A DNA stretch of 64,000 bases from Synechococcus sp. M16.1 (GTDB lineage: Bacteria; Cyanobacteriota; Cyanobacteriia; PCC-6307; Cyanobiaceae). The DNA lies in assembly GCF_014279895.1 (NCBI RefSeq), contig NZ_CP047954.1:124001-188000 (forward strand). The letters are read 5' to 3'. Below are positions 1 to 64,000 of the stretch, piece by piece; within the stretch, counting starts at the first letter, position 1; each line of letters begins with the position of its first letter. Under the pieces are notes generated by a model. That model worked only from the letters and a program-made list of their open reading frames with translations. It searched no databases and had not been told where the DNA came from. Both the position numbers and the translations under genes were made by a program.

Positions 1-552
1 TGCCGTCTGCCGCCGCTTGCGGGCTGAACCTGCGTGCCGATCATTTTCCTCTCCGCGGTTGAAGCGATCTCGGAGCGGGTGGCTGGCCTGGATCTGGGTG
101 CCGACGACTACCTGCCCAAGCCCTTCAGCCCCAAGGAACTCGAGGCACGCATTGCCACGATTCTGCGCCGGGTGGGCCGGGGCAATGCGGTTGTTGAAAG
201 CCGCGAACTGCCCACAGGACAGGGTGTTTTGCGTTTGGGCGATTTGGTGGTGGACACCAACCGACGCCAGGTCACCCGTGGATCGGAGCGCATCAACCTC
301 ACTTATACGGAGTTCAGCCTGCTGGAGTTGCTGTTCCGCGATCCCGGCCATGTGGTGCCACGGGCTGAAATCCTCGAGCAGCTCTGGGGTTATCCCCCTC
401 GCCGTGCAGCCGATCTGCGCGTGGTGGATGTCTACGTGGCGCGTTTGCGAGGAAAACTGGAGCCTGACCCTCGCAATCCCGAGCTGATCCTCACGGTGCG
501 CGGCATTGGTTACGCCTCCCAGCGCATGGGCGAAGCCTCCGCTGCCGGTTGA
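1..552 (+). CDS. OmpR/PhoB-family response regulator, RpaB-like; 5' partial with apparent frameshift
   Basis: This is the C-terminal part of a DNA-binding two-component response regulator. The end of a receiver domain is visible (ADDYLPKPFSPKELEAR, with the conserved Lys before PF), followed by a winged-helix output domain (FSLLELL, EILEQLWGY, RVVDVYVARLRGKL, and a C-terminal NPELILTVRGIGY). These strings resemble cyanobacterial RpaB/Ycf27, which controls high-light and photosystem genes; a paralogue is possible. Bases 2-28 encode AVCRRLRAE in one frame, while the family sequence resumes as VPIIFLSA from base 34 in another frame. Five bases lie where six are expected, so one base appears to be missing. 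The open frame with the winged helix runs from a GTG at base 34. The gene is followed by lysS on the same strand after 44 bases. Confidence 0.8.
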
Positions 553-596
553 CCAACCCGCGGGCGGGCAGGATGGCGCCCGACTGACCTGCTGCT

Positions 597-2105
597 GTGT
601 CTGAGCTACGCGACACCCGTCTGGAAAAAGCCAAGACCTTGGAAGAGCTGGGGCAGGGCCCCTATGCCCTCACCTTCAGTCCCAGCCATCGCATGGCTGA
701 GCTGCAGGAGACCCATGCCGATCTGCCCAAGGGGGAAGAGCGGGACGTCAGCGTTTCCGTGGCGGGACGGGTGATGACCCGCCGGGTGATGGGAAAGCTG
801 GCCTTTTTCACCCTGGCGGATGAGACGGGCTCCATTCAGCTGTTCCTGGAGAAGGCGGGTCTCGAGGCCCAGCAGGAGGGCTGGTTCAAACAGATCACCA
901 CGCTGGTGGACAGTGGCGACTGGCTTGGGGTGAGCGGCACCCTGCGTCGCACCGACCGTGGCGAGCTGTCGGTGAAAGTGAGCGATTGGCGCATGCTCAC
1001 CAAGGCGCTGCAGCCCCTTCCCGACAAGTGGCATGGTCTGGCCGACGTGGAGAAGCGCTACCGCCAGCGCTATCTGGATCTGGTGGTCTCCCCCGACAGC
1101 CGTGAGACCTTTCGTCGCCGCGCTCGCCTGGTGAGCGGCATTCGCCGCTGGCTCGATCAGCGTGATTTTCTCGAGATCGAGACCCCCGTGCTGCAGAGCG
1201 AACCCGGTGGTGCAGATGCTCGGCCGTTCGAGACCCACCACAACGCTCTCGACCTGCCCCTCACCCTGCGGATTGCGACGGAACTGCACCTGAAGCGCCT
1301 GGTGGTGGGTGGCTTTGAGCGGGTGTATGAGCTTGGCCGGATCTTCCGAAATGAAGGGGTCAGCACCCGCCACAACCCCGAGTTCACCTCGGTGGAGATT
1401 TATCAGGCCTACAGCGATTACCTCGGGATGATGGAGCTCACCGAGCAGATGGTCAGCGCGGTGTGCCAGGAGGTCTGCGGAATGACCACCATCACCTATC
1501 AGGGCACCGAGATCGATCTGGCTCCGCCGTGGCGGCGCGCCACCATGCATGAGCTTGTGCAGGACGCGACGGGGCTTGATTTCAACAGCTTCAGCAGCCG
1601 CGAGGAGGCGGCTGCGGCGATGACCGCCAAGTGCATGCATGCGCCTGAGCTGGCGGACTCGGTGGGCCGTCTGCTCAACGAAGCCTTTGAGCAAGCGGTG
1701 GAGACAACCCTGATTCAGCCCACCTTTGTTACCGATTACCCGGTGGAGATTTCGCCCCTGGCCCGGCCCCATCGGAGCAAGCCCGGCTTGGTGGAACGCT
1801 TTGAGTTGTTCATCGTCGGCCGTGAGCACGCCAATGCCTTCAGTGAGCTCACCGATCCCGTGGATCAACGCCAGCGCCTTGAGGCTCAGCAGGCGCGCAA
1901 GGCGGCGGGTGATTTGGAGGCCCAGGGGTTGGACGAGGATTTCGTCACGGCCCTGGAGGTGGGCATGCCCCCCACCGGAGGTCTGGGGATCGGCATCGAC
2001 CGGCTGGTGATGCTGCTCACCGACAGCCCTTCGATTCGGGACGTGATCGCCTTCCCGCTGCTGCGGCCGGAGTCTCGCAAGGGAGAACCACCCTCAGTGG
2101 AATAA
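597..2105 (+). CDS. lysS: Lysyl-tRNA synthetase, class II
   Basis: LysRS charges tRNA-Lys with lysine using ATP in the cytoplasm. The 502-residue product has the usual bacterial length. An N-terminal OB-fold anticodon-binding domain occupies about residues 50-155 ([19 protein letters not shown]). The class II catalytic core follows, with motif 2 near [20 protein letters not shown] and motif 3 at [12 protein letters not shown] near the C-terminus. The chosen start is GTG at 597; the frame has no better upstream start. The C-terminal tail after motif 3 is short. A small conserved hypothetical gene follows 27 bases downstream on the same strand. Confidence 0.97.
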
Positions 2106-2132
2106 TGGGAGGAGTGGCATGGTCCTATCCCC

Positions 2133-2396
2133 ATGAGTGGAGAACGCGTCGGATTTCGCTTCAAGCACGCTGATGCCGTGGTCAAGCGGAATCCCCAGGG
2201 CCGTTCCCGCCGGGGATGGGTGATGGAGCCGGTGGAGCAGACCACCAGCCGTGGCACCAAGATGCCTGCTTACCGCATCCGCTGGCGCGACAGTGAGCGC
2301 CCGGAAATCGTGCTGCAGCACATGCTGATCGCCGATCCGGATCCCACACCTCCGCCCGAGGGTGTGAGCCTCGAGCCCCCTGCTCCCAAGGCCTGA
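2133..2396 (+). CDS. Small conserved hypothetical protein, 87 aa
   Basis: The product is a small soluble protein, basic in its first half and ending in a proline-rich acidic tail (PDPTPPPEG). I see a GxRFKHADAVVK segment and a basic RSRRGWV patch that could form a small beta-barrel (SH3-like) fold, but I recognise no catalytic motif and assign no function. It follows lysS on the same strand after 27 bases and ends one base before the convergent coiled-coil gene, so its 3' end is fixed by tight packing. An ATG at 2119 lies in another frame and does not compete. Confidence 0.75.
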   Translation: MSGERVGFRFKHADAVVKRNPQGRSRRGWVMEPVEQTTSRGTKMPAYRIRWRDSERPEIVLQHMLIADPDPTPPPEGVSLEPPAPKA

Positions 2397-2397
2397 T

Positions 2398-2877
2398 CTA
2401 ACTCAGCCCAGCGTTACGGCGCAGCTGCTCAAGCTCCTGTTCCGCTTCAAACAACGCCCAGTCCTTCTCCAGTGTTGAGGGGCTGGGCGTTTGCTTTTGC
2501 TGTTGAAGCTCCTGCAATTGCCGCTCCACCTCGTTGAAGCGGCGTCCCAGATCCTCTAGGTCAGCCCAGAGGGCGCGGCCCTGGTTCATCAGGCTGGTGA
2601 GATGTTGTTCGGCGCGTCCGGCCAGATCGGCTGCGCCGGCTGCCCTGGCCCGCTCCACCCGACTGCGCCAGGCCCGCACGTCCTCGGCCAGCCTCAGCAG
2701 CTGCTGGCGTTGCTGCTTCGCCTCGCCCTGCAGTTGCTGGCGTTGCCGTTGCAGGGCTGCGGCCCGATCCTTCAGGTGCTGTTCGCTGAACAGGTGCTCC
2801 TGAACGGGGTTGTTGCGCAGAAAGGCGGAGAGCCGGGCATCCAGCTCCCGCTCCAGCTGCTCTAGCCAGCTGCTCAT
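2398..2877 (-). CDS. Coiled-coil protein, 159 aa, possibly the picocyanobacterial 'hercynine metabolism' family
   Basis: The protein is almost entirely predicted helix and coiled coil, rich in Gln, Arg, Leu and Glu (RQRQQLQGEAKQQRQQLLRL, QRQLQELQQQKQ). It has no signal peptide or membrane segment. From memory, proteins of this kind in Synechococcus/Prochlorococcus are sometimes annotated as hercynine metabolism proteins because of genome co-occurrence. I cannot confirm that here, and no hercynine or ergothioneine enzyme lies in this window. Its ATG overlaps the stop of the upstream 77-aa gene by four bases, so the two are very probably translated from one message. Confidence 0.7.
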   Translation of the reverse strand: MSSWLEQLERELDARLSAFLRNNPVQEHLFSEQHLKDRAAALQRQRQQLQGEAKQQRQQLLRLAEDVRAWRSRVERARAAGAADLAGRAEQHLTSLMNQGRALWADLEDLGRRFNEVERQLQELQQQKQTPSPSTLEKDWALFEAEQELEQLRRNAGLS

Positions 2878-3107
2878 GCTTCGCCTGGGGTGGTGATCAC
2901 CGGTTTTTCGATCTCTTTCTCCAGGGGCTCGATTGCGGCGGTTTTGGAGTTGAGGATCATCTGGGTGAGTTGCGCTGCTTTCACTTCTCCCACTTCACCT
3001 TCCAGTTCCCCCAGGCGATCAAAGGCCGCCATGTAGACGGCTTCCAGGTCTTGGATCAGCTGCTCACGCTGCCGTTTGATCGCCTGACGCCGTTCGTCTG
3101 ATTTCAT
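2874..3107 (-). CDS. Small helical protein, 77 aa, possibly 'hercynine metabolism small protein'
   Basis: This short charged helical protein begins MKSDERRQAIKRQREQL and ends in an EKPVITTPGEA tail. It is the promoter-proximal gene of a two-gene minus-strand unit, and its stop overlaps the start of the 159-aa coiled-coil gene. Such translational coupling of two small helical proteins suggests they act together. The family name is recalled from annotation habits in picocyanobacteria and is tentative; the sequence itself shows no active site. The upstream region (3108-3278) is shared with a divergent gene. Confidence 0.68.
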   Translation of the reverse strand: MKSDERRQAIKRQREQLIQDLEAVYMAAFDRLGELEGEVGEVKAAQLTQMILNSKTAAIEPLEKEIEKPVITTPGEA

Positions 3108-3278
3108 GCCGTCAGAGCTCCTGGGCGCAATCTCTGCGCTCAGTTTGCCGGCAAAAGCAGATGCAGAGCGACCTGATGGTGTGGATCGGTCCAGCGGCGT
3201 TGGATCCGCCAGCCCTTTGCGGACCCTAGGGGGTGCAGCAAACCATCGGTACCATCAGCCTTCCATTTATTTGCGCTC
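3108..3278. promoter_or_regulatory. Divergent intergenic region with nested inverted repeats
   Basis: This 171-base spacer separates two divergent genes and should hold both promoters. On the plus-strand side, a nested set of complementary segments can be read by eye: GATGGT (3175-3180) with ACCATC (3242-3247), enclosing GGTCC (3188-3192) with GGACC (3221-3225), enclosing GGCG/CGCC arms around 3196-3210. It could fold as a leader hairpin ending about 25-30 bases before the GTG at 3279. No confident -10/-35 pair was picked out. Confidence 0.35.
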
Positions 3279-4196
3279 GTGCCTGAGCCCACAACGTCAC
3301 TGCGAACAAGCCGTGCGGAAGCTCGCGTGCAGGGAGCGGAGGGTCGTCTCTGGCCCGTGGTGATCGCTCTGGGGCTTTTGGCGCTGGTGGGCTCCGCCAT
3401 TGGATGGTTCCTGCTTCCCCGCAGTTCACCTGTCGATACTGCGCCTGATCGTGAGGTTCAGCAGCCTGCCGTCAGCCTGCCGTCGGCGGAGCTGGATCAA
3501 CGCCAGCAATTGCTCAGCCGGCTGCGGGCGCTTCAAGTGGATCGCGGCTGGTTTGTCGAACTTGTGGATGCCAGCCAGCTCAGCACGGAGCCGCAGCAGG
3601 ATGCGCCGTACCGAAGGGTCTGGACCGAGCTGGCCGAGCAATGGCTGGCTCGGATTGCTTTGCTGCCGCCGGCGATTCGGGACCAGTTGGGCCGTCTGAA
3701 GGCAGCGGATTGGCAGCAGCAGCGTGAGGCACTGCTGAAACAGGGCGTTCATCCGCGGGTCATGGAGCATCTGGTGAGTGCTGGAGCCCAGGATCTGCTG
3801 CCGCTCGCCATGCGTGGCCGGAAACCCGCCAACCCCTTTCTTCAGCTCTGGATTGCAGCGGCGATTCAGAGCCTTGATGACGTTGAGATCATGCGTCTCA
3901 AAGCGCGCCCGCTCGAACACGCCATCACGTCGTTGCCTATCCCTGCCGGTGGCGCGCGTTTGGTGCTGGTGGAGGCTTCAGCAGGTGATGCCGTGGTCCT
4001 GGGCATCAACGGCACACCGCTGATGCAGATGATGGTTTTCGGCGTCAATGGGCAGGTGGAGGAGGAGCGTGGTCCGCTGCGGGTGACTCGGATTGCTCCG
4101 CAAGCGGGCTCGCCGCTGCAGGTGCTGGTCACCAACGACGGGGTCTCTTCGAGTCTGTTCTCCCTGTCCTGTCGGGCGAATCCGCTTGATCAATAG
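3279..4196 (+). CDS. Membrane-anchored protein of unknown function, 305 aa
   Basis: The protein has a basic cytoplasmic N-terminus, a single transmembrane helix at about residues 25-46 ([20 protein letters not shown]), a Pro/Asp linker, and a mostly helical then beta-rich domain of about 230 residues. That suggests an inner-membrane anchor with a periplasmic or lumenal domain. I recognise no family motif. The start is a GTG at 3279 preceded by the 171-base divergent spacer. The gene is convergent with smpB and their ends overlap by seven bases. Confidence 0.75.
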
Positions 4197-4690
4197 CGCT
4201 CCATCGCTGCTTTCACGTCCTTCTTGGATTGCTTTTCCTTTTCGGCGGCGCGCTTGTCGTGCAACTTGCGCCCTTTGCCCAGCCCGATGGTGAGCTTGAT
4301 CCAGGACCCCTTGAGGTGAATGTTGAGGGGGATCAGCGTCAGGCCTTTCTGATCCACCAAACCACGCAGCTTGTCGATCTCCCGGCGATGGGCCAGCAGT
4401 TTGCGGGTGCGCAGTGGGTCGTGGTTGAAGTAACTGCCGGCGTGGGTGTGGGGTGAGATATGCACGTTGTGCAACTGCAGCTCTCCATTGCGGATCAGGC
4501 AGAAGCCATCGCGCAGGTTGGCCTTGCCGTTGCGGATCGACTTCACCTCGGTGCCCACCAGCTCGATGCCGGTTTCGAGGGTTTCCAGAATTTCGTACTG
4601 ATGCCGTGCCTGCCGGTTGTCCGCCAGCATCCGATTGGCGGCGGCCCGTGCCGCGGCTGCGGCTGCTTTTTTCGCTCCTCCCTTGGCCAT
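4190..4690 (-). CDS. smpB: SsrA-binding protein SmpB
   Basis: SmpB binds tmRNA and is needed for trans-translation rescue of stalled ribosomes. The 166-residue product shows the family core: [21 protein letters not shown], then [11 protein letters not shown], and an [16 protein letters not shown] segment, with a lysine-rich C-terminal tail ([15 protein letters not shown]). The reading frame extends upstream to 4816, but that segment lacks family similarity and overlaps the divergent ruvB, so the ATG at 4690, starting MAKGGAKK, is preferred. An Ala-rich N-terminal extension is present. The start codons of smpB and ruvB lie 50 bases apart on opposite strands. Confidence 0.95.
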
Positions 4691-4740
4691 GGCTGCGGCT
4701 GCGTCTTCCGACCCTATCCAGGTCTGGGTACCCTGCCCGC

Positions 4741-5787
4741 ATGGCGATTGTCTCTTCCAGCTCCGGTCGCAAGCCACCACGCCGCCCTGAAGCGCTAGTG
4801 GACCCTCAGCCGGCACCTGAAGAGGTGGTGAGTCGGCCGGAAGACAAGCTTCGGCCCCAGCGCCTGAACGACTACATCGGCCAGAGAGAGCTCAAGCAGG
4901 TGCTGGGCATTGCGGTGGAAGCGGCGCTTGGCCGCGGCGATGCCCTCGACCATGTGCTGCTCTATGGCCCGCCGGGTTTGGGCAAAACCACCATGGCCAT
5001 GGTGTTGGCCGAAGAGATGGGGGTGCAGTGCAAGGTCACCAGTGCACCGGCCTTGGAACGCCCGCGCGACATCGTTGGGTTGTTGGTCAACCTTCAGCCC
5101 CGTGATCTGCTGTTCATTGACGAGATTCATCGCCTGAGCCGGGTGGCGGAGGAGCTGCTCTATCCGGCGATGGAAGACCGGCGCCTCGATCTCACCGTGG
5201 GCAAGGGCAGCACAGCACGAACCCGTTCCCTCGACTTGCCGCCCTTCACCCTTGTGGGGGCCACCACCCGCGCCGGATCGCTGAGCTCCCCGCTGCGGGA
5301 CCGGTTCGGCCTGATCCAGCGGTTGGAGTTTTACGGCCAGGACGACCTGGAAGCGATCGTTGAGCGCACCGCCGGGTTGATCGGGGTCACCCTCACACCC
5401 CAGGCCCGCAGCAGCATTGCCGCCTCTTGCCGCGGTACGCCCAGGATTGCCAACCGCCTCCTGCGCCGGGTGCGTGATGTGGCCAGCGTGCGTGGCGGTC
5501 GTGGTGGAGCCATTGATCAGGCCCTGGTGGGAGAGGCCCTGAGCCTGCACCGCGTGGATCATCGGGGCCTCGATGCCAGCGATCGGCGTTTGCTGCAGCT
5601 GCTGATCGACCACCACGGTGGTGGCCCGGTGGGCCTGGAGACGCTGGCGGCGGCCCTTGGCGATGATCCCGTCACCCTGGAGACCGTGGTAGAGCCGTTT
5701 TTGTTGCAACAGGGGTTGCTGATGCGCACTCCCCGCGGCCGAATGGTCACGGATGCGGCCCGCAGTCATCTGGCCGAGGCTGCATGA
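4741..5787 (+). CDS. ruvB: Holliday junction branch-migration helicase RuvB
   Basis: RuvB is the hexameric AAA+ motor that, with RuvA, drives branch migration of Holliday junctions. The 348-residue product has Walker A ([13 protein letters not shown]), Walker B ([11 protein letters not shown]), sensor 1 ([20 protein letters not shown], including the arginine finger region) and a C-terminal winged helix ([17 protein letters not shown], then [14 protein letters not shown]). The chosen ATG at 4741 starts [11 protein letters not shown]. The open frame runs further upstream, but that part is antisense to smpB and lacks family sequence. Its TGA overlaps the ATG of the downstream TPR gene, which indicates an operon. 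Confidence 0.96.
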
Positions 5788-6548
5788 ATCGGTTTCTCGT
5801 CCTGTTGATGAGTCTGGTGCTGGCCCTGCCAGTGCAGGCCCTCGATCTGCAGGGGCTTTATGAGCAGGCGCTGACGGCAAGCCGTCAGGGGGATTTTGTG
5901 GAGGCGTTGCCCCTTTGGGACCGCTTCCTGGAGCAGGTTCCAGACGATGCAGCAGCGCTGAGCAACCGCGGCAATGTGCGTCTCGCTCTGGGTGATCCTT
6001 CCGGGGCCATCGACGATCAGAGCGCCTCGATTGTGCTGGCGCCGGAGGAAAGCGACCCGCATCTGAACCGGGGCACGGCGGAGGAAGCGCTTCAGGACTG
6101 GTCCGCGGCAGCGGACGACTATCTCTGGATTCTGGAGCGCGATCCGCAGGATGCCTCAGCCCTCTACAACCTGGCCAATGTGCGTGGCTCGCAAGGGGAC
6201 TGGCCTTTGGCGCGAGAGCTTTATGGCCAGGCTGCTCTTGCCCGCCCCGGCTTCGCCATGGCCCGCTCCAGCGAGGCGCTGGCGGCCTGGCAAGCAGGAG
6301 ATCTCGATTGGGCGGAGGCGGAATTGCGCAAACTGATCCGTCGCTATCCCTTGTTCGCCGACGCTCGGGCGGCCCTCAGCGGCCTGCTCTGGCGCGAAGG
6401 ATCCAGTGGTGAAGCCGAAAGCCACTGGGCCGCGGCGGCCGGCCTGGATCAGCGTTACCGCCAGGCCGATTGGCTGGAGCAGGTGCGCCGCTGGCCACCG
6501 CAGCCGACGGCGGATCTGATGGCGTTCCTTGCCTTGGAGGCGTCCTGA
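5784..6548 (+). CDS. Tetratricopeptide repeat protein with signal peptide
   Basis: The product starts with a typical Sec signal ([19 protein letters not shown], likely cleaved after QA), so it is probably exported to the periplasm or thylakoid lumen. Several TPR units follow, recognisable as [37 protein letters not shown] and [19 protein letters not shown], so it should act as a protein-protein interaction scaffold. The partner is unknown. Its ATG overlaps the ruvB stop (ATGA) and its stop lies just before the start of the M20 peptidase, so it sits inside a ruvB-TPR-M20 transcription unit. Confidence 0.88.
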
Positions 6549-6549
6549 G

Positions 6550-7731
6550 ATGACCCAAGCGGCGTCCCTGTCCGATCGACTCAGCCGTGAGCTGCCTGAG
6601 CTGCTGAAGCTGCGCCGGCATCTGCATGCCCACCCTGAGCTCAGCGGTGAGGAACATCAGACGGCTGCTCTGGTCGCCGGTGAACTGCGTCAGCTGGGTT
6701 GGCGGGTTCGTGAGGGAGTTGGCCGCACGGGCGTGATGGCCGAGTTGGGGCCTGATCACGGCCCCACGGTGGGTTTGCGGGTGGACATGGATGCTCTTCC
6801 GGTGGAGGAGCGCACCGGGCTGAGCTATGCCTCCACCCGCCAGGGTCTGATGCATGCCTGTGGCCACGACCTTCACACCTGCACGGGCCTTGGTGTCGCG
6901 CGCTTGCTGGCTCAGGAGCCCCACTTAGGGGCTCGAGTGCGGCTGCTGTTTCAACCTGCCGAAGAGTTGGCCCAGGGGGCGGTTTGGATGCGAGATGCGG
7001 GGGCGGTGGAAGGCCTTGATGCCTTGTACGGCGTTCACGTGGTGCCGAATCTGCCGGTGGGCACCGTGGGAATACGGCGGGGTTGTCTTACGGCGGCGGC
7101 CGGTGAGCTGGAAATCTTTGTTCAGGGTCAGGGTGGCCATGGCGCCCGTCCCCATCAGTCGGTGGATGCTGTTTGGCTGGCGGCTCGGGTGATCACAGAG
7201 CTTCAGCAGAGCATCACCCGCCGCTTGGATGCGTTGCAGCCGGTGGTGATCAGTTTCGGCAAGGTGGAGGGCGGCCGCGCTTTCAACGTGATTGCCGATC
7301 AGGTGCGCTTGCTGGGTACGGTGCGCTGTCTGGATCTGCAGCAGCACGCCCAGCTGCCGGCTTGGATCGATGAGACGGTGCAGGGGATCTGTGCCACTGG
7401 AGGAGGTACTGCAGTGGTGAATTACCGCTGCATAGCGCCACCGGTGCACAACGATCCGCGGCTCACGACCTTGCTCGAACGTTGTGCGGTGGAGTGTCTG
7501 GGGCGCGACAAGGTGCTGCCGGTGGAGCAGCCCTCCATGGGTGCGGAAGACTTTGCTGAGCTGCTTCGGGATGTGCCGGGAATGATGGTGCGGCTGGGCG
7601 TGGCCGGGCCCGAGGGGTGTGCGCCGCTGCACAACGGAGCGTTCGCACTGGAGGAAGACGCCCTCGGTGTTGGCATTGCGGTTCTCACGGCCACTGTGCT
7701 GGCGTGGATCACGGAGAACACCTCGGCATGA
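6550..7731 (+). CDS. M20-family metallo-amidohydrolase (N-acyl-amino acid hydrolase-like)
   Basis: The 393-residue protein belongs to the M20D peptidase/amidohydrolase family (hippurate hydrolase, IAA-amino acid hydrolase, aminoacylase). These enzymes cleave N-acyl or N-aryl amides using two metal ions. Visible family signatures are LRRHLHAHPELSGEE near the N-terminus, VDMDALPVEE, MHACGHDLHT, FQPAEE, the dimerisation-domain start GQGGHGARPHQS, and PSMGAEDF near the C-terminus. The true substrate cannot be told from sequence. The ATG at 6550 is preferred to a TTG seven codons upstream. The stop overlaps the ATG of the next small membrane gene. Confidence 0.9.
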   Translation: MTQAASLSDRLSRELPELLKLRRHLHAHPELSGEEHQTAALVAGELRQLGWRVREGVGRTGVMAELGPDHGPTVGLRVDMDALPVEERTGLSYASTRQGLMHACGHDLHTCTGLGVARLLAQEPHLGARVRLLFQPAEELAQGAVWMRDAGAVEGLDALYGVHVVPNLPVGTVGIRRGCLTAAAGELEIFVQGQGGHGARPHQSVDAVWLAARVITELQQSITRRLDALQPVVISFGKVEGGRAFNVIADQVRLLGTVRCLDLQQHAQLPAWIDETVQGICATGGGTAVVNYRCIAPPVHNDPRLTTLLERCAVECLGRDKVLPVEQPSMGAEDFAELLRDVPGMMVRLGVAGPEGCAPLHNGAFALEEDALGVGIAVLTATVLAWITENTSA

Positions 7732-7955
7732 ACCAACGTCGTGCGGTGATTTGGGTTTCCCTCGGGGCTCCTTTGCTTATCCTGCTCGCGTTGTTGGCTA
7801 CCAACCAGCGCCAAGGCAAGGACCGGGTGCAGGTGTTGCCCGCGATCTTGGTGGGTTCGGGTCTGATCATCAGCAGCGCTCTCGGTCGGCAGCGCCGCCG
7901 CGCCAGGCTGTTGGCCGATCTTCAACGGGCGCGCACCCCTGGCAGCAACCCATGA
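7728..7955 (+). CDS. Small two-helix membrane protein, 75 aa
   Basis: The product has two hydrophobic segments (VIWVSLGAPLLILLALLA and VLPAILVGSGLIISSALG) joined by a short charged loop, then a basic cytoplasmic-type tail rich in Arg. I recognise no family. Both ends overlap neighbours by ATGA-type four-base junctions: the M20 stop upstream and the HEAT-repeat start downstream. That supports the start and a coupled operon. Its role is unknown. Confidence 0.8.
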   Translation: MNQRRAVIWVSLGAPLLILLALLATNQRQGKDRVQVLPAILVGSGLIISSALGRQRRRARLLADLQRARTPGSNP

Positions 7956-8566
7956 ACGAGACCGATCCGCAACGCCCTGATCTCGAAGAGGTCCGCCAGG
8001 CCATTGCCAGTGGGGATCCGGTTCAGGCGATGCCGGCGATCACAAAGCTCCGCCATTGCTCGGATGCTGAGGCTGTGCCGTTGCTGGTGCTGGGCACGGA
8101 GCAGAAGCCCTTTCTGGTGCGTTCCTTGAGCTGCAGTGGATTGGGCTACAAGCGCACCGAACAGGGCTGGACTGTGCTGAGTGCGTTGATCACTGCCGAT
8201 GAAGACCCCAATGTGCGGGCCGAGGCAGCCAATGCTCTGGCCAGCTATGGAGTGGAGCGGGCCTGGCCTTTGTTGCGTTCGGCCTTTGAAGCTGATGCCG
8301 CCTGGCTGGTGCGCTGCAGCATTCTGTCCGCCTTGGCGGAACAACCCGACATTGATCTGGGTTGGTTGCTGGAGTTGGCAACTATGGCGATTGCCGATGC
8401 CGATGGCACTGTGCGGGTGAGTGGAGCTGAAATTCTCAGTCGGATTGTTCGGGAGGGGGGTACCGATTCCATCGCGGTGCAGGCCAGAGGCTTGTTGCAA
8501 TCTCTGCAGCAGGACAGCGATCACCGGGTGGTGGCTGCGGTGCTCAATGGTTTGCAGGTCAGCTGA
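7952..8566 (+). CDS. HEAT-repeat protein, 204 aa
   Basis: The protein consists of helical HEAT/Armadillo-like repeats (DPNVRAEAANALASYG, ADGTVRVSGAEILSRI, DHRVVAAVLNGLQ). In cyanobacteria such repeats occur in scaffold proteins and in the E/Z class of phycobilin lyases and NblB-like proteins. With about 200 residues and no recognisable lyase signature, I would call it a HEAT-repeat protein of unknown partner. The ATG at 7952 overlaps the stop of the preceding small membrane gene. It is the last gene of the ruvB-to-HEAT run and is followed by the thiC riboswitch region. Confidence 0.85.
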   Translation: MNETDPQRPDLEEVRQAIASGDPVQAMPAITKLRHCSDAEAVPLLVLGTEQKPFLVRSLSCSGLGYKRTEQGWTVLSALITADEDPNVRAEAANALASYGVERAWPLLRSAFEADAAWLVRCSILSALAEQPDIDLGWLLELATMAIADADGTVRVSGAEILSRIVREGGTDSIAVQARGLLQSLQQDSDHRVVAAVLNGLQVS

Positions 8567-8608
8567 ACGAGTCTTAGAGCAACGCTTGCTAGCGTTCAAA
8601 CATCACTA

Positions 8609-8693
8609 GGGGTGTCCGGGTTTTCTCATGAACCCAGACTGAGATCACACCCTCCGAACCTGATTCCGGGTCATGCCGGCGCAGGGAAGTGCT
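8609..8693 (+). ncRNA. TPP (thiamine pyrophosphate) riboswitch
   Basis: The leader of thiC carries the conserved thi-box elements in order: GGGGTG at 8609-8614, ACTGAGATCACACCC around 8638-8652, GAACCTGATTCCGGGTCATG starting near 8656, and CCGGCGCAGGGAAG around 8676-8689. The variable P3 stem (CCGGGTTTTCTCATGAACCC) is also present. TPP binding normally lowers expression of thiamine genes. The 56 bases between the aptamer and the ATG at 8750 should contain the expression platform; I do not see an obvious intrinsic terminator there, so control of translation start is more likely. Confidence 0.95.
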
Positions 8694-8749
8694 TGAGCGT
8701 GATCCACGGCCAAACGTCGACCCCTGGGCTATCCGTCGCACCTCAGATC

Positions 8750-10153
8750 ATGCGCGCTTCCTGGGTTGAGTCCCGTAAGGGTCAGGCCAACGTCTCTCAG
8801 ATGCATTACGCCCGTCAGGGCGTGGTCACCGAAGAAATGGCCCATGTGGCGAAGCGGGAGAACCTGCCCGAATCGCTGGTGATGGAAGAGGTGGCCCGGG
8901 GGCGAATGATCATCCCGGCCAACATCAACCACACCAATCTGGAGCCGATGGCGATCGGTATCGCTAGCAAGTGCAAGGTGAACGCCAACATCGGCGCCTC
9001 TCCGAATGCGTCTGATGCCGCTGAGGAGGTGAAGAAGCTGAAGCTGGCGGTGAAGTACGGCGCCGATACCGTGATGGATCTCTCCACCGGCGGCGTCAAC
9101 CTCGATGAGGTGCGCACCGCGATCATCGGTGCATCTCCTGTTCCGATCGGCACCGTGCCTGTTTATCAGGCTCTTGAGAGCGTCCACGGATCGATCGAGA
9201 AGCTCGATGAGGACGACTTCCTCCACATCATCGAGAAGCACTGTCAGCAGGGCGTCGACTATCAGACCATCCACGCTGGCCTGTTGATTGAGCACCTTCC
9301 CAAGGTGAAAGGCCGCATCACCGGCATCGTCAGCCGCGGCGGCGGCATCCTGGCTCAATGGATGCTGTATCACCACCGTCAGAACCCGCTCTACACGCGG
9401 TTTGACGACATCTGCGAGATCTTCAAGCGCTACGACTGCACCTTCTCCCTCGGCGACTCGCTCCGTCCCGGTTGTCAGCACGATGCATCGGATGCTGCTC
9501 AACTGGCTGAACTGCACACCCTCGGTGAACTGACCCGTCGCGCTTGGAAGCACGACGTGCAGGTGATGGTGGAGGGTCCCGGCCACGTTCCCCTCGACCA
9601 GATCGAGTTCAACGTGAAGAAGCAGATGGAGGAGTGCAGCGAAGCACCGTTCTATGTGCTCGGCCCGTTGGTCACCGACATTGCTCCCGGTTACGACCAC
9701 ATCACCTCTGCGATCGGTGCGGCGATGGCCGGTTGGCATGGCACGGCGATGCTCTGTTACGTGACGCCGAAGGAGCACCTCGGTCTGCCCAACGCTGAGG
9801 ATGTGCGCGAAGGCCTGATCGCTTACAAGATCGCTGCCCATGCGGCAGACATCGCCCGCCACCGCCCCGGCGCCCGTGACCGTGACGACGAGCTCAGCCG
9901 CGCCCGTTACAACTTCGACTGGAACAAGCAGTTTGAGCTGTCCTTGGATCCTGAGCGGGCCAAGGAGTATCACGACGAAACCCTGCCTGCTGACATCTAC
10001 AAGCAGGCTGAGTTCTGCTCCATGTGTGGACCGAAGCACTGCCCGATGCAGACCAAGATCACTGATGAAGATCTCGAAGGTCTTGAAAAGGTGCTTGAAG
10101 CCAACACCGGCGCTGCAGAGCTGACGCCGGTCAAACTCGACAAAGCCGACTGA
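8750..10153 (+). CDS. thiC: Phosphomethylpyrimidine synthase ThiC
   Basis: ThiC is a radical-SAM [4Fe-4S] enzyme that converts aminoimidazole ribotide to hydroxymethylpyrimidine phosphate in thiamine synthesis. The 467-residue protein shows the family signatures [42 protein letters not shown] and [14 protein letters not shown], and the C-terminal cluster motif [12 protein letters not shown] whose three Cys bind the iron-sulfur centre. A longer frame opens at a GTG at 8612, but it runs through the riboswitch aptamer; the ATG at 8750 ([11 protein letters not shown]) is the sensible start. A strong terminator follows. Confidence 0.97.
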
Positions 10154-10177
10154 TTGCCTGCTTGCAATCAGATCTTG

Positions 10178-10209
10178 GCCCGGCGTCCGTAAGGACGTCG
10201 GGCTTTTTT
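10178..10209 (+). terminator. Intrinsic terminator after thiC
   Basis: An 11-bp stem (GCCCGGCGTCC / GGACGTCGGGC, one G-U pair) closes a GTAA loop and is followed by six T residues, 24 bases after the thiC stop. Confidence 0.92.
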
Positions 10210-10239
10210 GTGTAAGGCCATTAGTCGGGTTGGTGGCAT

Positions 10240-10272
10240 AAAAAAAGACCCCCTGCCGAAGCAGGAGGCCTT
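10240..10272 (-). terminator. Intrinsic terminator after tkt
   Basis: On the minus strand, a GC-rich stem (AGGCCTCCTGC / GCAGGGGGTCT, with wobble or mismatched pairs) around a TTCG tetraloop is followed by a run of T residues. It starts about 20 bases beyond the tkt stop and faces the thiC terminator. Confidence 0.85.
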
Positions 10273-10293
10273 GTTGTTGAAATGTTCTGGCGA

Positions 10294-12303
<2,010 letters not shown>

Positions 12304-12357
12304 GGTGTTAAGAGAAAAAGTTGAAGCGATTTTGACGCACGACGTGAGCGCGGAGGC

Positions 12358-13605
12358 TCAGCTGGCGCGTTTGAAAGCCAGGCAGACGTTGTGGCCGCCG
12401 AAGCCGAAGGAGTTGGACAAGACCGTTCCCAGTGTCTGATCCCGCGCCTCATTGGGCACGACATCCAAAGCACAGTCGGGATCCGGCGTGGTGTGGTTGA
12501 TCGTGGGGGGCACGACGCCGTGTTGCAGCGCCAGCACGCAGGCCACGGCTTCGATGCCGCCGGAACCACCTAGCAGGTGGCCGGTCATCGATTTGGTGGA
12601 GCTCACCGGAATCTGCAAGGCCCGTTCGCCCAGGGCGCTTTTGATGGCCGACGTTTCGTTCTTGTCGTTCGCCGGGGTGCTGGTGCCGTGGGCGTTGACG
12701 TAGTCGATCTCGGATGGATCAATGCCGCCATCGGCCAGGGCAAGGCGCATCGCTTCGGCACCGCCGACGCCCCCAGGGGTGGGGGAGGTGATGTGGTGGG
12801 CGTCGCAGGTCATCCCGTAACCCACCACTTCGCCAAGGATCGTGGCGCCACGGGCCTGGGCATGCTCGAGGGTTTCGAGCACCAGCACGCCGGCACCTTC
12901 GCCGATCACAAAGCCATCGCGTTCCTTGTCGAACGGACGGCTGGCCGTGGCCGGGTCGTCATTACGGAACGACAGGGCTTTGGCGCTGGCGAAGCCGGCC
13001 ACGCCCAGGGGAGTGATCGCCGACTCGGCACCACCGCACACCATGGCGTCAGCTTTGCCCAGCTGCAGCAGCCGGAAGGCGTCGCCAACGGCATTGGAGC
13101 CGGCAGCACAGGCGGTGGCCACCGCGGAGCTGGGGCCCTTTGTGCCCAAAGCAATTGCTGCAAGGCCTGTGGCCATGTTGGGGATCATCATCGGCACCGT
13201 GAACGGGCTCACCCGTCCAGGACCTTTACCCTCCAACACGTGGGCCTGCGTCTCCATCGTCAGCAGGCCGCCGACGCCGGAACCGATGATCGTGCCGATT
13301 CGATCCGCATTTGCGTCGTTGATCTCAAGCCCGGCATGGGCGACAGCCTGTTTGGCTGCCACCACGCCGAACTTGCAGAACCGATCCCAGCGTTTGGCTT
13401 CCTTCGGTTCGATGTAGCCGGACGGATCGAAATCCTTCACCTCTGCCGCAAAGCGGCAGGCGTGTGCGGATGCATCGAACAGGGTGATGGCGTCCACTCC
13501 GTTGCTGCCGGAGGTGAGGCCGTTCCAGTAGTCCTGAACCGTGTTGCCGATCGGTGTGACCGCGCCGAGGCCGGTGATGACGACGCGATGGAGACCATCC
13601 ACCAT
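12358..13605 (-). CDS. fabF: 3-oxoacyl-[acyl-carrier-protein] synthase II (KAS II)
   Basis: FabF elongates acyl-ACP by condensation with malonyl-ACP in type II fatty acid synthesis. The 415-residue thiolase-fold protein has the active-site Cys in ATACAAGSNAVG and the two catalytic His in NAHGTSTPANDKNET and SMTGHLLGGSGG. The C-terminal Gly-rich loop NSFGFGGHNVCLAF is intact. The ATG at 13605 (MVDGLHRVVITG) lies eight bases after the acpP stop, so the two genes form one transcription unit, with tkt following. Confidence 0.97.
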   Translation of the reverse strand: MVDGLHRVVITGLGAVTPIGNTVQDYWNGLTSGSNGVDAITLFDASAHACRFAAEVKDFDPSGYIEPKEAKRWDRFCKFGVVAAKQAVAHAGLEINDANADRIGTIIGSGVGGLLTMETQAHVLEGKGPGRVSPFTVPMMIPNMATGLAAIALGTKGPSSAVATACAAGSNAVGDAFRLLQLGKADAMVCGGAESAITPLGVAGFASAKALSFRNDDPATASRPFDKERDGFVIGEGAGVLVLETLEHAQARGATILGEVVGYGMTCDAHHITSPTPGGVGGAEAMRLALADGGIDPSEIDYVNAHGTSTPANDKNETSAIKSALGERALQIPVSSTKSMTGHLLGGSGGIEAVACVLALQHGVVPPTINHTTPDPDCALDVVPNEARDQTLGTVLSNSFGFGGHNVCLAFKRAS

Positions 13606-13613
13606 TGCGTTGC

Positions 13614-13856
13614 TCAGGCCTGCTTGTCTTCGATGTATTTGACGGCGTCACCAACGGTGGTGATGCCTTCAGCTGCTTCGTCGGGAATCTCGATATCAAA
13701 GGCCTCTTCCAGGGCCATCACGAGTTCCACGGTGTCCAGAGAATCAGCACCCAGATCGTTCTGGAAGTTGGATTCGGGCTTCACTTCGCCGGAGTCAACA
13801 CTCAGTTGCTCCGCAACGATTGAGCGCACCTTTTCGAGAATCGCTTCCTGGGACAT
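13614..13856 (-). CDS. acpP: Acyl carrier protein
   Basis: ACP carries growing acyl chains on a phosphopantetheine arm. The 80-residue acidic protein contains the attachment motif [12 protein letters not shown], whose Ser is the modified residue. The ATG at 13856 ([11 protein letters not shown]) is preferred over one eight codons upstream, as it gives the usual family N-terminus. It is followed immediately by fabF and diverges from psaC across a 146-base promoter region. Confidence 0.97.
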
Positions 13857-13858
13857 AG

Positions 13859-14248
<390 letters not shown>

Positions 14249-14274
14249 TTTGCCCCGTTTCACCTCATAAGCTC

Positions 14275-14300
14275 GGCCCGGCTTCAGCCGGGCTTTTTTT
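14275..14300 (+). terminator. Intrinsic terminator after psaC, abutting the glmS start codon
   Basis: The hairpin GCCCGGC-TTCA-GCCGGGC is followed by seven T residues ending at 14300. The glmS ATG starts at 14303, so the terminator occupies the whole position where a glmS ribosome-binding site would be expected. Confidence 0.9.
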
Positions 14301-14302
14301 GT

Positions 14303-16192
<1,890 letters not shown>

Positions 16193-16195
16193 GCA

Positions 16196-17659
16196 TCAGC
16201 TGACGCTGATGCTGAGATCGCTGCGGCCGTAGCGGTCCTGAAAGCGAACGATGTCGTCTTCACCGAGGTACTCGCCGCTTTGAACCTCGATCAGTTCCAC
16301 GGGGATCCGACCGGGATTGGAGAGGCGGTGTTTGCAACCCATCGGGATGTAGGTGCTCTGGTTTTCCCCCACAAGCTGCTTAGTGCCGTCGCGCTCGACC
16401 AGGGCTGTGCCCTTCACTACCACCCAGTGCTCGGCCCGGTGGTGGTGCATCTGCAGCGACAGGCTGGCGCCGGGTTTCACCGAGATCCGTTTCACTTGCC
16501 AGCGGGTTCCTTCGGTGACGCCGGTGTAGTGGCCCCAGGGACGGTAGATCTTGCGGTGCGCCTTGCTCTCCGGGCTGCCGGCGGCCTCCAGCTGCTTCAC
16601 CACGGTCTTGATCTCCTGGGCCCTGGAGCGATCCGCAATCAACACGGCGTCGTCGGTTTCCACCACCACGAGGTTTTCAACCCCCAGCCCCACCACCAAG
16701 CGGTGTTCGCTGCGCAGGTAGCAGTCGCGGTTGCCTTCGCTGATCACGTGGCCCTGCAGCACATTGCCTTGGGAATCCTTTTGCTCTGAGGTTTCCCAGA
16801 GTGCGCTCCAGCTGCCGACGTCGTTCCAGCCCGCATCCAGTGGCAGCACACTGCCCAGTTCCGTTTTCTCCATCACGGCCACGTCAATGGCCACGTTGGG
16901 GCACTTGGCAAAGGCTTCCCGCTCCAGCCGATGGAATTCCAGGTCAGCTGTGTCCTGCTCCAGAGCGGCCCGGCAGCAGCTCACCACTTCCGGGGCTAGT
17001 CGCTCCAGTTCCGCCAGCATGGCGCTGGCGCGGAACAGGAACATGCCGCTGTTCCAGGTGAAGCGGCCGGTGGCCAGAAATTGCTCTGCTGTGGCCTGAT
17101 CGGGCTTCTCCACGAACCGCTTGATCGGCACATGGGGCGATCCCCCAAGGGAGAAGGGTTCGCTGGCTTCGATGTAGCCGTAGCCGGTTTCCGGGGCCGT
17201 TGGCACGATCCCGAAGGTCACCAGTCGTCCCGCTTCGGCGGGTTTGCGGCCGGCGTTGATGGCTTGGCGGAACTGGGCGGCATCGCGGATCAGGTGATCC
17301 GCCGCCAGCACCAGCAGCAGGGGGTCTTCGCCGTTGGCCGTGGCCTGAAGCGCGGCCACCGTCACCGCCGGGGCGGTGTTGCGGCCCATCGGTTCCAGCA
17401 GGATCGCGTTCGGTTCGACCCCGATCTGCCGCATCTGCTCGGCCACGATGAAGCGGTGGTCTTCATTGCAGATCAGCAGGGGAGCCGCCAGGGCGTCCAG
17501 GCCATAGAGCCGCTGTTGGGTTTGCTGCAGCAATGTGGCTTCGCCGTCTCCGCTCAACGGCCAGTACTGCTTGGGGTAACTCGCCCGCGACAGCGGCCAG
17601 AGCCGTGTGCCGGTGCCCCCGCAAAGGATCACAGGAATCAGCGGTGTGGAGGCCATCAC
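16196..17659 (-). CDS. manC: Mannose-1-phosphate guanylyltransferase / mannose-6-phosphate isomerase (bifunctional)
   Basis: The enzyme makes GDP-mannose and, in the fused form, also interconverts fructose-6-P and mannose-6-P (type II PMI). The 487-residue protein has the nucleotidyltransferase motif CGGTGTRLWPLSRASYPKQ at residues 13-31, the sugar-binding RFVEKPD, and a C-terminal cupin isomerase domain from about residue 370 (YRPWGHYTGV, then LQMHHHRAEHWVVVKG with the metal-binding His cluster). It supplies GDP-mannose, and through it GDP-fucose, for surface glycans such as those encoded at 36-55 kb. It lies 67 bases downstream of rimM on the same strand. Confidence 0.93.
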   Translation of the reverse strand: MMASTPLIPVILCGGTGTRLWPLSRASYPKQYWPLSGDGEATLLQQTQQRLYGLDALAAPLLICNEDHRFIVAEQMRQIGVEPNAILLEPMGRNTAPAVTVAALQATANGEDPLLLVLAADHLIRDAAQFRQAINAGRKPAEAGRLVTFGIVPTAPETGYGYIEASEPFSLGGSPHVPIKRFVEKPDQATAEQFLATGRFTWNSGMFLFRASAMLAELERLAPEVVSCCRAALEQDTADLEFHRLEREAFAKCPNVAIDVAVMEKTELGSVLPLDAGWNDVGSWSALWETSEQKDSQGNVLQGHVISEGNRDCYLRSEHRLVVGLGVENLVVVETDDAVLIADRSRAQEIKTVVKQLEAAGSPESKAHRKIYRPWGHYTGVTEGTRWQVKRISVKPGASLSLQMHHHRAEHWVVVKGTALVERDGTKQLVGENQSTYIPMGCKHRLSNPGRIPVELIEVQSGEYLGEDDIVRFQDRYGRSDLSISVS

Positions 17660-17726
17660 GTCCTGAGAGCGGTGACCCAGAATCGCTTGCCCTATGGGGT
17701 TCTGTCGATGCCCCGAGAGAGATCTG

Positions 17727-18260
17727 TCAGAGCTCCAGCAGGCCCGGCGGTGGCGTGAGCAGCAGCCAGCCGTCCTCCAATTGCACCTCCGGCACGATCG
17801 CCTCCACGAAGGGAATCAGCAGCTTGTGGCCCTCCGATGTGGTGATCTCCAGCAGGTCGTTGCCGCCGCTGATCAAATCGCTCACGGTGCCAACGGCAGG
17901 GCCATCGGCCTCGAGCCGTGCCTCCAGGCCCAGCAGATCAAGCAGGTGAAATTCCCCCTCGTCCAATTCGGGCCGGTCATCGGCTGACACCAGCAGTTCC
18001 TGGCCCACAAGGGTTTCGGCGGCGCTACGGCTGTCGATTCCTTCAAGCCGCACCACGAACAGCGACTTGCCGGGCAGTTGCCGCCCCTTCTTGAGTTGGA
18101 TCTCCGTCGGTTCAGCCCCCTTGCGGCTGCGCAGCCAGCGGGGCCCCGGCGCTGTGAACCGCTCGGGAAAATCACTGGCGGGGTTCACCCGCAGTTCCCC
18201 CTGTAGCCCCTGGACTCCCACGATCTTGCCCACGCTGAGCCAGTCGTCGCTTTCCGCCAT
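17727..18260 (-). CDS. rimM: Ribosome maturation factor RimM
   Basis: RimM binds r-protein S19 and helps 16S rRNA processing and 30S maturation. The 177-residue product has the N-terminal RimM beta-barrel ([19 protein letters not shown]) and the C-terminal PRC-barrel ([16 protein letters not shown], then [18 protein letters not shown]). The frame stays open up to 18374, but the family N-terminus is best matched by the ATG at 18260 (MAESDDWLS). It diverges from ndhS. Confidence 0.92.
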
Positions 18261-18315
18261 GCCATCCGCCACGCACTCTGCCGATAATGGCTCCAGAACA
18301 GTCCGAGAATGAGCC

Positions 18316-18501
18316 ATGGCGCCTGCAACCGCTCCGATCCTCCCTGGCTCCACCGTCACCGTGGCGGATGCCACCTCGATTTACAACGGTTACACCGGTT
18401 TTGTGCAGCGAATCAGCGGCGACCGTGCGGCCGTTTTGTTCGAAGGTGGCAACTGGGACAAGCTGGTCACTCTGCGGTTGAAGGACCTCCAGCCGGCCTG
18501 A
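18316..18501 (+). CDS. ndhS: NAD(P)H-quinone oxidoreductase subunit NdhS
   Basis: NdhS is a small SH3-like subunit on the stromal side of the photosynthetic NDH-1 complex and forms part of the ferredoxin-docking site for cyclic electron flow. The 61-residue product shows the family core [30 protein letters not shown], and [17 protein letters not shown]. An N-terminal extension of about eight residues precedes LPGS. It lies alone on the plus strand between minus-strand rimM and rnc, and its stop is three bases before the start codon of the decayed ion-channel gene. Confidence 0.92.
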
Positions 18502-18504
18502 GCG

Positions 18505-19055
18505 ATGGAGAAGGACCGAAGCCTGCGACAAAGGCTGTAGTCCACTGTGCTGGAAGCCAGCACCCCGGCGGGCAAGGGCTACAACGCTGTCATTTCGGGG
18601 CAATGCTTCTGAGTGTTCTGGCCCTGCTGCTGGAACCCGACTCCTTGGGCAACTCAGCCCTGCGCCAAACCAATGTGCCCTGGATCGATCTGGTTCAGAA
18701 CGTTTGCTTGGCGGTGTTTGCGGCGGATTTCGTCCTGCATCTGGCCTTGGTAGAGAGGCCTCGCCGTTACCTGTTCAGCTTCACCGGATTGATTGACGCG
18801 TCCGCGGTGTTGTTTTTCTTCGTGCCGCAGCGGATCAGTTGACGCTCAAGTTTGCTTTGGAGGGGTGGTGTGATCCCAATTTCTGCTCCATTCCAGGGGC
18901 GATCCATCTCACTGGTGCAATGTTTGGCGAGTGGGGTGCGCCATCACCAGCAGCGGACGGCCGAGCTGGTCTGCAGCAGCTGCGGGCGTCAGGGGCACCG
19001 CAGGGATGCCCTTCACTGCAATGCCTGTGGCGCGTCGTTGCCTTCCAGGGCCTGA
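18505..19055 (+). pseudogene. Decayed voltage-gated ion-channel gene (stop, frameshift, pore region deleted)
   Basis: The remnant begins MEKDRSLRQRL, is interrupted by TAG at 18538-18540, and resumes in frame as STVLEASTPAGKGYNAVISG. It then shifts frame near 18600 and continues as LLSVLALLLEPD, NVCLAVFAADFVLHL and LFSFTGLIDASAVLFFFVPQ. Those strings look like S1-S3 of a bacterial ion_trans (Kv-like) channel. It stops at 18840-18842. In the tail to 19055, another frame encodes RTAELVCSSCGRQGHRRDALHCNACG, which resembles a zinc-ribbon C-terminus. The voltage sensor S4, pore loop (TxGYGD) and S6 are absent. The end overlaps rnc by about 43 bases. Family assignment is from visible motifs only. 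Confidence 0.7.
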
Positions 19056-19738
19056 AGAGCGGCTGTTGCCGCGTTCTGCTCGGCCTCCTTGCGGGATCGG
19101 CCTTTGGCCTCCGCCAGCTCCTGGTCTTGGATGCTCACCCGGCAGCGAAAGCGTTCGGGGTCGCCGTGATGGCGGCTGCATTCTTCGGTGGCGTAGTGGG
19201 GCAGTCCCAGCCCCTGGCCCTGGCTCCACTCCTGCAGGGCAGTTTTGCCGCCGAACTGATGGGGTGTGGCCAGCACCACCTCGGCTGTGGCGCGCCAGTG
19301 GGGGATGAGCCAGCGGTGAATGGCCTCCAGGTCCCCAAGGGCGCTGTACAACGCACCGATCAGAGCTTCGGTGGCATCGGCTTGCAGCCTGGATTCGGCG
19401 GACCGATCCCCCTGGGCGTGCCGCCCCAGCAGCAGATGCTGTTCGATGCCAAGTGCTGAACCCACGTCCGCCAGCCAGCGATCGCTGACCAGCTGGGCCC
19501 GAAGGTTGGAGCAGGCACCCACCGCGAGATCGGCGTGGTGGCGATCAATGAATTCGGTGGCGGCGAGCCGCAGCACCGCATCACCAAGGAACTCCAACCG
19601 TTCCAGGTTGCGGGCCCGGCCGCTCGATATGTGGGTGAGGGCCTGATCCACCAGGGCGAGTAGCTCAGGGTTGATCGGAATCTCAGCGTCGAGGCGCTGA
19701 ATCAGGTTGGTGAGCTCTGCAGCGCGGGATGGATCCAC
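19013..19738 (-). CDS. rnc: Ribonuclease III
   Basis: RNase III cuts double-stranded RNA in rRNA processing and sRNA regulation. The 241-residue product has the catalytic signature NLERLEFLGDAVLRL, the second acidic cluster DATEALIGALYSALGD, and a C-terminal dsRNA-binding domain (ALQEWSQGQGLGLPHYATEE, then SRKEAEQNAATAALQAL). It starts 30 bases downstream of the 3' end of rnpB on the same strand. Cyanobacteria often have several RNase III-type genes; this is a full-length one. Confidence 0.95.
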   Translation of the reverse strand: MDPSRAAELTNLIQRLDAEIPINPELLALVDQALTHISSGRARNLERLEFLGDAVLRLAATEFIDRHHADLAVGACSNLRAQLVSDRWLADVGSALGIEQHLLLGRHAQGDRSAESRLQADATEALIGALYSALGDLEAIHRWLIPHWRATAEVVLATPHQFGGKTALQEWSQGQGLGLPHYATEECSRHHGDPERFRCRVSIQDQELAEAKGRSRKEAEQNAATAALQALEGNDAPQALQ

Positions 19739-19768
19739 AAAGACTCCTGAGCAACGCTGATGTGGGGT

Positions 19769-20155
19769 GAAAGCAGGACATAAGCCGGGTTCTGTTCACA
19801 CCCCACAGATGTTGGTCTGCAGAGGGTGGGTGGCTATCTATCTGGGACCGCCGTTACCGACGGCCTCAAGCGGCGCGTTCAAACGGAACGGGGCCAATGG
19901 CCAGCCGTCGTTCCTTGGCCTTGCTCCCAGCCGGGGTTTACCGAGCCAGCACCTCTCGATGCTGCTGGTGCGCTCTTACCGCACCTTTGCACCCTTGCCT
20001 GTGCCGGCGAGCCGGCCATCGGCGGTGTGTTTCTGTGGCACTCTCCTCACGGTCACCCGCACTGGGCGTTACCCAGCAAGCCTGGCCATCAGGGAGCCCG
20101 GACTTTCCTCAGCCGACACTCAAAGAGATCGGCCGCAACCACCTCGCCTGCTTTC
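19769..20155 (-). ncRNA. rnpB: RNase P RNA
   Basis: Read on the minus strand, the sequence begins GAAAGCAGGCGAGGTGG and soon contains the universally conserved GAGGAAAGTCCGGGCTCC. It carries ACAGAAA in the middle part, GGTAAACCCCGGCTGGGAGC, and the 3' block AGATAGATAGCC. It ends with CAGAACCCGGCTTATGTCCTGCTTTC, whose end pairs with the 5' end to close P1. This is a bacterial A-type RNase P RNA of about 387 nt. It lies 30 bases upstream of rnc on the same strand. Ends are judged from P1 and may be off by a few bases. Confidence 0.96.
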
Positions 20156-20193
20156 AGATCTCATCATGCCTCGTGGGCATAATTCAGAGGTCT

Positions 20194-20267
<74 letters not shown>

Positions 20268-20360
20268 TGAGAATTGCTCAAGAGGTAGTGAGCGCTACAT
20301 CTGGTGGGGTGTTCAGATCGTTCACCACCGCTAGGGTTGGTGCAACCGGGTTTGGGTGCC

Positions 20361-20687
20361 ATGACCCAGCTTCACGATCTCCGTCTGCGGCTGTTGGTGC
20401 AGCAGGAAAGTGAGCGGATTGCTGAATCCCAGCCCACGGATCTGGACTTATCAGTGGTGCAGGCTCGTTGCCTGTGTTGGCTCGCCCTCCTGGCGGAAGC
20501 CCATGAAGACCAGGCCAGTGACGCGGAACGTCGCGGCGATACGGAACAGGCCATGGGTTGGTTCGCCGATTCGATGCGGCTGCGGGATGTGATCGGTGTG
20601 GTGTCCTCCATTGAGATCCCTCTGCCCGACACCGCTGGTGAGGATGGCCCCCAGGCTGAGGAGGATCTGGGGCCTCAGGCGGCTTGA
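20361..20687 (+). CDS. Conserved hypothetical protein, 108 aa
   Basis: The product is a soluble, mostly helical acidic protein. It starts MTQLHDLRLRLLVQQESERI and contains ARCLCWLALLAEAHEDQASDAERRG followed by a polar acidic tail (EDGPQAEEDLGPQAA). No enzyme motif is recognised. It follows the tRNA gene and precedes another small unassigned gene on the same strand. The ATG at 20361 is preferred over an upstream alternative because the protein-like composition begins there. Confidence 0.7.
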   Translation: MTQLHDLRLRLLVQQESERIAESQPTDLDLSVVQARCLCWLALLAEAHEDQASDAERRGDTEQAMGWFADSMRLRDVIGVVSSIEIPLPDTAGEDGPQAEEDLGPQAA

Positions 20688-20724
20688 TCGGTGGCATAGT
20701 GGGGAATGACCGCGAGGGACTGCA

Positions 20725-21192
20725 TTGCCGGAAGAGCCCTGCCAGTGCCCGGATTGCCAACGGTTTTACCGGGAGCATGACCGGCTGATCCGGGAGTCCC
20801 CCACGCTTCGTCAGCAACAGGAGCTCAACTGGGCAGCACTCCAGTCGTTCCGCACCCTGTCGGGCCGGGTGCTCGAGGACCTTCAGAAGCAGCACGGGTC
20901 CCGGCAGACCGCCGATGCAGCTGCTTCGAAGCCTGCAGCATCCGGTGCTCCTGTGCCGGAGGAATCAGGTGATGGCATCCAGCAGGCCATTGCCGATCTG
21001 GAGAACATCAACGCCCATCTGTTCTCGATCGAGGCGTTGATGGAGCGGGTGTTTGATGTGCGCGTCCCGGAAGAAATCGAGCAGAAGTTCCGCGAACTGG
21101 CCGGTGAGCTGGCTCCAGACCCGTTGAATGTGGACCGTCTACGGCTCAACCGTCTGTTGCATCAGACGCCGGATCTGCCCGATCGGAACTGA
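20725..21192 (+). CDS. Conserved hypothetical protein with N-terminal CxCxxC motif, 155 aa
   Basis: The product begins MPEEPCQCPDCQRFYREHD, so an early C-x-C-x2-C cluster could bind zinc, and continues as a helical protein with a coiled-coil stretch (QQAIADLENINAHLFSIEALMERVF). The start is TTG at 20725: an in-frame stop lies upstream, and a good Shine-Dalgarno GAGGGA is found at 20714-20719, five bases before the TTG. The function is unknown. It is followed by a terminator and the convergent glgP. Confidence 0.72.
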   Translation: MPEEPCQCPDCQRFYREHDRLIRESPTLRQQQELNWAALQSFRTLSGRVLEDLQKQHGSRQTADAAASKPAASGAPVPEESGDGIQQAIADLENINAHLFSIEALMERVFDVRVPEEIEQKFRELAGELAPDPLNVDRLRLNRLLHQTPDLPDRN

Positions 21193-21212
21193 ATCACTGA
21201 ATCTTGGTTCCA

Positions 21213-21238
21213 AGCCCTGGACAGGATCCAGGGCTTTT
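21213..21238 (+). terminator. Intrinsic terminator between a hypothetical gene and convergent glgP
   Basis: A nine-base-pair stem AGCCCTGGA / TCCAGGGCT with a five-base loop is followed by a short TTTT tract. It starts 21 bases after the upstream stop. The T-tract favours plus-strand use only. Confidence 0.7.
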
Positions 21239-21251
21239 GTTGTGGCCGTTT

Positions 21252-23774
<2,523 letters not shown>

Positions 23775-23973
23775 GGGGGTTCAGCGAGCCATGGAGCGTG
23801 GAATCACCGTCAGGCCAGGGGTGCTCGGAGCCCAACTCAATGAATTACCCGGACCGTAGCCATCACAACTGGGGCTGCCTGAAAAAAAGCGCTTAATACA
23901 GCATTCCCGGTCAATCGGGATCATCCAGCGAACAGTTCAGCGGCGGAATCACCATTAAGGTTCGGCGTGAGAC
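23775..23973. promoter_or_regulatory. Divergent promoter region, glgP / antiporter
   Basis: This 199-base spacer lies between divergent start codons. It includes an A-run (about 23882-23888) followed by TAATAC at 23894-23899, a plausible -10 box for the antiporter gene on the plus strand. No repeat or RNA gene is seen. Confidence 0.35.
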
Positions 23974-25362
23974 ATGCCCGGCTTGATGCTGCTGCCCACC
24001 CTGCTGAGCGAAATCAGCAGTCACGACCTCGAATTGGCGGAAACGCTGATCGGCGTCCTTCGCTTCATGCTGATCTTCGTGGCGGCCCGCACCCTTGCTG
24101 AGGTGCTGGTGCGCTTTGAGCTCCCCACGATTCTTGGGGAACTCCTCGCTGGCGTGCTGATTGGTGCCTCTGGCCTTCACCTTCTGGTGCCGCCGGAGAC
24201 TCAAGTGCAGCTTTCCGGAGCGTTCTCCGAGGTGGTGGCTGGCCTTTCCCATGTGCCGGTGGAGGAGATTCCAGCCCTCTACAACGAGAGCTTTGGCGCC
24301 CTGCAGGCGGTGGCCACGCTGGGGCTTTATTCCCTGCTCTTCCTCACGGGTCTTGAAAGTGAGCTGGAGGAACTGATGGCGGTGGGGGCTCAGGCCTTCA
24401 GCGTCGCTGTGGTCGGCGTGGTGCTGCCCTTCGCCCTTGGCACCCTTGGCTTGATGGCGATCTTCCACGTGGATGCGATCCCGGCCATCTTCGCCGGTGC
24501 CTCGATGACGGCCACCAGCATCGGCATCACCGCCAGTGTTTTCGGTGAACTCGGCTATCTGCGCACCCGTGAAGGCCAGATCGTGATCGGAGCCGCCGTG
24601 CTCGATGACATCCTCGGCATCGTCATCCTGGCCATCGTGGTGTCCCTGGCGGCGGGCGGAACTCTGGAGATCGGACCCATCGTTCAGCTGGTGGTGGCGG
24701 CCGTTCTGTTTGTTGTGGTGGCCTTGTTGTTGAGCCAGAAGGCTGCCCCCGCCTTCGACTGGGTGATTGATCAGCTCAAGGCTCCCGGCGCCAAGCTGAT
24801 CGGCTCCTATTTGCTGCTGGCCGTCAGTTGTTTTGTCGCTTCTGCCATTGGTCTGGAGGCTGCACTCGGGGCCTTCGCCGCTGGTTTGATCGCCAGCACC
24901 TCCAAGCATCGCCACGAGATTCAGGCGGCGGTAACCCCCATCGTTGGCTTGTTCGCCACCGTCTTCTTCGTGCTGGTGGGTGCAGGAATGGACCTCTCAG
25001 TGATCAACCCCTCTGATCCGGGGGCCCGTTCCGCCCTGGTGGTGGCAGCCTTCCTGTTTGTGGTGGCGATCATCGGCAAGGTGGCTGCCGGCTGGGCCAT
25101 CTTCAGTAAGGAAAAAACCAACAACCTGGTGGTGGGGCTGGGAATGATGCCCCGCGGCGAAGTTGGCCTGATCTTTCTGGGCCTGGGCACCGCTTCAGGG
25201 CTGCTCAGCCCTGGCCTTGAGGCGGCGATTCTGCTGATGGTGATCGGCACCACGTTCCTGGCGCCAGTGCTGCTGCGCATCGTCCTCAAAGACAAGCCCC
25301 CTGAAGACGGCAATCAGGTTCCCGACGAATTTGCTGCCGATCCTCTGGCGGGTGCCTCCTGA
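23974..25362 (+). CDS. Cation:proton antiporter, CPA2 family (NhaS3/NapA-like)
   Basis: The 462-residue integral membrane protein has about 12-13 hydrophobic segments and the Na+/H+ exchanger fold. Key features are ELPTILGELLAGVLIG, SMTATSIGITASVFGELG, and the paired acidic residues AVLDDILGIVI expected in transport TM6 of electrogenic exchangers. The late motif GMMPRGEVGLIFLGLG also matches the family. In a marine cyanobacterium it would extrude sodium or regulate lumenal/cytoplasmic pH. The C-terminal tail is short, with no TrkA-N domain. The ATG at 23974 gives MPGLMLLPT. It ends two bases before a convergent small membrane gene. Confidence 0.92.
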   Translation: MPGLMLLPTLLSEISSHDLELAETLIGVLRFMLIFVAARTLAEVLVRFELPTILGELLAGVLIGASGLHLLVPPETQVQLSGAFSEVVAGLSHVPVEEIPALYNESFGALQAVATLGLYSLLFLTGLESELEELMAVGAQAFSVAVVGVVLPFALGTLGLMAIFHVDAIPAIFAGASMTATSIGITASVFGELGYLRTREGQIVIGAAVLDDILGIVILAIVVSLAAGGTLEIGPIVQLVVAAVLFVVVALLLSQKAAPAFDWVIDQLKAPGAKLIGSYLLLAVSCFVASAIGLEAALGAFAAGLIASTSKHRHEIQAAVTPIVGLFATVFFVLVGAGMDLSVINPSDPGARSALVVAAFLFVVAIIGKVAAGWAIFSKEKTNNLVVGLGMMPRGEVGLIFLGLGTASGLLSPGLEAAILLMVIGTTFLAPVLLRIVLKDKPPEDGNQVPDEFAADPLAGAS

Positions 25363-25363
25363 G

Positions 25364-25714
25364 TCAGTCGTCTTTTCCGGCATTGGCCAGGACGATCAGA
25401 ACACTCCAGCCCACGGCCACAACACCAAGGCTGGAGGCCCAGCTCGGACCCAGGACCCAACTGAATCCGAGCTGGGTGACAATGCCCACGACGAGGGCCA
25501 GCAGCAGGCTGCTGATCACCAGCACCGGTTGACGCACCGCTTCGGGAAGACCACCTTCCTCCAGGCTGGATTCCAACGTGCTGAGCGGTGCGCTCAGCGG
25601 CACGTAAAGGGCGATGGCCCAGAGCAAAGCTCCGCGCCAGACGGATGCGTCCGCCAGCGGTCCGCCCATCACCTCGTAGCTCACCATCCAGGCCGCTTCA
25701 GTGCTGCTTAGCAT
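25364..25714 (-). CDS. Hypothetical membrane protein, 116 aa
   Basis: The protein has three probable transmembrane helices (GALLWAIALYVPLSAPL, PVLVISSLLLALVVGIVT, SLGVVAVGWSVLIVLA) with a charged loop after the first. I recognise no family. Its 3' end lies two bases from the antiporter stop, and its start is 20 bases from the divergent alpha/beta hydrolase start, so promoters for the two overlap. Confidence 0.7.
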   Translation of the reverse strand: MLSSTEAAWMVSYEVMGGPLADASVWRGALLWAIALYVPLSAPLSTLESSLEEGGLPEAVRQPVLVISSLLLALVVGIVTQLGFSWVLGPSWASSLGVVAVGWSVLIVLANAGKDD

Positions 25715-25734
25715 CGCGTCCCTCGCAGCCGGCT

Positions 25735-26646
25735 GTGGATCGCGTCACCTGGAGCCATCTCGGCCACGCCGTGCATACGGTGCAGCAGCATCCCGAGCAG
25801 GACAACACCGATTGCCCGGCGCTTCTGTTGGTGCATGGGTTCGGAGCATCCACCGATCACTGGCGCCACAACATTCCCGTGTTGGCCCAGACCCACGCCG
25901 TGCATGCAATTGATCTGCTGGGCTTCGGCAGAAGTGCCAAGCCGGCGGGTCTCAATTACGGGGGAGCCCTGTGGCGCGATCAACTGGTGGCCTATGTGCG
26001 CGAGCGGATTGGCCGTCCGACGGTGATCGCCGGCAATTCCCTCGGTGGTTTTGCGGCCCTTGCTGCTGGGGCCGCGTTGGGATCGGACTGTGCGGGAGTT
26101 GTGCTGCTCAATGCCGCCGGTCCCTTCAGTGATGAGCAGAAACCGCCGCAAGGCTGGGGTGCCATCGCCCGCCAGAGCATCGGCACGGCCCTGCTGAAGA
26201 GTCCGGTGCTGCAGCGGTTGCTGTTCGAGAACCTGCGCCGTCCCGCCACGATCCGCCGCACCCTCAATCAGGTGTACGTCGACAAGACCAACGTCGACGA
26301 TTGGCTGGTGGAGTCGATTCGGCGTCCCTCACTGGATCCAGGCGCCTTCGGGGTGTTCCGCACGGTGTTCGATATCCCCCGCGGTCAGCCCCTCGATGAG
26401 CTTTTCGCGGAACTGACGGCGCCGCTGTTGTTGCTTTGGGGCATTCGTGATCCTTGGATCAATGCCCCCGGTCGCCGCTCCACCTTCCAGCGCCATGCTC
26501 CGGAGGCCACCACTGAGGTGGTTCTGGAGGCCGGACACTGTCCCCACGATGAGGTGCCGGATCAGGTGAATGCGGCGCTGCTGCAATGGATGGAGAGCCT
26601 GAAGTCGGCTGCTGCACCGACAAATGTTGATCTGCTGGCTAAGTGA
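25735..26646 (+). CDS. Alpha/beta hydrolase
   Basis: The 303-residue protein has the classical alpha/beta-hydrolase fold motifs: oxyanion segment LLVHGFGASTDHW, nucleophile elbow AGNSLGGFAAL (Ser), the acid region LLWGIRDPWI, and a catalytic His in EAGHCPHDEVPDQV. Related cyanobacterial proteins resemble plant pheophytinase and chlorophyll dephytylases, but the substrate here is not known. A GTG at 25735 (MDRVTWSHLGH) is the likely start; the frame upstream is open only as the antisense of the neighbouring membrane gene. An aldose-epimerase-like gene follows after 26 bases. Confidence 0.88.
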   Translation: MDRVTWSHLGHAVHTVQQHPEQDNTDCPALLLVHGFGASTDHWRHNIPVLAQTHAVHAIDLLGFGRSAKPAGLNYGGALWRDQLVAYVRERIGRPTVIAGNSLGGFAALAAGAALGSDCAGVVLLNAAGPFSDEQKPPQGWGAIARQSIGTALLKSPVLQRLLFENLRRPATIRRTLNQVYVDKTNVDDWLVESIRRPSLDPGAFGVFRTVFDIPRGQPLDELFAELTAPLLLLWGIRDPWINAPGRRSTFQRHAPEATTEVVLEAGHCPHDEVPDQVNAALLQWMESLKSAAAPTNVDLLAK

Positions 26647-26672
26647 ATGGATGAGCCACCCCGCATCGGCGG

Positions 26673-27527
26673 ATGCCCATGACCCTTACCCAGCAGTCGG
26701 CCCCCTACGCCCACTGGGACTTTGTGCATCCCAGCAGTGGTGATCGGTTGCGAATCATTCCCGAGCGGGGTGGTCTGGTGAGTGGTTGGTCTTGCGGGGG
26801 ACGGGAGATCCTTTATTTCGATCAAGAGCGTTACGCCGATCCCAGCAAAAGCATTCGCGGCGGCATTCCGGTGTTGTTTCCGATCTGTGGAAATCTGCCC
26901 GGAGATGTGCTGCCGGTGGATGGCGTCGACCATCCCCTCAAGCAGCACGGCTTCGCTCGGGATCTTCCCTGGCAGCTCCAGTTGCTTGAGGATCAGTGCG
27001 GTGTATGCCTCAGCCTCTCCAGCAGCGACGAAACGCTGAAGGCCTATCCCTTCCCCTTCCGTTTGGAGATGGAGCTGCGCCCGGTGGCCTCTGCCTTGGA
27101 GATCTCCACCACGGTGCACAACTGCGGTGATGCCCCCATGCCGTTCAGTTTCGGCTTGCACCCTTACTTCAACGTGAGCGATCTGGCCCAGACCCGGCTC
27201 ACGGGTCTGGCGGAGCGCTGCCTCAACCATCTGGAGATGGTGGAGGCAGCCACCGCCGATCAGCTCAAGCGCTTGCCCGAAGGGGTGGATTTCCTCTGCC
27301 GGCCTGCGGGGCCTGTCAGCCTGATCGACGACGCCACCGGCGTGACGCTGCAGCTGCAGCATCAGGCACCGCTGGATCTCAGTGTGGTGTGGACCGAGCC
27401 CCCGCGGCCAATGGTTTGTCTGGAACCGTGGACCGGTCCGCGCCAGGCCCTGGTGAGTGGTGATCGAAAACTGGTGCTCGAGCCCGGGACGAAGCAGACC
27501 CTGGCCTGTCGCTACAGCGTCTCCTGA
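26673..27527 (+). CDS. Aldose 1-epimerase / glucose-6-phosphate epimerase-like protein
   Basis: The 284-residue protein fits the galactose mutarotase superfamily, close to the YeaD hexose-6-phosphate epimerase branch. It has RGGIPVLFPICGN, the catalytic His in LKQHGFARDLPWQL, the second conserved His in GLHPYFNVSD, and a terminal acidic region VCLEPWTGPRQAL that holds the catalytic Glu. It interconverts anomers of hexoses or hexose phosphates; the exact substrate is inferred. The start is the ATG at 26673, with another ATG two codons later. Its 3' end overlaps the convergent glcE by 16 bases. Confidence 0.85.
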   Translation: MPMTLTQQSAPYAHWDFVHPSSGDRLRIIPERGGLVSGWSCGGREILYFDQERYADPSKSIRGGIPVLFPICGNLPGDVLPVDGVDHPLKQHGFARDLPWQLQLLEDQCGVCLSLSSSDETLKAYPFPFRLEMELRPVASALEISTTVHNCGDAPMPFSFGLHPYFNVSDLAQTRLTGLAERCLNHLEMVEAATADQLKRLPEGVDFLCRPAGPVSLIDDATGVTLQLQHQAPLDLSVVWTEPPRPMVCLEPWTGPRQALVSGDRKLVLEPGTKQTLACRYSVS

Positions 27528-28663
27528 TTCACCCCCGGCAGACGGCCGCGGCTGAGCTGCTGCTTGGGGTCGAACTGGCGTTTCACCGCTTCGATTAGCG
27601 GTCGGGATGGACGGTCAAGCCAGACCGGCACGGTTGAGCCAGCCGCGCGTTTCAACAGCGTGATTTCGCCGCCGAGGCGGATCACGCTGCGGCGCAGCGC
27701 CTCCAGCTGGTGATCCGCTGTCGCCGCGTCGCACCAGCCATCACCGCAGCCGGCTCCTGCGGCCAGTTCCCAGGTCCATGGTTTGAGGGCCCTCATCGCC
27801 TCATCCCGCAACAACCGGTGCAACTGGGCCGGCGGTAGCACCAGCCGCACCAGCTGCGCAGAGGGGCTGGCATCGAAGGGTGTGGTGAGGGCATCGGAAC
27901 AAGCCTGGCGTTCGGCGCTGAGCTGTTGGTTCAGCGCCAACCCCTCGAGCTGCTTCAGCTGATCGTTCACCGCCTGCTCCGACACGCTGCTCACCACCAG
28001 CCGCAGCCGCCAGGCACCATCGCCGCCGTTGATCCAGTCACAGCGTTCCGGTGTGAGGCTGGAGCGCAGCAGGTCGCTACGAAAGGCCTCCTGGGCCTTC
28101 AGGTCGCCTTCCACCAGCAGGCCGCTCCGGGCGGGGCGCAGCGGTTGCAGCCGCAGGGTGAGTTCGGTGATCAGCGCCAAGCTGCCCCAGCTGCCGCAGA
28201 GCAGCCGCATCAGGTCGTAGCCCGCCACGTTCTTCACAACCCGTCCACCGGCATGGGCTTCGACGCCATCCGCCCGCAACAGGCCGATGCCGATGATCTG
28301 ATCGCGCACCCCCAGATGGCGCTGCCGCAGTCCCCCCGCCAGTCCACGGGCCACCAGGCCGCCGATGCTTCCGGGAGCGCCGGCCCGGGGCCAGTCAATG
28401 GGCAGCCATTGCCCCTGCTCCGCCAGCAGATCCTGCAGGTCCTGCAATGGCAGGCCGGCTTCCACCGTGATGGTCAGATCGTCCACGGCATGGTCGATCA
28501 CCCTGTTGAGCTGCTGGCAGGAGAGCACCTCATGGCAGGGATCCAGCGGAGGACCCCAGTCCAGGCGTGTGCCCAGCCCGCTGGGACTCCAGGGGGTGCC
28601 GCTCTGGTGCCACTGGCGCACCAGATCAATCAGGGCATTGCGGCTGGCGGGGGAATGGCTCAC
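27512..28663 (-). CDS. glcE: Glycolate dehydrogenase FAD-binding subunit GlcE
   Basis: GlcE is the second FAD-binding subunit of the glycolate dehydrogenase that oxidises photorespiratory glycolate. The 383-residue product shows the FAD-binding type 4 pattern: TITVEAGLPLQDLQDLLAEQGQWLP, APGSIGGLVARGLAGGLRQRHLGVRD and VKNVAGYDLMRLLCGSWGSLALITELTLRLQP. The start is a GTG at 28663, which leaves only 14 bases to the divergent kinase ATG. The partner glcF lies beyond that kinase on the same strand. The glcD subunit is not in this window. Confidence 0.9.
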   Translation of the reverse strand: MSHSPASRNALIDLVRQWHQSGTPWSPSGLGTRLDWGPPLDPCHEVLSCQQLNRVIDHAVDDLTITVEAGLPLQDLQDLLAEQGQWLPIDWPRAGAPGSIGGLVARGLAGGLRQRHLGVRDQIIGIGLLRADGVEAHAGGRVVKNVAGYDLMRLLCGSWGSLALITELTLRLQPLRPARSGLLVEGDLKAQEAFRSDLLRSSLTPERCDWINGGDGAWRLRLVVSSVSEQAVNDQLKQLEGLALNQQLSAERQACSDALTTPFDASPSAQLVRLVLPPAQLHRLLRDEAMRALKPWTWELAAGAGCGDGWCDAATADHQLEALRRSVIRLGGEITLLKRAAGSTVPVWLDRPSRPLIEAVKRQFDPKQQLSRGRLPGVNQETL

Positions 28664-28677
28664 GGCACGATGGTGCC

Positions 28678-30024
28678 ATGAAGGTTGTGGTCATTGACGA
28701 CGATCCCACCGGCTCGCAGACGGTGCATAGTTGCCCGCTGCTGCTGCGCTGGGATGTCGACACCTTGCGCCGGGGGCTGCGCCATGCGTCGCCTCTGTTG
28801 TTTCTGCTGGCCGACACCCGGGCGCTGATGCCCACGGATGCCGCGGAACGCAACCGCGGCATTGCGGTGGCCTTGGATCAGGCGCTGCAGCGGGAGGGAT
28901 TGGCGCGTGATCAGGTGCTGCTGGTGAGTCGTGGTGATTCGACCTTGCGCGGCCATGGGGTGCTGGAGCCTGAGGTTTTGCAGGCGTCCTTCGGGCCTTT
29001 TGATGCCACGTTCCATGTTCCGGCGTTCTTGGAAGGGGGTCGCACCACCGTGAACGGGGTGCATCTCCTCCACGGGGAAGCGGTGCACACCACGCCGTTT
29101 GCCCAGGACCGGCTGTTCGGTTTCAGTAACAGCGATCTCGCCTGCTGGCTGGAGGAGAAGAGCGACGGGGCCATCGCCGCGGCGTCGGTGCAGCTGATCA
29201 GTGGCCGGGAGCTCGATGCTGCCTGCGCTGCTGGGCTGCCGCTGTTGATCGAGCGTCTGCGTGGGCTCCAGGGCAATGCATCTGTGGTGGTGGATGCCGA
29301 GCGGCAGGAGCAGCTCACCGCTCTGGCCGCAGCGGTGCGCGCCCTGCAAGGGCAGAAACGCTTTCTGTTCCGTTCCGCCGCCAGCATGGTGAAGGCCCTG
29401 GCGGATCCAGGCCCGCCGCCGCTTGATCCCAAGGGCTTAGCGGGGTTGCGACGGTTGGCTGACGATGGAACGCCTCTGCCGGGCCTGGTGATGGTGGGCT
29501 CCCATGTGCCCTTGGCGGATCAGCAGCTGGAGCTGTTGCTGCAGGAATCGGGTTGCCAAGGTGTTGAACTGCCGGTGCCGCGCATCGCCCGGGTGCTGGA
29601 GGGGCCGACACCCGACCTGTTGCTGGCGGATTTAGAGCGGGTCTGGTTGCAGCAGCTGCGGGCGCTGCTTGATCGAGGTCTGACGCCGGTGCTGTTCACC
29701 AGCCGCGGTGAGCTGCGTTGCGCCTCCGAGCATGAGGGCCGGCGCTTGTCCTGCGCTCTGGCCGAGTTGATGGGTCGATTGGCGGCAGCTCTCGCGCCTG
29801 ATCTGGGCTACTTGATCAGCAAAGGCGGCATCACCAGCCAGACGCTGCTGGCTCGGGGTCTGGCCCTTGAGTCGGTACAGCTGGAAGGGCAGCTGCTGCC
29901 GGGTTTGTCGCTGGTGCGTCCGTCAGCGGGGCCCTGCAGCGGACTGCCGATTCTCACCTTCCCCGGCAATCTCGGCGATGCCGGCACCCTGCGGGAGGCC
30001 TGGCAGCGGATGGAGGCCGGCTGA
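28678..30024 (+). CDS. Four-carbon acid-sugar kinase family protein (OtnK/DUF1537-like)
   Basis: The 448-residue protein begins with the family signature MKVVVIDDDPTGSQT, followed by FLLADTRALMP and VLLVSRGDSTLRGH. The C-terminal nucleotide-binding half contains LGYLISKGGITSQTLLARGL and ILTFPGNLGD. Family members phosphorylate four-carbon acid sugars such as threonate, erythronate or 3-oxo-tetronates. In a cyanobacterium the substrate is unknown. It sits between glcE and glcF on the opposite strand, and its last 102 bases overlap the 3' end of glcF. An earlier in-frame start runs through glcE and is rejected. Confidence 0.88.
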   Translation: MKVVVIDDDPTGSQTVHSCPLLLRWDVDTLRRGLRHASPLLFLLADTRALMPTDAAERNRGIAVALDQALQREGLARDQVLLVSRGDSTLRGHGVLEPEVLQASFGPFDATFHVPAFLEGGRTTVNGVHLLHGEAVHTTPFAQDRLFGFSNSDLACWLEEKSDGAIAAASVQLISGRELDAACAAGLPLLIERLRGLQGNASVVVDAERQEQLTALAAAVRALQGQKRFLFRSAASMVKALADPGPPPLDPKGLAGLRRLADDGTPLPGLVMVGSHVPLADQQLELLLQESGCQGVELPVPRIARVLEGPTPDLLLADLERVWLQQLRALLDRGLTPVLFTSRGELRCASEHEGRRLSCALAELMGRLAAALAPDLGYLISKGGITSQTLLARGLALESVQLEGQLLPGLSLVRPSAGPCSGLPILTFPGNLGDAGTLREAWQRMEAG

Positions 30025-31281
30025 GGCGGCCAGTAGTTCCATCGGGTGTTGCACCCGGGCCCGATCGCCCAGGTGCCGCCGCAGTTGCAGGGTGCAACCG
30101 ATGTTGGCGCTGGCTACCAGTTCAGCACCGGTGCCGCTGAGGTCGTCGGCCTTGATCCGGCCCAGTTTGGCGGCTTCCTCCGGCTGCACCAGGTTGTAGA
30201 TGCCGGCGCTGCCGCAGCACACCCCCGCTTCGGTTGCTTCCCGCAGCTGAAGGTTGGGGATGGCCCGCAGCAGCTGACGGGGCTGGGCCTGGATTCCCTG
30301 GCCGTGAATCATGTGGCAGGCGTCATGCATGGCCACGACGCCGGGAAGTGGTTGCAGTTGGGTGCGGAATGTCTCCAGGAGGCCGCGGTCCGCCAGGAAT
30401 TCCTGCACATCCAACACCGGAGCGCGGAAGGCAGCTTTCCCGTTCAGGAGCTCGCCGTAGGCCTTCATCGTGTGGCCGCAGCCCGAAGCGGCCACCAGCA
30501 CCGCATCCAGATCTCCCTTAACGGCATTCATGCTCCGAATCAGATCCGTCGCCAATTGGCGCGTGAGTTCCAGCTCCCCCTGGTGATGGCTCACCGCCCC
30601 GCAGCATCCCTGGCCTGGCGGAATCACCACCTCAAATCCGTTGGCTTGCAGCACCTTCACCGTTGCGGTGCTGACGCTGGGATCGAAGCAGCGCTGCACG
30701 CAGCCCAGCAACAGCGCCACGCGGCCGCGGCGTTTGCCGGAGGCGGGATTGATCTGGGGCAGTCGGTCGCTGAAGCTCTCCGGCACCAGGGGCGGCAGCA
30801 GCTGCTCCATCGCTTCGATTTCCGGCCCGAACAGACGGGTGAGCCCGGAGCGGCGGGCCAGCTGTTGCAGCGGTGTGCCGGCATAGGCCCGCAGGGGTTG
30901 CAGCAGGGCCCTCAGGCGCTTGGGGTAGGGCAGCACCTGCAGCAGCAGCTTGCGGAAGCTGGTTTGCCAACTGCTGCGCTGGTTGGCCTGATTGAGCTTG
31001 GGGCGGGTGGCTTCGATCAGCTGGTCGTAGCGGACTCCTGAAGGACACGCCGAAACACAGGCGTAACAGCCCAGGCAGGTGTCGAAATGGCTGGCCACCG
31101 TGGCATCCAGCTCCAGGTCACCGGCTTCTATCGCCCGTAGCGCGTGAATACGGCCGCGGGGCGAGTCCATCTCGCTGGCCAGCACGCGATAGCTGGCACA
31201 GGTGGGAAGGCAGAAGCCGCAGTGCACGCAGGGGTCTGCTGCGCCGGCGGGAAGCCCGGGGAGCTGGGTGGGAGAGGCCAT
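29923..31281 (-). CDS. glcF: Glycolate dehydrogenase iron-sulfur subunit GlcF
   Basis: GlcF carries electrons from the flavin subunits through two [4Fe-4S] centres. The 452-residue protein has two N-terminal ferredoxin motifs (CVHCGFCLPTC and CLGCYACVSACPSG), then two Cys-rich CCG domains (GCCGAVSHHQGE, VCCGSAGIYN). The ATG at 31281 (MASPTQLPGLP) is chosen over one 21 codons upstream, which would overlap icd. The tail from about residue 420 overlaps the convergent kinase gene by 102 bases, an unusually long overlap for this window. Confidence 0.92.
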   Translation of the reverse strand: MASPTQLPGLPAGAADPCVHCGFCLPTCASYRVLASEMDSPRGRIHALRAIEAGDLELDATVASHFDTCLGCYACVSACPSGVRYDQLIEATRPKLNQANQRSSWQTSFRKLLLQVLPYPKRLRALLQPLRAYAGTPLQQLARRSGLTRLFGPEIEAMEQLLPPLVPESFSDRLPQINPASGKRRGRVALLLGCVQRCFDPSVSTATVKVLQANGFEVVIPPGQGCCGAVSHHQGELELTRQLATDLIRSMNAVKGDLDAVLVAASGCGHTMKAYGELLNGKAAFRAPVLDVQEFLADRGLLETFRTQLQPLPGVVAMHDACHMIHGQGIQAQPRQLLRAIPNLQLREATEAGVCCGSAGIYNLVQPEEAAKLGRIKADDLSGTGAELVASANIGCTLQLRRHLGDRARVQHPMELLAASAGLHPLPGLPQGAGIAEIAGEGENRQSAAGPR

Positions 31282-31315
31282 CGCCTGAGTCTGGCGTGAA
31301 TGGCAGCTCTGGTGA

Positions 31316-32740
31316 TCAGAAGCGCTGGATGACCGCGTCGGCAAAACCGCTGCAGCTCACTGGATCCACTTGGGGCTCCATCAGTCGGGCCAGGTCGTAG
31401 GTGACCTGCTTGTCCGCGATGGCGGCACTGAGACCCTTGGTCACCAGATCCGCAGCTTCCTGCCAGCCGAGGAACTCCAGCATCATCACGCCGCTGAGGA
31501 TCACTGAGCCTGGGTTGATCCGGTCGAGGCCAGCGTGTTTCGGGGCGGTGCCGTGGGTGGCTTCGAAGATGGCGGCGTTCTCGCCGATGTTGGCGCCGGG
31601 GGCCATGCCCAAGCCACCGACCATCGCAGCGGCGGCGTCGGAGATGTAATCGCCGTTGAGATTGAGCGTGGCGAGGATCGAATACTCCTGGGGGCGGGTC
31701 TGGATCTGCTGGAAAATGCTGTCGGCGATGCGGTCATCCACCAGCACCATCTCCTTCCACTTGCCGCCACCGTGGCTGCTACCGATGGCGTCGATCACCG
31801 CCTGCACCTCGGCATCAATTTCAGCCTTTTTCTCCGGGGTCAGGCTGTCGTAGCCAGGCTCGATCATCCGGGCGTTGGCCTGCACGCTCAGGTTGGGATC
31901 CTTCTCGAGGTTGCCGAGAATCCAGCTTTCCCGCTCAGTGATGCACACGTCGCGGAATTCTGTGGTGGCCAGCTCGTAGCCCCAGTCGCGGAAGGCTCCT
32001 TCCGTGAACTTCATAATGTTGCCCTTGTGCACCAGGGTCACATGGCGCTTGTCGCCCTGAAGACGCAGGGCGTGCTGGATCGCCTTGCGGATGTGGCGCT
32101 GGCTGCCGGCTTTGCTCACCGGCTTGATGCCGATGCCGGAACCCTCGGGGATCTGACGCTTGCCCAGCTTGCCGTTGGCGGGGATGACCACCTCGTTGAG
32201 GTGCTTGCGCAGCTCCTGGCCAACGGCGTCATCGGCTTCCCATTCCACCCCCATGTAGATGTCTTCGGTGTTCTCCCGGTAGACGATCACGTCCAGATCC
32301 TGGGGACGTTTGTGGGGGCTTGGGGTGCCCTCGTAGTAACGGCAGGGGCGCACGCAGGAATACAGATCAAAGATCTGGCGCAGGGCCACGTTCAGCGACC
32401 GGATGCCGCCACCCACCGGAGTGGTGAGGGGGCCTTTGATGGCCACGCCGTAGGCGCGGATCGCCTCGAGGGTGTCCTCCGGCAGGTACTGGTAGGTGCC
32501 GTAGAGGTCGCAGGCCTCATCGCCGGCGTACACCTTGAACCATTCGATGCTCTTGCTGCCGCCGTAGGCCTTGGCCACAGCCGCATCCAACACTTTCTGG
32601 GTGGCGGGCCAGATGTCCACCCCGGTGCCATCGCCCCGGATGAAGGGGATGATCGGGTTGTCGGCCACCACGGGCTGACCGTTCTCGAAGCGGATCGGTG
32701 TGCCCTGGCTGGGGGCGGTGAGCTTCTCGAACTGGGCCAT
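31316..32740 (-). CDS. icd: Isocitrate dehydrogenase (NADP+)
   Basis: ICD oxidatively decarboxylates isocitrate to 2-oxoglutarate, the carbon skeleton for ammonium assimilation and the signal for NtcA/PII in cyanobacteria. The 474-residue product shows IPFIRGDGTGVDIWP, the substrate-binding RSLNVALRQIFDLYSCVRPCRYY, YRENTEDIYMGVEWEA, LVHKGNIMKFTEGAF, and the nucleotide-binding HGTAPKHAGLDRINPGS. It stands just upstream of glcF on the same strand with 34 bases between them and diverges from the GtrB-like gene (82-base spacer). Confidence 0.96.
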   Translation of the reverse strand: MAQFEKLTAPSQGTPIRFENGQPVVADNPIIPFIRGDGTGVDIWPATQKVLDAAVAKAYGGSKSIEWFKVYAGDEACDLYGTYQYLPEDTLEAIRAYGVAIKGPLTTPVGGGIRSLNVALRQIFDLYSCVRPCRYYEGTPSPHKRPQDLDVIVYRENTEDIYMGVEWEADDAVGQELRKHLNEVVIPANGKLGKRQIPEGSGIGIKPVSKAGSQRHIRKAIQHALRLQGDKRHVTLVHKGNIMKFTEGAFRDWGYELATTEFRDVCITERESWILGNLEKDPNLSVQANARMIEPGYDSLTPEKKAEIDAEVQAVIDAIGSSHGGGKWKEMVLVDDRIADSIFQQIQTRPQEYSILATLNLNGDYISDAAAAMVGGLGMAPGANIGENAAIFEATHGTAPKHAGLDRINPGSVILSGVMMLEFLGWQEAADLVTKGLSAAIADKQVTYDLARLMEPQVDPVSCSGFADAVIQRF

Positions 32741-32822
32741 GGCGGTTGGTCGGGCGTCAGCAGGCCGAGCCTATGACTGAGCCGGGAGCCCTACGGTTTC
32801 AAACAGTGCAGACCGCGCATCA

Positions 32823-33788
32823 ATGGCCAGCGAGCAGGTGTGGGTGGTGGCGGCCTGCTTCAACGAAGAAGCTGTGATCACCCGCTTCATCGAGCGGGTT
32901 CTGGTTGTCCCTGGTGTGGACCATCTGGTGTTGATCGACGATGGCTCCAGGGATGCCACCGTTCAACAGATCCGCGATTTCATGACACAGCGCCGCAGTC
33001 AGGGCCTGTTGGTTCCGGTGACCCTGCTGGAACTCACCCGCAACTTCGGCAAGGAGGCCGCCATGCTCGCGGGACTGGATCACGTGCGTGAACGCTGTGC
33101 TGCGGCTGTGCTGATCGACTCCGATCTTCAGCATCCGCCTGAGTTGATCGAGGCGATGGTGGCGGAATGGCGCGCTGGGGCCGAGGTGGTGTCGGCGGTG
33201 CGTGATGACCGTGATCAGGAGTCGCGTCTGAAGGTGCTGAGTGCCTCGTGGTTCTACCGGGTGTTCAACAAGATGGTGGATTCCATTCAGCTCCGGGAAG
33301 GGGCTGGTGATCAGTTGATTCTTCTTGACGCAGCCGCTGTGAAGGCGATCACGTCGATGCGCGAATCCAGTCGTTTTTTCAAAGGGCTCATGCCGTGGAC
33401 TGGCTATCGAGCAGTCGCACTGCCCTACCAACGGGTCAAACGGGAAGCAGGGTCCACGTCCTGGAGTCCCCTCAAGTTGTTTGGTTATGCCATCGACGGA
33501 ATTTTCTCGTTTTCAGTTCTGCCTCTCAGGGTCTGGACGGGGCTGGGTCTGATGGTCTCCAGTTTCAGTCTTCTCTATGCCTTCGTGATCGCACTTCGCA
33601 CACTTCTCTTTGGCAGGGATGTTCCGGGTTATGCCTCATTAATGGGGGCAGTTTTGTTCCTCGGCGGCATTCAACTGATCGGCATCGGCGTGCTGGGTGA
33701 TTACATCGGTCGGATCTACATCGACGTCAAACGGCGGCCGCACTATTTCGTCCGAGCCGTGCATCAGGGATCAGAGTTGTTGCGCTGA
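32823..33788 (+). CDS. GT2 polyprenyl-phosphate glycosyltransferase (GtrB/DPM1-like)
   Basis: The 321-residue protein has a cytoplasmic GT-A domain (VWVVAACFNEE, LVLIDDGSRDAT, FGKEAAMLAGLDH, and the metal-binding VLIDSDLQHPPELI). Two C-terminal transmembrane helices follow (about residues 232-258 and 267-295). Such enzymes load a sugar, often glucose, onto undecaprenyl phosphate for later transfer outside the membrane. The convergent gene encodes a GtrA-type protein, its usual partner, and the two overlap by 18 bases at their 3' ends. The ATG at 32823 begins MASEQVWVV. Confidence 0.9.
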   Translation: MASEQVWVVAACFNEEAVITRFIERVLVVPGVDHLVLIDDGSRDATVQQIRDFMTQRRSQGLLVPVTLLELTRNFGKEAAMLAGLDHVRERCAAAVLIDSDLQHPPELIEAMVAEWRAGAEVVSAVRDDRDQESRLKVLSASWFYRVFNKMVDSIQLREGAGDQLILLDAAAVKAITSMRESSRFFKGLMPWTGYRAVALPYQRVKREAGSTSWSPLKLFGYAIDGIFSFSVLPLRVWTGLGLMVSSFSLLYAFVIALRTLLFGRDVPGYASLMGAVLFLGGIQLIGIGVLGDYIGRIYIDVKRRPHYFVRAVHQGSELLR

Positions 33789-34169
33789 TGTCCATTCCTT
33801 CTTGCGGGCCTTGGCACTGAACAGGGCCGCTCGGCTCCAGATCACGACATTCAGCAGCGTGGGGGTGAACACCAGCACAAGGGTCGGGGCCTGGAGTAGC
33901 GGTAGGAGGGCGCACACGCTGAGGTTGACCACGTACTGCAGCAAAAGCCAGCGACGGGCGAACTGGCGTCCCCCCGTCTCTTTCCGGAACGTCAACAGGG
34001 AATGGCCGAAATAGCTCGCCACGGAGGCGGCCAGGAAGGCAATGGGGTTGGCCAGGCTCAGGCTCATCCACGGGCCCAGAAGCAGCAGCACGCTGATGTG
34101 AACAGCTGCGGCCGTGCCCCCCACCAGGCCATAGCGCAGCACGCGGTTCAGCAGGGGCATCATGCGCAC
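33771..34169 (-). CDS. GtrA-like membrane protein, putative polyprenyl-sugar translocase
   Basis: This 132-residue protein has four hydrophobic segments and the GtrA family look: VLRYGLVGGTAAAVHISVLLLL, then NPIAFLAASVASYFGHSLLTF. GtrA proteins are thought to flip undecaprenyl-phosphate-linked sugars made by GtrB. Its N-terminal end touches the 3' end of mtnN (one shared base), suggesting co-transcription with mtnN, while its 3' end overlaps the convergent GtrB-like gene. Confidence 0.85.
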   Translation of the reverse strand: MRMMPLLNRVLRYGLVGGTAAAVHISVLLLLGPWMSLSLANPIAFLAASVASYFGHSLLTFRKETGGRQFARRWLLLQYVVNLSVCALLPLLQAPTLVLVFTPTLLNVVIWSRAALFSAKARKKEWTSAQQL

Positions 34170-34915
34170 TATCGGGGCGTGTTGTTGCAGTGCTGCAGCA
34201 GGGCCTCAATCAGCCGCCAGGCCTGTCGTTCGTAGCGTTTGACGAAGTCTTCGAAGCTTTGGGAGGCCGTTTCGTCGGCACCATCGGAAATCACCCGCAG
34301 CACCAGCCAAGGCACACCTTCCTGCTCGGCCACCTGCGCGACAGCAGCACCTTCCATCTCAACGGCCTGCAGGTCGGGCAGGGCATCCCGCAGCGCCTGC
34401 AGCACCGCTGGATCTCCGATGAAGCGATCCCCCGTGGCGATCAGACCGCTCCTGGGCCGTGCGAACCCGTCCAGGTCGCCTGCATTGTGAGCCTCCATCA
34501 GAGCGGTCTTGGCCCAGTTGAACCAAGGTGGCTGCGGTTGGAGCCGGTCCTGGTTCAGTGCTGGCAGCGTGAAGCGTGGGAACAGTGGCCGGGCATCCAT
34601 GTCGTGCTGCACCACGGCATCAGCCAACACAACATCCCATTGACTCAGGGCCGGATCCGCAGCCCCGGCAACGCCGGTGAACACCAGCAGATCGATGCTG
34701 GGATCGCTGGCGAGCAGGCGAGTGGCGGCCCGCGCAGCGCTCACCTTCCCCCAGCCGCTCCAGGCCAGGCTGAGGCGCACCGTGTCGTTCCACGATCCCC
34801 TGTGGATTCTCAGGTCGCCATGGTCGCTGCAGCTCAGATCCGTGAGGTGGCTTAGATCAGAGCCGATCTCTTCCGGCATGGCGCCCAGCAGGCCCAGGTG
34901 CAGCGGTTGCGTCAT
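34169..34915 (-). CDS. mtnN: 5'-methylthioadenosine/S-adenosylhomocysteine nucleosidase-like protein
   Basis: The 248-residue product belongs to the PNP/UDP-phosphorylase superfamily and resembles MTA/SAH nucleosidase, which cleaves adenine from methylthioadenosine and S-adenosylhomocysteine. Supporting motifs are LGLLGAMPEEI at the N-terminus, FTGVAGAADPAL, LQAVEMEGAAVAQVAEQEGVPWLVLRVISDGADE near the C-terminus (with the catalytic acid region), and SFEDFVKRYERQ. It is somewhat divergent, so specificity is not certain. The ATG at 34915 (MTQPLHLGLLG) matches the family start. It is followed by the GtrA gene. Confidence 0.85.
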   Translation of the reverse strand: MTQPLHLGLLGAMPEEIGSDLSHLTDLSCSDHGDLRIHRGSWNDTVRLSLAWSGWGKVSAARAATRLLASDPSIDLLVFTGVAGAADPALSQWDVVLADAVVQHDMDARPLFPRFTLPALNQDRLQPQPPWFNWAKTALMEAHNAGDLDGFARPRSGLIATGDRFIGDPAVLQALRDALPDLQAVEMEGAAVAQVAEQEGVPWLVLRVISDGADETASQSFEDFVKRYERQAWRLIEALLQHCNNTPR

Positions 34916-34992
34916 GGTTTCGTGAACCTCGCTCAACCGTAACGGCGACCTTTTGCATCTCCCCCCACACTGTGCGGAATGACGAGGTTGCA

Positions 34993-35436
34993 GTGAACGC
35001 GGGCGAATCGGTACACAGCGTGGCCCGGATGCGAGCGCTGGCATCCACGATCACGCTTGTTCGTCGCCAGTTTCCCGCTGCACAGGCCAACCTCAGCCCC
35101 TGGCGGGACGACCCGCAGACCCGGCAGTGGAGTGAATCGGAATCGCTGGACCTCTCGTTTCACTTCCCTGGCTGGAGTCCACGCCTGGAATGCCGCAGTT
35201 TGCTGATGCAATTGCGCATCAGCACGGATTGTGGTGACGATCAGCTGCGCCTGCTGGGAGTCTTGATGCGGGGCATGACCTACGACGGTGAACGCTGGCG
35301 CCTCGCCACGGTTGGTGAATGGTTGCCGGAAGGCCCCCACCTGCCTCAGCAGCGGCAGGTGAAGCAGCTTCAGCAGATTTGTCGCGAGCTGTTCGAACTG
35401 TTTGATCGGAATGCTTCGTCCGATACAGCGGCGTAA
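34993..35436 (+). CDS. Conserved hypothetical protein, about 147 aa
   Basis: The product is a soluble protein with a segment PLSFHFPG-like (LDLSFHFPGWSPRLECRSLL), followed by LRLLGVLMRGMTYDGERWRL and a helical C-terminus. No family is recognised. The start is uncertain: GTG at 34993 has a good AGG site five bases upstream (34985-34987); GTG at 34972 or ATG at 35029 are alternatives. It is divergent from mtnN and lies 75 bases upstream of ho1, possibly in the same transcription unit. Confidence 0.68.
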   Translation: MNAGESVHSVARMRALASTITLVRRQFPAAQANLSPWRDDPQTRQWSESESLDLSFHFPGWSPRLECRSLLMQLRISTDCGDDQLRLLGVLMRGMTYDGERWRLATVGEWLPEGPHLPQQRQVKQLQQICRELFELFDRNASSDTAA

Positions 35437-35511
35437 CCCTTCGCAACGCTCGTGGCCACCCTTCCGTGGACTGCTTATAGGGTCCTCCTATCGGTCCAAT
35501 CACAAGCATTC

Positions 35512-36225
35512 ATGTCCGTTGCACTGGCTGCCCAGATTCGTGAAGGCACGAAAAAGTCGCACACCATGGCCGAGAACACCGGCTTTGTGAGCTGCTTCCT
35601 GAAGGGTGTCGTCGACAAATCCAGCTATCGCAAGCTTGTTGCAGACCTCTACTTCGTCTACGAGGCGATGGAAGAGGAGATCGACAAGCTGGGTGATCAT
35701 CCGATTGTTGGACCGATTGGCAAGAAAGAGCTCAATCGTCGCGAATCTCTCGAGCAGGACCTCACCTATTACTTCGGTGCAGGTTGGAAAGAGCAGATTC
35801 AACCCTCTCCGTCCGCAGCGGCTTACGTTGAACGGATTCATGCCGTAGCGAAGGAGTCCCCAGAGCTCTTGGTCGGCCATCACTACACCCGTTATCTCGG
35901 TGATCTCTCTGGTGGTCAGATCCTCAAGAACATCGCCCAGAAAGCGATGAACATGGATGGCGACGACGGACTTCGTTTCTACGTCTTCGATGACATCGCC
36001 GATGAGAAGGCGTTCAAGGCCAATTATCGCGCTGCGATGGATAGTCTTCCGATCGATCAGGCAACGGCCGACCGCATCGTCGAGGAAGCCAATCATGCTT
36101 TCCACCTGAACATGAACATGTTCAAGGAGTTGGAAGGCAATCTTGTTGCCGCGATTGGCAAAGTGCTGTTTGGCTTCCTCACCCGTCGTCAGCGGGCAGG
36201 CAGCACCGAGGCCGCAGCCGCTTGA
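35512..36225 (+). CDS. ho1: Heme oxygenase (type 1)
   Basis: Heme oxygenase opens heme to biliverdin IX-alpha using ferredoxin, the first step to phycocyanobilin and phycoerythrobilin. The 237-residue protein shows the N-terminal helix with the proximal-His region IREGTKKSHTMAENTGFV, the conserved YLGDLSGGQILKNIAQKA distal helix, and FYVFDDIADEKAF. The ATG at 35512 (MSVALAAQIREG) is preferred over one 20 codons upstream, since the upstream part holds a TATAGGGT-like -10 at about 35476. Its stop lies 10 bases before the start of the first glycosyltransferase of the surface-glycan run. Confidence 0.95.
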   Translation: MSVALAAQIREGTKKSHTMAENTGFVSCFLKGVVDKSSYRKLVADLYFVYEAMEEEIDKLGDHPIVGPIGKKELNRRESLEQDLTYYFGAGWKEQIQPSPSAAAYVERIHAVAKESPELLVGHHYTRYLGDLSGGQILKNIAQKAMNMDGDDGLRFYVFDDIADEKAFKANYRAAMDSLPIDQATADRIVEEANHAFHLNMNMFKELEGNLVAAIGKVLFGFLTRRQRAGSTEAAAA

Positions 36226-36235
36226 GTGTTCACTG

Positions 36236-37285
36236 GTGCCCACCCAACTGATTCGTTTCCTGGTCCCCGGGATCAGCAGTCGCTTTCGTTGTGGAGGGCT
36301 CAGCGTCGAACAACAGACCGCCCGACTAGTGGCGAATCTGTGCCCGACGGAACTGGTCACCTACCGCGAACGCTCACCCGAGCATCCGTACCTGGACGAC
36401 TGCCTTCGCCTGGAGCCCCCGGATACCAAGGTTCTCTGGGTGGTCAGCTGGGGCTTTGATGTTCCTGGCTTAATCCGTCGCTTAGATGGCCGTCGGGTTG
36501 CGTACCACGCCCACAGCAGCGCCTACGGCTTTGACTTGCCGCCAGGTGTTCCTGTCTTGGCCGTCAGCCGCAACACCTTGGGCTATTGGGGCAACCAAGC
36601 TCCCCGCAACCCCCTTGCCCTGGTCCCGAATGCTCTGGACCAGACCTGGCTCGACCGTGGCGACCGTGCGGTAAGCCAGCGCCGCCCGATCGATGTGTTG
36701 GTTCAGGCCCGTAAGAGCAGTCCTTATGTTCTGAGGCAACTGGTGCCAGCCTTGCGACAGGCGGGCCTTGTGGTGGAAGTTCAGACGGGCTGGGTGGATG
36801 ACCTGGTGGATCTGTTCAACCGCTCCACGGTGTATCTCTACGACTCAGCGGAGTACTGGCGCGGACGTGGCGTGACCGAGGGCTTCGGCTTGCCGCCGCT
36901 GGAGGCATTGGCCTGTGGATGCGTTGTGTTCAGCAGCCTCAATCACGCCCTGGCGGACTATGGAGATCCAGGTCACACCGTGCATCAGATCGGTTGTGGG
37001 CGGCTGCGTTTCGATCTTGAGCGGATCCAGGCTGCTGTTGCATCCCCTCAGCGCTGGCGGCCCTCCAGCGATTATTTGGAGGACTTGCTTCACGAGTGTT
37101 CAGAAGCTGTGCTGCTCGAGCGCTGGCGTGGTGCCTTCGCACACCTGGATGCAATCGAGGCAGTATCGGGGCCTCTCCTCAGCAGTTCTCCCACGTGGCG
37201 GTTGAGACTGCAGCATCTGATCGATCGACTCCAGCGAGTGGTCAATCGGTTGCCCGGCTGGCCGAAAGGCCTGCTGCACCGATAG
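36236..37285 (+). CDS. Glycosyltransferase, GT4-like
   Basis: The 349-residue protein resembles GT-B fold retaining glycosyltransferases. The C-terminal half contains GRGVTEGFGLPPLEALACGCVVFSSLNHALADY, the usual E-x7-E donor-binding block (EGFGLPPLE), and the N-terminal half has the acceptor-side Rossmann features. The donor and acceptor sugars are unknown. The start is GTG at 36236 (MPTQLIRFLVPG), 10 bases after ho1. The ABC exporter gene follows after 49 bases, so this is the likely first gene of the surface-glycan run, possibly driven from the ho1 promoter. Confidence 0.82.
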   Translation: MPTQLIRFLVPGISSRFRCGGLSVEQQTARLVANLCPTELVTYRERSPEHPYLDDCLRLEPPDTKVLWVVSWGFDVPGLIRRLDGRRVAYHAHSSAYGFDLPPGVPVLAVSRNTLGYWGNQAPRNPLALVPNALDQTWLDRGDRAVSQRRPIDVLVQARKSSPYVLRQLVPALRQAGLVVEVQTGWVDDLVDLFNRSTVYLYDSAEYWRGRGVTEGFGLPPLEALACGCVVFSSLNHALADYGDPGHTVHQIGCGRLRFDLERIQAAVASPQRWRPSSDYLEDLLHECSEAVLLERWRGAFAHLDAIEAVSGPLLSSSPTWRLRLQHLIDRLQRVVNRLPGWPKGLLHR

Positions 37286-37334
37286 CTTTTGCGACTATGG
37301 ATAAGAGGAGATGGATGGTGGTGTTTATCGCTGA

Positions 37335-39170
37335 ATGATTGAGGCTTTGCAGCGATCCATCCAGAGTCAGACCTGGAGAGAACTTCAAGTTCTGCTTCGT
37401 GAGCTAGCGCCAGAAAGACGACGGTTTCTCGCTCTGGTCCTGTTGGCGTCGCTCTTGCAGGGATTGGTCGATATTTTTTTGGTGGGTTTGTTGGCGCGTT
37501 TGGTCGGCTTGCTAGCTGGAGCCAAGCTCGGTGACCAGATTCCTGGGATTCGTTTTTTTGGCGGAGGTTTACAAGATCAGGTCGGCTGGATTGTGGTCTT
37601 GCTGATAGCGGCTTACTGGTTGGTATCTGGTATTCGTTTCGGGGTGGCCTTGCTCGAATCTTTATTGACAGCGGAGATTTGGGCAGACCTAGTGAATAAA
37701 GTTTACCGGAATTTGATGTTGCAGCGTTATGAGTTTTTTGTGCTTAATCGCAAGGCGTTGTTGTCTGAGCGCTTTAATCGAATTCTGTCGCGTGTGACAG
37801 GAACTGTGATTACTCCAATGATTGCTATTTCGGCAAGCTTTGTGTCTGTCACCGCGCTGATTCTCGGAGTGGGATTGATGCTTGGCAGTACATCTCTGTT
37901 TATTTTCGTCCTGCTGTTTGTTGCCTATGCACTTTCTTCGAGAATAATTACTCCTTATCTTAGGTTGGCTCTGCGTCAGAAAATTCGTTATTCAAGGCGC
38001 CTCAAATTAATCTTTTCTGAGTCAATGAGATCGATTAGAGATGTACAATTATATTCTTCGCATGAATATTTTGTCAATCGATTCTCTAGCTCAGGAGTTC
38101 TAGCGAAGAGGAGTGATCGTCTTTCAAAGTTATTGCCTGCGGTTCCGCGATTTGTCATAGAACCCGCAGGTATCACAATTCTTTTTGTGGTGGGACTTGC
38201 CCCTGCGATTTCCTCCGGAGATGCTGACCGTCTGCGTGAGGCGCTTCCGGAATTGGCGACGGTTCTGGTGGTGCTCTTGCGTATTACGTCGCCTTTGCAA
38301 ACCGTTTTTAGCAATGTCAATAAGTTGCGTGGTGGGCTTCCTGAGGTGAAAGATGCTTTGGAGTTGCTCAGGATGAGACCCAACCGATTGTCTCTTGGTG
38401 ATTCAGGAGTTCCCTCTTCGGACGGCATCATGCCGAGTCGGTTGATTGAGCTCAGTGGAGTCAACTTTTCTTATCAAGAAAGTGATCGACTCGTTCTTGA
38501 AAATGTGAGTCTTTCAATTCCTGTGGGCTCTCGAATTGCCCTTGTTGGCAGCACAGGGAGTGGAAAAACAACCATTGCCCATCTTTTGCTTGGTCTTTAC
38601 ACGCCTTCGACAGGTGGCTTGTTGCTCGACGGTGTGCCTGTCTCTGCGGAGGAAATGCCGGCATGGCAGGCGAATTGTGCATTCGTTCCCCAAAATATTC
38701 GCTTGCTTGATGCAAGCGTCAGAGAAAATGTTGCCTTTTGCGAGGATCCAGATTCAATCGATGACAATGAAGTTTGGGCGGCTTTAGAAGCCGCTCAGTT
38801 TTCTGAATTTGCAGCCCAGATGCCCTACGGTTTGTACACAATCTGTGGTGAGGATGGCATTAAGCTTTCGGGAGGTCAATGTCAGCGCTTGGCGTTAGCT
38901 CGAGCTTTTTATCGAAAAGCCAAACTCATGGTTTTGGACGAGGCTACAAGTGCTTTGGATAACAAAACAGAGCATGATGTGATGCATGCCCTCGACTTGA
39001 TAGGAAGACGATGCACCATGGTTGTGATCGCGCACCGCCTTTCAACGGTTAAAAAGTGCGATCGTATTTTTGAGATTTCCCAGGGCCGTATTGTTGCTTC
39101 GGGAGACTTTGAAACTCTCAAGAAGCTTTCACCAAGTTTTCGCGAGATGACCATGTTGGATGCGGTTTAG
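37335..39170 (+). CDS. ABC transporter, fused permease and ATPase (lipid/glycan exporter type)
   Basis: This 611-residue half-transporter has an N-terminal membrane domain of about six helices (residues 30-330) and a C-terminal ATPase with Walker A VGSTGSGKTTIAH, Q-loop FVPQNIRLLD, signature LSGGQCQRLALARA, Walker B LMVLDEATSALD and H-loop IAHRLSTV. It belongs with MsbA/PglK-like exporters that flip lipid-linked glycans or lipids. Its position directly before four glycosyltransferases supports glycan or lipid-linked-oligosaccharide export. The coding sequence is clearly AT-richer than the flanking genes (many TTT, AAT, TCT codons), a possible sign of transfer. Confidence 0.9.
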   Translation: MIEALQRSIQSQTWRELQVLLRELAPERRRFLALVLLASLLQGLVDIFLVGLLARLVGLLAGAKLGDQIPGIRFFGGGLQDQVGWIVVLLIAAYWLVSGIRFGVALLESLLTAEIWADLVNKVYRNLMLQRYEFFVLNRKALLSERFNRILSRVTGTVITPMIAISASFVSVTALILGVGLMLGSTSLFIFVLLFVAYALSSRIITPYLRLALRQKIRYSRRLKLIFSESMRSIRDVQLYSSHEYFVNRFSSSGVLAKRSDRLSKLLPAVPRFVIEPAGITILFVVGLAPAISSGDADRLREALPELATVLVVLLRITSPLQTVFSNVNKLRGGLPEVKDALELLRMRPNRLSLGDSGVPSSDGIMPSRLIELSGVNFSYQESDRLVLENVSLSIPVGSRIALVGSTGSGKTTIAHLLLGLYTPSTGGLLLDGVPVSAEEMPAWQANCAFVPQNIRLLDASVRENVAFCEDPDSIDDNEVWAALEAAQFSEFAAQMPYGLYTICGEDGIKLSGGQCQRLALARAFYRKAKLMVLDEATSALDNKTEHDVMHALDLIGRRCTMVVIAHRLSTVKKCDRIFEISQGRIVASGDFETLKKLSPSFREMTMLDAV

Positions 39171-39176
39171 GTAGTC

Positions 39177-41387
39177 GTGGCCGACATTGTTCTTCTGGCC
39201 ACGTCGGACTGGGACCATCCGCTCTGGACCAACAAGCAGCATGTGACCTGTGCGCTGGCAGAGCTGGGTCATCGCGTTCTTTATGTGGATTCCCTTGGGG
39301 TCCGTGCTCCACGGGTTGATCGCTCCGACTCGGGTCGGATTTTGAGGCGTTTGCGTCGGGGATTTCGTGGGCCGCGTCAGGTGAGGCCAGGGGTATGGGT
39401 CATGTCGCCTCTGGTGCTGCCGGGGCAGACCCGAGGCTGGGCCGGACTCCTAAACCGTTGGAGTCTCAATCTCAGCCTGTTGGTGGCCGATTGTCTGCTC
39501 GACCTGCGCCTTCCGTTGCTTTGGACGTTCAATCCCCAGGCCCGCGATTATTTGCGCTTGAGCCGGTTCCATGCCGTGGTGTATCTCTGCGTGGATCGCA
39601 TTCAGGCGCAGCCGGGGATGCCGGTGCAGCCTCTGGAGGATGCGGAGCGTGATCTCTGCTCTCTGGTTAATGCGCTGTTCACCACCTCGCCGGAACTGCA
39701 GGCCTCGCTCGGGCCTCTGAATGCCGGCAGCCATGGTTTTGGCAATGTGGCTGATGCCACCCATTTCGGTCAGGCCCTGCATGCCGGCCTGCCCCGACCA
39801 GCGGATTGGCCCGCCACCAAGGGGCCAGTGCTCATCTTCATTGGTGCGATCGATGCCTACAAGCTCGATCTCACCATGCTCGAGGCCTTGATGGAGCGAA
39901 CCCCCCATTGGACTTATCTCTTCATCGGTCCTGTGGGGGAGACCGATCCCAGCACTGACGTCAGCACCTGGAAGCGCTTTCCCCATGTGCATCAGCTGGG
40001 CCCGAGGCCTTACGCCAGTCTCCCCGCTTACCTCGCCCATGCCGATGTGGCGTTGTTGCCGCTGCAGATCAATGACTACACCCGTCATATGTACCCGATG
40101 AAATTCTTCGAGTACCTGGCGGCCGGTCGCCCAGTGGTGGCCACGGCGATCCCCGCCTTGTGCGATCAGGGGGATGTGGCTCTGCTTTGTGAACCTGAGG
40201 TGTCCGCTTTTGAGGCGGCGATTCAGCAGGCGTTGGCAGGGGAGGGGCCGTCCCTGGAGCACCGGCTTGAGCGTGCCCAGCTGCATACCTATCGCACGCG
40301 CACCCAGGCGATGCTCGACTGCCTCAGTCAGCACGGCCTGATGCCAGATGAGCCCTTGGCTCCCCAGGCTCCCCGCTATTTCCATTTGCTTACTCAGCTG
40401 GGTCGACCCCACCTTTCAGCTCAGCTGCGCCTCGCCCAGTTGCGCGTGCTGGAAAGCTTGGGGCAACAACAGTGGGCTGAACGTTGCCTGCGTCGCTGGC
40501 TGGTGCGGGAGCCGTTCAACATCACTTTGCTGAATGATCTGGCCCGGCGTCGTTTCGCTCAGGGCGACCATCGTGAGGGTCGACGCGTGATTGAACGGGT
40601 CTGGAAGGAAGACGGTGAAGCCGAAATCCTGCACCAACTGTTATCGCGCCGCCGGTCTTTACAGGGCAGCCGCATCGATCAGCTGGCGATGTTGGATGAA
40701 CTGGCCTCCAGCACGGTTTTGCCGATTCACTTCGTGGGCTACTGCCGGATGGTGTGCACCTATCTGGCCATTGATGCCAAGGATGTGGCGGCGTTGCGCC
40801 GGGGTGTGGAAGGACTGGAGGTGATCTTGGCGGAGTTGGAGTGCGATCCCGATACCTTCCGCTGCCTCCAGCCCAAACGGAAGAACCGAGCCAAATTGCT
40901 GATCTCAGCGCACCTCACGCGTCTTCGTGCCTTGATAGCGCTGAAAGACACCGCAGCTTTGAATCGGGCCTCATGCGATCTGCTGGTCATCGCCCGGCGC
41001 TACGACCCTTTCGCCACTGATCGCGTCACGGCCATATCCATGACCCGCAGCGTCATGGGCTGTCTCACCATTGCCGCGGTGATGGCTTGGCATGCCGGCG
41101 ATCCGCGGCGTTTCGATGCCGTGGTCGATGAAATGGAGCGTCTGTGCAAAGCCTGTCATGCCGATCGCTTCGACGTGATCGCGGGCGAAACTCACGAAGA
41201 CCATCGAGGTTTTGCTGATGCTGTAGTGGCTAGGCTTCAAGCATGCCGCTGGTCGGTATCGGAACCCAGCGCGCGTCCGTCCAGGCACCAGTTGGTTGAT
41301 CCTGTCCAGCGGGTGTTTTTCTCGGATTTGCGTCGGGAACGAGCCGCCAAAGCCGAGAGCTTTCTGCAATCGCTTGGGTTGCGCTGA
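39177..41387 (+). CDS. Glycosyltransferase with long C-terminal helical domain, 736 aa
   Basis: Residues 1 to about 395 form a GT-B glycosyltransferase (LLATSDWDHPLWTNKQHV, GPVLIFIGAIDAYKLDLTMLE, YTRHMYPMKFFEYLAAGRPVVAT). The remaining 340 residues are helical and TPR-like (LESLGQQQWAERCLRRWLVREP, NDLARRRFAQGDHREGRRVI) and match no domain I know. The fusion might let the enzyme dock to the other glycosyltransferases or a carrier. The start is GTG at 39177, six bases after the exporter stop. The TGA overlaps the ATG of the next gene. Confidence 0.82.
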   Translation: MADIVLLATSDWDHPLWTNKQHVTCALAELGHRVLYVDSLGVRAPRVDRSDSGRILRRLRRGFRGPRQVRPGVWVMSPLVLPGQTRGWAGLLNRWSLNLSLLVADCLLDLRLPLLWTFNPQARDYLRLSRFHAVVYLCVDRIQAQPGMPVQPLEDAERDLCSLVNALFTTSPELQASLGPLNAGSHGFGNVADATHFGQALHAGLPRPADWPATKGPVLIFIGAIDAYKLDLTMLEALMERTPHWTYLFIGPVGETDPSTDVSTWKRFPHVHQLGPRPYASLPAYLAHADVALLPLQINDYTRHMYPMKFFEYLAAGRPVVATAIPALCDQGDVALLCEPEVSAFEAAIQQALAGEGPSLEHRLERAQLHTYRTRTQAMLDCLSQHGLMPDEPLAPQAPRYFHLLTQLGRPHLSAQLRLAQLRVLESLGQQQWAERCLRRWLVREPFNITLLNDLARRRFAQGDHREGRRVIERVWKEDGEAEILHQLLSRRRSLQGSRIDQLAMLDELASSTVLPIHFVGYCRMVCTYLAIDAKDVAALRRGVEGLEVILAELECDPDTFRCLQPKRKNRAKLLISAHLTRLRALIALKDTAALNRASCDLLVIARRYDPFATDRVTAISMTRSVMGCLTIAAVMAWHAGDPRRFDAVVDEMERLCKACHADRFDVIAGETHEDHRGFADAVVARLQACRWSVSEPSARPSRHQLVDPVQRVFFSDLRRERAAKAESFLQSLGLR

Positions 41388-42535
41388 TGGCCGTGCTGCG
41401 GGTGGTGTTCATCATTGATTCGCTCAAGCTCGGTGGTGCGGAGCGGGTGTTGCTCCGCTGGGCCGGCTGGTGCCGTGAGGAAGGTTGGCAGGTGTTGATA
41501 ATCACGCGGCATGGTCCCCAGCGTGATGCCTATCCAGTTCCCGACGGGGTGGAACGCTGGGTGGAGCCCCGGCTGTCAGTGCCCCTGGAGCGGTTGGGCT
41601 GGTTTGCTTTCCCCTGGCGGCTGTTGGCCTTGCGCCAGTTGTTGCTTCGATACCGCAGTGATGTGGTGGTGGGCGTGACCACCTTGCCTGCGGTGAAACT
41701 GCTGCTGGCCAGTGCAGGACTGCCATTGCGCACCGTGGTTTCTGAACGCAACTACCCGCCGGCCAAGCCTCCGTCCCTGCTCTGGCGATGGTTGCGGCGC
41801 CTCACCTATCCCTGGGCCGATTTGCATCTGGTTCAGACCGTCCCCGCCGGTGTTTGGCTGCGCGATCACTGTGCTGTGACGCGCCAACGGTTGCTGCCCA
41901 ATCCGGTCAGCTGGCCGCTGCCGGAGCGGGAGCCTGTGGTGTCGCCTGAGGACTGGCTGGCAGCCGATGCTCCCTTGATCCTTGCGGCGGGAACAAAGTC
42001 GCATCAGAAGGGATTTGATCGTTTGATGCCTGTGTTCGCTGAGCTGGGGCTGCGGTTCCCCAGCCTGCATTTGGCCTTGCTTGGACTCGCGCCGGGTCGC
42101 TATCACGGCCGCGACCAACAGGCCGACTTGCGCCAGGCTCTCGGTGACAACTTTGACTTGCAGCAGCGGATGCTCTTGCCGGGCGTCAGCGGGAGCATGG
42201 CTCGTTGGTATTCGCGGGCCACGGTGTTCGTGCTGCCATCGCGCTATGAGGGTTTTCCCAATGTGTTGCTGGAGGCGATGGCAGCCGGTTGTGCCTGCAT
42301 TGCTAGCGACTGCCTCACTGGGCCTTCGGATCTGATTCGCGATGGTGAAAACGGACTCCTTTTGCCGCCCCAAGCCACCACCGACGCTTGGGTGGACGCG
42401 ATCGAAACGTTGCTGATGGATCCGGAGTACCGGTGCCGGTTGGGCGCTCGGGCGGCAACGGTGCGGCAGCGTTATGCCGCTGAACGCCTGCGGCGTGATT
42501 TTCTAGAGGCGTTGCGCCCACCGCGCCATGGATGA
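41387..42535 (+). CDS. Glycosyltransferase, GT4 family
   Basis: The 382-residue product has a clear GT4 layout: an N-terminal IDSLKLGGAERVLLRWAGW, the acceptor domain, and a C-terminal donor domain with SRYEGFPNVLLEAMAAGCACIASD (the EGFPNVLLE E-x7-E motif). It should transfer a sugar from a nucleotide donor to a lipid-linked or soluble glycan. It is translationally coupled to its neighbours (one-base overlap upstream, eight-base overlap downstream). Confidence 0.9.
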   Translation: MAVLRVVFIIDSLKLGGAERVLLRWAGWCREEGWQVLIITRHGPQRDAYPVPDGVERWVEPRLSVPLERLGWFAFPWRLLALRQLLLRYRSDVVVGVTTLPAVKLLLASAGLPLRTVVSERNYPPAKPPSLLWRWLRRLTYPWADLHLVQTVPAGVWLRDHCAVTRQRLLPNPVSWPLPEREPVVSPEDWLAADAPLILAAGTKSHQKGFDRLMPVFAELGLRFPSLHLALLGLAPGRYHGRDQQADLRQALGDNFDLQQRMLLPGVSGSMARWYSRATVFVLPSRYEGFPNVLLEAMAAGCACIASDCLTGPSDLIRDGENGLLLPPQATTDAWVDAIETLLMDPEYRCRLGARAATVRQRYAAERLRRDFLEALRPPRHG

Positions 42536-43787
42536 TCTCTGGGTTGTGCTTCCCCATATCGGTGCTGGCGGTGCCCAGAAGGTAGGCCTGCTCGCTGCGG
42601 AGCATTTCGCGGTTCAGGGATTCAAGGTGCGGGTGCTCTCTCTTCGCCATGGCCATCCCATCAAGCATGCGATCCCCGATGGTGTGGAGCTCTTGGATCT
42701 GGGCCCGGATGTTGAGGGCGGTGAGAATCGTTCGTTGATCGCGCGGCTGCGTCGCTTCACTAATGCTCAGTTGATCAAGTTATGCCGTTTGCTGACGTTG
42801 GCCGGCCTTCAGCTCACCTGGCGTTGGTGTGAGCACAAGGTTCAGCCTGATGCCGATGCTTGGGTGACTCGCCTGCTCGCATGGTGTATGGAGGGCCTTG
42901 GTGGTCTGCGCTACCGACGTCTTCGAGTGCTTTTGCAGCAGCAGCGCCCGAAGCGTGTGTTGGCACTGCTCACCAAAACCAACATCCTTTGCGCGGCTGC
43001 GGTTTGGGACCTTCCCATTCATCTCGTCGTGTCTGAACGCAATGATCCGCGCCTTCAGCAACTCGATCGTCTCTGGAGTCGGTTGCGCTCCGTTTACTAC
43101 CGCCGTGCCGATGTAGTGACGGCCAATACGGAGGGGGTTCTGGATGCTCTTCAGGCCATGGGACCATGGAAACGTTTAGCTCTCTTGCCTAACCCCCTTC
43201 CTGGTGGTTTGAGGCTGCAGGATTCTCACCAGCCGAGTCACGATCAGCGGGAGATTCTGGCGGTGGCTCGTCTGGTGCCCCAGAAGGGTCTGGATGTGCT
43301 GATCCGTGCTTTCGCGTCTCTGCCGCCGTCGGTCCGAGATGGTTGGTGCGTCACCCTTGTGGGTGATGGGCCGGAGCGCCAAACCCTTGAAGAACTAGCA
43401 AGCGTTGCGGGGCTCAGGGATATGGTCCGTTTCGAGGGATTCCGCTCGGATCCGCTGGTGTTTGTGCGCCGCGCGTCGATCTTTGCGCTGCCTTCGCGGT
43501 TTGAAGGAATGCCCAATGCACTGCTTGAGGCCATGGCGGCAGGACTGCCCTCGGTGGTGAGTGATGCATCACCCGGTCCGCTGGAGATGGTGAGGGATGG
43601 TCAGCAGGGGCTGGTGGTGCCCAGTGACGATGTGATCGCTTTCGCTGCGGCACTCCAGCGGCTGATGCTCGATGGAGATCTGCGCCATCGTTGCGGTGTT
43701 GCTGCCATGGCAACGTTGCGGACGCTCGACTGGGATGTGGTGGAGTCCCACTGGCGTTCGGTATTGGCTTTGCCTGCGCAGCTATGA
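42528..43787 (+). CDS. Glycosyltransferase, GT4 family
   Basis: The 419-residue protein begins with LPHIGAGGAQKVGLLAAEHF and has the GT4 donor site SRFEGMPNALLEAMAAGLPSVVSD plus VARLVPQKGLDVLIRAFASLP. It resembles the preceding GT4 enzyme in general layout. Its start overlaps the previous gene by eight bases, and its TGA overlaps the next ATG by four bases, so it is in the middle of the coupled run. Confidence 0.9.
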   Translation: MDDLWVVLPHIGAGGAQKVGLLAAEHFAVQGFKVRVLSLRHGHPIKHAIPDGVELLDLGPDVEGGENRSLIARLRRFTNAQLIKLCRLLTLAGLQLTWRWCEHKVQPDADAWVTRLLAWCMEGLGGLRYRRLRVLLQQQRPKRVLALLTKTNILCAAAVWDLPIHLVVSERNDPRLQQLDRLWSRLRSVYYRRADVVTANTEGVLDALQAMGPWKRLALLPNPLPGGLRLQDSHQPSHDQREILAVARLVPQKGLDVLIRAFASLPPSVRDGWCVTLVGDGPERQTLEELASVAGLRDMVRFEGFRSDPLVFVRRASIFALPSRFEGMPNALLEAMAAGLPSVVSDASPGPLEMVRDGQQGLVVPSDDVIAFAAALQRLMLDGDLRHRCGVAAMATLRTLDWDVVESHWRSVLALPAQL

Positions 43788-44956
43788 GTGAGGTCCCCGC
43801 CGGTCGCAGCAACTGCCGTGAGCGGGTGCTTGTTTTGGCCCCCACAGCACGCGCTGTCAGTGAAACGTTCATTCGCGCCAATCTCAACGGGCTGTCATTG
43901 GACTTGACGGCTTACTTCGGCGATGACCTTCCCTTGCATGCGCCTTGGCGATTGGCCTACGGCAGTGCCATCTTCATCAGCAAATTTTTCACGCGTTTGA
44001 ATTGGCTGCATCTGGCTGGCTTGCCTGCAGCCTGTGTGGCCTTTGCCCTGATCCGTCGCCATCAACCGGAGGTGGTGATGGTTGAGTTTGGCTTTGAAGC
44101 CGTGCGGGTGATGGAGGCCTGCGTTTGGTCGGGCGTACCCCTGGTGGTGCATTTCCGCGGATCCGATGCTTCTGCACGGACTCGACTGGGGCTTCTCAAG
44201 AATCGTTATCGACGTCTGCTGAGCATGGCCTCCGGTGTGATCGTCAAATCCAGACCAATGGCCGACACCCTGTTAGCGCTGGGTGCACCGGCGGACCGCC
44301 TGCTGATCAGTCCCTCTGGCGCCAATGCGTCCTTGTTTCAGGGCAGCTCCCCGGCTGCGGCCCCCCCTGTCCTGTTGGCAGTGGGGCGTTTTGTGCCCAA
44401 GAAAGGACCTCTTGAAACCCTCCGAGCATTTGGCTTGCTTTGCCGTGATCCAGTGCTTTCTGCCTCCAAGCCCCAACTCTGGATGGTGGGTGACGGACCA
44501 CTGTTGCCCTCAGCACGATCGCTGGTGATTGAACTTGGCCTTCAGGAGAGGGTTCGCTTTCTGGGTGTTTGCTCTCAAGTTCGTGTGGCGGAACTGATGC
44601 GGCAGGTCCGAGGATTCGTTCAGCATTCGAAGGTGGCCCCGGATGGTGACAGCGAGGGCAGTCCCGTGGCAGTGATGGAGGCTCAACTCAGTGGTTTGCC
44701 CGTTGTTGCGACGCGTCATGCGGGCATTCCTGAGGTGGTGCTGGAGAACCAGACAGGGTTGCTGGTGGATGAAGGAGATGAGTGCGCCATGGCACATGCG
44801 ATGAGCTTGCTGCTGTTGGATCCTGCGTTGGCGGCAGAGTTGGGTGCCTGCGGACGCCGGCGCATTCAAGAGCAATTCACGGTTGAACATCATCTTCGGC
44901 AGGTCGAGCAGCTGTTGCGCGATGCCATCTACGACAGGAGAGCAGCGTGCTGTTGA
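43784..44956 (+). CDS. Glycosyltransferase, GT4 family
   Basis: The 390-residue product has VLVLAPTARAVSETFIRANLNGL near the N-terminus, VGRFVPKKGPLETLRAFGLL in the middle, and a late donor motif GSPVAVMEAQLSGLPVVATRHAGIPEVV (SPVAVMEAQ replacing the usual EGFG block). This variation, seen in colanic-acid type WcaL enzymes, suggests a different sub-branch from the two GT4 neighbours. The ATG at 43784 overlaps the stop upstream; a longer frame begins inside the previous gene and is rejected. It is the last high-GC gene before the AT-rich sulfotransferase block. Confidence 0.88.
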   Translation: MSEVPAGRSNCRERVLVLAPTARAVSETFIRANLNGLSLDLTAYFGDDLPLHAPWRLAYGSAIFISKFFTRLNWLHLAGLPAACVAFALIRRHQPEVVMVEFGFEAVRVMEACVWSGVPLVVHFRGSDASARTRLGLLKNRYRRLLSMASGVIVKSRPMADTLLALGAPADRLLISPSGANASLFQGSSPAAAPPVLLAVGRFVPKKGPLETLRAFGLLCRDPVLSASKPQLWMVGDGPLLPSARSLVIELGLQERVRFLGVCSQVRVAELMRQVRGFVQHSKVAPDGDSEGSPVAVMEAQLSGLPVVATRHAGIPEVVLENQTGLLVDEGDECAMAHAMSLLLLDPALAAELGACGRRRIQEQFTVEHHLRQVEQLLRDAIYDRRAACC

Positions 44957-44962
44957 CGATTT

Positions 44963-45136
44963 ATGGAGTGGTCGAAACCAAACTTGTCCCTACGACGGCT
45001 ATCACTCTCGTCACTTTTTGCGAGGTCTAAGGTGGCTGTTCTGATGATGTGGTCTCGTTATGCTAAAGGTTTTAAAGAGATCCAAGAAGGGAATAAGTCA
45101 CTTTATTTATTTTCGGAATCACCTCTAATTAATTAA
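44963..45136 (+). CDS. Possible small ORF, 57 codons, filling the gap before the first sulfotransferase
   Basis: This ORF starts ATG seven bases after the preceding stop and ends with TAA four bases before the next ATG, so it fills the gap almost exactly. The product is basic and has no recognised family (it includes LRRLSLSSLFARSKVAV and AKGFKEIQEGNKSLYLFS). Codon use in the second half is AT-rich like the genes downstream. It may be a real small protein, a leader, or a chance ORF; there is no Shine-Dalgarno sequence that settles it. Confidence 0.3.
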   Translation: MEWSKPNLSLRRLSLSSLFARSKVAVLMMWSRYAKGFKEIQEGNKSLYLFSESPLIN

Positions 45137-45141
45137 TTAAT
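45126..45141 (+). repeat. (TAAT)4 tandem tetranucleotide reaching into the sulfotransferase start
   Basis: Four perfect copies of TAAT run from 45126 to 45141, and the last copy contributes AT of the ATG at 45140. The repeat lies at the ribosome-binding position of the first sulfotransferase gene. Confidence 0.8.
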
Positions 45142-46009
45142 GACTTTTCCGCCTGACGCATCTGTAAGGCCAACTGTGGTTTACATCACAAGTAGGGGCC
45201 ACAGTGGTTCTACTTTGTTGTCTCTAATACTTGGAGGTCATTCTCAGATTGTGAGTGGAGGAGAGTTGAAGATGCTGATTAATGCCAAGGATGAAAACAA
45301 ATTATGTAGCTGCCACTTTGTAACTCCAGATCAATGCCCTTTCTGGAGTCAGGTGCAGCGTCATGTCATCGATTCTGTCGGTGTTCCTTTTGATGAGCTT
45401 GCTTTAATGGAGGATGGTGATGATGAGACTTTCTCACTGCATAATCAGGCTTTGTTCACTGCGATTGCTGATGTAAGTGGCTGTTCGATCGTTGTTGATT
45501 CATCGAAGTCTTTGATGCGTTTGTCCCGCTTACTTCGGGCGCAGGAAAATGGATGTTTTATCAATGTGCGGCCTATCCATCTTCATAGAGGCCCCTTGGG
45601 GTTTGCAAACAGTTGTCGAAGAAAAGGTCAAACATTATTCGCTGCAGCTGAACGTCATTCGAGGGAATTTTTTAGAACTCGCGAATTCCTCAGTGGCAAG
45701 TCTCATTTGTTTGTTAGTTATGAAAAATTTGCTCGTCAAACAAGGCCCTCGCTGTGCCGTTTGATGGGCTGGATTGGTTTGTCGATTGATGAATCTCAGT
45801 TACAGTGGAGGCAGGGTATTCGTAGAGATATTGGAGGAAATCGTATGCGAATTGGCGGCTCGTCTTTGATTCAAATCGATCAGAGTTGGAAGCATGATTT
45901 AACTATTGCTGAAATCATCAAGCTAACGTTCTTTACTCTGCCGATTCGTTTGCGTTCTAAATGGCTTTACTCTAGGTTCCGTAATCGCAGGATTAAATTT
46001 GGTTTATGA
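45140..46009 (+). CDS. Sulfotransferase family protein
   Basis: The 289-residue protein has the P-loop-like PAPS-binding motif TSRGHSGSTLLSLILGGHS at residues 16-34, a Cys-rich block CSCHFVTPDQCPFW (C-x-C-x7-C-x-F-W), the VVDSSKSLMRLSRLL helix, a 3'-phosphate region, and HLFVSYEKFA. Sulfotransferases move sulfate from PAPS to sugars or lipids. It is a paralogue of the next gene, with the same order of blocks. Base composition is much more AT-rich than the glycosyltransferases upstream. Confidence 0.85.
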   Translation: MTFPPDASVRPTVVYITSRGHSGSTLLSLILGGHSQIVSGGELKMLINAKDENKLCSCHFVTPDQCPFWSQVQRHVIDSVGVPFDELALMEDGDDETFSLHNQALFTAIADVSGCSIVVDSSKSLMRLSRLLRAQENGCFINVRPIHLHRGPLGFANSCRRKGQTLFAAAERHSREFFRTREFLSGKSHLFVSYEKFARQTRPSLCRLMGWIGLSIDESQLQWRQGIRRDIGGNRMRIGGSSLIQIDQSWKHDLTIAEIIKLTFFTLPIRLRSKWLYSRFRNRRIKFGL

Positions 46010-46135
46010 GTCTGGGCTTACGGATTCATTGTTGTTGATTTTGGCTTCTGTTCAGGCATTGCTATGCATGATTCCACTAGTCTTGAGTGGCAGGTTTGTC
46101 GCTCTTGGCAGTTCTTTTTCAGATTATACCTATGT

Positions 46136-46141
46136 TATAAT
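46136..46141 (+). promoter_or_regulatory. Consensus -10 box upstream of second sulfotransferase
   Basis: A perfect TATAAT lies 28 bases before the ATG at 46170, inside a 160-base AT-rich gap (46010-46169). No clear -35 is seen. This suggests the second sulfotransferase can be transcribed from its own start. Confidence 0.45.
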
Positions 46142-46169
46142 AAGCATTATTTGTGAAAATCTATAAAAA

Positions 46170-46979
46170 ATGACCTCCTGGAATTTGGTTTATATCACTA
46201 GCAATGGCCATAGTGGGTCAACATTGTTGGATATGTTGATCGGCTCCCACTCTGAGTGCATCACTTTGGGAGAAATTCATCAGCTCACGCTGAAGGCGAA
46301 AGGGGTATGTGCTTGTGGGGCCGCTAACTATAAAGAATGCTCTTTCTGGCGTGATATCGATTTACGACTTCAGTCTGATGGTGGACCTGAGTTGTCTGAA
46401 TTGCATGTCGACTCTTGCCATCAAGACGAATTTCGGCGTAGTAATCATGCATTGCTTAGTGTTCTTCAAGAGAAAACAAAAGCTCGTTGGTTTGTGGATT
46501 CATCCAAGAAGCTGACGAGATTAAAAAGTTTGCTCGCTGATTCCTCTATCAACGTTTTGCCTGTACACATTGTTCGACGGCCTGAGGGTGTCGTCTGCTC
46601 AAACATGGCAAAGGGAAGAGGATTTTTATCTTCGTTGCGTTCCTATTATTCTGGCCTTTGGTCCAGATATAAGTATTTGCGAAGGAAACCCCATCTTCTT
46701 GTTTCTTATGAGGAACTCTGTTCTCATCCAGAACAAGTGATGAATCGGATTATGAATAAATTGGGTTTAGATTTTGAGTCTGAGCAGTTGGATTGGTCAA
46801 GTCATGACCACCATAATGTAAATGGGAATAAGCGCACACGCACAACTCGCCAGTCTTCAATTCGTTTGGATGAGCGTTGGAGGACAGACCTCAGTATCTG
46901 GCAGCGTCTTGTTGTGAAGCTGGCTACGGTTAAATTCAAGACTTGGCTTCGATTGCGCTATGGGGTCGAGTCTTGCTGA
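46170..46979 (+). CDS. Sulfotransferase family protein
   Basis: This 269-residue paralogue of the preceding protein has TSNGHSGSTLLDMLIGSHS as PAPS-binding loop, CACGAANYKECSFW with the same C-x-C-x7-C-x-F-W spacing, WFVDSSKKLTRLKSLL, the 3'-phosphate site VHIVRRPEGVVCS, and LLVSYEELCSHPEQV. The pair looks like an ancient tandem duplication, since identity is limited to motifs. A consensus TATAAT lies upstream. Codon use is AT-rich. Confidence 0.87.
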   Translation: MTSWNLVYITSNGHSGSTLLDMLIGSHSECITLGEIHQLTLKAKGVCACGAANYKECSFWRDIDLRLQSDGGPELSELHVDSCHQDEFRRSNHALLSVLQEKTKARWFVDSSKKLTRLKSLLADSSINVLPVHIVRRPEGVVCSNMAKGRGFLSSLRSYYSGLWSRYKYLRRKPHLLVSYEELCSHPEQVMNRIMNKLGLDFESEQLDWSSHDHHNVNGNKRTRTTRQSSIRLDERWRTDLSIWQRLVVKLATVKFKTWLRLRYGVESC

Positions 46980-47038
46980 AAATTTCTTGCGAAGCTGATA
47001 GAATGAACTGAATTAATTCCATTACAGATCTAAAAAAT

Positions 47039-47878
47039 ATGCAAAAAATTGGACCTCACTTTATTGTCATCGGAGCGCAACGTTCTGGAACGACATGGCT
47101 TCATCGTGTATTGTCTCAGCACGATAAGCTTTGGCTTACTCCTGTCAAAGAGTTGCATTATTTTGATAAACAATCTATCAAGTTGGGAGTATTGAATAAG
47201 TATGAGCGTCATCGGGCTCGTTTCTGGAGCTGGAAGCGTGCGGCGATCGATCCGAGATGGTTTGGCCGCTATTGGTTCTTGCCTCGTGGTGATGAATGGT
47301 ATGCAAAGCTTTTTCGTCGAGCCCGTGCAAGGGGAAAAATTACAGGAGAAATTACTCCTGCTTATGCTGCAATGTCTGATCAAAAATGGGTTCAGATTCA
47401 TTCATTATTCCCTGATGTCCGTTTAATTTTTGTGATGCGAGATCCGATTATAAGAACCTGGTCTGCCCTTCGAAATAATATGAAGAAAGGTCGAATTGAT
47501 CCTTTCTCTTCTGTAGAAGATCTTATTGAGCTGTCTTTGAAGCCGTCCATTGCTTCTAGATCTGATTACCTCCATGCAATTCAGATGGTGGAGTCGAAAT
47601 TTGGGGCTGACCAGCTGCATTGCTGTTTTTTTGAGCAGCTCATAGCTGAGCCAACTGTTTTCGCGGATTCAATTTTTAAATTTTTGGGTGTAAATCCATT
47701 GGGAGAGGAATTGGTTGTTCCTGCGGCTGTTAATAGTGCAGCCGGCGGAGATCAACCTCCTCTTGCATTGCAGCGAGCTTTGGCAAAGGAGTATCTGCCT
47801 ATGACCGATCAGTTGGCTGACCGTTTTGGTGGCATTCCACGAGAATGGGCGACAAAGTATCGGAAGCTTTTGGGCTGA
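47039..47878 (+). CDS. Sulfotransferase domain protein (heparan-sulfate type)
   Basis: The 279-residue protein is from a different sulfotransferase branch than its two neighbours. The 5'-phosphosulfate loop is IVIGAQRSGTTWLHRVLSQH, followed by TPVKELHYFD, GEITPAYAAM, and the 3'-phosphate site FVMRDPIIRTWSALRNNM. These match the Sulfotransfer_1 family that sulfates glycans. It starts 59 bases after the second sulfotransferase (with a TAGAAT -10-like box in the gap at about 46998) and ends the AT-rich block. Confidence 0.9.
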   Translation: MQKIGPHFIVIGAQRSGTTWLHRVLSQHDKLWLTPVKELHYFDKQSIKLGVLNKYERHRARFWSWKRAAIDPRWFGRYWFLPRGDEWYAKLFRRARARGKITGEITPAYAAMSDQKWVQIHSLFPDVRLIFVMRDPIIRTWSALRNNMKKGRIDPFSSVEDLIELSLKPSIASRSDYLHAIQMVESKFGADQLHCCFFEQLIAEPTVFADSIFKFLGVNPLGEELVVPAAVNSAAGGDQPPLALQRALAKEYLPMTDQLADRFGGIPREWATKYRKLLG

Positions 47879-47967
47879 TTTTCGCTGGTTTTGGCTGATT
47901 CGCCGTTGCCTCTCCTGGTTCTTCTTTGGGCCATGACGATCGTGTTTGATCTTTCGCTTTGGGCGGT

Positions 47968-49212
47968 ATGAGTCAATATCTTTCCCTTGATGCTCCTGAT
48001 TTAGACAGCGATCTAATCGCTTTGTTGGCAGAACAGGCGGGCTTTTCTGGTGTTCGTCTTGCCCTGGTGGGAGGTGCTGTGCGCGACCTCATGTTGTATC
48101 AAATGCTCCGAGATCCTTGGCGTCCGCTGTCGGATCTTGACCTTCTCCTGGAAGGTTCATCCTCTGATTTTGTAAGTCATTTGCAGGATCTGTACGGACC
48201 TGATCGTGTCTCTGAGTTGCAGCTGCATGAGCAGTTTGGGACCGCTGAACTCGTGATTGATGGGTTGCGTTTGGATGTGGCCTGTGCCCGCACCGAGACG
48301 TATCCCGCGCCTGGAGAGAACCCTCATGTCCAGGCCGGCACTCTTGAGCAGGATCTCGCACGCCGTGACTTCACGGTGAATGCGATGGCTTTGGTGCTCC
48401 AACCGGATGGATCACCTCAATTGTTTGACCCCCATCGGGGTCGAGAGCATCTGTTGCAGCGTCAGCTTGTGTTCTTGCATGAAACCAGCGTCGCTGATGA
48501 CCCCACCCGTGTTTTTCGTGGCGCCCGCTATGGCGCCCGCCTTGGTTTTCAGTTGGCACCCTCAGCGTTGGTTCAGGTGCAAGCCACCTTGGTCCAGTGG
48601 CCCTGGGCGTGGAAGCCAGGTGACGTCATGGACGCTGTGCCTCCTGCCTTGGGCACCCGGTTGCGCATGGAGTTGGAGCTGCTGTTCGAACGTGAACCCT
48701 GGCAAGAAGCACTCACGCTGTTGCAGCAATGGTCCGCAATGCCCTTGCTTGATCCTGCCTTGCAACGCGATTGTCGTCTCTGCCGACGGCTGGTTCAGGG
48801 AAGTCGGCTTGAACTCCCCGCTTTGATGGTCCTAGTGGCTGCTGCCGGCGATCCAGTCGGTCTGGCTTCACGTTTGCAGCTTCCCCACCAACAGCAGCTC
48901 TGGCTTAATCAACTGGTTGATATTCGTCATTGGTTGGCTGATGAGGTCAGCGAATTGCCATGGGATGGCTGGGGTGCCCTGGATTGGACCCGGCGCCTCG
49001 AGCAGAAGCGCTGGGCACCTGAGGTGGTGGCGCTTGCTGTGCTCGACAACAACGCATTCCGACGACCAATGCTGCGGTGGTGGGGGCGTTGGCGGCATGT
49101 GAGATCACCAGTGAGTGCCCGCGAGCTCATGGCTCAGGGCGTAACGGCAGGTCCCGCCCTTGGCGATGCGCTGCGTCGTTTGAGAGATCAACAACTTCAG
49201 CAGATGTGCTGA
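47968..49212 (+). CDS. CCA tRNA nucleotidyltransferase / poly(A) polymerase family protein
   Basis: The 414-residue class II nucleotidyltransferase has the head-domain signature LALVGGAVRDL, the two metal-binding Asp in SDLDLLLEG, RRDFTVNAMALVL, and DDPTRVFRGARYGARLGFQL. It adds or repairs the CCA end of tRNA, a needed step here because the tRNA gene in this window lacks an encoded CCA. In cyanobacteria the family splits into CCA- and poly(A)-adding forms, which I cannot tell apart. An ATG at 47968 is preferred over TTG at 47959. It returns to normal GC after the sulfotransferase block. Confidence 0.88.
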   Translation: MSQYLSLDAPDLDSDLIALLAEQAGFSGVRLALVGGAVRDLMLYQMLRDPWRPLSDLDLLLEGSSSDFVSHLQDLYGPDRVSELQLHEQFGTAELVIDGLRLDVACARTETYPAPGENPHVQAGTLEQDLARRDFTVNAMALVLQPDGSPQLFDPHRGREHLLQRQLVFLHETSVADDPTRVFRGARYGARLGFQLAPSALVQVQATLVQWPWAWKPGDVMDAVPPALGTRLRMELELLFEREPWQEALTLLQQWSAMPLLDPALQRDCRLCRRLVQGSRLELPALMVLVAAAGDPVGLASRLQLPHQQQLWLNQLVDIRHWLADEVSELPWDGWGALDWTRRLEQKRWAPEVVALAVLDNNAFRRPMLRWWGRWRHVRSPVSARELMAQGVTAGPALGDALRRLRDQQLQQMC

Positions 49213-49221
49213 AGCAGGTGG

Positions 49222-49785
49222 TTAGTTGTTGCGATCCCGCCAGCCCTGGTCGGCAAGAGTTGTCCAGATCCCGCGGGCTTTCAGAACCCGCTCAGCCAGT
49301 TCGCGCACGGCGCCATGACCTCCCTTGTGATGCATCACTGCATCTGCTTGGCGGCGTATTGGCCCACAAGCGTCACTTGGCGCCAGTAGGAGTCTCACGT
49401 TGCGGCGGACGGCGAGATCGTTGAGGTCATCGCCCACAAAACCGGTGTTGTTTGGCGCAATCCCCAGGCGTTGTTGCAGTGCCTTGAGTGCGGGTGGTTT
49501 GTCTTGGATGCCCACCAGGCAGTGGTTGATGTTCAGTTGGCGTGCCCGTGCTTCTGTGGCACCGCCATGGCCACCGCTGAGCAACGCCAGTTCGATCCCG
49601 GCTTGTTGCAGCAGTTTCAGGCCGAGACCATCGCGAACGTCGAAGCGTTTCTGCAGTTGACCCTCCGGATCCAGCCATAGGCCTCCATCCGTGAGCACAC
49701 CATCAACGTCCAACACCAAGAGCTGCAACTGGGCCAGTGGTGTTTTGAGCCGTTGCCAGTGCCATTCACGCAGCATTCGTCGCAT
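49222..49785 (-). CDS. kdsC: HAD phosphatase, KdsC-like (3-deoxy-D-manno-octulosonate-8-phosphate phosphatase)
   Basis: The 187-residue protein belongs to the KdsC group of HAD phosphatases: motif I LVLDVDGVLTDGGLWLDPEG, LKLLQQAGIELALLSGG with conserved Ser, the Lys of QDKPPALKALQQRL, and motif III GFVGDDLNDLAV. KdsC dephosphorylates KDO-8-P during KDO synthesis; related C0-type HAD enzymes act on other nonulosonate phosphates. It converges with the cca-type gene across nine bases and diverges from the O-antigen-ligase-like gene. No kdsA, kdsB or kdsD is present in this window. Confidence 0.82.
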   Translation of the reverse strand: MRRMLREWHWQRLKTPLAQLQLLVLDVDGVLTDGGLWLDPEGQLQKRFDVRDGLGLKLLQQAGIELALLSGGHGGATEARARQLNINHCLVGIQDKPPALKALQQRLGIAPNNTGFVGDDLNDLAVRRNVRLLLAPSDACGPIRRQADAVMHHKGGHGAVRELAERVLKARGIWTTLADQGWRDRNN

Positions 49786-49947
49786 CCTCTTGTCCCTCTC
49801 CTATTGCGAATCCGGTCTGTGCTCGATCTTGAATGTGCATGGTTCCCTGCAGCTGTCGGCCAAGCTTTCTCTGTTGGCCTCTTCGCTCGTGTCAAAGCCT
49901 TCAGTGGTTTGGTTCTGGCAGGCTGAGGATTCTTCCAATGGCTTGTC
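49786..49947. promoter_or_regulatory. Divergent spacer, kdsC / O-antigen-ligase-like gene
   Basis: The 162-base gap separates divergent starts. I see no repeat or RNA gene in it; promoters are expected but no confident -10/-35 pair was found. Confidence 0.3.
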
Positions 49948-51156
49948 TTGCCAGGTTTGATTCACTACCTCAAATCTCCTTGGCTGGATCTGCTGCTTCC
50001 GCTCTCGCTGATGGGCTTCATTTGGGAGCGCAGTGGTAACCCAGCAGGCATGGTCTGCCTTCTCGCCACTTGGTGTGCTCTGAAGTTCGCACGATGGCTG
50101 CCCTCACAACCGGTGTACGGCGTGTTGATCGGGGTGCTCAGCATCATTCTCAGTGCGGTGATCCATCCCGTGAGCGCTTCGGCTCCCACAGATTTGTTGC
50201 TGGTGTTGCTTGCCTTCGCGGCTGGTCTTCAGCAATCCAAGGATCACTGGAGAGTCGCCCTCTGGATCGTGCTGGCGACCGTGATCGTTTCTCTTCCTTT
50301 TGTTGAGTTCGACCGATACAACAGCAATCTCGACGCCATCCCGTGGTCAGTTGTACGTGATCTCCTGCCTCAGGAAGCAGCTCGAATCCAGAAGATCACC
50401 ATCAATCGTTCCGGTTATCTCTACGGGCTTTTCGCCTTGGTCGGATACGGACTTTTTCGGGCTGAAGTTCGGCCTTGGATGTCCCGTTTGGCGGCGGTTG
50501 TGGGCATGCTCAGTTTTGTTATGGCTTTAGGAACCGCATCTCGGGCCGCTGCTCTGTTCCCAATGGCAGTACTGGTCTTGAGCGAAATGTTCTGGCGAAA
50601 TCGCCTTTGGGTGGCTCGGAGGGCTCAATCCCTCACGGCCGTTGTGTTGGTGTTGTCGTTGATGTTCAACGTGATTATTTATTGGCCTACCAGCCCATTG
50701 GCTGCTGGAGATCCTGCCGATGTGGGTCGAGCCAACATCGCTCAGTGTTTCGTGCGTCAGGCTGCACGCTCCTTGCCTGAGCTGGTGATCGGACAGGGCT
50801 ACGACAGGGTGTCTGATCATTGTGCTGAAAGGGTGTTTCTTCCTGTTCCAGATCGCACGAAGGAAATTCCCCATGCGCACAACGTTTTTGTGCAGGCACT
50901 TGCAGATCAAGGCCTTGTGACCTTGATGCTCATGGTGATGGCTTTCGCTGTGATTTTGCATCGTTTGTTTCTTGGCCTTGGGGGTGATGCAGCACCCCTT
51001 TGCTTGATCGGTTTGTCCTGTGCCCTGTTCATCCTTGCGTCCGCGTTGGTGGAATCCACGTTGCTGAAAACATCCCTGCAGCAGGTGATCAGTGGTTACC
51101 TGCTGGCCGTTGCTTGGGTGGCACCGGCACCGCGTGGGCCCATGCGGCACAACTAA
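49948..51156 (+). CDS. O-antigen ligase/polymerase-like membrane protein (Wzy_C/WaaL type)
   Basis: The 402-residue protein has about 10-12 hydrophobic helices and a large periplasmic loop (about residues 265-315) ending in the family motif IPHAHNVFVQALADQGLV, where the HxHN-type block is conserved in O-antigen ligases. Such proteins join glycan to lipid A core or polymerise repeat units at the periplasmic face. The start is a TTG at 49948 by frame; an ATG 21 codons later is possible. It sits between surface-glycan genes and pcrA, 21 bases upstream of the latter. Confidence 0.85.
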   Translation: MPGLIHYLKSPWLDLLLPLSLMGFIWERSGNPAGMVCLLATWCALKFARWLPSQPVYGVLIGVLSIILSAVIHPVSASAPTDLLLVLLAFAAGLQQSKDHWRVALWIVLATVIVSLPFVEFDRYNSNLDAIPWSVVRDLLPQEAARIQKITINRSGYLYGLFALVGYGLFRAEVRPWMSRLAAVVGMLSFVMALGTASRAAALFPMAVLVLSEMFWRNRLWVARRAQSLTAVVLVLSLMFNVIIYWPTSPLAAGDPADVGRANIAQCFVRQAARSLPELVIGQGYDRVSDHCAERVFLPVPDRTKEIPHAHNVFVQALADQGLVTLMLMVMAFAVILHRLFLGLGGDAAPLCLIGLSCALFILASALVESTLLKTSLQQVISGYLLAVAWVAPAPRGPMRHN

Positions 51157-51177
51157 GAACTCTCGTAGCATCAGCCG

Positions 51178-53571
51178 ATGGGTTTTTTGGCCGGCCTTAA
51201 CGACGCCCAACGACGGGCTGTCGATCATCACGAGGGGCCTCTGCTGGTAGTGGCGGGCGCTGGCAGTGGCAAAACGCGCGCTCTCACCCATCGGATTGCT
51301 CACCTGATCGGTGAGCACGGTGCCGATCCCGCTCAGATCCTGGCGGTGACCTTCACCAATAAAGCTGCCCGCGAGATGAAGGAGCGGCTTGAGCTTCTCC
51401 TGGCGCAGCGTCTGGCCCAGAGCCAGTACGGCCAGCCCTGGAGCACCCTGCCCCCGGTGGAGCAGCGTCAGCTGCGCTCACGTATTTACAGGGAGGTGAC
51501 CAAGGAGCTGTGGATCGGCACCTTTCATGCCCTGTTTGCGCGGATGCTCCGCTACGACATCGACAAGTTCAAGGACGCGGAAGGCCTCACCTGGACCAAA
51601 CAGTTTTCGATCTACGACGAGGCCGATGCCCAGAGCCTGGTGAAGGAGATTGTGACCCAGGAGCTGCAGCTGGATCCCAAGCGGTTCGAGCCCAAAAAGA
51701 CCCGCTGGGCCATCAGCAATGCCAAGAACCAGGGTTGGCTGCCGGATCAGCTTGAGGCGAATGCCGAAGGTCAGCGGGGCAAACTCACTGCCGATGTCTA
51801 CCGGCGTTACCGCAAGGCACTGGCCGCCAACAACGCCCTCGACTTCGATGACCTCCTGCTGCTGCCAGTGCAGTTGCTCCAGCAGAACGAGCAGGTGCGC
51901 AGTTACTGGCACCGCCGCTTTCGTCATGTGCTGGTGGATGAATACCAGGACACCAACCGAACCCAGTACGACCTGATCAAATTGTTGGTCACCGATGGCA
52001 AGGATCCTCAGGATGTTGAGGACTGGTCAGGCCGTTCCGTCTTTGTGGTCGGTGACGCTGACCAGAGCATCTACAGCTTCCGTGCGGCTGATTTCACGAT
52101 CCTTATGGGGTTCCAGGACGATTTCGGCGATCAGGCGCCGGATGAATCCACCCGAACGATGGTGAAGCTGGAGGAGAACTACCGCTCCACCGCAACGATT
52201 CTCGAGGCAGCGAATGCCCTGATCGCCAACAACAGCGAACGGATCGACAAGGTTCTGCGTCCCACACGGGGAGAGGGGGAGCTGATCACCCTCACCCGCT
52301 GTGACGACGAGATTGCGGAGGCGGAAGCCGTGGTGCACCGCTTCCGAACGATGGAAGCCGCCAACCCCGAGCTGAGTTGGGGTGATATGGCCGTGCTCTA
52401 TCGCACCAATGCCCAGTCCCGTGCGATTGAGGAATCACTGGTGCGTTGGGGAATCCCCTACATCGTGGTGGGGGGGCTGCGCTTCTACGACCGTCGCGAA
52501 ATCAAGGATCTGCTGGCCTATTTGCGGCTGCTGGTGAACCCGGCCGACACGGTCAGTCTGCTGCGGGTGATCAATGTGCCGAAACGGGGCATCGGCAAGA
52601 CCACGATTCAGCGCCTCACCGATGCGGCCAATCAACTGGGGATTCCGCTGTGGGACGTGGTGAGTGATCCCGAAGCGGTGCGCTCCCTCGGCGGCCGTTC
52701 GGCCAAGGGTCTTCTTCAGTTCTGTGATCTCGTCAATGACCTGAAAGCCCGCAGTCGTGATGTGGCTCCATCGGAACTGATTCAGCAGGTGATGGAGAAG
52801 AGCGGTTACGTCAGTGAGTTGATTGCCGATGGCACCGATGAGGCTGAGGAGCGCCGCCGCAACCTGCAGGAATTGGTGAACGCCGCTCTGCAGTACCAGG
52901 AGGAAAACGATGAGGGCGACCTGGAGGGATTTCTGGCCACGGCAGCTTTGTCGAGCGATGCCGACAACAAAGACACTGCGGCTGATCGCGTCACCTTGAT
53001 GACGCTGCACAGCAGCAAGGGTCTGGAGTTCCCGGTGGTGAGTTTGGTGGGTCTTGAGCAGGGATTGTTCCCCAGCTACCGCTCCCTGGACGACCCGGCT
53101 TCGCTCGAGGAGGAGCGTCGGCTCTGTTATGTGGGCATTACTCGAGCCAAGGAACGGCTGTTCCTGTCCCACGCCTGTGAACGTCGTCTTTGGGGTGGCA
53201 TGCGCGAAGCGGCCGTCCCTTCGGTCTTTTTGTCTGAGTTGCCTGAAGCCTTGATTCAGGGAGATCTCCCCCAGACCGGTGGGGCAGCACTCCGGCGTGA
53301 GCGGCGCCTTGACCGGCTGACCCGCGTGGACCGCGACAAGCCGTCATCGGCCCCCGCCAATGCTGTGCGTCGCCGTCAGGCCGGTCCAGCCCCTGGGCGC
53401 AGCTGGCAAGTTGGCGATCAGGTCGTCCATGCCAGCTTTGGGGTTGGTGAAATCACCCACACCTTTGGAAGTGGCGAGAAGGTGTCCATCGCGGTCAAGT
53501 TCGCAGGGATGGGTCCAAAAATTCTGGATCCTCGCCTGGCCCCGATCGAGCCTGTGACGAGCTCCGGTTGA
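51178..53571 (+). CDS. pcrA: UvrD/PcrA-type DNA helicase
   Basis: The 797-residue SF1A helicase unwinds DNA 3'-5' in nucleotide-excision and mismatch repair and removes recombination intermediates. Motifs are in order: VVAGAGSGKTRALT (I), TFTNKAAREM (Ia), VDEYQDTNRTQYDL (II), VVGDADQSIYSFRAAD (III), LEENYRST, MTLHSSKGLEFPVVSLVGLEQGLFPS (V) and YVGITRAKERLFL (VI). The C-terminus has a PcrA-like domain (VGDQVVHASFGVGEIT). It follows the ligase gene after 21 bases, which may make it share a transcript. Confidence 0.94.
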   Translation: MGFLAGLNDAQRRAVDHHEGPLLVVAGAGSGKTRALTHRIAHLIGEHGADPAQILAVTFTNKAAREMKERLELLLAQRLAQSQYGQPWSTLPPVEQRQLRSRIYREVTKELWIGTFHALFARMLRYDIDKFKDAEGLTWTKQFSIYDEADAQSLVKEIVTQELQLDPKRFEPKKTRWAISNAKNQGWLPDQLEANAEGQRGKLTADVYRRYRKALAANNALDFDDLLLLPVQLLQQNEQVRSYWHRRFRHVLVDEYQDTNRTQYDLIKLLVTDGKDPQDVEDWSGRSVFVVGDADQSIYSFRAADFTILMGFQDDFGDQAPDESTRTMVKLEENYRSTATILEAANALIANNSERIDKVLRPTRGEGELITLTRCDDEIAEAEAVVHRFRTMEAANPELSWGDMAVLYRTNAQSRAIEESLVRWGIPYIVVGGLRFYDRREIKDLLAYLRLLVNPADTVSLLRVINVPKRGIGKTTIQRLTDAANQLGIPLWDVVSDPEAVRSLGGRSAKGLLQFCDLVNDLKARSRDVAPSELIQQVMEKSGYVSELIADGTDEAEERRRNLQELVNAALQYQEENDEGDLEGFLATAALSSDADNKDTAADRVTLMTLHSSKGLEFPVVSLVGLEQGLFPSYRSLDDPASLEEERRLCYVGITRAKERLFLSHACERRLWGGMREAAVPSVFLSELPEALIQGDLPQTGGAALRRERRLDRLTRVDRDKPSSAPANAVRRRQAGPAPGRSWQVGDQVVHASFGVGEITHTFGSGEKVSIAVKFAGMGPKILDPRLAPIEPVTSSG

Positions 53572-53784
53572 ACCGAACTGGTGTCGGACCCCTGACTTCC
53601 TCAATGGATCCCACCCTGAAGAGCTGCTGCGTCATCCATCAGCTGCAGTGATTCTGGGCCTGGGCGGAGATGGGACATTGGTAGCCCGGTTAGGGTGAAT
53701 TTGAGGAATGGTTCATCCCTGGACACCGCTGCATTGGCCCAGGACTGAGGTATGGCAGCGCAGTGCAGCCCAGGTTCGAAGCCG
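53572..53784. other. Intergenic region before the GT39-like gene
   Basis: The spacer of about 210 bases between pcrA and the membrane glycosyltransferase shows no tRNA, repeat or confident terminator. A short open frame on the minus strand (53601-53864) overlaps the next gene antisense and has no protein-like features. A promoter for the GT39-like gene is expected. Confidence 0.35.
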
Positions 53785-55200
53785 ATGAAACGCATTGGGC
53801 TTGTTGTGGTGGCAGCTCTCTGCCTGGCTTTTGGCCTCCGGGCCTTGCTGTTGATCGATGCCACTGCGCTCTGGGGGGATGAGCTGTACAGCGTCGGTAA
53901 GAGTTTTCAGCCCAGCTTCAGCAGGTTGATGGCGATGTTGCGGGAGGACACTCACCCTCCGGCGTATTACACCCTGCTCTGGCTTTGGGGACATTTGGTT
54001 GGTCAGAACCCCATCAGCCTCCGATTGCTGTCTTGGCTGGCTTACGTGGCGGGTGGTCTGGTGATGGTGTGTCAGGCGATGGTCTTGGGCGAGAAGCGTC
54101 CCCAGGTGGCGGTCATCGCAGCGCTGCTTGTGTTCTGCAGTCCATATCCCATCCGTTTTGCGATTGAGGGCAAGAGCTACGCGCTGCTTGTTCTTTTGCT
54201 CTCCTTGGCGTGGTGGTGGCGTCGTTCAGCCCATCCCATGGTTTATGGAATCACGGCTGCGTTGGCCGGACTGACGCATTTTTATGGGCTTTTTCTGGTG
54301 CTTGCGGCTGCGGCTTGGGATGGTTGGCAGCGCCGTTGGTCCATGTCGACTGCCGCCTTGATCGGAGCCCTTCCGGCCCTGGCCTGGATGGCATATGCCG
54401 CGGACTACCTGTTCAGCTCTCGAGCAGGCAGCTGGATTGGGCCGCCGGATTACGCCCTGTTTGAAGAGATCTTGGCTCGCGGTCTTGGTCTGTGGCCCCT
54501 GCCCAAATTGGGACTGATCCTGGCGTTGCTGGTGGTTCTGAGGCGCTGGGGAGGGTTGCACCATTTGCCTTGGCCGAAACTTGATCTGCTTGATCGAAGC
54601 GGTCTGGTGCCGTCCTTGTTGATGGTGATCGGTGTTGTTGCTGTGTCGTTCGTGAAACCGATGGCCTTCAGCCGCTATTTCGTGGTGCTGGTGCCAGCGG
54701 TGGTGCCCGTCGTGGCGGTTCAGATCGGTGGTTTAGATCTGAATCGTTTGGGGCGCTGCTGTTCTCTGCTCGTGCTGGGTCTGTTGCTGGCCAGTTGGTG
54801 GGGGCCTGGTTTTGCCGAACTGGATCCGGTTGCAGGCGGTGCACGTGAACAGGATCAGTTCCGGCTGATCAGCCAGCGCACCAGCGGTTTGGTGGAGCGT
54901 TATAGCCCTCGATCCCGTTTGCTCAATCTGAGTGATCGCATGGAAGAGGTCATGGGTCGGATTCCCAAAGACCCTGTCCCTTGGGGGAATCGCCATGCTT
55001 TGGAGCGACGTTTGGCCATGCCACCCTTGCCGCGGGAGCTTTGGCTGGCCAGCAGCGGACCGTTGCCGAAATTGACCCGCAAGATGCAGCCGATGCAGGA
55101 GCAGGTTGAAAGGGAGGGATACACCTGTCGGGACCGCTCCGGTGATCTCAGTTATGCCCGACTGCTGCAATGCCAATCTGCCGCCAGGGTCCTTCGCTGA
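53785..55200 (+). CDS. GT39-like membrane glycosyltransferase (ArnT/PMT type)
   Basis: The 471-residue protein has the GT-C layout of polyprenyl-phosphate-sugar dependent transferases: a first helix (LVVVAALCLAFGLRALLLI), the catalytic acidic loop DATALWGDELYSVGKSF, the second conserved block REDTHPPAYYTLLWLWGHL, then about 10 further helices and a C-terminal soluble tail. It should transfer a sugar from a lipid carrier at the periplasmic side, perhaps one made by the GtrB-like enzyme at 32.8 kb. MKRIGLVVV at 53785 is preferred to an ATG 11 codons upstream. Its 3' end overlaps the convergent selD-fusion gene by 53 bases. Confidence 0.85.
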   Translation: MKRIGLVVVAALCLAFGLRALLLIDATALWGDELYSVGKSFQPSFSRLMAMLREDTHPPAYYTLLWLWGHLVGQNPISLRLLSWLAYVAGGLVMVCQAMVLGEKRPQVAVIAALLVFCSPYPIRFAIEGKSYALLVLLLSLAWWWRRSAHPMVYGITAALAGLTHFYGLFLVLAAAAWDGWQRRWSMSTAALIGALPALAWMAYAADYLFSSRAGSWIGPPDYALFEEILARGLGLWPLPKLGLILALLVVLRRWGGLHHLPWPKLDLLDRSGLVPSLLMVIGVVAVSFVKPMAFSRYFVVLVPAVVPVVAVQIGGLDLNRLGRCCSLLVLGLLLASWWGPGFAELDPVAGGAREQDQFRLISQRTSGLVERYSPRSRLLNLSDRMEEVMGRIPKDPVPWGNRHALERRLAMPPLPRELWLASSGPLPKLTRKMQPMQEQVEREGYTCRDRSGDLSYARLLQCQSAARVLR

Positions 55201-57181
55201 GAAGAGATGCGGCTGTGCTTTCTGGGCAGGCCAAAAGCAGTGGACCACAGGTCTGCGGATCCACGAGCAGTTCCAGTAGCCCCTGGGATGGGGTCTGGTT
55301 GAGCTGCACTGTGGAGTCCAGCCAGTGCCAGCTGCGTCGATTGGCGGGGGCGAGGCTGCTGGCTAAGCCACGTTCCAGCAGCTCGAGAGCCTGGGGATAG
55401 GCAGGAATGGAGTCGGCAAATAGCTTGACCTGCAGGGGTGCGCTGCTCTGCAGCATTTCTCCCAGATGGCCCAACAGCCCGAAGCCTGTGATGTCCGTGC
55501 AGGCATGGATCTCGTCCCGGTGCGGCCGAAGCTGGTCCAGCAGCCGGTGTTGGCTGCAGGTCATCACCGCTAGGACACCGTCGATCGCGGCTGGCGGCAC
55601 CGCTCCCGCCATGGCAGCGGCAAACAGCACGCCGGTGCCCAGGGGGCGGCTCAAAAGCAGCGCATCCCCCGGCTGAATCCCCCCTTTCCGCCAGGACGTT
55701 CCATGGCTGCGTCCGTTGACACAGAGCGTCAGTTGAAGTCCCAGTTCCGCCGGTTTGGGTGCATCGCTGCGGGCTTCCAACGTGTGGCCGCCAATCAGGG
55801 ATGCCCCCTGCTCCTGCAGGACTGAGTTCACCCCGGCCAAGGTCTGGGCCAACAGCTCCTGCTGATCCCGATTCTCCAGAGCTGGCAGCGTCACGATGGC
55901 TTGGGCGCTGTCCACAGTGGCCCCGCAGGCCCACAGGTCGGAGCTGGCGTGCAGGGCAGTCAAGCGACCGTTCATCCAGGGATCGCTCAGCAAGGCTGGG
56001 AATCCATCCACGCTCTGCAGCAACGGCGGTTCGCCGGGAATCTGGGCAGCATCCTCTGGAGATCCGCTGATTCCCACCTGTTGTAGCGCTGCTTCCAAAG
56101 GCTGGGCGGGGAGCTTGGCGGCGCAGCCACGGCAGGCCATCGGGGTGTTCGGGGCCATGGCACCGGCGTTCCGGAATGCTTCGAGAAAGCGTTGGTCGAT
56201 CCGTCGCTTCCACCGCCAGAGCAGTGCTGATGGACCGAACTGCCAATCACCCCAACGGGCCCAAGCCTGTCCATGCTGGTCCCCGATGAGCTGCAGGGCC
56301 CGACGCTGTGGATGCCAGGGACGTAGGGCCCGTTTGCGGCAATGGGCTTCGAGGTTTTGGGCCAGTGGATGGGCAGCGCGAACGGCCCACACTCCTGATG
56401 CAGGCCGCGGCGCGTTGGAGATCACGGCGCAGTCGCCAGCAGCAAACACGTTGTCGTGCCCTTCCACTTGCAGGAATCGATTGGTGCGCACCCGGCCATC
56501 GGGGTCCACCGGCATCCCACTGGTTTCGATCCAACTGGGCGCCCGACTGCCGGTGCAGCGCAGGCTGGTGCAGCTGTTGCTGTCTACGTCGCCTTCCACG
56601 AGTTGCACCCGTGCTGTGGCAAGCATCTGGCGCTCCAGAGCTCCCAGTTGCTGAGGGTGGCTCTGAAGTTGCAGTGGGCGTTGGGGCCAGCGGCGGCGCA
56701 GGGCAAGCACCACTTCGAGGCCGGCAGACCCTGACCCCACCACGCGAAAGGGAGTTGCGCTGCTGGGCTCTTGCTCTGCCAGAAAGGCAAGGGCCGGCTC
56801 CAGGGGTTTGATGGCCACTCCTTCAGCGTCGCTGCCCCGGCTGACCGCTCCGACGTCCAAGCTCAGCAGGGCGTAAGGAAGGTCAGGGCGGTCGCTCAAT
56901 TGCAGCAACTGCCGTCCTAGATCAACCCCGCAGATCTCCGCCTGCACGAAAGCCGCGCCGGCGCGATCGCAGAGCTGACGCAGGTCGATCTCAACGTTTT
57001 TCTGTTGTTCAAGGCCGGCAATCATGGCCGGCACCATTCCTGAGTACAGCGCTGATCCAAGGCGATTGACGAGCACGATGCGTCGATCAGGCCGGTGCTG
57101 GGGCCGCATGGCCCAACGTTTGAGCAGAAGTGCGTGGCTGTGCCCCCCGCCGGCAAGCACCAGTGCCCCAGCTGATGTCAT
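55148..57181 (-). CDS. selD: Fused pyridine nucleotide-disulfide oxidoreductase / selenophosphate synthase (SelD)
   Basis: The 677-residue protein has two parts. Residues 1 to about 330 resemble an NDH-2-like FAD oxidoreductase: LVLAGGGHSHALLLKRW near the N-terminus, VVGSGSAGLEVVLAL, and VFAAGDCAVI. Residues from about 345 form SelD: the Cys of CRGCAAKLP aligned with the catalytic Cys-x-x-Lys, LQSVDGFPALLSDPW, ASSDLWACGATVDSAQA, LIGGHTLEARSD, CTDITGFGLLGHLGEM. SelD makes selenophosphate from selenide and ATP for selenouridine or selenocysteine. This fusion is known in cyanobacteria; the first domain may reduce selenium compounds. Its start overlaps the galE stop. Confidence 0.92.
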   Translation of the reverse strand: MTSAGALVLAGGGHSHALLLKRWAMRPQHRPDRRIVLVNRLGSALYSGMVPAMIAGLEQQKNVEIDLRQLCDRAGAAFVQAEICGVDLGRQLLQLSDRPDLPYALLSLDVGAVSRGSDAEGVAIKPLEPALAFLAEQEPSSATPFRVVGSGSAGLEVVLALRRRWPQRPLQLQSHPQQLGALERQMLATARVQLVEGDVDSNSCTSLRCTGSRAPSWIETSGMPVDPDGRVRTNRFLQVEGHDNVFAAGDCAVISNAPRPASGVWAVRAAHPLAQNLEAHCRKRALRPWHPQRRALQLIGDQHGQAWARWGDWQFGPSALLWRWKRRIDQRFLEAFRNAGAMAPNTPMACRGCAAKLPAQPLEAALQQVGISGSPEDAAQIPGEPPLLQSVDGFPALLSDPWMNGRLTALHASSDLWACGATVDSAQAIVTLPALENRDQQELLAQTLAGVNSVLQEQGASLIGGHTLEARSDAPKPAELGLQLTLCVNGRSHGTSWRKGGIQPGDALLLSRPLGTGVLFAAAMAGAVPPAAIDGVLAVMTCSQHRLLDQLRPHRDEIHACTDITGFGLLGHLGEMLQSSAPLQVKLFADSIPAYPQALELLERGLASSLAPANRRSWHWLDSTVQLNQTPSQGLLELLVDPQTCGPLLLACPESTAASLLSEGPWRQIGIAAVGHN

Positions 57182-58239
57182 GCGGATTTCCTGTAGCCCA
57201 TTGGGTTGGCCTGCTGCCAGGTCCAGCCATCACGGCAGATGTCGTTCAGCGTGCGCTTTGTACGCCAGGAGAGGGTGTTGGCAGCTCGTGTGGGGTCAGC
57301 GATGGTGATAGCAGCGTCGCCAGGCCGTCGATCGACAAGGGCATAGGGGATGTGTTGTCCGCTGGCGGCGGCGAAGGCGTTAACCACGTCGAGAACACTG
57401 GCCCCGGCGCCGCTGCCGAGGTTGCAGATGAGGTGCTGTGGTTCAGCATTCAGGAGGCTGTCGAGGGCGGCTTTGTGCCCGTCGGCAAGATCCATCACAT
57501 GGATGTAGTCGCGCACCCCGGTGCCGTCATGGGTCGGCCAGTCGCTGCCAAACACCTGGAGCTGATCGCGACGTCCGACGGCAACCTGGGATACGAAGGG
57601 GAAGAGGTTGTTGGGGATGCCGAGGGGGTCTTCCCCGATCTGGCCGCTGGGGTGAGCGCCTACGGGGTTGAAGTAGCGAAGGCAAGCGATCCGCCAGGTG
57701 TTGGGCGCGCTGGCGTTGAGATCAGCGAGCATTTGTTCAACAGCGGCTTTGGAAAATCCGTAAGGGTTGATCGGTTGAATGGGCGCTGATTCAGCAATGG
57801 GGACGTTTGCAGGGAAGCCGTAGACCGTGGCGCTGCTGCTGAACACGAGGGTGCGGCAGCCATGGGCCTCCATGGCGGCGAGCAGGGTACGGGAGCCAGC
57901 AACGTTGACATCCCAATAAAGGAGGGGCTTCTGGACGGACTCGCCAACGGCTTTGAGTCCGGCGAAATGAATGACGGCATCGAAAGGACGATCGTTGGCG
58001 GCAGCATCTGAAAAGAGCTGGTCAAGGGTGTGGGGGTTGCGGATGTCCCCGTGCTGGATCTGCAGCCGTGTGCTGTTTAGGGACACTCCGGAGAGGGCAG
58101 CCACCCTGCTGAGGGCTTCCGGAGAGCTGTTGGAGAAGTTGTCGAGGACGAGCAGGTCGTGGCCGGTTTCCAGGAGCACCAGGCAGGTGTGGCTGCCGAT
58201 GAAACCGGCGCCGCCAGTCACCAAAACACGGCTGCCCAT
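57178..58239 (-). CDS. galE: UDP-glucose 4-epimerase
   Basis: GalE interconverts UDP-glucose and UDP-galactose. The 353-residue short-chain dehydrogenase has the NAD motif [43 protein letters not shown], the catalytic YGFSK region, RYFNPVGAHPSGQIGEDP, and GVRDYIHVMDLADGH. The ATG at 58239 (MGSRVLVTGG) is preferred, though one seven codons upstream (58260) is possible. Its stop overlaps the start of the selD fusion, so the two are cotranscribed. It diverges from hisS (87-base spacer). Confidence 0.95.
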   Translation of the reverse strand: MGSRVLVTGGAGFIGSHTCLVLLETGHDLLVLDNFSNSSPEALSRVAALSGVSLNSTRLQIQHGDIRNPHTLDQLFSDAAANDRPFDAVIHFAGLKAVGESVQKPLLYWDVNVAGSRTLLAAMEAHGCRTLVFSSSATVYGFPANVPIAESAPIQPINPYGFSKAAVEQMLADLNASAPNTWRIACLRYFNPVGAHPSGQIGEDPLGIPNNLFPFVSQVAVGRRDQLQVFGSDWPTHDGTGVRDYIHVMDLADGHKAALDSLLNAEPQHLICNLGSGAGASVLDVVNAFAAASGQHIPYALVDRRPGDAAITIADPTRAANTLSWRTKRTLNDICRDGWTWQQANPMGYRKSA

Positions 58240-58326
58240 GCACCTCGGAGTTCCTAGCATCATCTGATTTTGAAGCAACTGCCGCCAGCGGGCAGACTGG
58301 TCCGCTGTTGTGATGGGTCCGGTGTT

Positions 58327-59619
58327 GTGAGTCAGCTCCAGAGCCTCAGAGGCATGGTGGATCTGTTGCCAGAGGCACTGCAGCGCTGGCAGGCGGTGGA
58401 GGCCCAGGCACGAGAGCACTTTCGGCGGTCCGGGTTTGGTGAGATTCGAACGCCGCTGTTGGAGTCGACCGATCTGTTCTGTCGTGGCATCGGTGAGGGC
58501 ACCGATGTGGTGGGCAAGGAGATGTATAGCTTTAAGGACCGGGGCGATCGCTCCTGCACCTTGCGGCCTGAAGGCACCGCATCCGTGGTGCGTGCAGCGC
58601 TCCAGCACGGCTTGCTGAGTCAGGGTGCCCAGAAGCTTTGGTACGCCGGTCCGATGTTTCGCTACGAGCGCCCTCAAGCAGGGCGGCAGCGGCAGTTTCA
58701 TCAGATCGGGGTTGAGTGGCTGGGGGCGGAGCGGGCTCGCAGCGATGTTGAGGTGATTGCGCTGGCCTGGGATCTTCTGGCCAGCCTTGGTGTGGGGGGC
58801 TTGCAGCTGGAACTGAACAGCCTTGGAACAGCGGAGGATCGTCAGGCCTACCGCAACGCCTTAGTCGCTTGGCTTGAGCAGCGGTCTGAGGCCCTCGATC
58901 CAGATTCCCAGGCGCGCCTAAGCGCCAATCCGTTGCGGATTCTGGATTCCAAAAACAAGGACACCCAGGCACTGCTGGAGGATGCTCCAACCCTGGCGGA
59001 TGCCCTTGCTGATGCCAGCCGTGAGCGTTTTGAGGAGGTGCAGCGAGGTTTGGCTGCCCTGGGGATTCCTTTTCGGCTGAATCCGCGCTTGGTGCGGGGT
59101 TTGGACTACTACAGCCATACAGCTTTCGAGATCACCAGCGATCAACTCGGAGCCCAGGCCACCGTGTGTGGTGGTGGTCGTTATGACGGTTTGATCAGCC
59201 AGTTGGGAGGCCCTCAGACCCCTGCCATTGGTTGGGCCTTGGGAATGGAGCGGTTGTTGTTGGTGTTGGAGGCCGCGGCTCAGGCAGATCCCAATGGACC
59301 GGCGGCATGCCTTGTTGGCACACCTGTGCCTGATGCCTATCTGGTGAACCGTGGAGAACGCGCCGAAACCGTCGGTCTGTCGCTGGCCCGGTCGTTGCGG
59401 CAGCAAGGCCTGACGGTTGAGCTGGATGGTTCAGGTTCGGCCTTCGGTAAACAGTTCAAGCGGGCGGATCGCAGCTGTGCCCGCTGGGCACTGGTGCTGG
59501 GCGATGAGGAGGCCGAGCGGGGTGAAGTGCGGTTGAAGCCATTGCACCAGCAGGGAGAGGAGGTCACTGTTGCGCTGAGTGGAATCGCCGCAATCGTGGA
59601 GACACTGCGCACCCCCTGA
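58327..59619 (+). CDS. hisS: Histidyl-tRNA synthetase
   Basis: HisRS charges tRNA-His. The 430-residue product has [19 protein letters not shown] at the N-terminus, motif 2 [20 protein letters not shown], the histidine-specific [28 protein letters not shown] with motif 3 [13 protein letters not shown], and a C-terminal anticodon-binding domain. The start is GTG at 58327 ([10 protein letters not shown]), since the frame upstream is antisense to galE and not family-like. The UDP-glucuronate gene trio follows directly. Confidence 0.94.
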
Positions 59620-59621
59620 GC

Positions 59622-60572
59622 ATGCAGATTCACCTTGTTACAGGGGGTGCCGGATTTCTGGGCTCCCATTTGATCGACCGGCTGATGGAGGCCGGGGAGG
59701 AGGTGATCTGCCTCGATAACTATTTCACTGGGCGCAAGGCCAACATCGCCCAGTGGATCGGTCATCCCCGTTTTGAGTTGATCCGTCACGACGTCACCGA
59801 GCCGATCAAGTTGGAGGTGGATCGGATCTGGCACTTGGCCTGCCCGGCTTCTCCGGTGCACTACCAGTTCAATCCGGTCAAGACCGCCAAAACCAGTTTC
59901 CTCGGGACGTACAACATGCTGGGGCTGGCCCGGAGGGTGGGAGCGCGGTTGTTGCTGGCAAGCACCAGTGAGGTCTATGGCGATCCTGAGGTGCATCCCC
60001 AGCCGGAGAGCTACCGCGGTTGTGTGAACCCGATCGGCATCCGCAGTTGCTACGACGAGGGCAAGCGAATCGCCGAGACCCTCTGCTTTGACTACCAACG
60101 CATGAGTGGTGTGGACGTGCGGGTGATGCGGATTTTCAACACCTACGGGCCTCGAATGCTGCCCGACGATGGCCGCGTGGTGAGCAACTTCATCGTTCAA
60201 GCCCTGCGAGGTGAACCTTTGACCCTCTACGGGGATGGGTCTCAGACCCGATCGTTTTGCTATGTGAGCGACTTGATCGAAGGAATGATTCGCCTGATGA
60301 ACGGAGCCCATACGGGCCCGATGAACATTGGCAATCCGGATGAATTCACCATCCGCCGGCTTGCTGAGCTGGTGCGCGCTCGGATCAACCCGGCTTTGCC
60401 GTTGATCGAGAAACCGTTGCCTGAGGATGATCCGATGCAGCGCAAGCCGGTGATCGACTTGGCTCGCGAGCAGTTGAAGTGGCAGCCGACTGTGTCACTG
60501 GAGCAGGGCTTGGACCCGACGATCGATTCGTTCCGTAAGGTCCTTGCACTACGAGATCAGCCTGAGGCGTGA
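59622..60572 (+). CDS. UDP-glucuronate decarboxylase (UXS)-like epimerase
   Basis: The 316-residue SDR protein has NAD loop [60 protein letters not shown] and the YxxxK pair Tyr144/Lys148 ([13 protein letters not shown]), then [10 protein letters not shown] and [19 protein letters not shown]. These match UDP-xylose synthase, which converts UDP-glucuronate to UDP-xylose. It begins two bases after the hisS stop and overlaps the next gene by four bases. It is the first of three linked UDP-glucuronate genes. Confidence 0.93.
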
Positions 60573-61972
60573 CGATTCGACGCATCTGCTGCATTGGTGC
60601 TGGCTACGTGGGCGGCCCAACGATGGCGGTGATCGCGGATCGTTGTCCGCAGGTGCAGGTCACGGTGGTGGACCTCAACCAGGCTCGGATAGATGCCTGG
60701 AACGATCCAGACTTGAGCCGACTACCGGTGTATGAGCCTGGTCTGGATGCCGTGGTGGGCCGGGCCAGGGGGCGCAATCTCAGCTTTTCCACGGCTGTGG
60801 AGGCCGCGATTGCGGATGCCGACATGGTGTTCATTTCGGTGAACACACCAACAAAGACGAAAGGCCTGGGGGCGGGCCAGGCCAGTGACCTGCGCTGGGT
60901 GGAGGCCTGCGCACGCACCGTGGCCCAGGCGGCCCAAGGCCACACGATCGTGGTGGAGAAGAGCACCCTGCCGGTGCGCACGGCGGCTGCAATCAAAACC
61001 ATCTTGCAAGCGGCATGTGATGGAGAAGATCAGCGCACGTTCTCGGTGCTGTCCAATCCCGAGTTCCTGGCAGAGGGAACAGCCATCCGCGATCTGGAAG
61101 CCCCAGACCGTGTGTTGATCGGTGGTGACGATTCGACCTCCATCGATGCCCTTGCAGCGATCTACGCCCAATGGGTTCCGCAGCAACAGATCCTGCGCAC
61201 CAACCTTTGGAGCAGCGAGCTCTCAAAACTCACCGCAAATGCCTTTCTGGCTCAGCGGATCAGCTCGATCAACTCGATTGCTGCTTTCTGCGAGGCCAGC
61301 GGCGCAGATGTGCGCGAGGTGGCACGGGCCATTGGCACCGACAGTCGGATCGGCCCGAAATTCCTCAATGCCGGGCCCGGTTTCGGTGGCAGCTGTTTCC
61401 AGAAGGACATCCTCAATCTGGTGTATCTCTGCCGGCATTTCGGTTTGCCGGAGGTGGCGGATTACTGGGAGAGCGTGGTGGCCTTGAACACCTGGCAACA
61501 ACACCGCATTGCCCGCCTGGTGGTGCAGAAGCTGTTCGGCACGGTGACAGGGAAGCGTTTGGCGATTCTTGGTTTTGCCTTCAAGGCCGACACCAACGAC
61601 ACCCGTGAGGCCCCGGCGATTCGCATCTGCCGCGATCTGCTGGAAGAGGGTGCTCAGCTCGTTATCCACGATCCAAAGGTGGCAGCCGATCAGATGGCTC
61701 GGGATCTGAATCAGGAGCCGGCCTCTCAGGTGGATCGGTTGAGCGGTACCGGCAGTTGGGCTGAGGCCGGAAGCGTTGAGGATGCCGTGATGGGTGCCGA
61801 TGCCGTGCTTGTGCTCACGGAATGGCAGCACTACCGCGATTTGAATTGGCAGGCTCTGGCTGCTCGGATGCGCAAGCCGGCCTGGGTCTTTGATGCCAGG
61901 GCTGTCGCCGATCCTGCTCAGATCAAAGCCGCTGGCCTCAGCCTATGGCGCGTTGGCGACGGAGAGGGTTGA
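60569..61972 (+). CDS. ugd: UDP-glucose 6-dehydrogenase
   Basis: UGD oxidises UDP-glucose to UDP-glucuronate with two NAD. The 467-residue product has the N-terminal Rossmann motif [40 protein letters not shown], the catalytic Cys in [13 protein letters not shown], and [16 protein letters not shown] in the C-terminal domain. The start is GTG at 60569 overlapping the UXS stop. Its stop overlaps the start of the epimerase downstream. Length is typical of the larger cyanobacterial and eukaryote-like type. Confidence 0.94.
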
Positions 61973-62994
61973 TGGCACGCACCGTCCTGGTCACCGGAGC
62001 TGCTGGTTTCATCGGAGCTGCCTTGAGTCAGCGCCTGCTTCAGCAGGGAGACCGAGTGGTTGGTCTCGACAACCTGAACGACTACTACGACCCAAGCTTG
62101 AAGCAAGCGAGGCTGCGTCAGATCGAGGCGGTTGCCCAGAAGGGTGCTTGGCGCTTTGTGGAAATGGCCTTGGAAGACGGCGATGCCCTCATGGCCCTTT
62201 TCGCTGCCGAGAAGCCGACCGTGGTGGTCAACTTGGCGGCTCAGGCTGGGGTTCGTTACTCCCTGGAGAATCCGGCGGCTTATATCCAGAGCAATCTTGT
62301 GGGCTTTGGCCATCTTCTTGAAGGTTGCCGCCACCACGGCACCGAAAACCTCGTCTATGCCTCGAGCAGTTCGGTGTATGGCGGAAACCGCAATCTGCCT
62401 TTCCACGAGCAGCAGCCGGTTAACCATCCGGTGAGCCTCTACGCCGCCAGCAAGAAAGCCAATGAGCTGATGGCGCACACCTACAGCCATCTCTATGGCT
62501 TGCCGGCGACGGGGCTGCGGTTTTTCACGGTGTATGGCCCCTGGGGCCGGCCCGACATGGCACCGATGTTGTTCGCCAAAGCGATCCTGGCGGGGAACCC
62601 GATACGGGTGTTCAACCACGGCCAGATGCAGCGCGACTTCACCTACATCGACGACATCGTGGAGGGAGTGCTGCGCTGCTGCGACAAACCCGCCACCGCG
62701 AACCCCGACTTCGACCCCCTGGCCCCTGATCCCGCCACGGCCGCGGCACCGCACCGGGTGTTCAACATTGGAAACAGCCACCCCACGCCTTTGCTGCGCT
62801 TCATCGAGGTGATGGAGGAGGCCCTGGGTTGCGAAGCCATCAAGGATTTCCAGCCCATGCAGCCGGGCGATGTGGTGGCCACTGCCGCTAACACCGCAGC
62901 TCTGGAGGCGTGGGTGGGCTTCAAGCCCTCAACGCCGATCGAAACTGGCGTGCAGCGTTTTGCCGATTGGTATCGCTCCTTTTATGGCGTCTGA
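61972..62994 (+). CDS. UDP-glucuronate 4-epimerase-like NAD-dependent epimerase
   Basis: The 340-residue SDR enzyme has VTGAAGFIGAALSQRLLQQG, GLDNLNDYYDPSLKQARL (characteristic of GAE/CapI), YASSSSVYGGN, the catalytic SLYAASKKANELM, RFFTVYGPWGRPDMA and RDFTYIDDIVEGVLR. It should make UDP-galacturonate from UDP-glucuronate. The ATG at 61972 overlaps the ugd stop (ATGA type); a longer frame from 61945 is rejected. It is convergent with the psb genes. Confidence 0.93.
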   Translation: MARTVLVTGAAGFIGAALSQRLLQQGDRVVGLDNLNDYYDPSLKQARLRQIEAVAQKGAWRFVEMALEDGDALMALFAAEKPTVVVNLAAQAGVRYSLENPAAYIQSNLVGFGHLLEGCRHHGTENLVYASSSSVYGGNRNLPFHEQQPVNHPVSLYAASKKANELMAHTYSHLYGLPATGLRFFTVYGPWGRPDMAPMLFAKAILAGNPIRVFNHGQMQRDFTYIDDIVEGVLRCCDKPATANPDFDPLAPDPATAAAPHRVFNIGNSHPTPLLRFIEVMEEALGCEAIKDFQPMQPGDVVATAANTAALEAWVGFKPSTPIETGVQRFADWYRSFYGV

Positions 62995-63038
62995 TCGCCT
63001 GTCGTTAGGCAGCAACGTCGTCGCAGCGTTGTTGCATC

Positions 63039-63071
63039 AAAAAAGCCCCCTGGTCAAAGACGAGAGGGCTT
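63039..63071 (-). terminator. Intrinsic terminator after psbJ
   Basis: On the minus strand, the stem AAGCCCTCT / AGGGGGCTT (imperfect) encloses a loop of about 11 bases and is followed by TTTTTT (63039-63044 as A on the plus strand), about 22 bases after the psbJ stop. Confidence 0.8.
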
Positions 63072-63093
63072 TGGCTGAATGAATGGCTTCCGA

Positions 63094-63294
63094 TCAAGCG
63101 GAACCAACACCGGTGTAGGAGCCATAGAAGAACAGACCCACAACGAACAGAACGGCCATTCCACCTGCAGTGGCCACCAGCCAGAGGGGAAGGACGCCTT
63201 CGGTCCAGCGGCTTCTCCAGGGCACAGCTGGTGTGCCATCGGGATTGCGATCGGGAATACGACCGTCGGGATATGGGGATTTTTTTCCGCTCAT
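63094..63294 (-). CDS. psbJ: Photosystem II protein PsbJ
   Basis: PsbJ is a single-helix PSII subunit near the cytochrome b559/QB region, needed for efficient forward electron flow. The 66-residue product has a basic N-terminus ([20 protein letters not shown]) and one transmembrane helix ([24 protein letters not shown]), ending GVGSA. It has an N-terminal extension compared with the 39-40 residue form in plants and freshwater cyanobacteria, common in marine picocyanobacteria. It is the last gene of psbEFLJ. Confidence 0.95.
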
Positions 63295-63304
63295 CGAATA
63301 ATCC

Positions 63305-63424
63305 TCAGTTGAAGAAGTAGCTGGACATGAGCACGCCGGTCACGAAGACAAACAGCAGACCCAGGTACAGGCTGGTGCGGTTGAGTTCAACCGGCAGGTT
63401 GTTGGGATTGGGATTGCGTTCCAT
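63305..63424 (-). CDS. psbL: Photosystem II protein PsbL
   Basis: PsbL is a 39-residue single-helix PSII subunit at the monomer-monomer interface. The sequence starts [20 protein letters not shown] and contains [19 protein letters not shown], a near-perfect family match. It lies 10 bases upstream of psbJ and eight bases downstream of psbF. Confidence 0.97.
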
Positions 63425-63432
63425 GGGTTGGA

Positions 63433-63573
63433 TCAGCGGCGGATGAACTGCATCGCGGCAAGGGCGCCAAGGAAAAACACCGTCGGGATGCCGAGGGTGT
63501 GCAACGCCAGCCAACGCACCGTGAAGATCGGATAGTTGCGTGGCGTTGTGGCGACGGGAGGAGCTTGGGTCAT
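63433..63573 (-). CDS. psbF: Cytochrome b559 subunit beta (PsbF)
   Basis: PsbF pairs with PsbE to bind the heme of cytochrome b559. The 46-residue product begins [19 protein letters not shown] and carries the heme-ligand His in [20 protein letters not shown], ending MQFIRR. It lies between psbE (three bases away) and psbL on the minus strand. Confidence 0.97.
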
Positions 63574-63576
63574 GAC

Positions 63577-63825
63577 TTATTTCAGACGAATGTCGAGTTC
63601 AGATTTGCCCTCGTAGCGCTGGCTCACCACAGGAGCTTTGCTTTCCGAAGCCTGGAAATAGGCGTCGGGACGAGGTGTTCCGAAGGCGTCGTAGGCCAGG
63701 CCGGTGGACACGAACAGGAACCCTGCCAAAAAGATGGAAGGCAGTGTCACGGCGTGGATCACCCAGTAACGGATGCTCGTGATGATTTCGAAGAACGGGC
63801 GTTCTCCTGTTGAGCCGGCGGCCAT
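63577..63825 (-). CDS. psbE: Cytochrome b559 subunit alpha (PsbE)
   Basis: PsbE is the 82-residue alpha subunit of cytochrome b559 in PSII. The protein has the motif [20 protein letters not shown] with the heme-ligand His, the helix [16 protein letters not shown], and [10 protein letters not shown]. It is the first gene of the psbEFLJ operon, 71-77 bases downstream of the ycf48 stop. Confidence 0.98.
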
Positions 63826-63896
63826 GGCGTTGGGCGTGTCAGGACGATGATCTTAGGAGGTGGCTCAGGTGAGCTGAGGCTGAGGCGTTGCCGCAG

Positions 63897-64000
63897 TTAC
63901 ACAGCGTTGCCCACCCAACGCAGCAGGTTGCCCCGCTCACCCAGCACAAAGGCGTGCTCTCCGTCGAACACCATGCGGGTGAAGTTGCTGGGTTGACGGT
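63897..64000 (-). CDS. ycf48: Photosystem II assembly factor Ycf48, 3' end only
   Basis: Only the C-terminal 34 codons fall in the window; the gene continues past base 64000. The translated end reads RQPSNFTRMVFDGEHAFVLG then ERGNLLRWVGNAV and stops at TAA (63897-63899). This fits the last blade of the Ycf48/HCF136 seven-bladed propeller, whose family ends with a similar GFVLGQRGTLLR segment. In cyanobacteria ycf48 usually lies directly upstream of psbEFLJ, as here. Ycf48 is a lumenal factor that helps D1 insertion into PSII. Confidence 0.85.
   Translation of the reverse strand, partial: RQPSNFTRMVFDGEHAFVLGERGNLLRWVGNAV

Follow-up and report, generated by a model that had tools for sequence, protein, structure and literature searches.

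Sulfated polysaccharides are already an established product of cyanobacteria. The synechan (xss) cluster of Synechocystis 6803 has been characterized, and the same report notes that most cyanobacterial sulfotransferases (STs) belong to polysaccharide clusters of the Wzx/Wzy or ABC type (PMC8205485). In marine Synechococcus, a kps-like cluster with 12 genes similar to kps is described from clades III and WPC1 (PMC7522525), and glycosyltransferase islands have been proposed to play a role towards phages or grazers (PMC2441476). The window analyzed here is a 64,000-nucleotide stretch of the chromosome of Synechococcus sp. M16.1. An initial annotation had judged that a dedicated gene set for a sulfated glycan would be notable in such an organism. 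Since sulfated-polysaccharide clusters such as synechan are published, this judgment is overstated, and the M16.1 locus is better described as a variant of a known sort.

Within positions 36236–47878 of the window, five genes encode GT-B glycosyltransferases, one a TMD-NBD ABC exporter and three PAPS-type STs (Table 1). Pfam searches confirmed this inventory, as first annotated, for each of the nine genes. All lie on the + strand, flanked by ho1 and cca. Like xss, which contains two STs, this is a single cyanobacterial locus with several glycosyltransferases and STs; the xss product is a sulfated glycan, and here such a product is predicted from the genes. Unlike this locus, xss is reported to be plasmid-borne and to include Wzx, Wzy, a co-polymerase and regulators. 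The M16.1 genes form a chromosomal island at ho1/cca with one ABCB-type exporter, Kdo genes in congeners and no regulator among the nine genes. A Pfam scan of the nine locus proteins and nine neighbors gave no match to an outer-membrane export protein, Wzx or a co-polymerase, which places the locus outside the synechan type. None of the same proteins matched an exporter of the kps type, in contrast to the kps-like cluster, which is similar in that surface polysaccharide genes are confined to some lineages. With glycosyltransferases, an ABC exporter and STs in one locus, it does conform to an ABC-type sulfated-polysaccharide cluster in the sense of PMC8205485, with a product predicted from genes.

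Table 1. Predicted genes of the locus and its borders (positions within the window).
Feature	Position	Strand	Assignment	Evidence
ho1	35452–36225	+	heme oxygenase; conserved left island border, adjoins A_GT in relatives; outside pathway	PF01126 281 bits
A_GT	36236–37285	+	GT4-type (GT-B) glycosyltransferase, 349 aa	PF00534 26.5 bits (cutoff 26.4), marginal
B_ABC	37335–39170	+	ABCB-type half exporter (TMD+NBD), 611 aa, HepA/MsbA/PglK-like	PF00664 (ABC_membrane), PF00005 (ABC_tran)
C_GT	39177–41387	+	GT-B glycosyltransferase (1–~390) with all-helical C-terminal part (~400–736)	PF13692 52.8 bits, PF00534, PF13524
D_GT	41387–42535	+	GT4 glycosyltransferase	PF00534 95.9 bits
E_GT	42528–43787	+	GT4 glycosyltransferase	PF00534 140 bits
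F_GT	43784–44956	+	GT4 glycosyltransferase, 390 aa (most likely start)	PF00534 98 bits
ST1	45140–46009	+	PAPS-type sulfotransferase	PF13469 29.4 bits (cutoff 27)
ST2	46170–46979	+	PAPS-type sulfotransferase	PF13469 39.7 bits (cutoff 27)
ST3	47039–47878	+	PAPS-type sulfotransferase, related to heparan sulfate 3-OST	PF13469 69.7 bits (cutoff 27)
cca	47968–49212	+	tRNA nucleotidyltransferase; right border, near island in relatives; outside pathway; start codon (ATG) picked by eye	PF01743
kdsC-like	49222–49785	-	phosphatase	subfamily TIGR01670 129.9 bits (cutoff 107); equivalog PRK09484 131.6, below cutoff 208
Wzy_C	49948–51156	+	membrane protein; candidate for a ligase, a polymerase or an O-oligosaccharyltransferase	PF04932 42.2 bits (cutoff 31.7)

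We propose, with a probability of about 70%, that this locus is the M16.1 version of a picocyanobacterial surface-glycan island, and that its product is a sulfated surface glycan. On the cytoplasmic side of the inner membrane, the five GT-B enzymes would assemble an oligosaccharide attached to a lipid carrier, ST1–ST3 would sulfate it in the cytosol, B_ABC would flip the lipid-linked glycan to the periplasm, and the neighboring Wzy_C-domain protein would ligate or polymerize it.

Assignment of the glycosyltransferases is straightforward for D_GT, E_GT and F_GT, each of which scores above cutoff on PF00534, PF13692 and PF13439. The start of F_GT, annotated earlier at 43691, most likely lies at 43784, overlapping E_GT by 4 bases. 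Intergenic distances of 49, 6, -1, -8 and -4 bases make A–F look like a single operon. The extra domain noted on one enzyme was borne out for C_GT, whose predicted structure (mean pLDDT 86.6) is helical throughout residues ~400–736. We considered whether this domain is a second enzyme and rejected the idea: no Pfam model scored above cutoff (best TPR_14, E 0.013) and the sole match among PDB sequences had an E value of 0.13. Fold searches with the model matched MshA (3c4q; Z 32.1, rmsd 3.3, 352 aligned residues), HepE (4xsp; Z 28.2, rmsd 3.1, 326 aligned residues) and also PglA; since they mostly returned the glycosyltransferase part (1–391), they barely probe the helical tail.

B_ABC resembles the flippases HepA (heterocyst envelope), PglK and MsbA in being a TMD-NBD half exporter encoded beside glycosyltransferases, but unlike these proteins it scores far below the curated equivalog cutoffs: 266 against 725 bits for HepA (NF045513, the best NCBIfam model), 261.7 against 602 for MsbA (TIGR02203) and 205 against 1000 for PglK (NF050066). 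We rejected MsbA as the best reading of B_ABC, which is below the cutoff and outscored on this model by four other exporters of the genome (441, 422, 394 and 364 bits vs 262). This comparison covered six other exporters, larger fused ones being left out, and all six also fell below 602.

Glycan-type genes continue past 47878, where a kdsC-like gene sits beside the Wzy_C-domain gene. The initial annotation had overlooked both of these genes, as well as the Kdo genes present in the same island in most congeners. The connection of the Wzy_C protein to the glycan pathway is inferred from neighborhood; a structure model from a two-sequence alignment (pLDDT 42) was discarded. The Wzy_C domain is common to O-antigen ligases and PglL-type transferases. 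In a different scenario, PglK-like B_ABC would flip a sulfated lipid-linked glycan that the Wzy_C protein would then attach to surface proteins as an O-oligosaccharyltransferase. The shared domain, the match of B_ABC to the PglK model, those of D_GT and E_GT to PglH/PglJ models, and the presence of PglA among the fold matches of C_GT are in line with this idea; yet all model scores remain far under curated cutoffs, no glycoprotein gene was recognized in the locus, and among the mapped stretches of relatives a gene resembling this Wzy_C gene occurs only in one (G075, 56–57% identical, in the island). We regard such a protein glycosylation system as improbable.

All three STs score above the curated cutoff for the PAPS-dependent family (PF13469/PF00685), although ST1 reached just 22.4 bits on PF13469 in a six-frame genome scan. 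ST1 and ST2 are about 31–33% identical, and nine aligned sequences of their family share invariant R150 and S158, which fit the 3'-phosphate motif of PAPS enzymes. None of the three contains a hydrophobic segment (maximum 19-residue Kyte–Doolittle means 1.31, 0.84 and 1.04), and from family membership they would transfer sulfate from PAPS in the cytosol. Supply of PAPS is possible, since an APS kinase gene is found in the genome. ST3 is related to bacterial sulfotransferase 3rnl (E 4e-12) and to heparan sulfate 3-O-sulfotransferase 1 (3-OST-1, E 6e-8); it aligns with both across the PAPS core and with 3-OST-1 also in an E-x-TPAY segment. This similarity is weak, and no heparan-type backbone enzyme was recognized here. 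The closest solved relative of ST1 and ST2 is the polyketide sulfotransferase CurM (44–46 bits), followed by weak similarity to protein-tyrosine sulfotransferases, so that a sugar substrate for this pair rests on gene context. The initial annotation had made its case depend on how the STs group; ST3 is related to glycan sulfotransferases, and the nearest solved relatives of ST1 and ST2 are not sugar enzymes.

The ST and ABC genes are compositionally odd relative to the glycosyltransferase genes, with GC3 values of 0.39, 0.44 and 0.38 for ST1–ST3 and 0.46 for B_ABC against 0.62–0.72. The STs are also set apart by gaps of 183 (F–ST1), 160 (ST1–ST2) and 59 bases (ST2–ST3). The earlier description of overlaps or small gaps fits A–F better than the STs. 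Because they are AT-rich and spaced away from A–F, ST1–ST3 may be expressed separately. Promoter-like sites (3 vs 4.7 in shuffles) and terminator-like sites (5 vs 4.1) between 44700 and 48100 occur at about chance level. A phage origin of the locus was considered and rejected: none of 50,697 phage records matched it closely, and a search of viral contigs with ST1 and ST2, without ST3 and the glycosyltransferases, found no relative.

Composition and spacing would also fit STs that arrived independently in a variable island and act on something other than the glycan, such as a metabolite, a lipid or a peptide. The non-sugar enzymes nearest to ST1/ST2 point the same way, as do the closest relatives of ST3 (58% identical, in G023 and G069), which sit outside the islands of their genomes; ST3-like genes are scattered within the family. 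What speaks against mere passengers is the distribution of the ST1/ST2 family. Twenty-two of 34 genus genomes, M16.1 included, contain 28 such genes, and for 26 of these cca or kdsB is no more than 12.4 kb away; of the other two, one is on a short contig that could not be placed and one is a weak match elsewhere. In Synechococcus sp. CS-1328, which belongs to a different genus (G069; 100% identity of the open reading frames in the shared stretch), the genes run A, ABC, ST2, C, ST1, D, E, F, with STs interleaved among the glycosyltransferases and ST2 (61% identical) between ABC and C_GT. Both ST1 and ST2 occupy the same places in G023. We consider independent arrival quite improbable. The initial annotation had asked whether the genes are conserved together, and the near-confinement of ST1/ST2 genes to the island and this interleaving indicate that they are. 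Of its single build–export–sulfate pathway, the island with exporter and STs is upheld, but in M16.1 the A–F operon does not seem to extend to the three STs.

Comparison of congeners revealed a conserved island of variable content with the order ho1-[GTs-ABC-STs]-pcrA-...-cca, in support of the earlier notion of a variable glycan island that carries an exporter of its own. B_ABC occurs in 22/22 congeners' stretches, at 42–43% identity in G153, G172 and G173, which have a minimal island type. A_GT occurs in 19/22; the three stretches without it (G172, G164, G161) end at contig ends. ST1 copies of G154/G155 (48–49% identity) show a one-base overlap with the end of F_GT. Four genomes from other genera (G138, G075, G069, G023) contain relatives of ST1 at 46–58% identity, and a Planctomycetota relative of ST1/ST2 adjoins an F-like glycosyltransferase. 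Synechococcus sp. UW105, also of another genus and near-identical to G138, has ST1 in a block with kdsA, kdsB, kdsC, kdsD, cca and pcrA, and none of the A–F genes within its 20.8 kb stretch. These maps are greedy longest-ORF calls that some genes escape: sequence searches recovered kdsA in G155, kdsB in G151 and ST2 in G023. One cluster (22) with no Pfam match was counted as ST type by eye. Clusters "cl20" and "kdsD" were dropped as window genes because their matches lie on the strand opposite pcrA and cca (for one short cl20 match, opposite F_GT) and are products of greedy calling; cluster 26, by eye also an antisense frame, was left unused. Among the matches listed in our literature searches for sulfotransferases, we found no description of an ST-bearing island of this kind.

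A new observation of this analysis is that, in most congeners, Kdo synthesis genes lie within the island as well. Matches to kdsA and kdsB occur in 23 and 26 of 34 genus genomes, and each in 15 of the 19 near-complete ones. One representative each satisfies the equivalog models (kdsA, TIGR01362, 364 bits, cutoff 314; kdsB, TIGR00466, 190 bits, cutoff 155). The kdsC and kdsD representatives are named at subfamily level only (TIGR01670, 121, cutoff 107; TIGR00393, 256, cutoff 204), because they fall below the equivalog cutoffs (PRK09484 (KdsC), 122 vs 208; PRK10892 (KdsD), 233 vs 505). A conserved 236-residue GT8-like enzyme is translationally coupled to kdsB in congeners' islands. Among the near-complete genomes 14 have both the ST1/ST2 family and kdsA/kdsB, one the STs only, one the Kdo genes only and three neither (Fisher test, p 0.016, a weak result that takes no account of relatedness). 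In most congeners, Kdo is probably also carried by the same glycan system. The same search gave no match to kdsA or kdsB in the whole M16.1 genome (G000); a kdsD search of this genome was also empty and, lacking a positive control, is not used as evidence. With kdsA and kdsB missing, M16.1 is predicted to lack the known route to CMP-Kdo.

Most accounts treat cyanobacteria as Kdo-free (PMC4515613, PMC3087551, PMC4390846), although PMC4515613 also cites findings of Kdo in a few other cyanobacteria. Kdo genes of marine Synechococcus are not described in the titles and abstract beginnings of the literature searched, and passages of PMC10100731, PMC7393227 and PMC7814594 concern unrelated subjects. 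These genes bear on the alternative that the island makes the outer core or O-chain of LPS, with B_ABC as LPS flippase and the STs sulfating LPS. An exporter of MsbA/HepA/PglK type, an adjoining Wzy_C (O-antigen ligase) gene and retention of the island across the genus could all be accommodated. In contrast, of the seven exporters scanned, B_ABC ranks about fifth by MsbA score, level with L107, and most congeners' islands encode Kdo synthesis, whereas the LPS of marine strains WH8102 and CC9311 is reported to be without Kdo (PMC4515613), a comparison of these two strains with congener genomes. We consider an LPS role unlikely. A broader proposal is tentative, at slightly less than even odds: the genus, presumably marine Synechococcus, may make a sulfated, Kdo-bearing surface glycan separate from LPS through one chromosomal island (glycosyltransferases, ABCB flippase, STs, kdsA–D and the GT8-like enzyme as possible Kdo transferase), and M16.1 would be a natural Kdo-minus, sulfate-plus variant.

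If most members of the genus indeed hold Kdo genes in an ST-bearing island, their use of Kdo becomes directly testable, as does the nature of the sulfated glycan as capsule, LPS extension or protein glycan. We suggest that this glycan may be a target of phages and grazers and would then also be a candidate for a defined source of sulfated organic matter.

Nine plus-strand genes lie between ho1 (heme oxygenase) and cca on the single 2.11 Mb contig of Synechococcus sp. M16.1. They encode a GT-B glycosyltransferase (A_GT), an ABCB-type half exporter (B_ABC), four further GT-B enzymes (C_GT, D_GT, E_GT and F_GT) and three PAPS-type sulfotransferases (ST1, ST2 and ST3). The initial annotation listed this inventory correctly and described the genes as lying on one strand with overlaps or small gaps. 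Tight, operon-like packing holds only for the genes A to F, with gaps of 49, 6, −1, −8 and −4 bases (start of F taken as 43784), and not for the sulfotransferase genes, which are preceded by 183, 160 and 59 bases. The latter are also AT-rich (GC3 of 0.39, 0.44 and 0.38 for ST1 to ST3, versus 0.62–0.72 for the glycosyltransferases; 0.46 for B_ABC). All three score above the Pfam cut-off for Sulfotransfer_3, and they account for three of the five genes in this genome that match PF13469 or PF00685.

Comparison of 39 stretches from 22 congeners, with ORFs mapped by a greedy caller, showed that the glycosyltransferase/exporter/sulfotransferase set forms a conserved island with strain-dependent content. 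The genes usually run ho1, A, B, C, D, E, F, a sulfotransferase of the ST1/ST2 family, and further on kdsA(−), pcrA, a GT8-like gene, kdsB, kdsC(−), kdsD(−) and cca. B_ABC is present in 22/22 congeners, C_GT in 19, A_GT also in 19 (the three misses being stretches that end at contig ends), and an ST1/ST2-family gene in 16. Some islands hold additional sulfotransferase types, and so sulfotransferase content varies by strain. Three congeners (G153, G172 and G173) have a minimal form containing an ABC gene at 42–43% identity, a different Wzy_C gene and a GT2 gene; no ST1/ST2-family gene was found there by profile search, and no kdsA or kdsB by genome searches. A family of ~600-residue proteins, hydrophobic by eye and without a Pfam match over cut-off, repeatedly adjoins kdsA or ST1 and possibly represents a GT-C enzyme.

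The window itself departs from the usual order (ST3, cca, kdsC-like(−), Wzy_C, pcrA). Its cca shares just ~46–58% identity with the copies near relatives' islands, compared with 82–99% for pcrA and 75–92% for ho1; it may have been replaced by another copy, or be evolving fast. From its domain, the Wzy_C protein may be a ligase, a polymerase or an O-oligosaccharyltransferase. Another window gene lacks a Pfam match at E 0.001, is 61% identical to the ORF after cca in G159, and shares an ORF cluster with an ORF between cca and ST1 in Synechococcus sp. UW105; it may encode a further island glycosyltransferase.

Coordinates of the island genes and related features (bare numbers are window positions)
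Feature	Location	Remark
ST1	45140-46009(+)	
ST2	46170-46979(+)	
ST3	47039-47878(+)	
cca	47968-49212	
KdsC-type phosphatase	49222-49785(-)	
Wzy_C gene	49948-51156	
Gene without Pfam match	53752-55200	
Further sulfotransferase gene	G000:C1:741766 (L113)	outside window; PF13469/PF00685 genome scan
Further sulfotransferase gene	G000:C1:1778135 (L114)	outside window; PF13469/PF00685 genome scan; TPR repeats present
Kdo synthesis genes (kdsA, kdsB, kdsC- and kdsD-type)	L051:356-1201(-), L060:3089-3868(-), L039:8835-10366(-)	congeners' island
GT8-like 236-aa gene	L060:3868-4575(-), L076:2056-2757, others	stop overlaps kdsB start codon
Additional sulfotransferase types	L044:7264-8085, L060:7015-7905, L041:185-940	PF03567, PF00685, one without Pfam match, sulfotransferase-like by eye
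~600-aa protein family	L058:7271-9076, L024:528-2300	
Broken or very short ST1/ST2-family copies	G162:C5:3684-4429, G147:C1:209375	near island

To what extent do the sulfotransferases belong to this island? A profile built from ST1, ST2 and seven island relatives, which by its source speaks for the ST1/ST2 subfamily only, matched 22 of the 34 genus genomes, the window's own included. Among the 19 genomes with completeness of 90% or more and contamination of 5% or less, 15 matched. The profile recovered 28 genes, counting ST1 and ST2 of the window apart, and 26 of these are no more than 12.4 kb away from cca or kdsB (25 of 27 places if the window pair is merged). The remaining two are a gene on a short contig (G166:C89) and a weak match elsewhere (G169:130865, E 5e-4). 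The broken or very short copies in G162 and G147 resemble remnants, as expected under gain and loss. Outside the genus, Synechococcus sp. CS-1328 has the order A, ABC, ST2, C, ST1, D, E, F, followed by kdsA- and kdsB-like genes, and a second genome of that genus (G023) has both sulfotransferase genes at matching positions. In UW105, nearly identical to G138, ST1 (58% identity) sits in a block with kdsA, kdsB, kdsC, kdsD, cca and pcrA; none of the genes A to F was found within the 20.8 kb stretch around it. In G154 and G155, the ST1 copy overlaps the F_GT gene by one base. Together, this co-location, interleaving, block membership and overlap provide good evidence that ST1 and ST2 act in the same pathway as the other island genes. 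The evidence that ST3 may do so is weaker: ST3-like genes are dispersed over 58 of 151 genomes of the family, and the nearest relatives (58% identity, in G023 and CS-1328) are located outside those genomes' islands.

Since no membrane segment is predicted in the sulfotransferases, sulfation by ST1 to ST3 should occur in the cytosol; the genome encodes an APS kinase. ST3 is closest to 3rnl, a bacterial sulfotransferase whose structure has been solved, and to heparan sulfate 3-O-sulfotransferases, and ST1 and ST2 to CurM, with protein-tyrosine sulfotransferases matching only faintly. B_ABC scores about equally with HepA and MsbA models and somewhat lower with PglK, all under cut-offs. Among six other exporters scanned from this genome, four outscore it on the MsbA model, one is equal and one gave no match at E 1e-50, which makes a role of B_ABC as lipid A flippase unlikely. 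C_GT matches the fold of MshA (3c4q, Z 32.1, rmsd 3.3, 352 aligned residues); its helical tail is missing or split off in some congeners.

Sulfated-polysaccharide clusters with sulfotransferases are already known from cyanobacteria, the synechan cluster being the characterised precedent (PMC8205485; see also PMC13125312). According to the synechan authors, cyanobacterial sulfotransferases mostly occur within Wzx/Wzy- or ABC-type polysaccharide clusters (PMC8205485), and glycosyltransferase-rich islands have been reported from marine Synechococcus (PMC2441476). The literature searched yielded no description of the ho1–cca island, its link between sulfotransferase and Kdo genes, or its Kdo-minus form.

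Island genes of congeners that had no name at first were identified as kdsA and kdsB, one representative of each scoring above the cut-off of its equivalog model; the KdsC- and KpsF/KdsD-type representatives, again one apiece, exceeded cut-offs for subfamily models and fell under those for equivalog models. Of the 34 genus genomes, 23 carry kdsA and 26 carry kdsB; within the near-complete subset of 19, each gene is present in 15. Neither gene was found in the four near-complete exceptions, which are the same for both: M16.1, G153, G172 and G173. The KdsC-type phosphatase in the window of M16.1 could be a relic or a reused enzyme. Immediately 5′ of kdsB, congeners encode a 236-residue GT8-like protein (PF01501, 18.9 bits, below cut-off), with eight more copies 78–91% identical to the first. 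In 16/16 stretches where ORF calls found both genes, a kdsB-frame ATG overlaps its stop by one base. This protein may, as a guess, be a Kdo transferase. The phylum is usually described as Kdo-free, and its LPS has been reported to lack this sugar, that of the marine strains WH8102 and CC9311 included (PMC4515613; PMC3087551; PMC4390846); reports of Kdo in a few other cyanobacteria are cited in PMC4515613. Since kdsA and kdsB are nevertheless present in these genomes, Kdo may be destined for a glycan other than LPS, and the island points to the predicted sulfated one.
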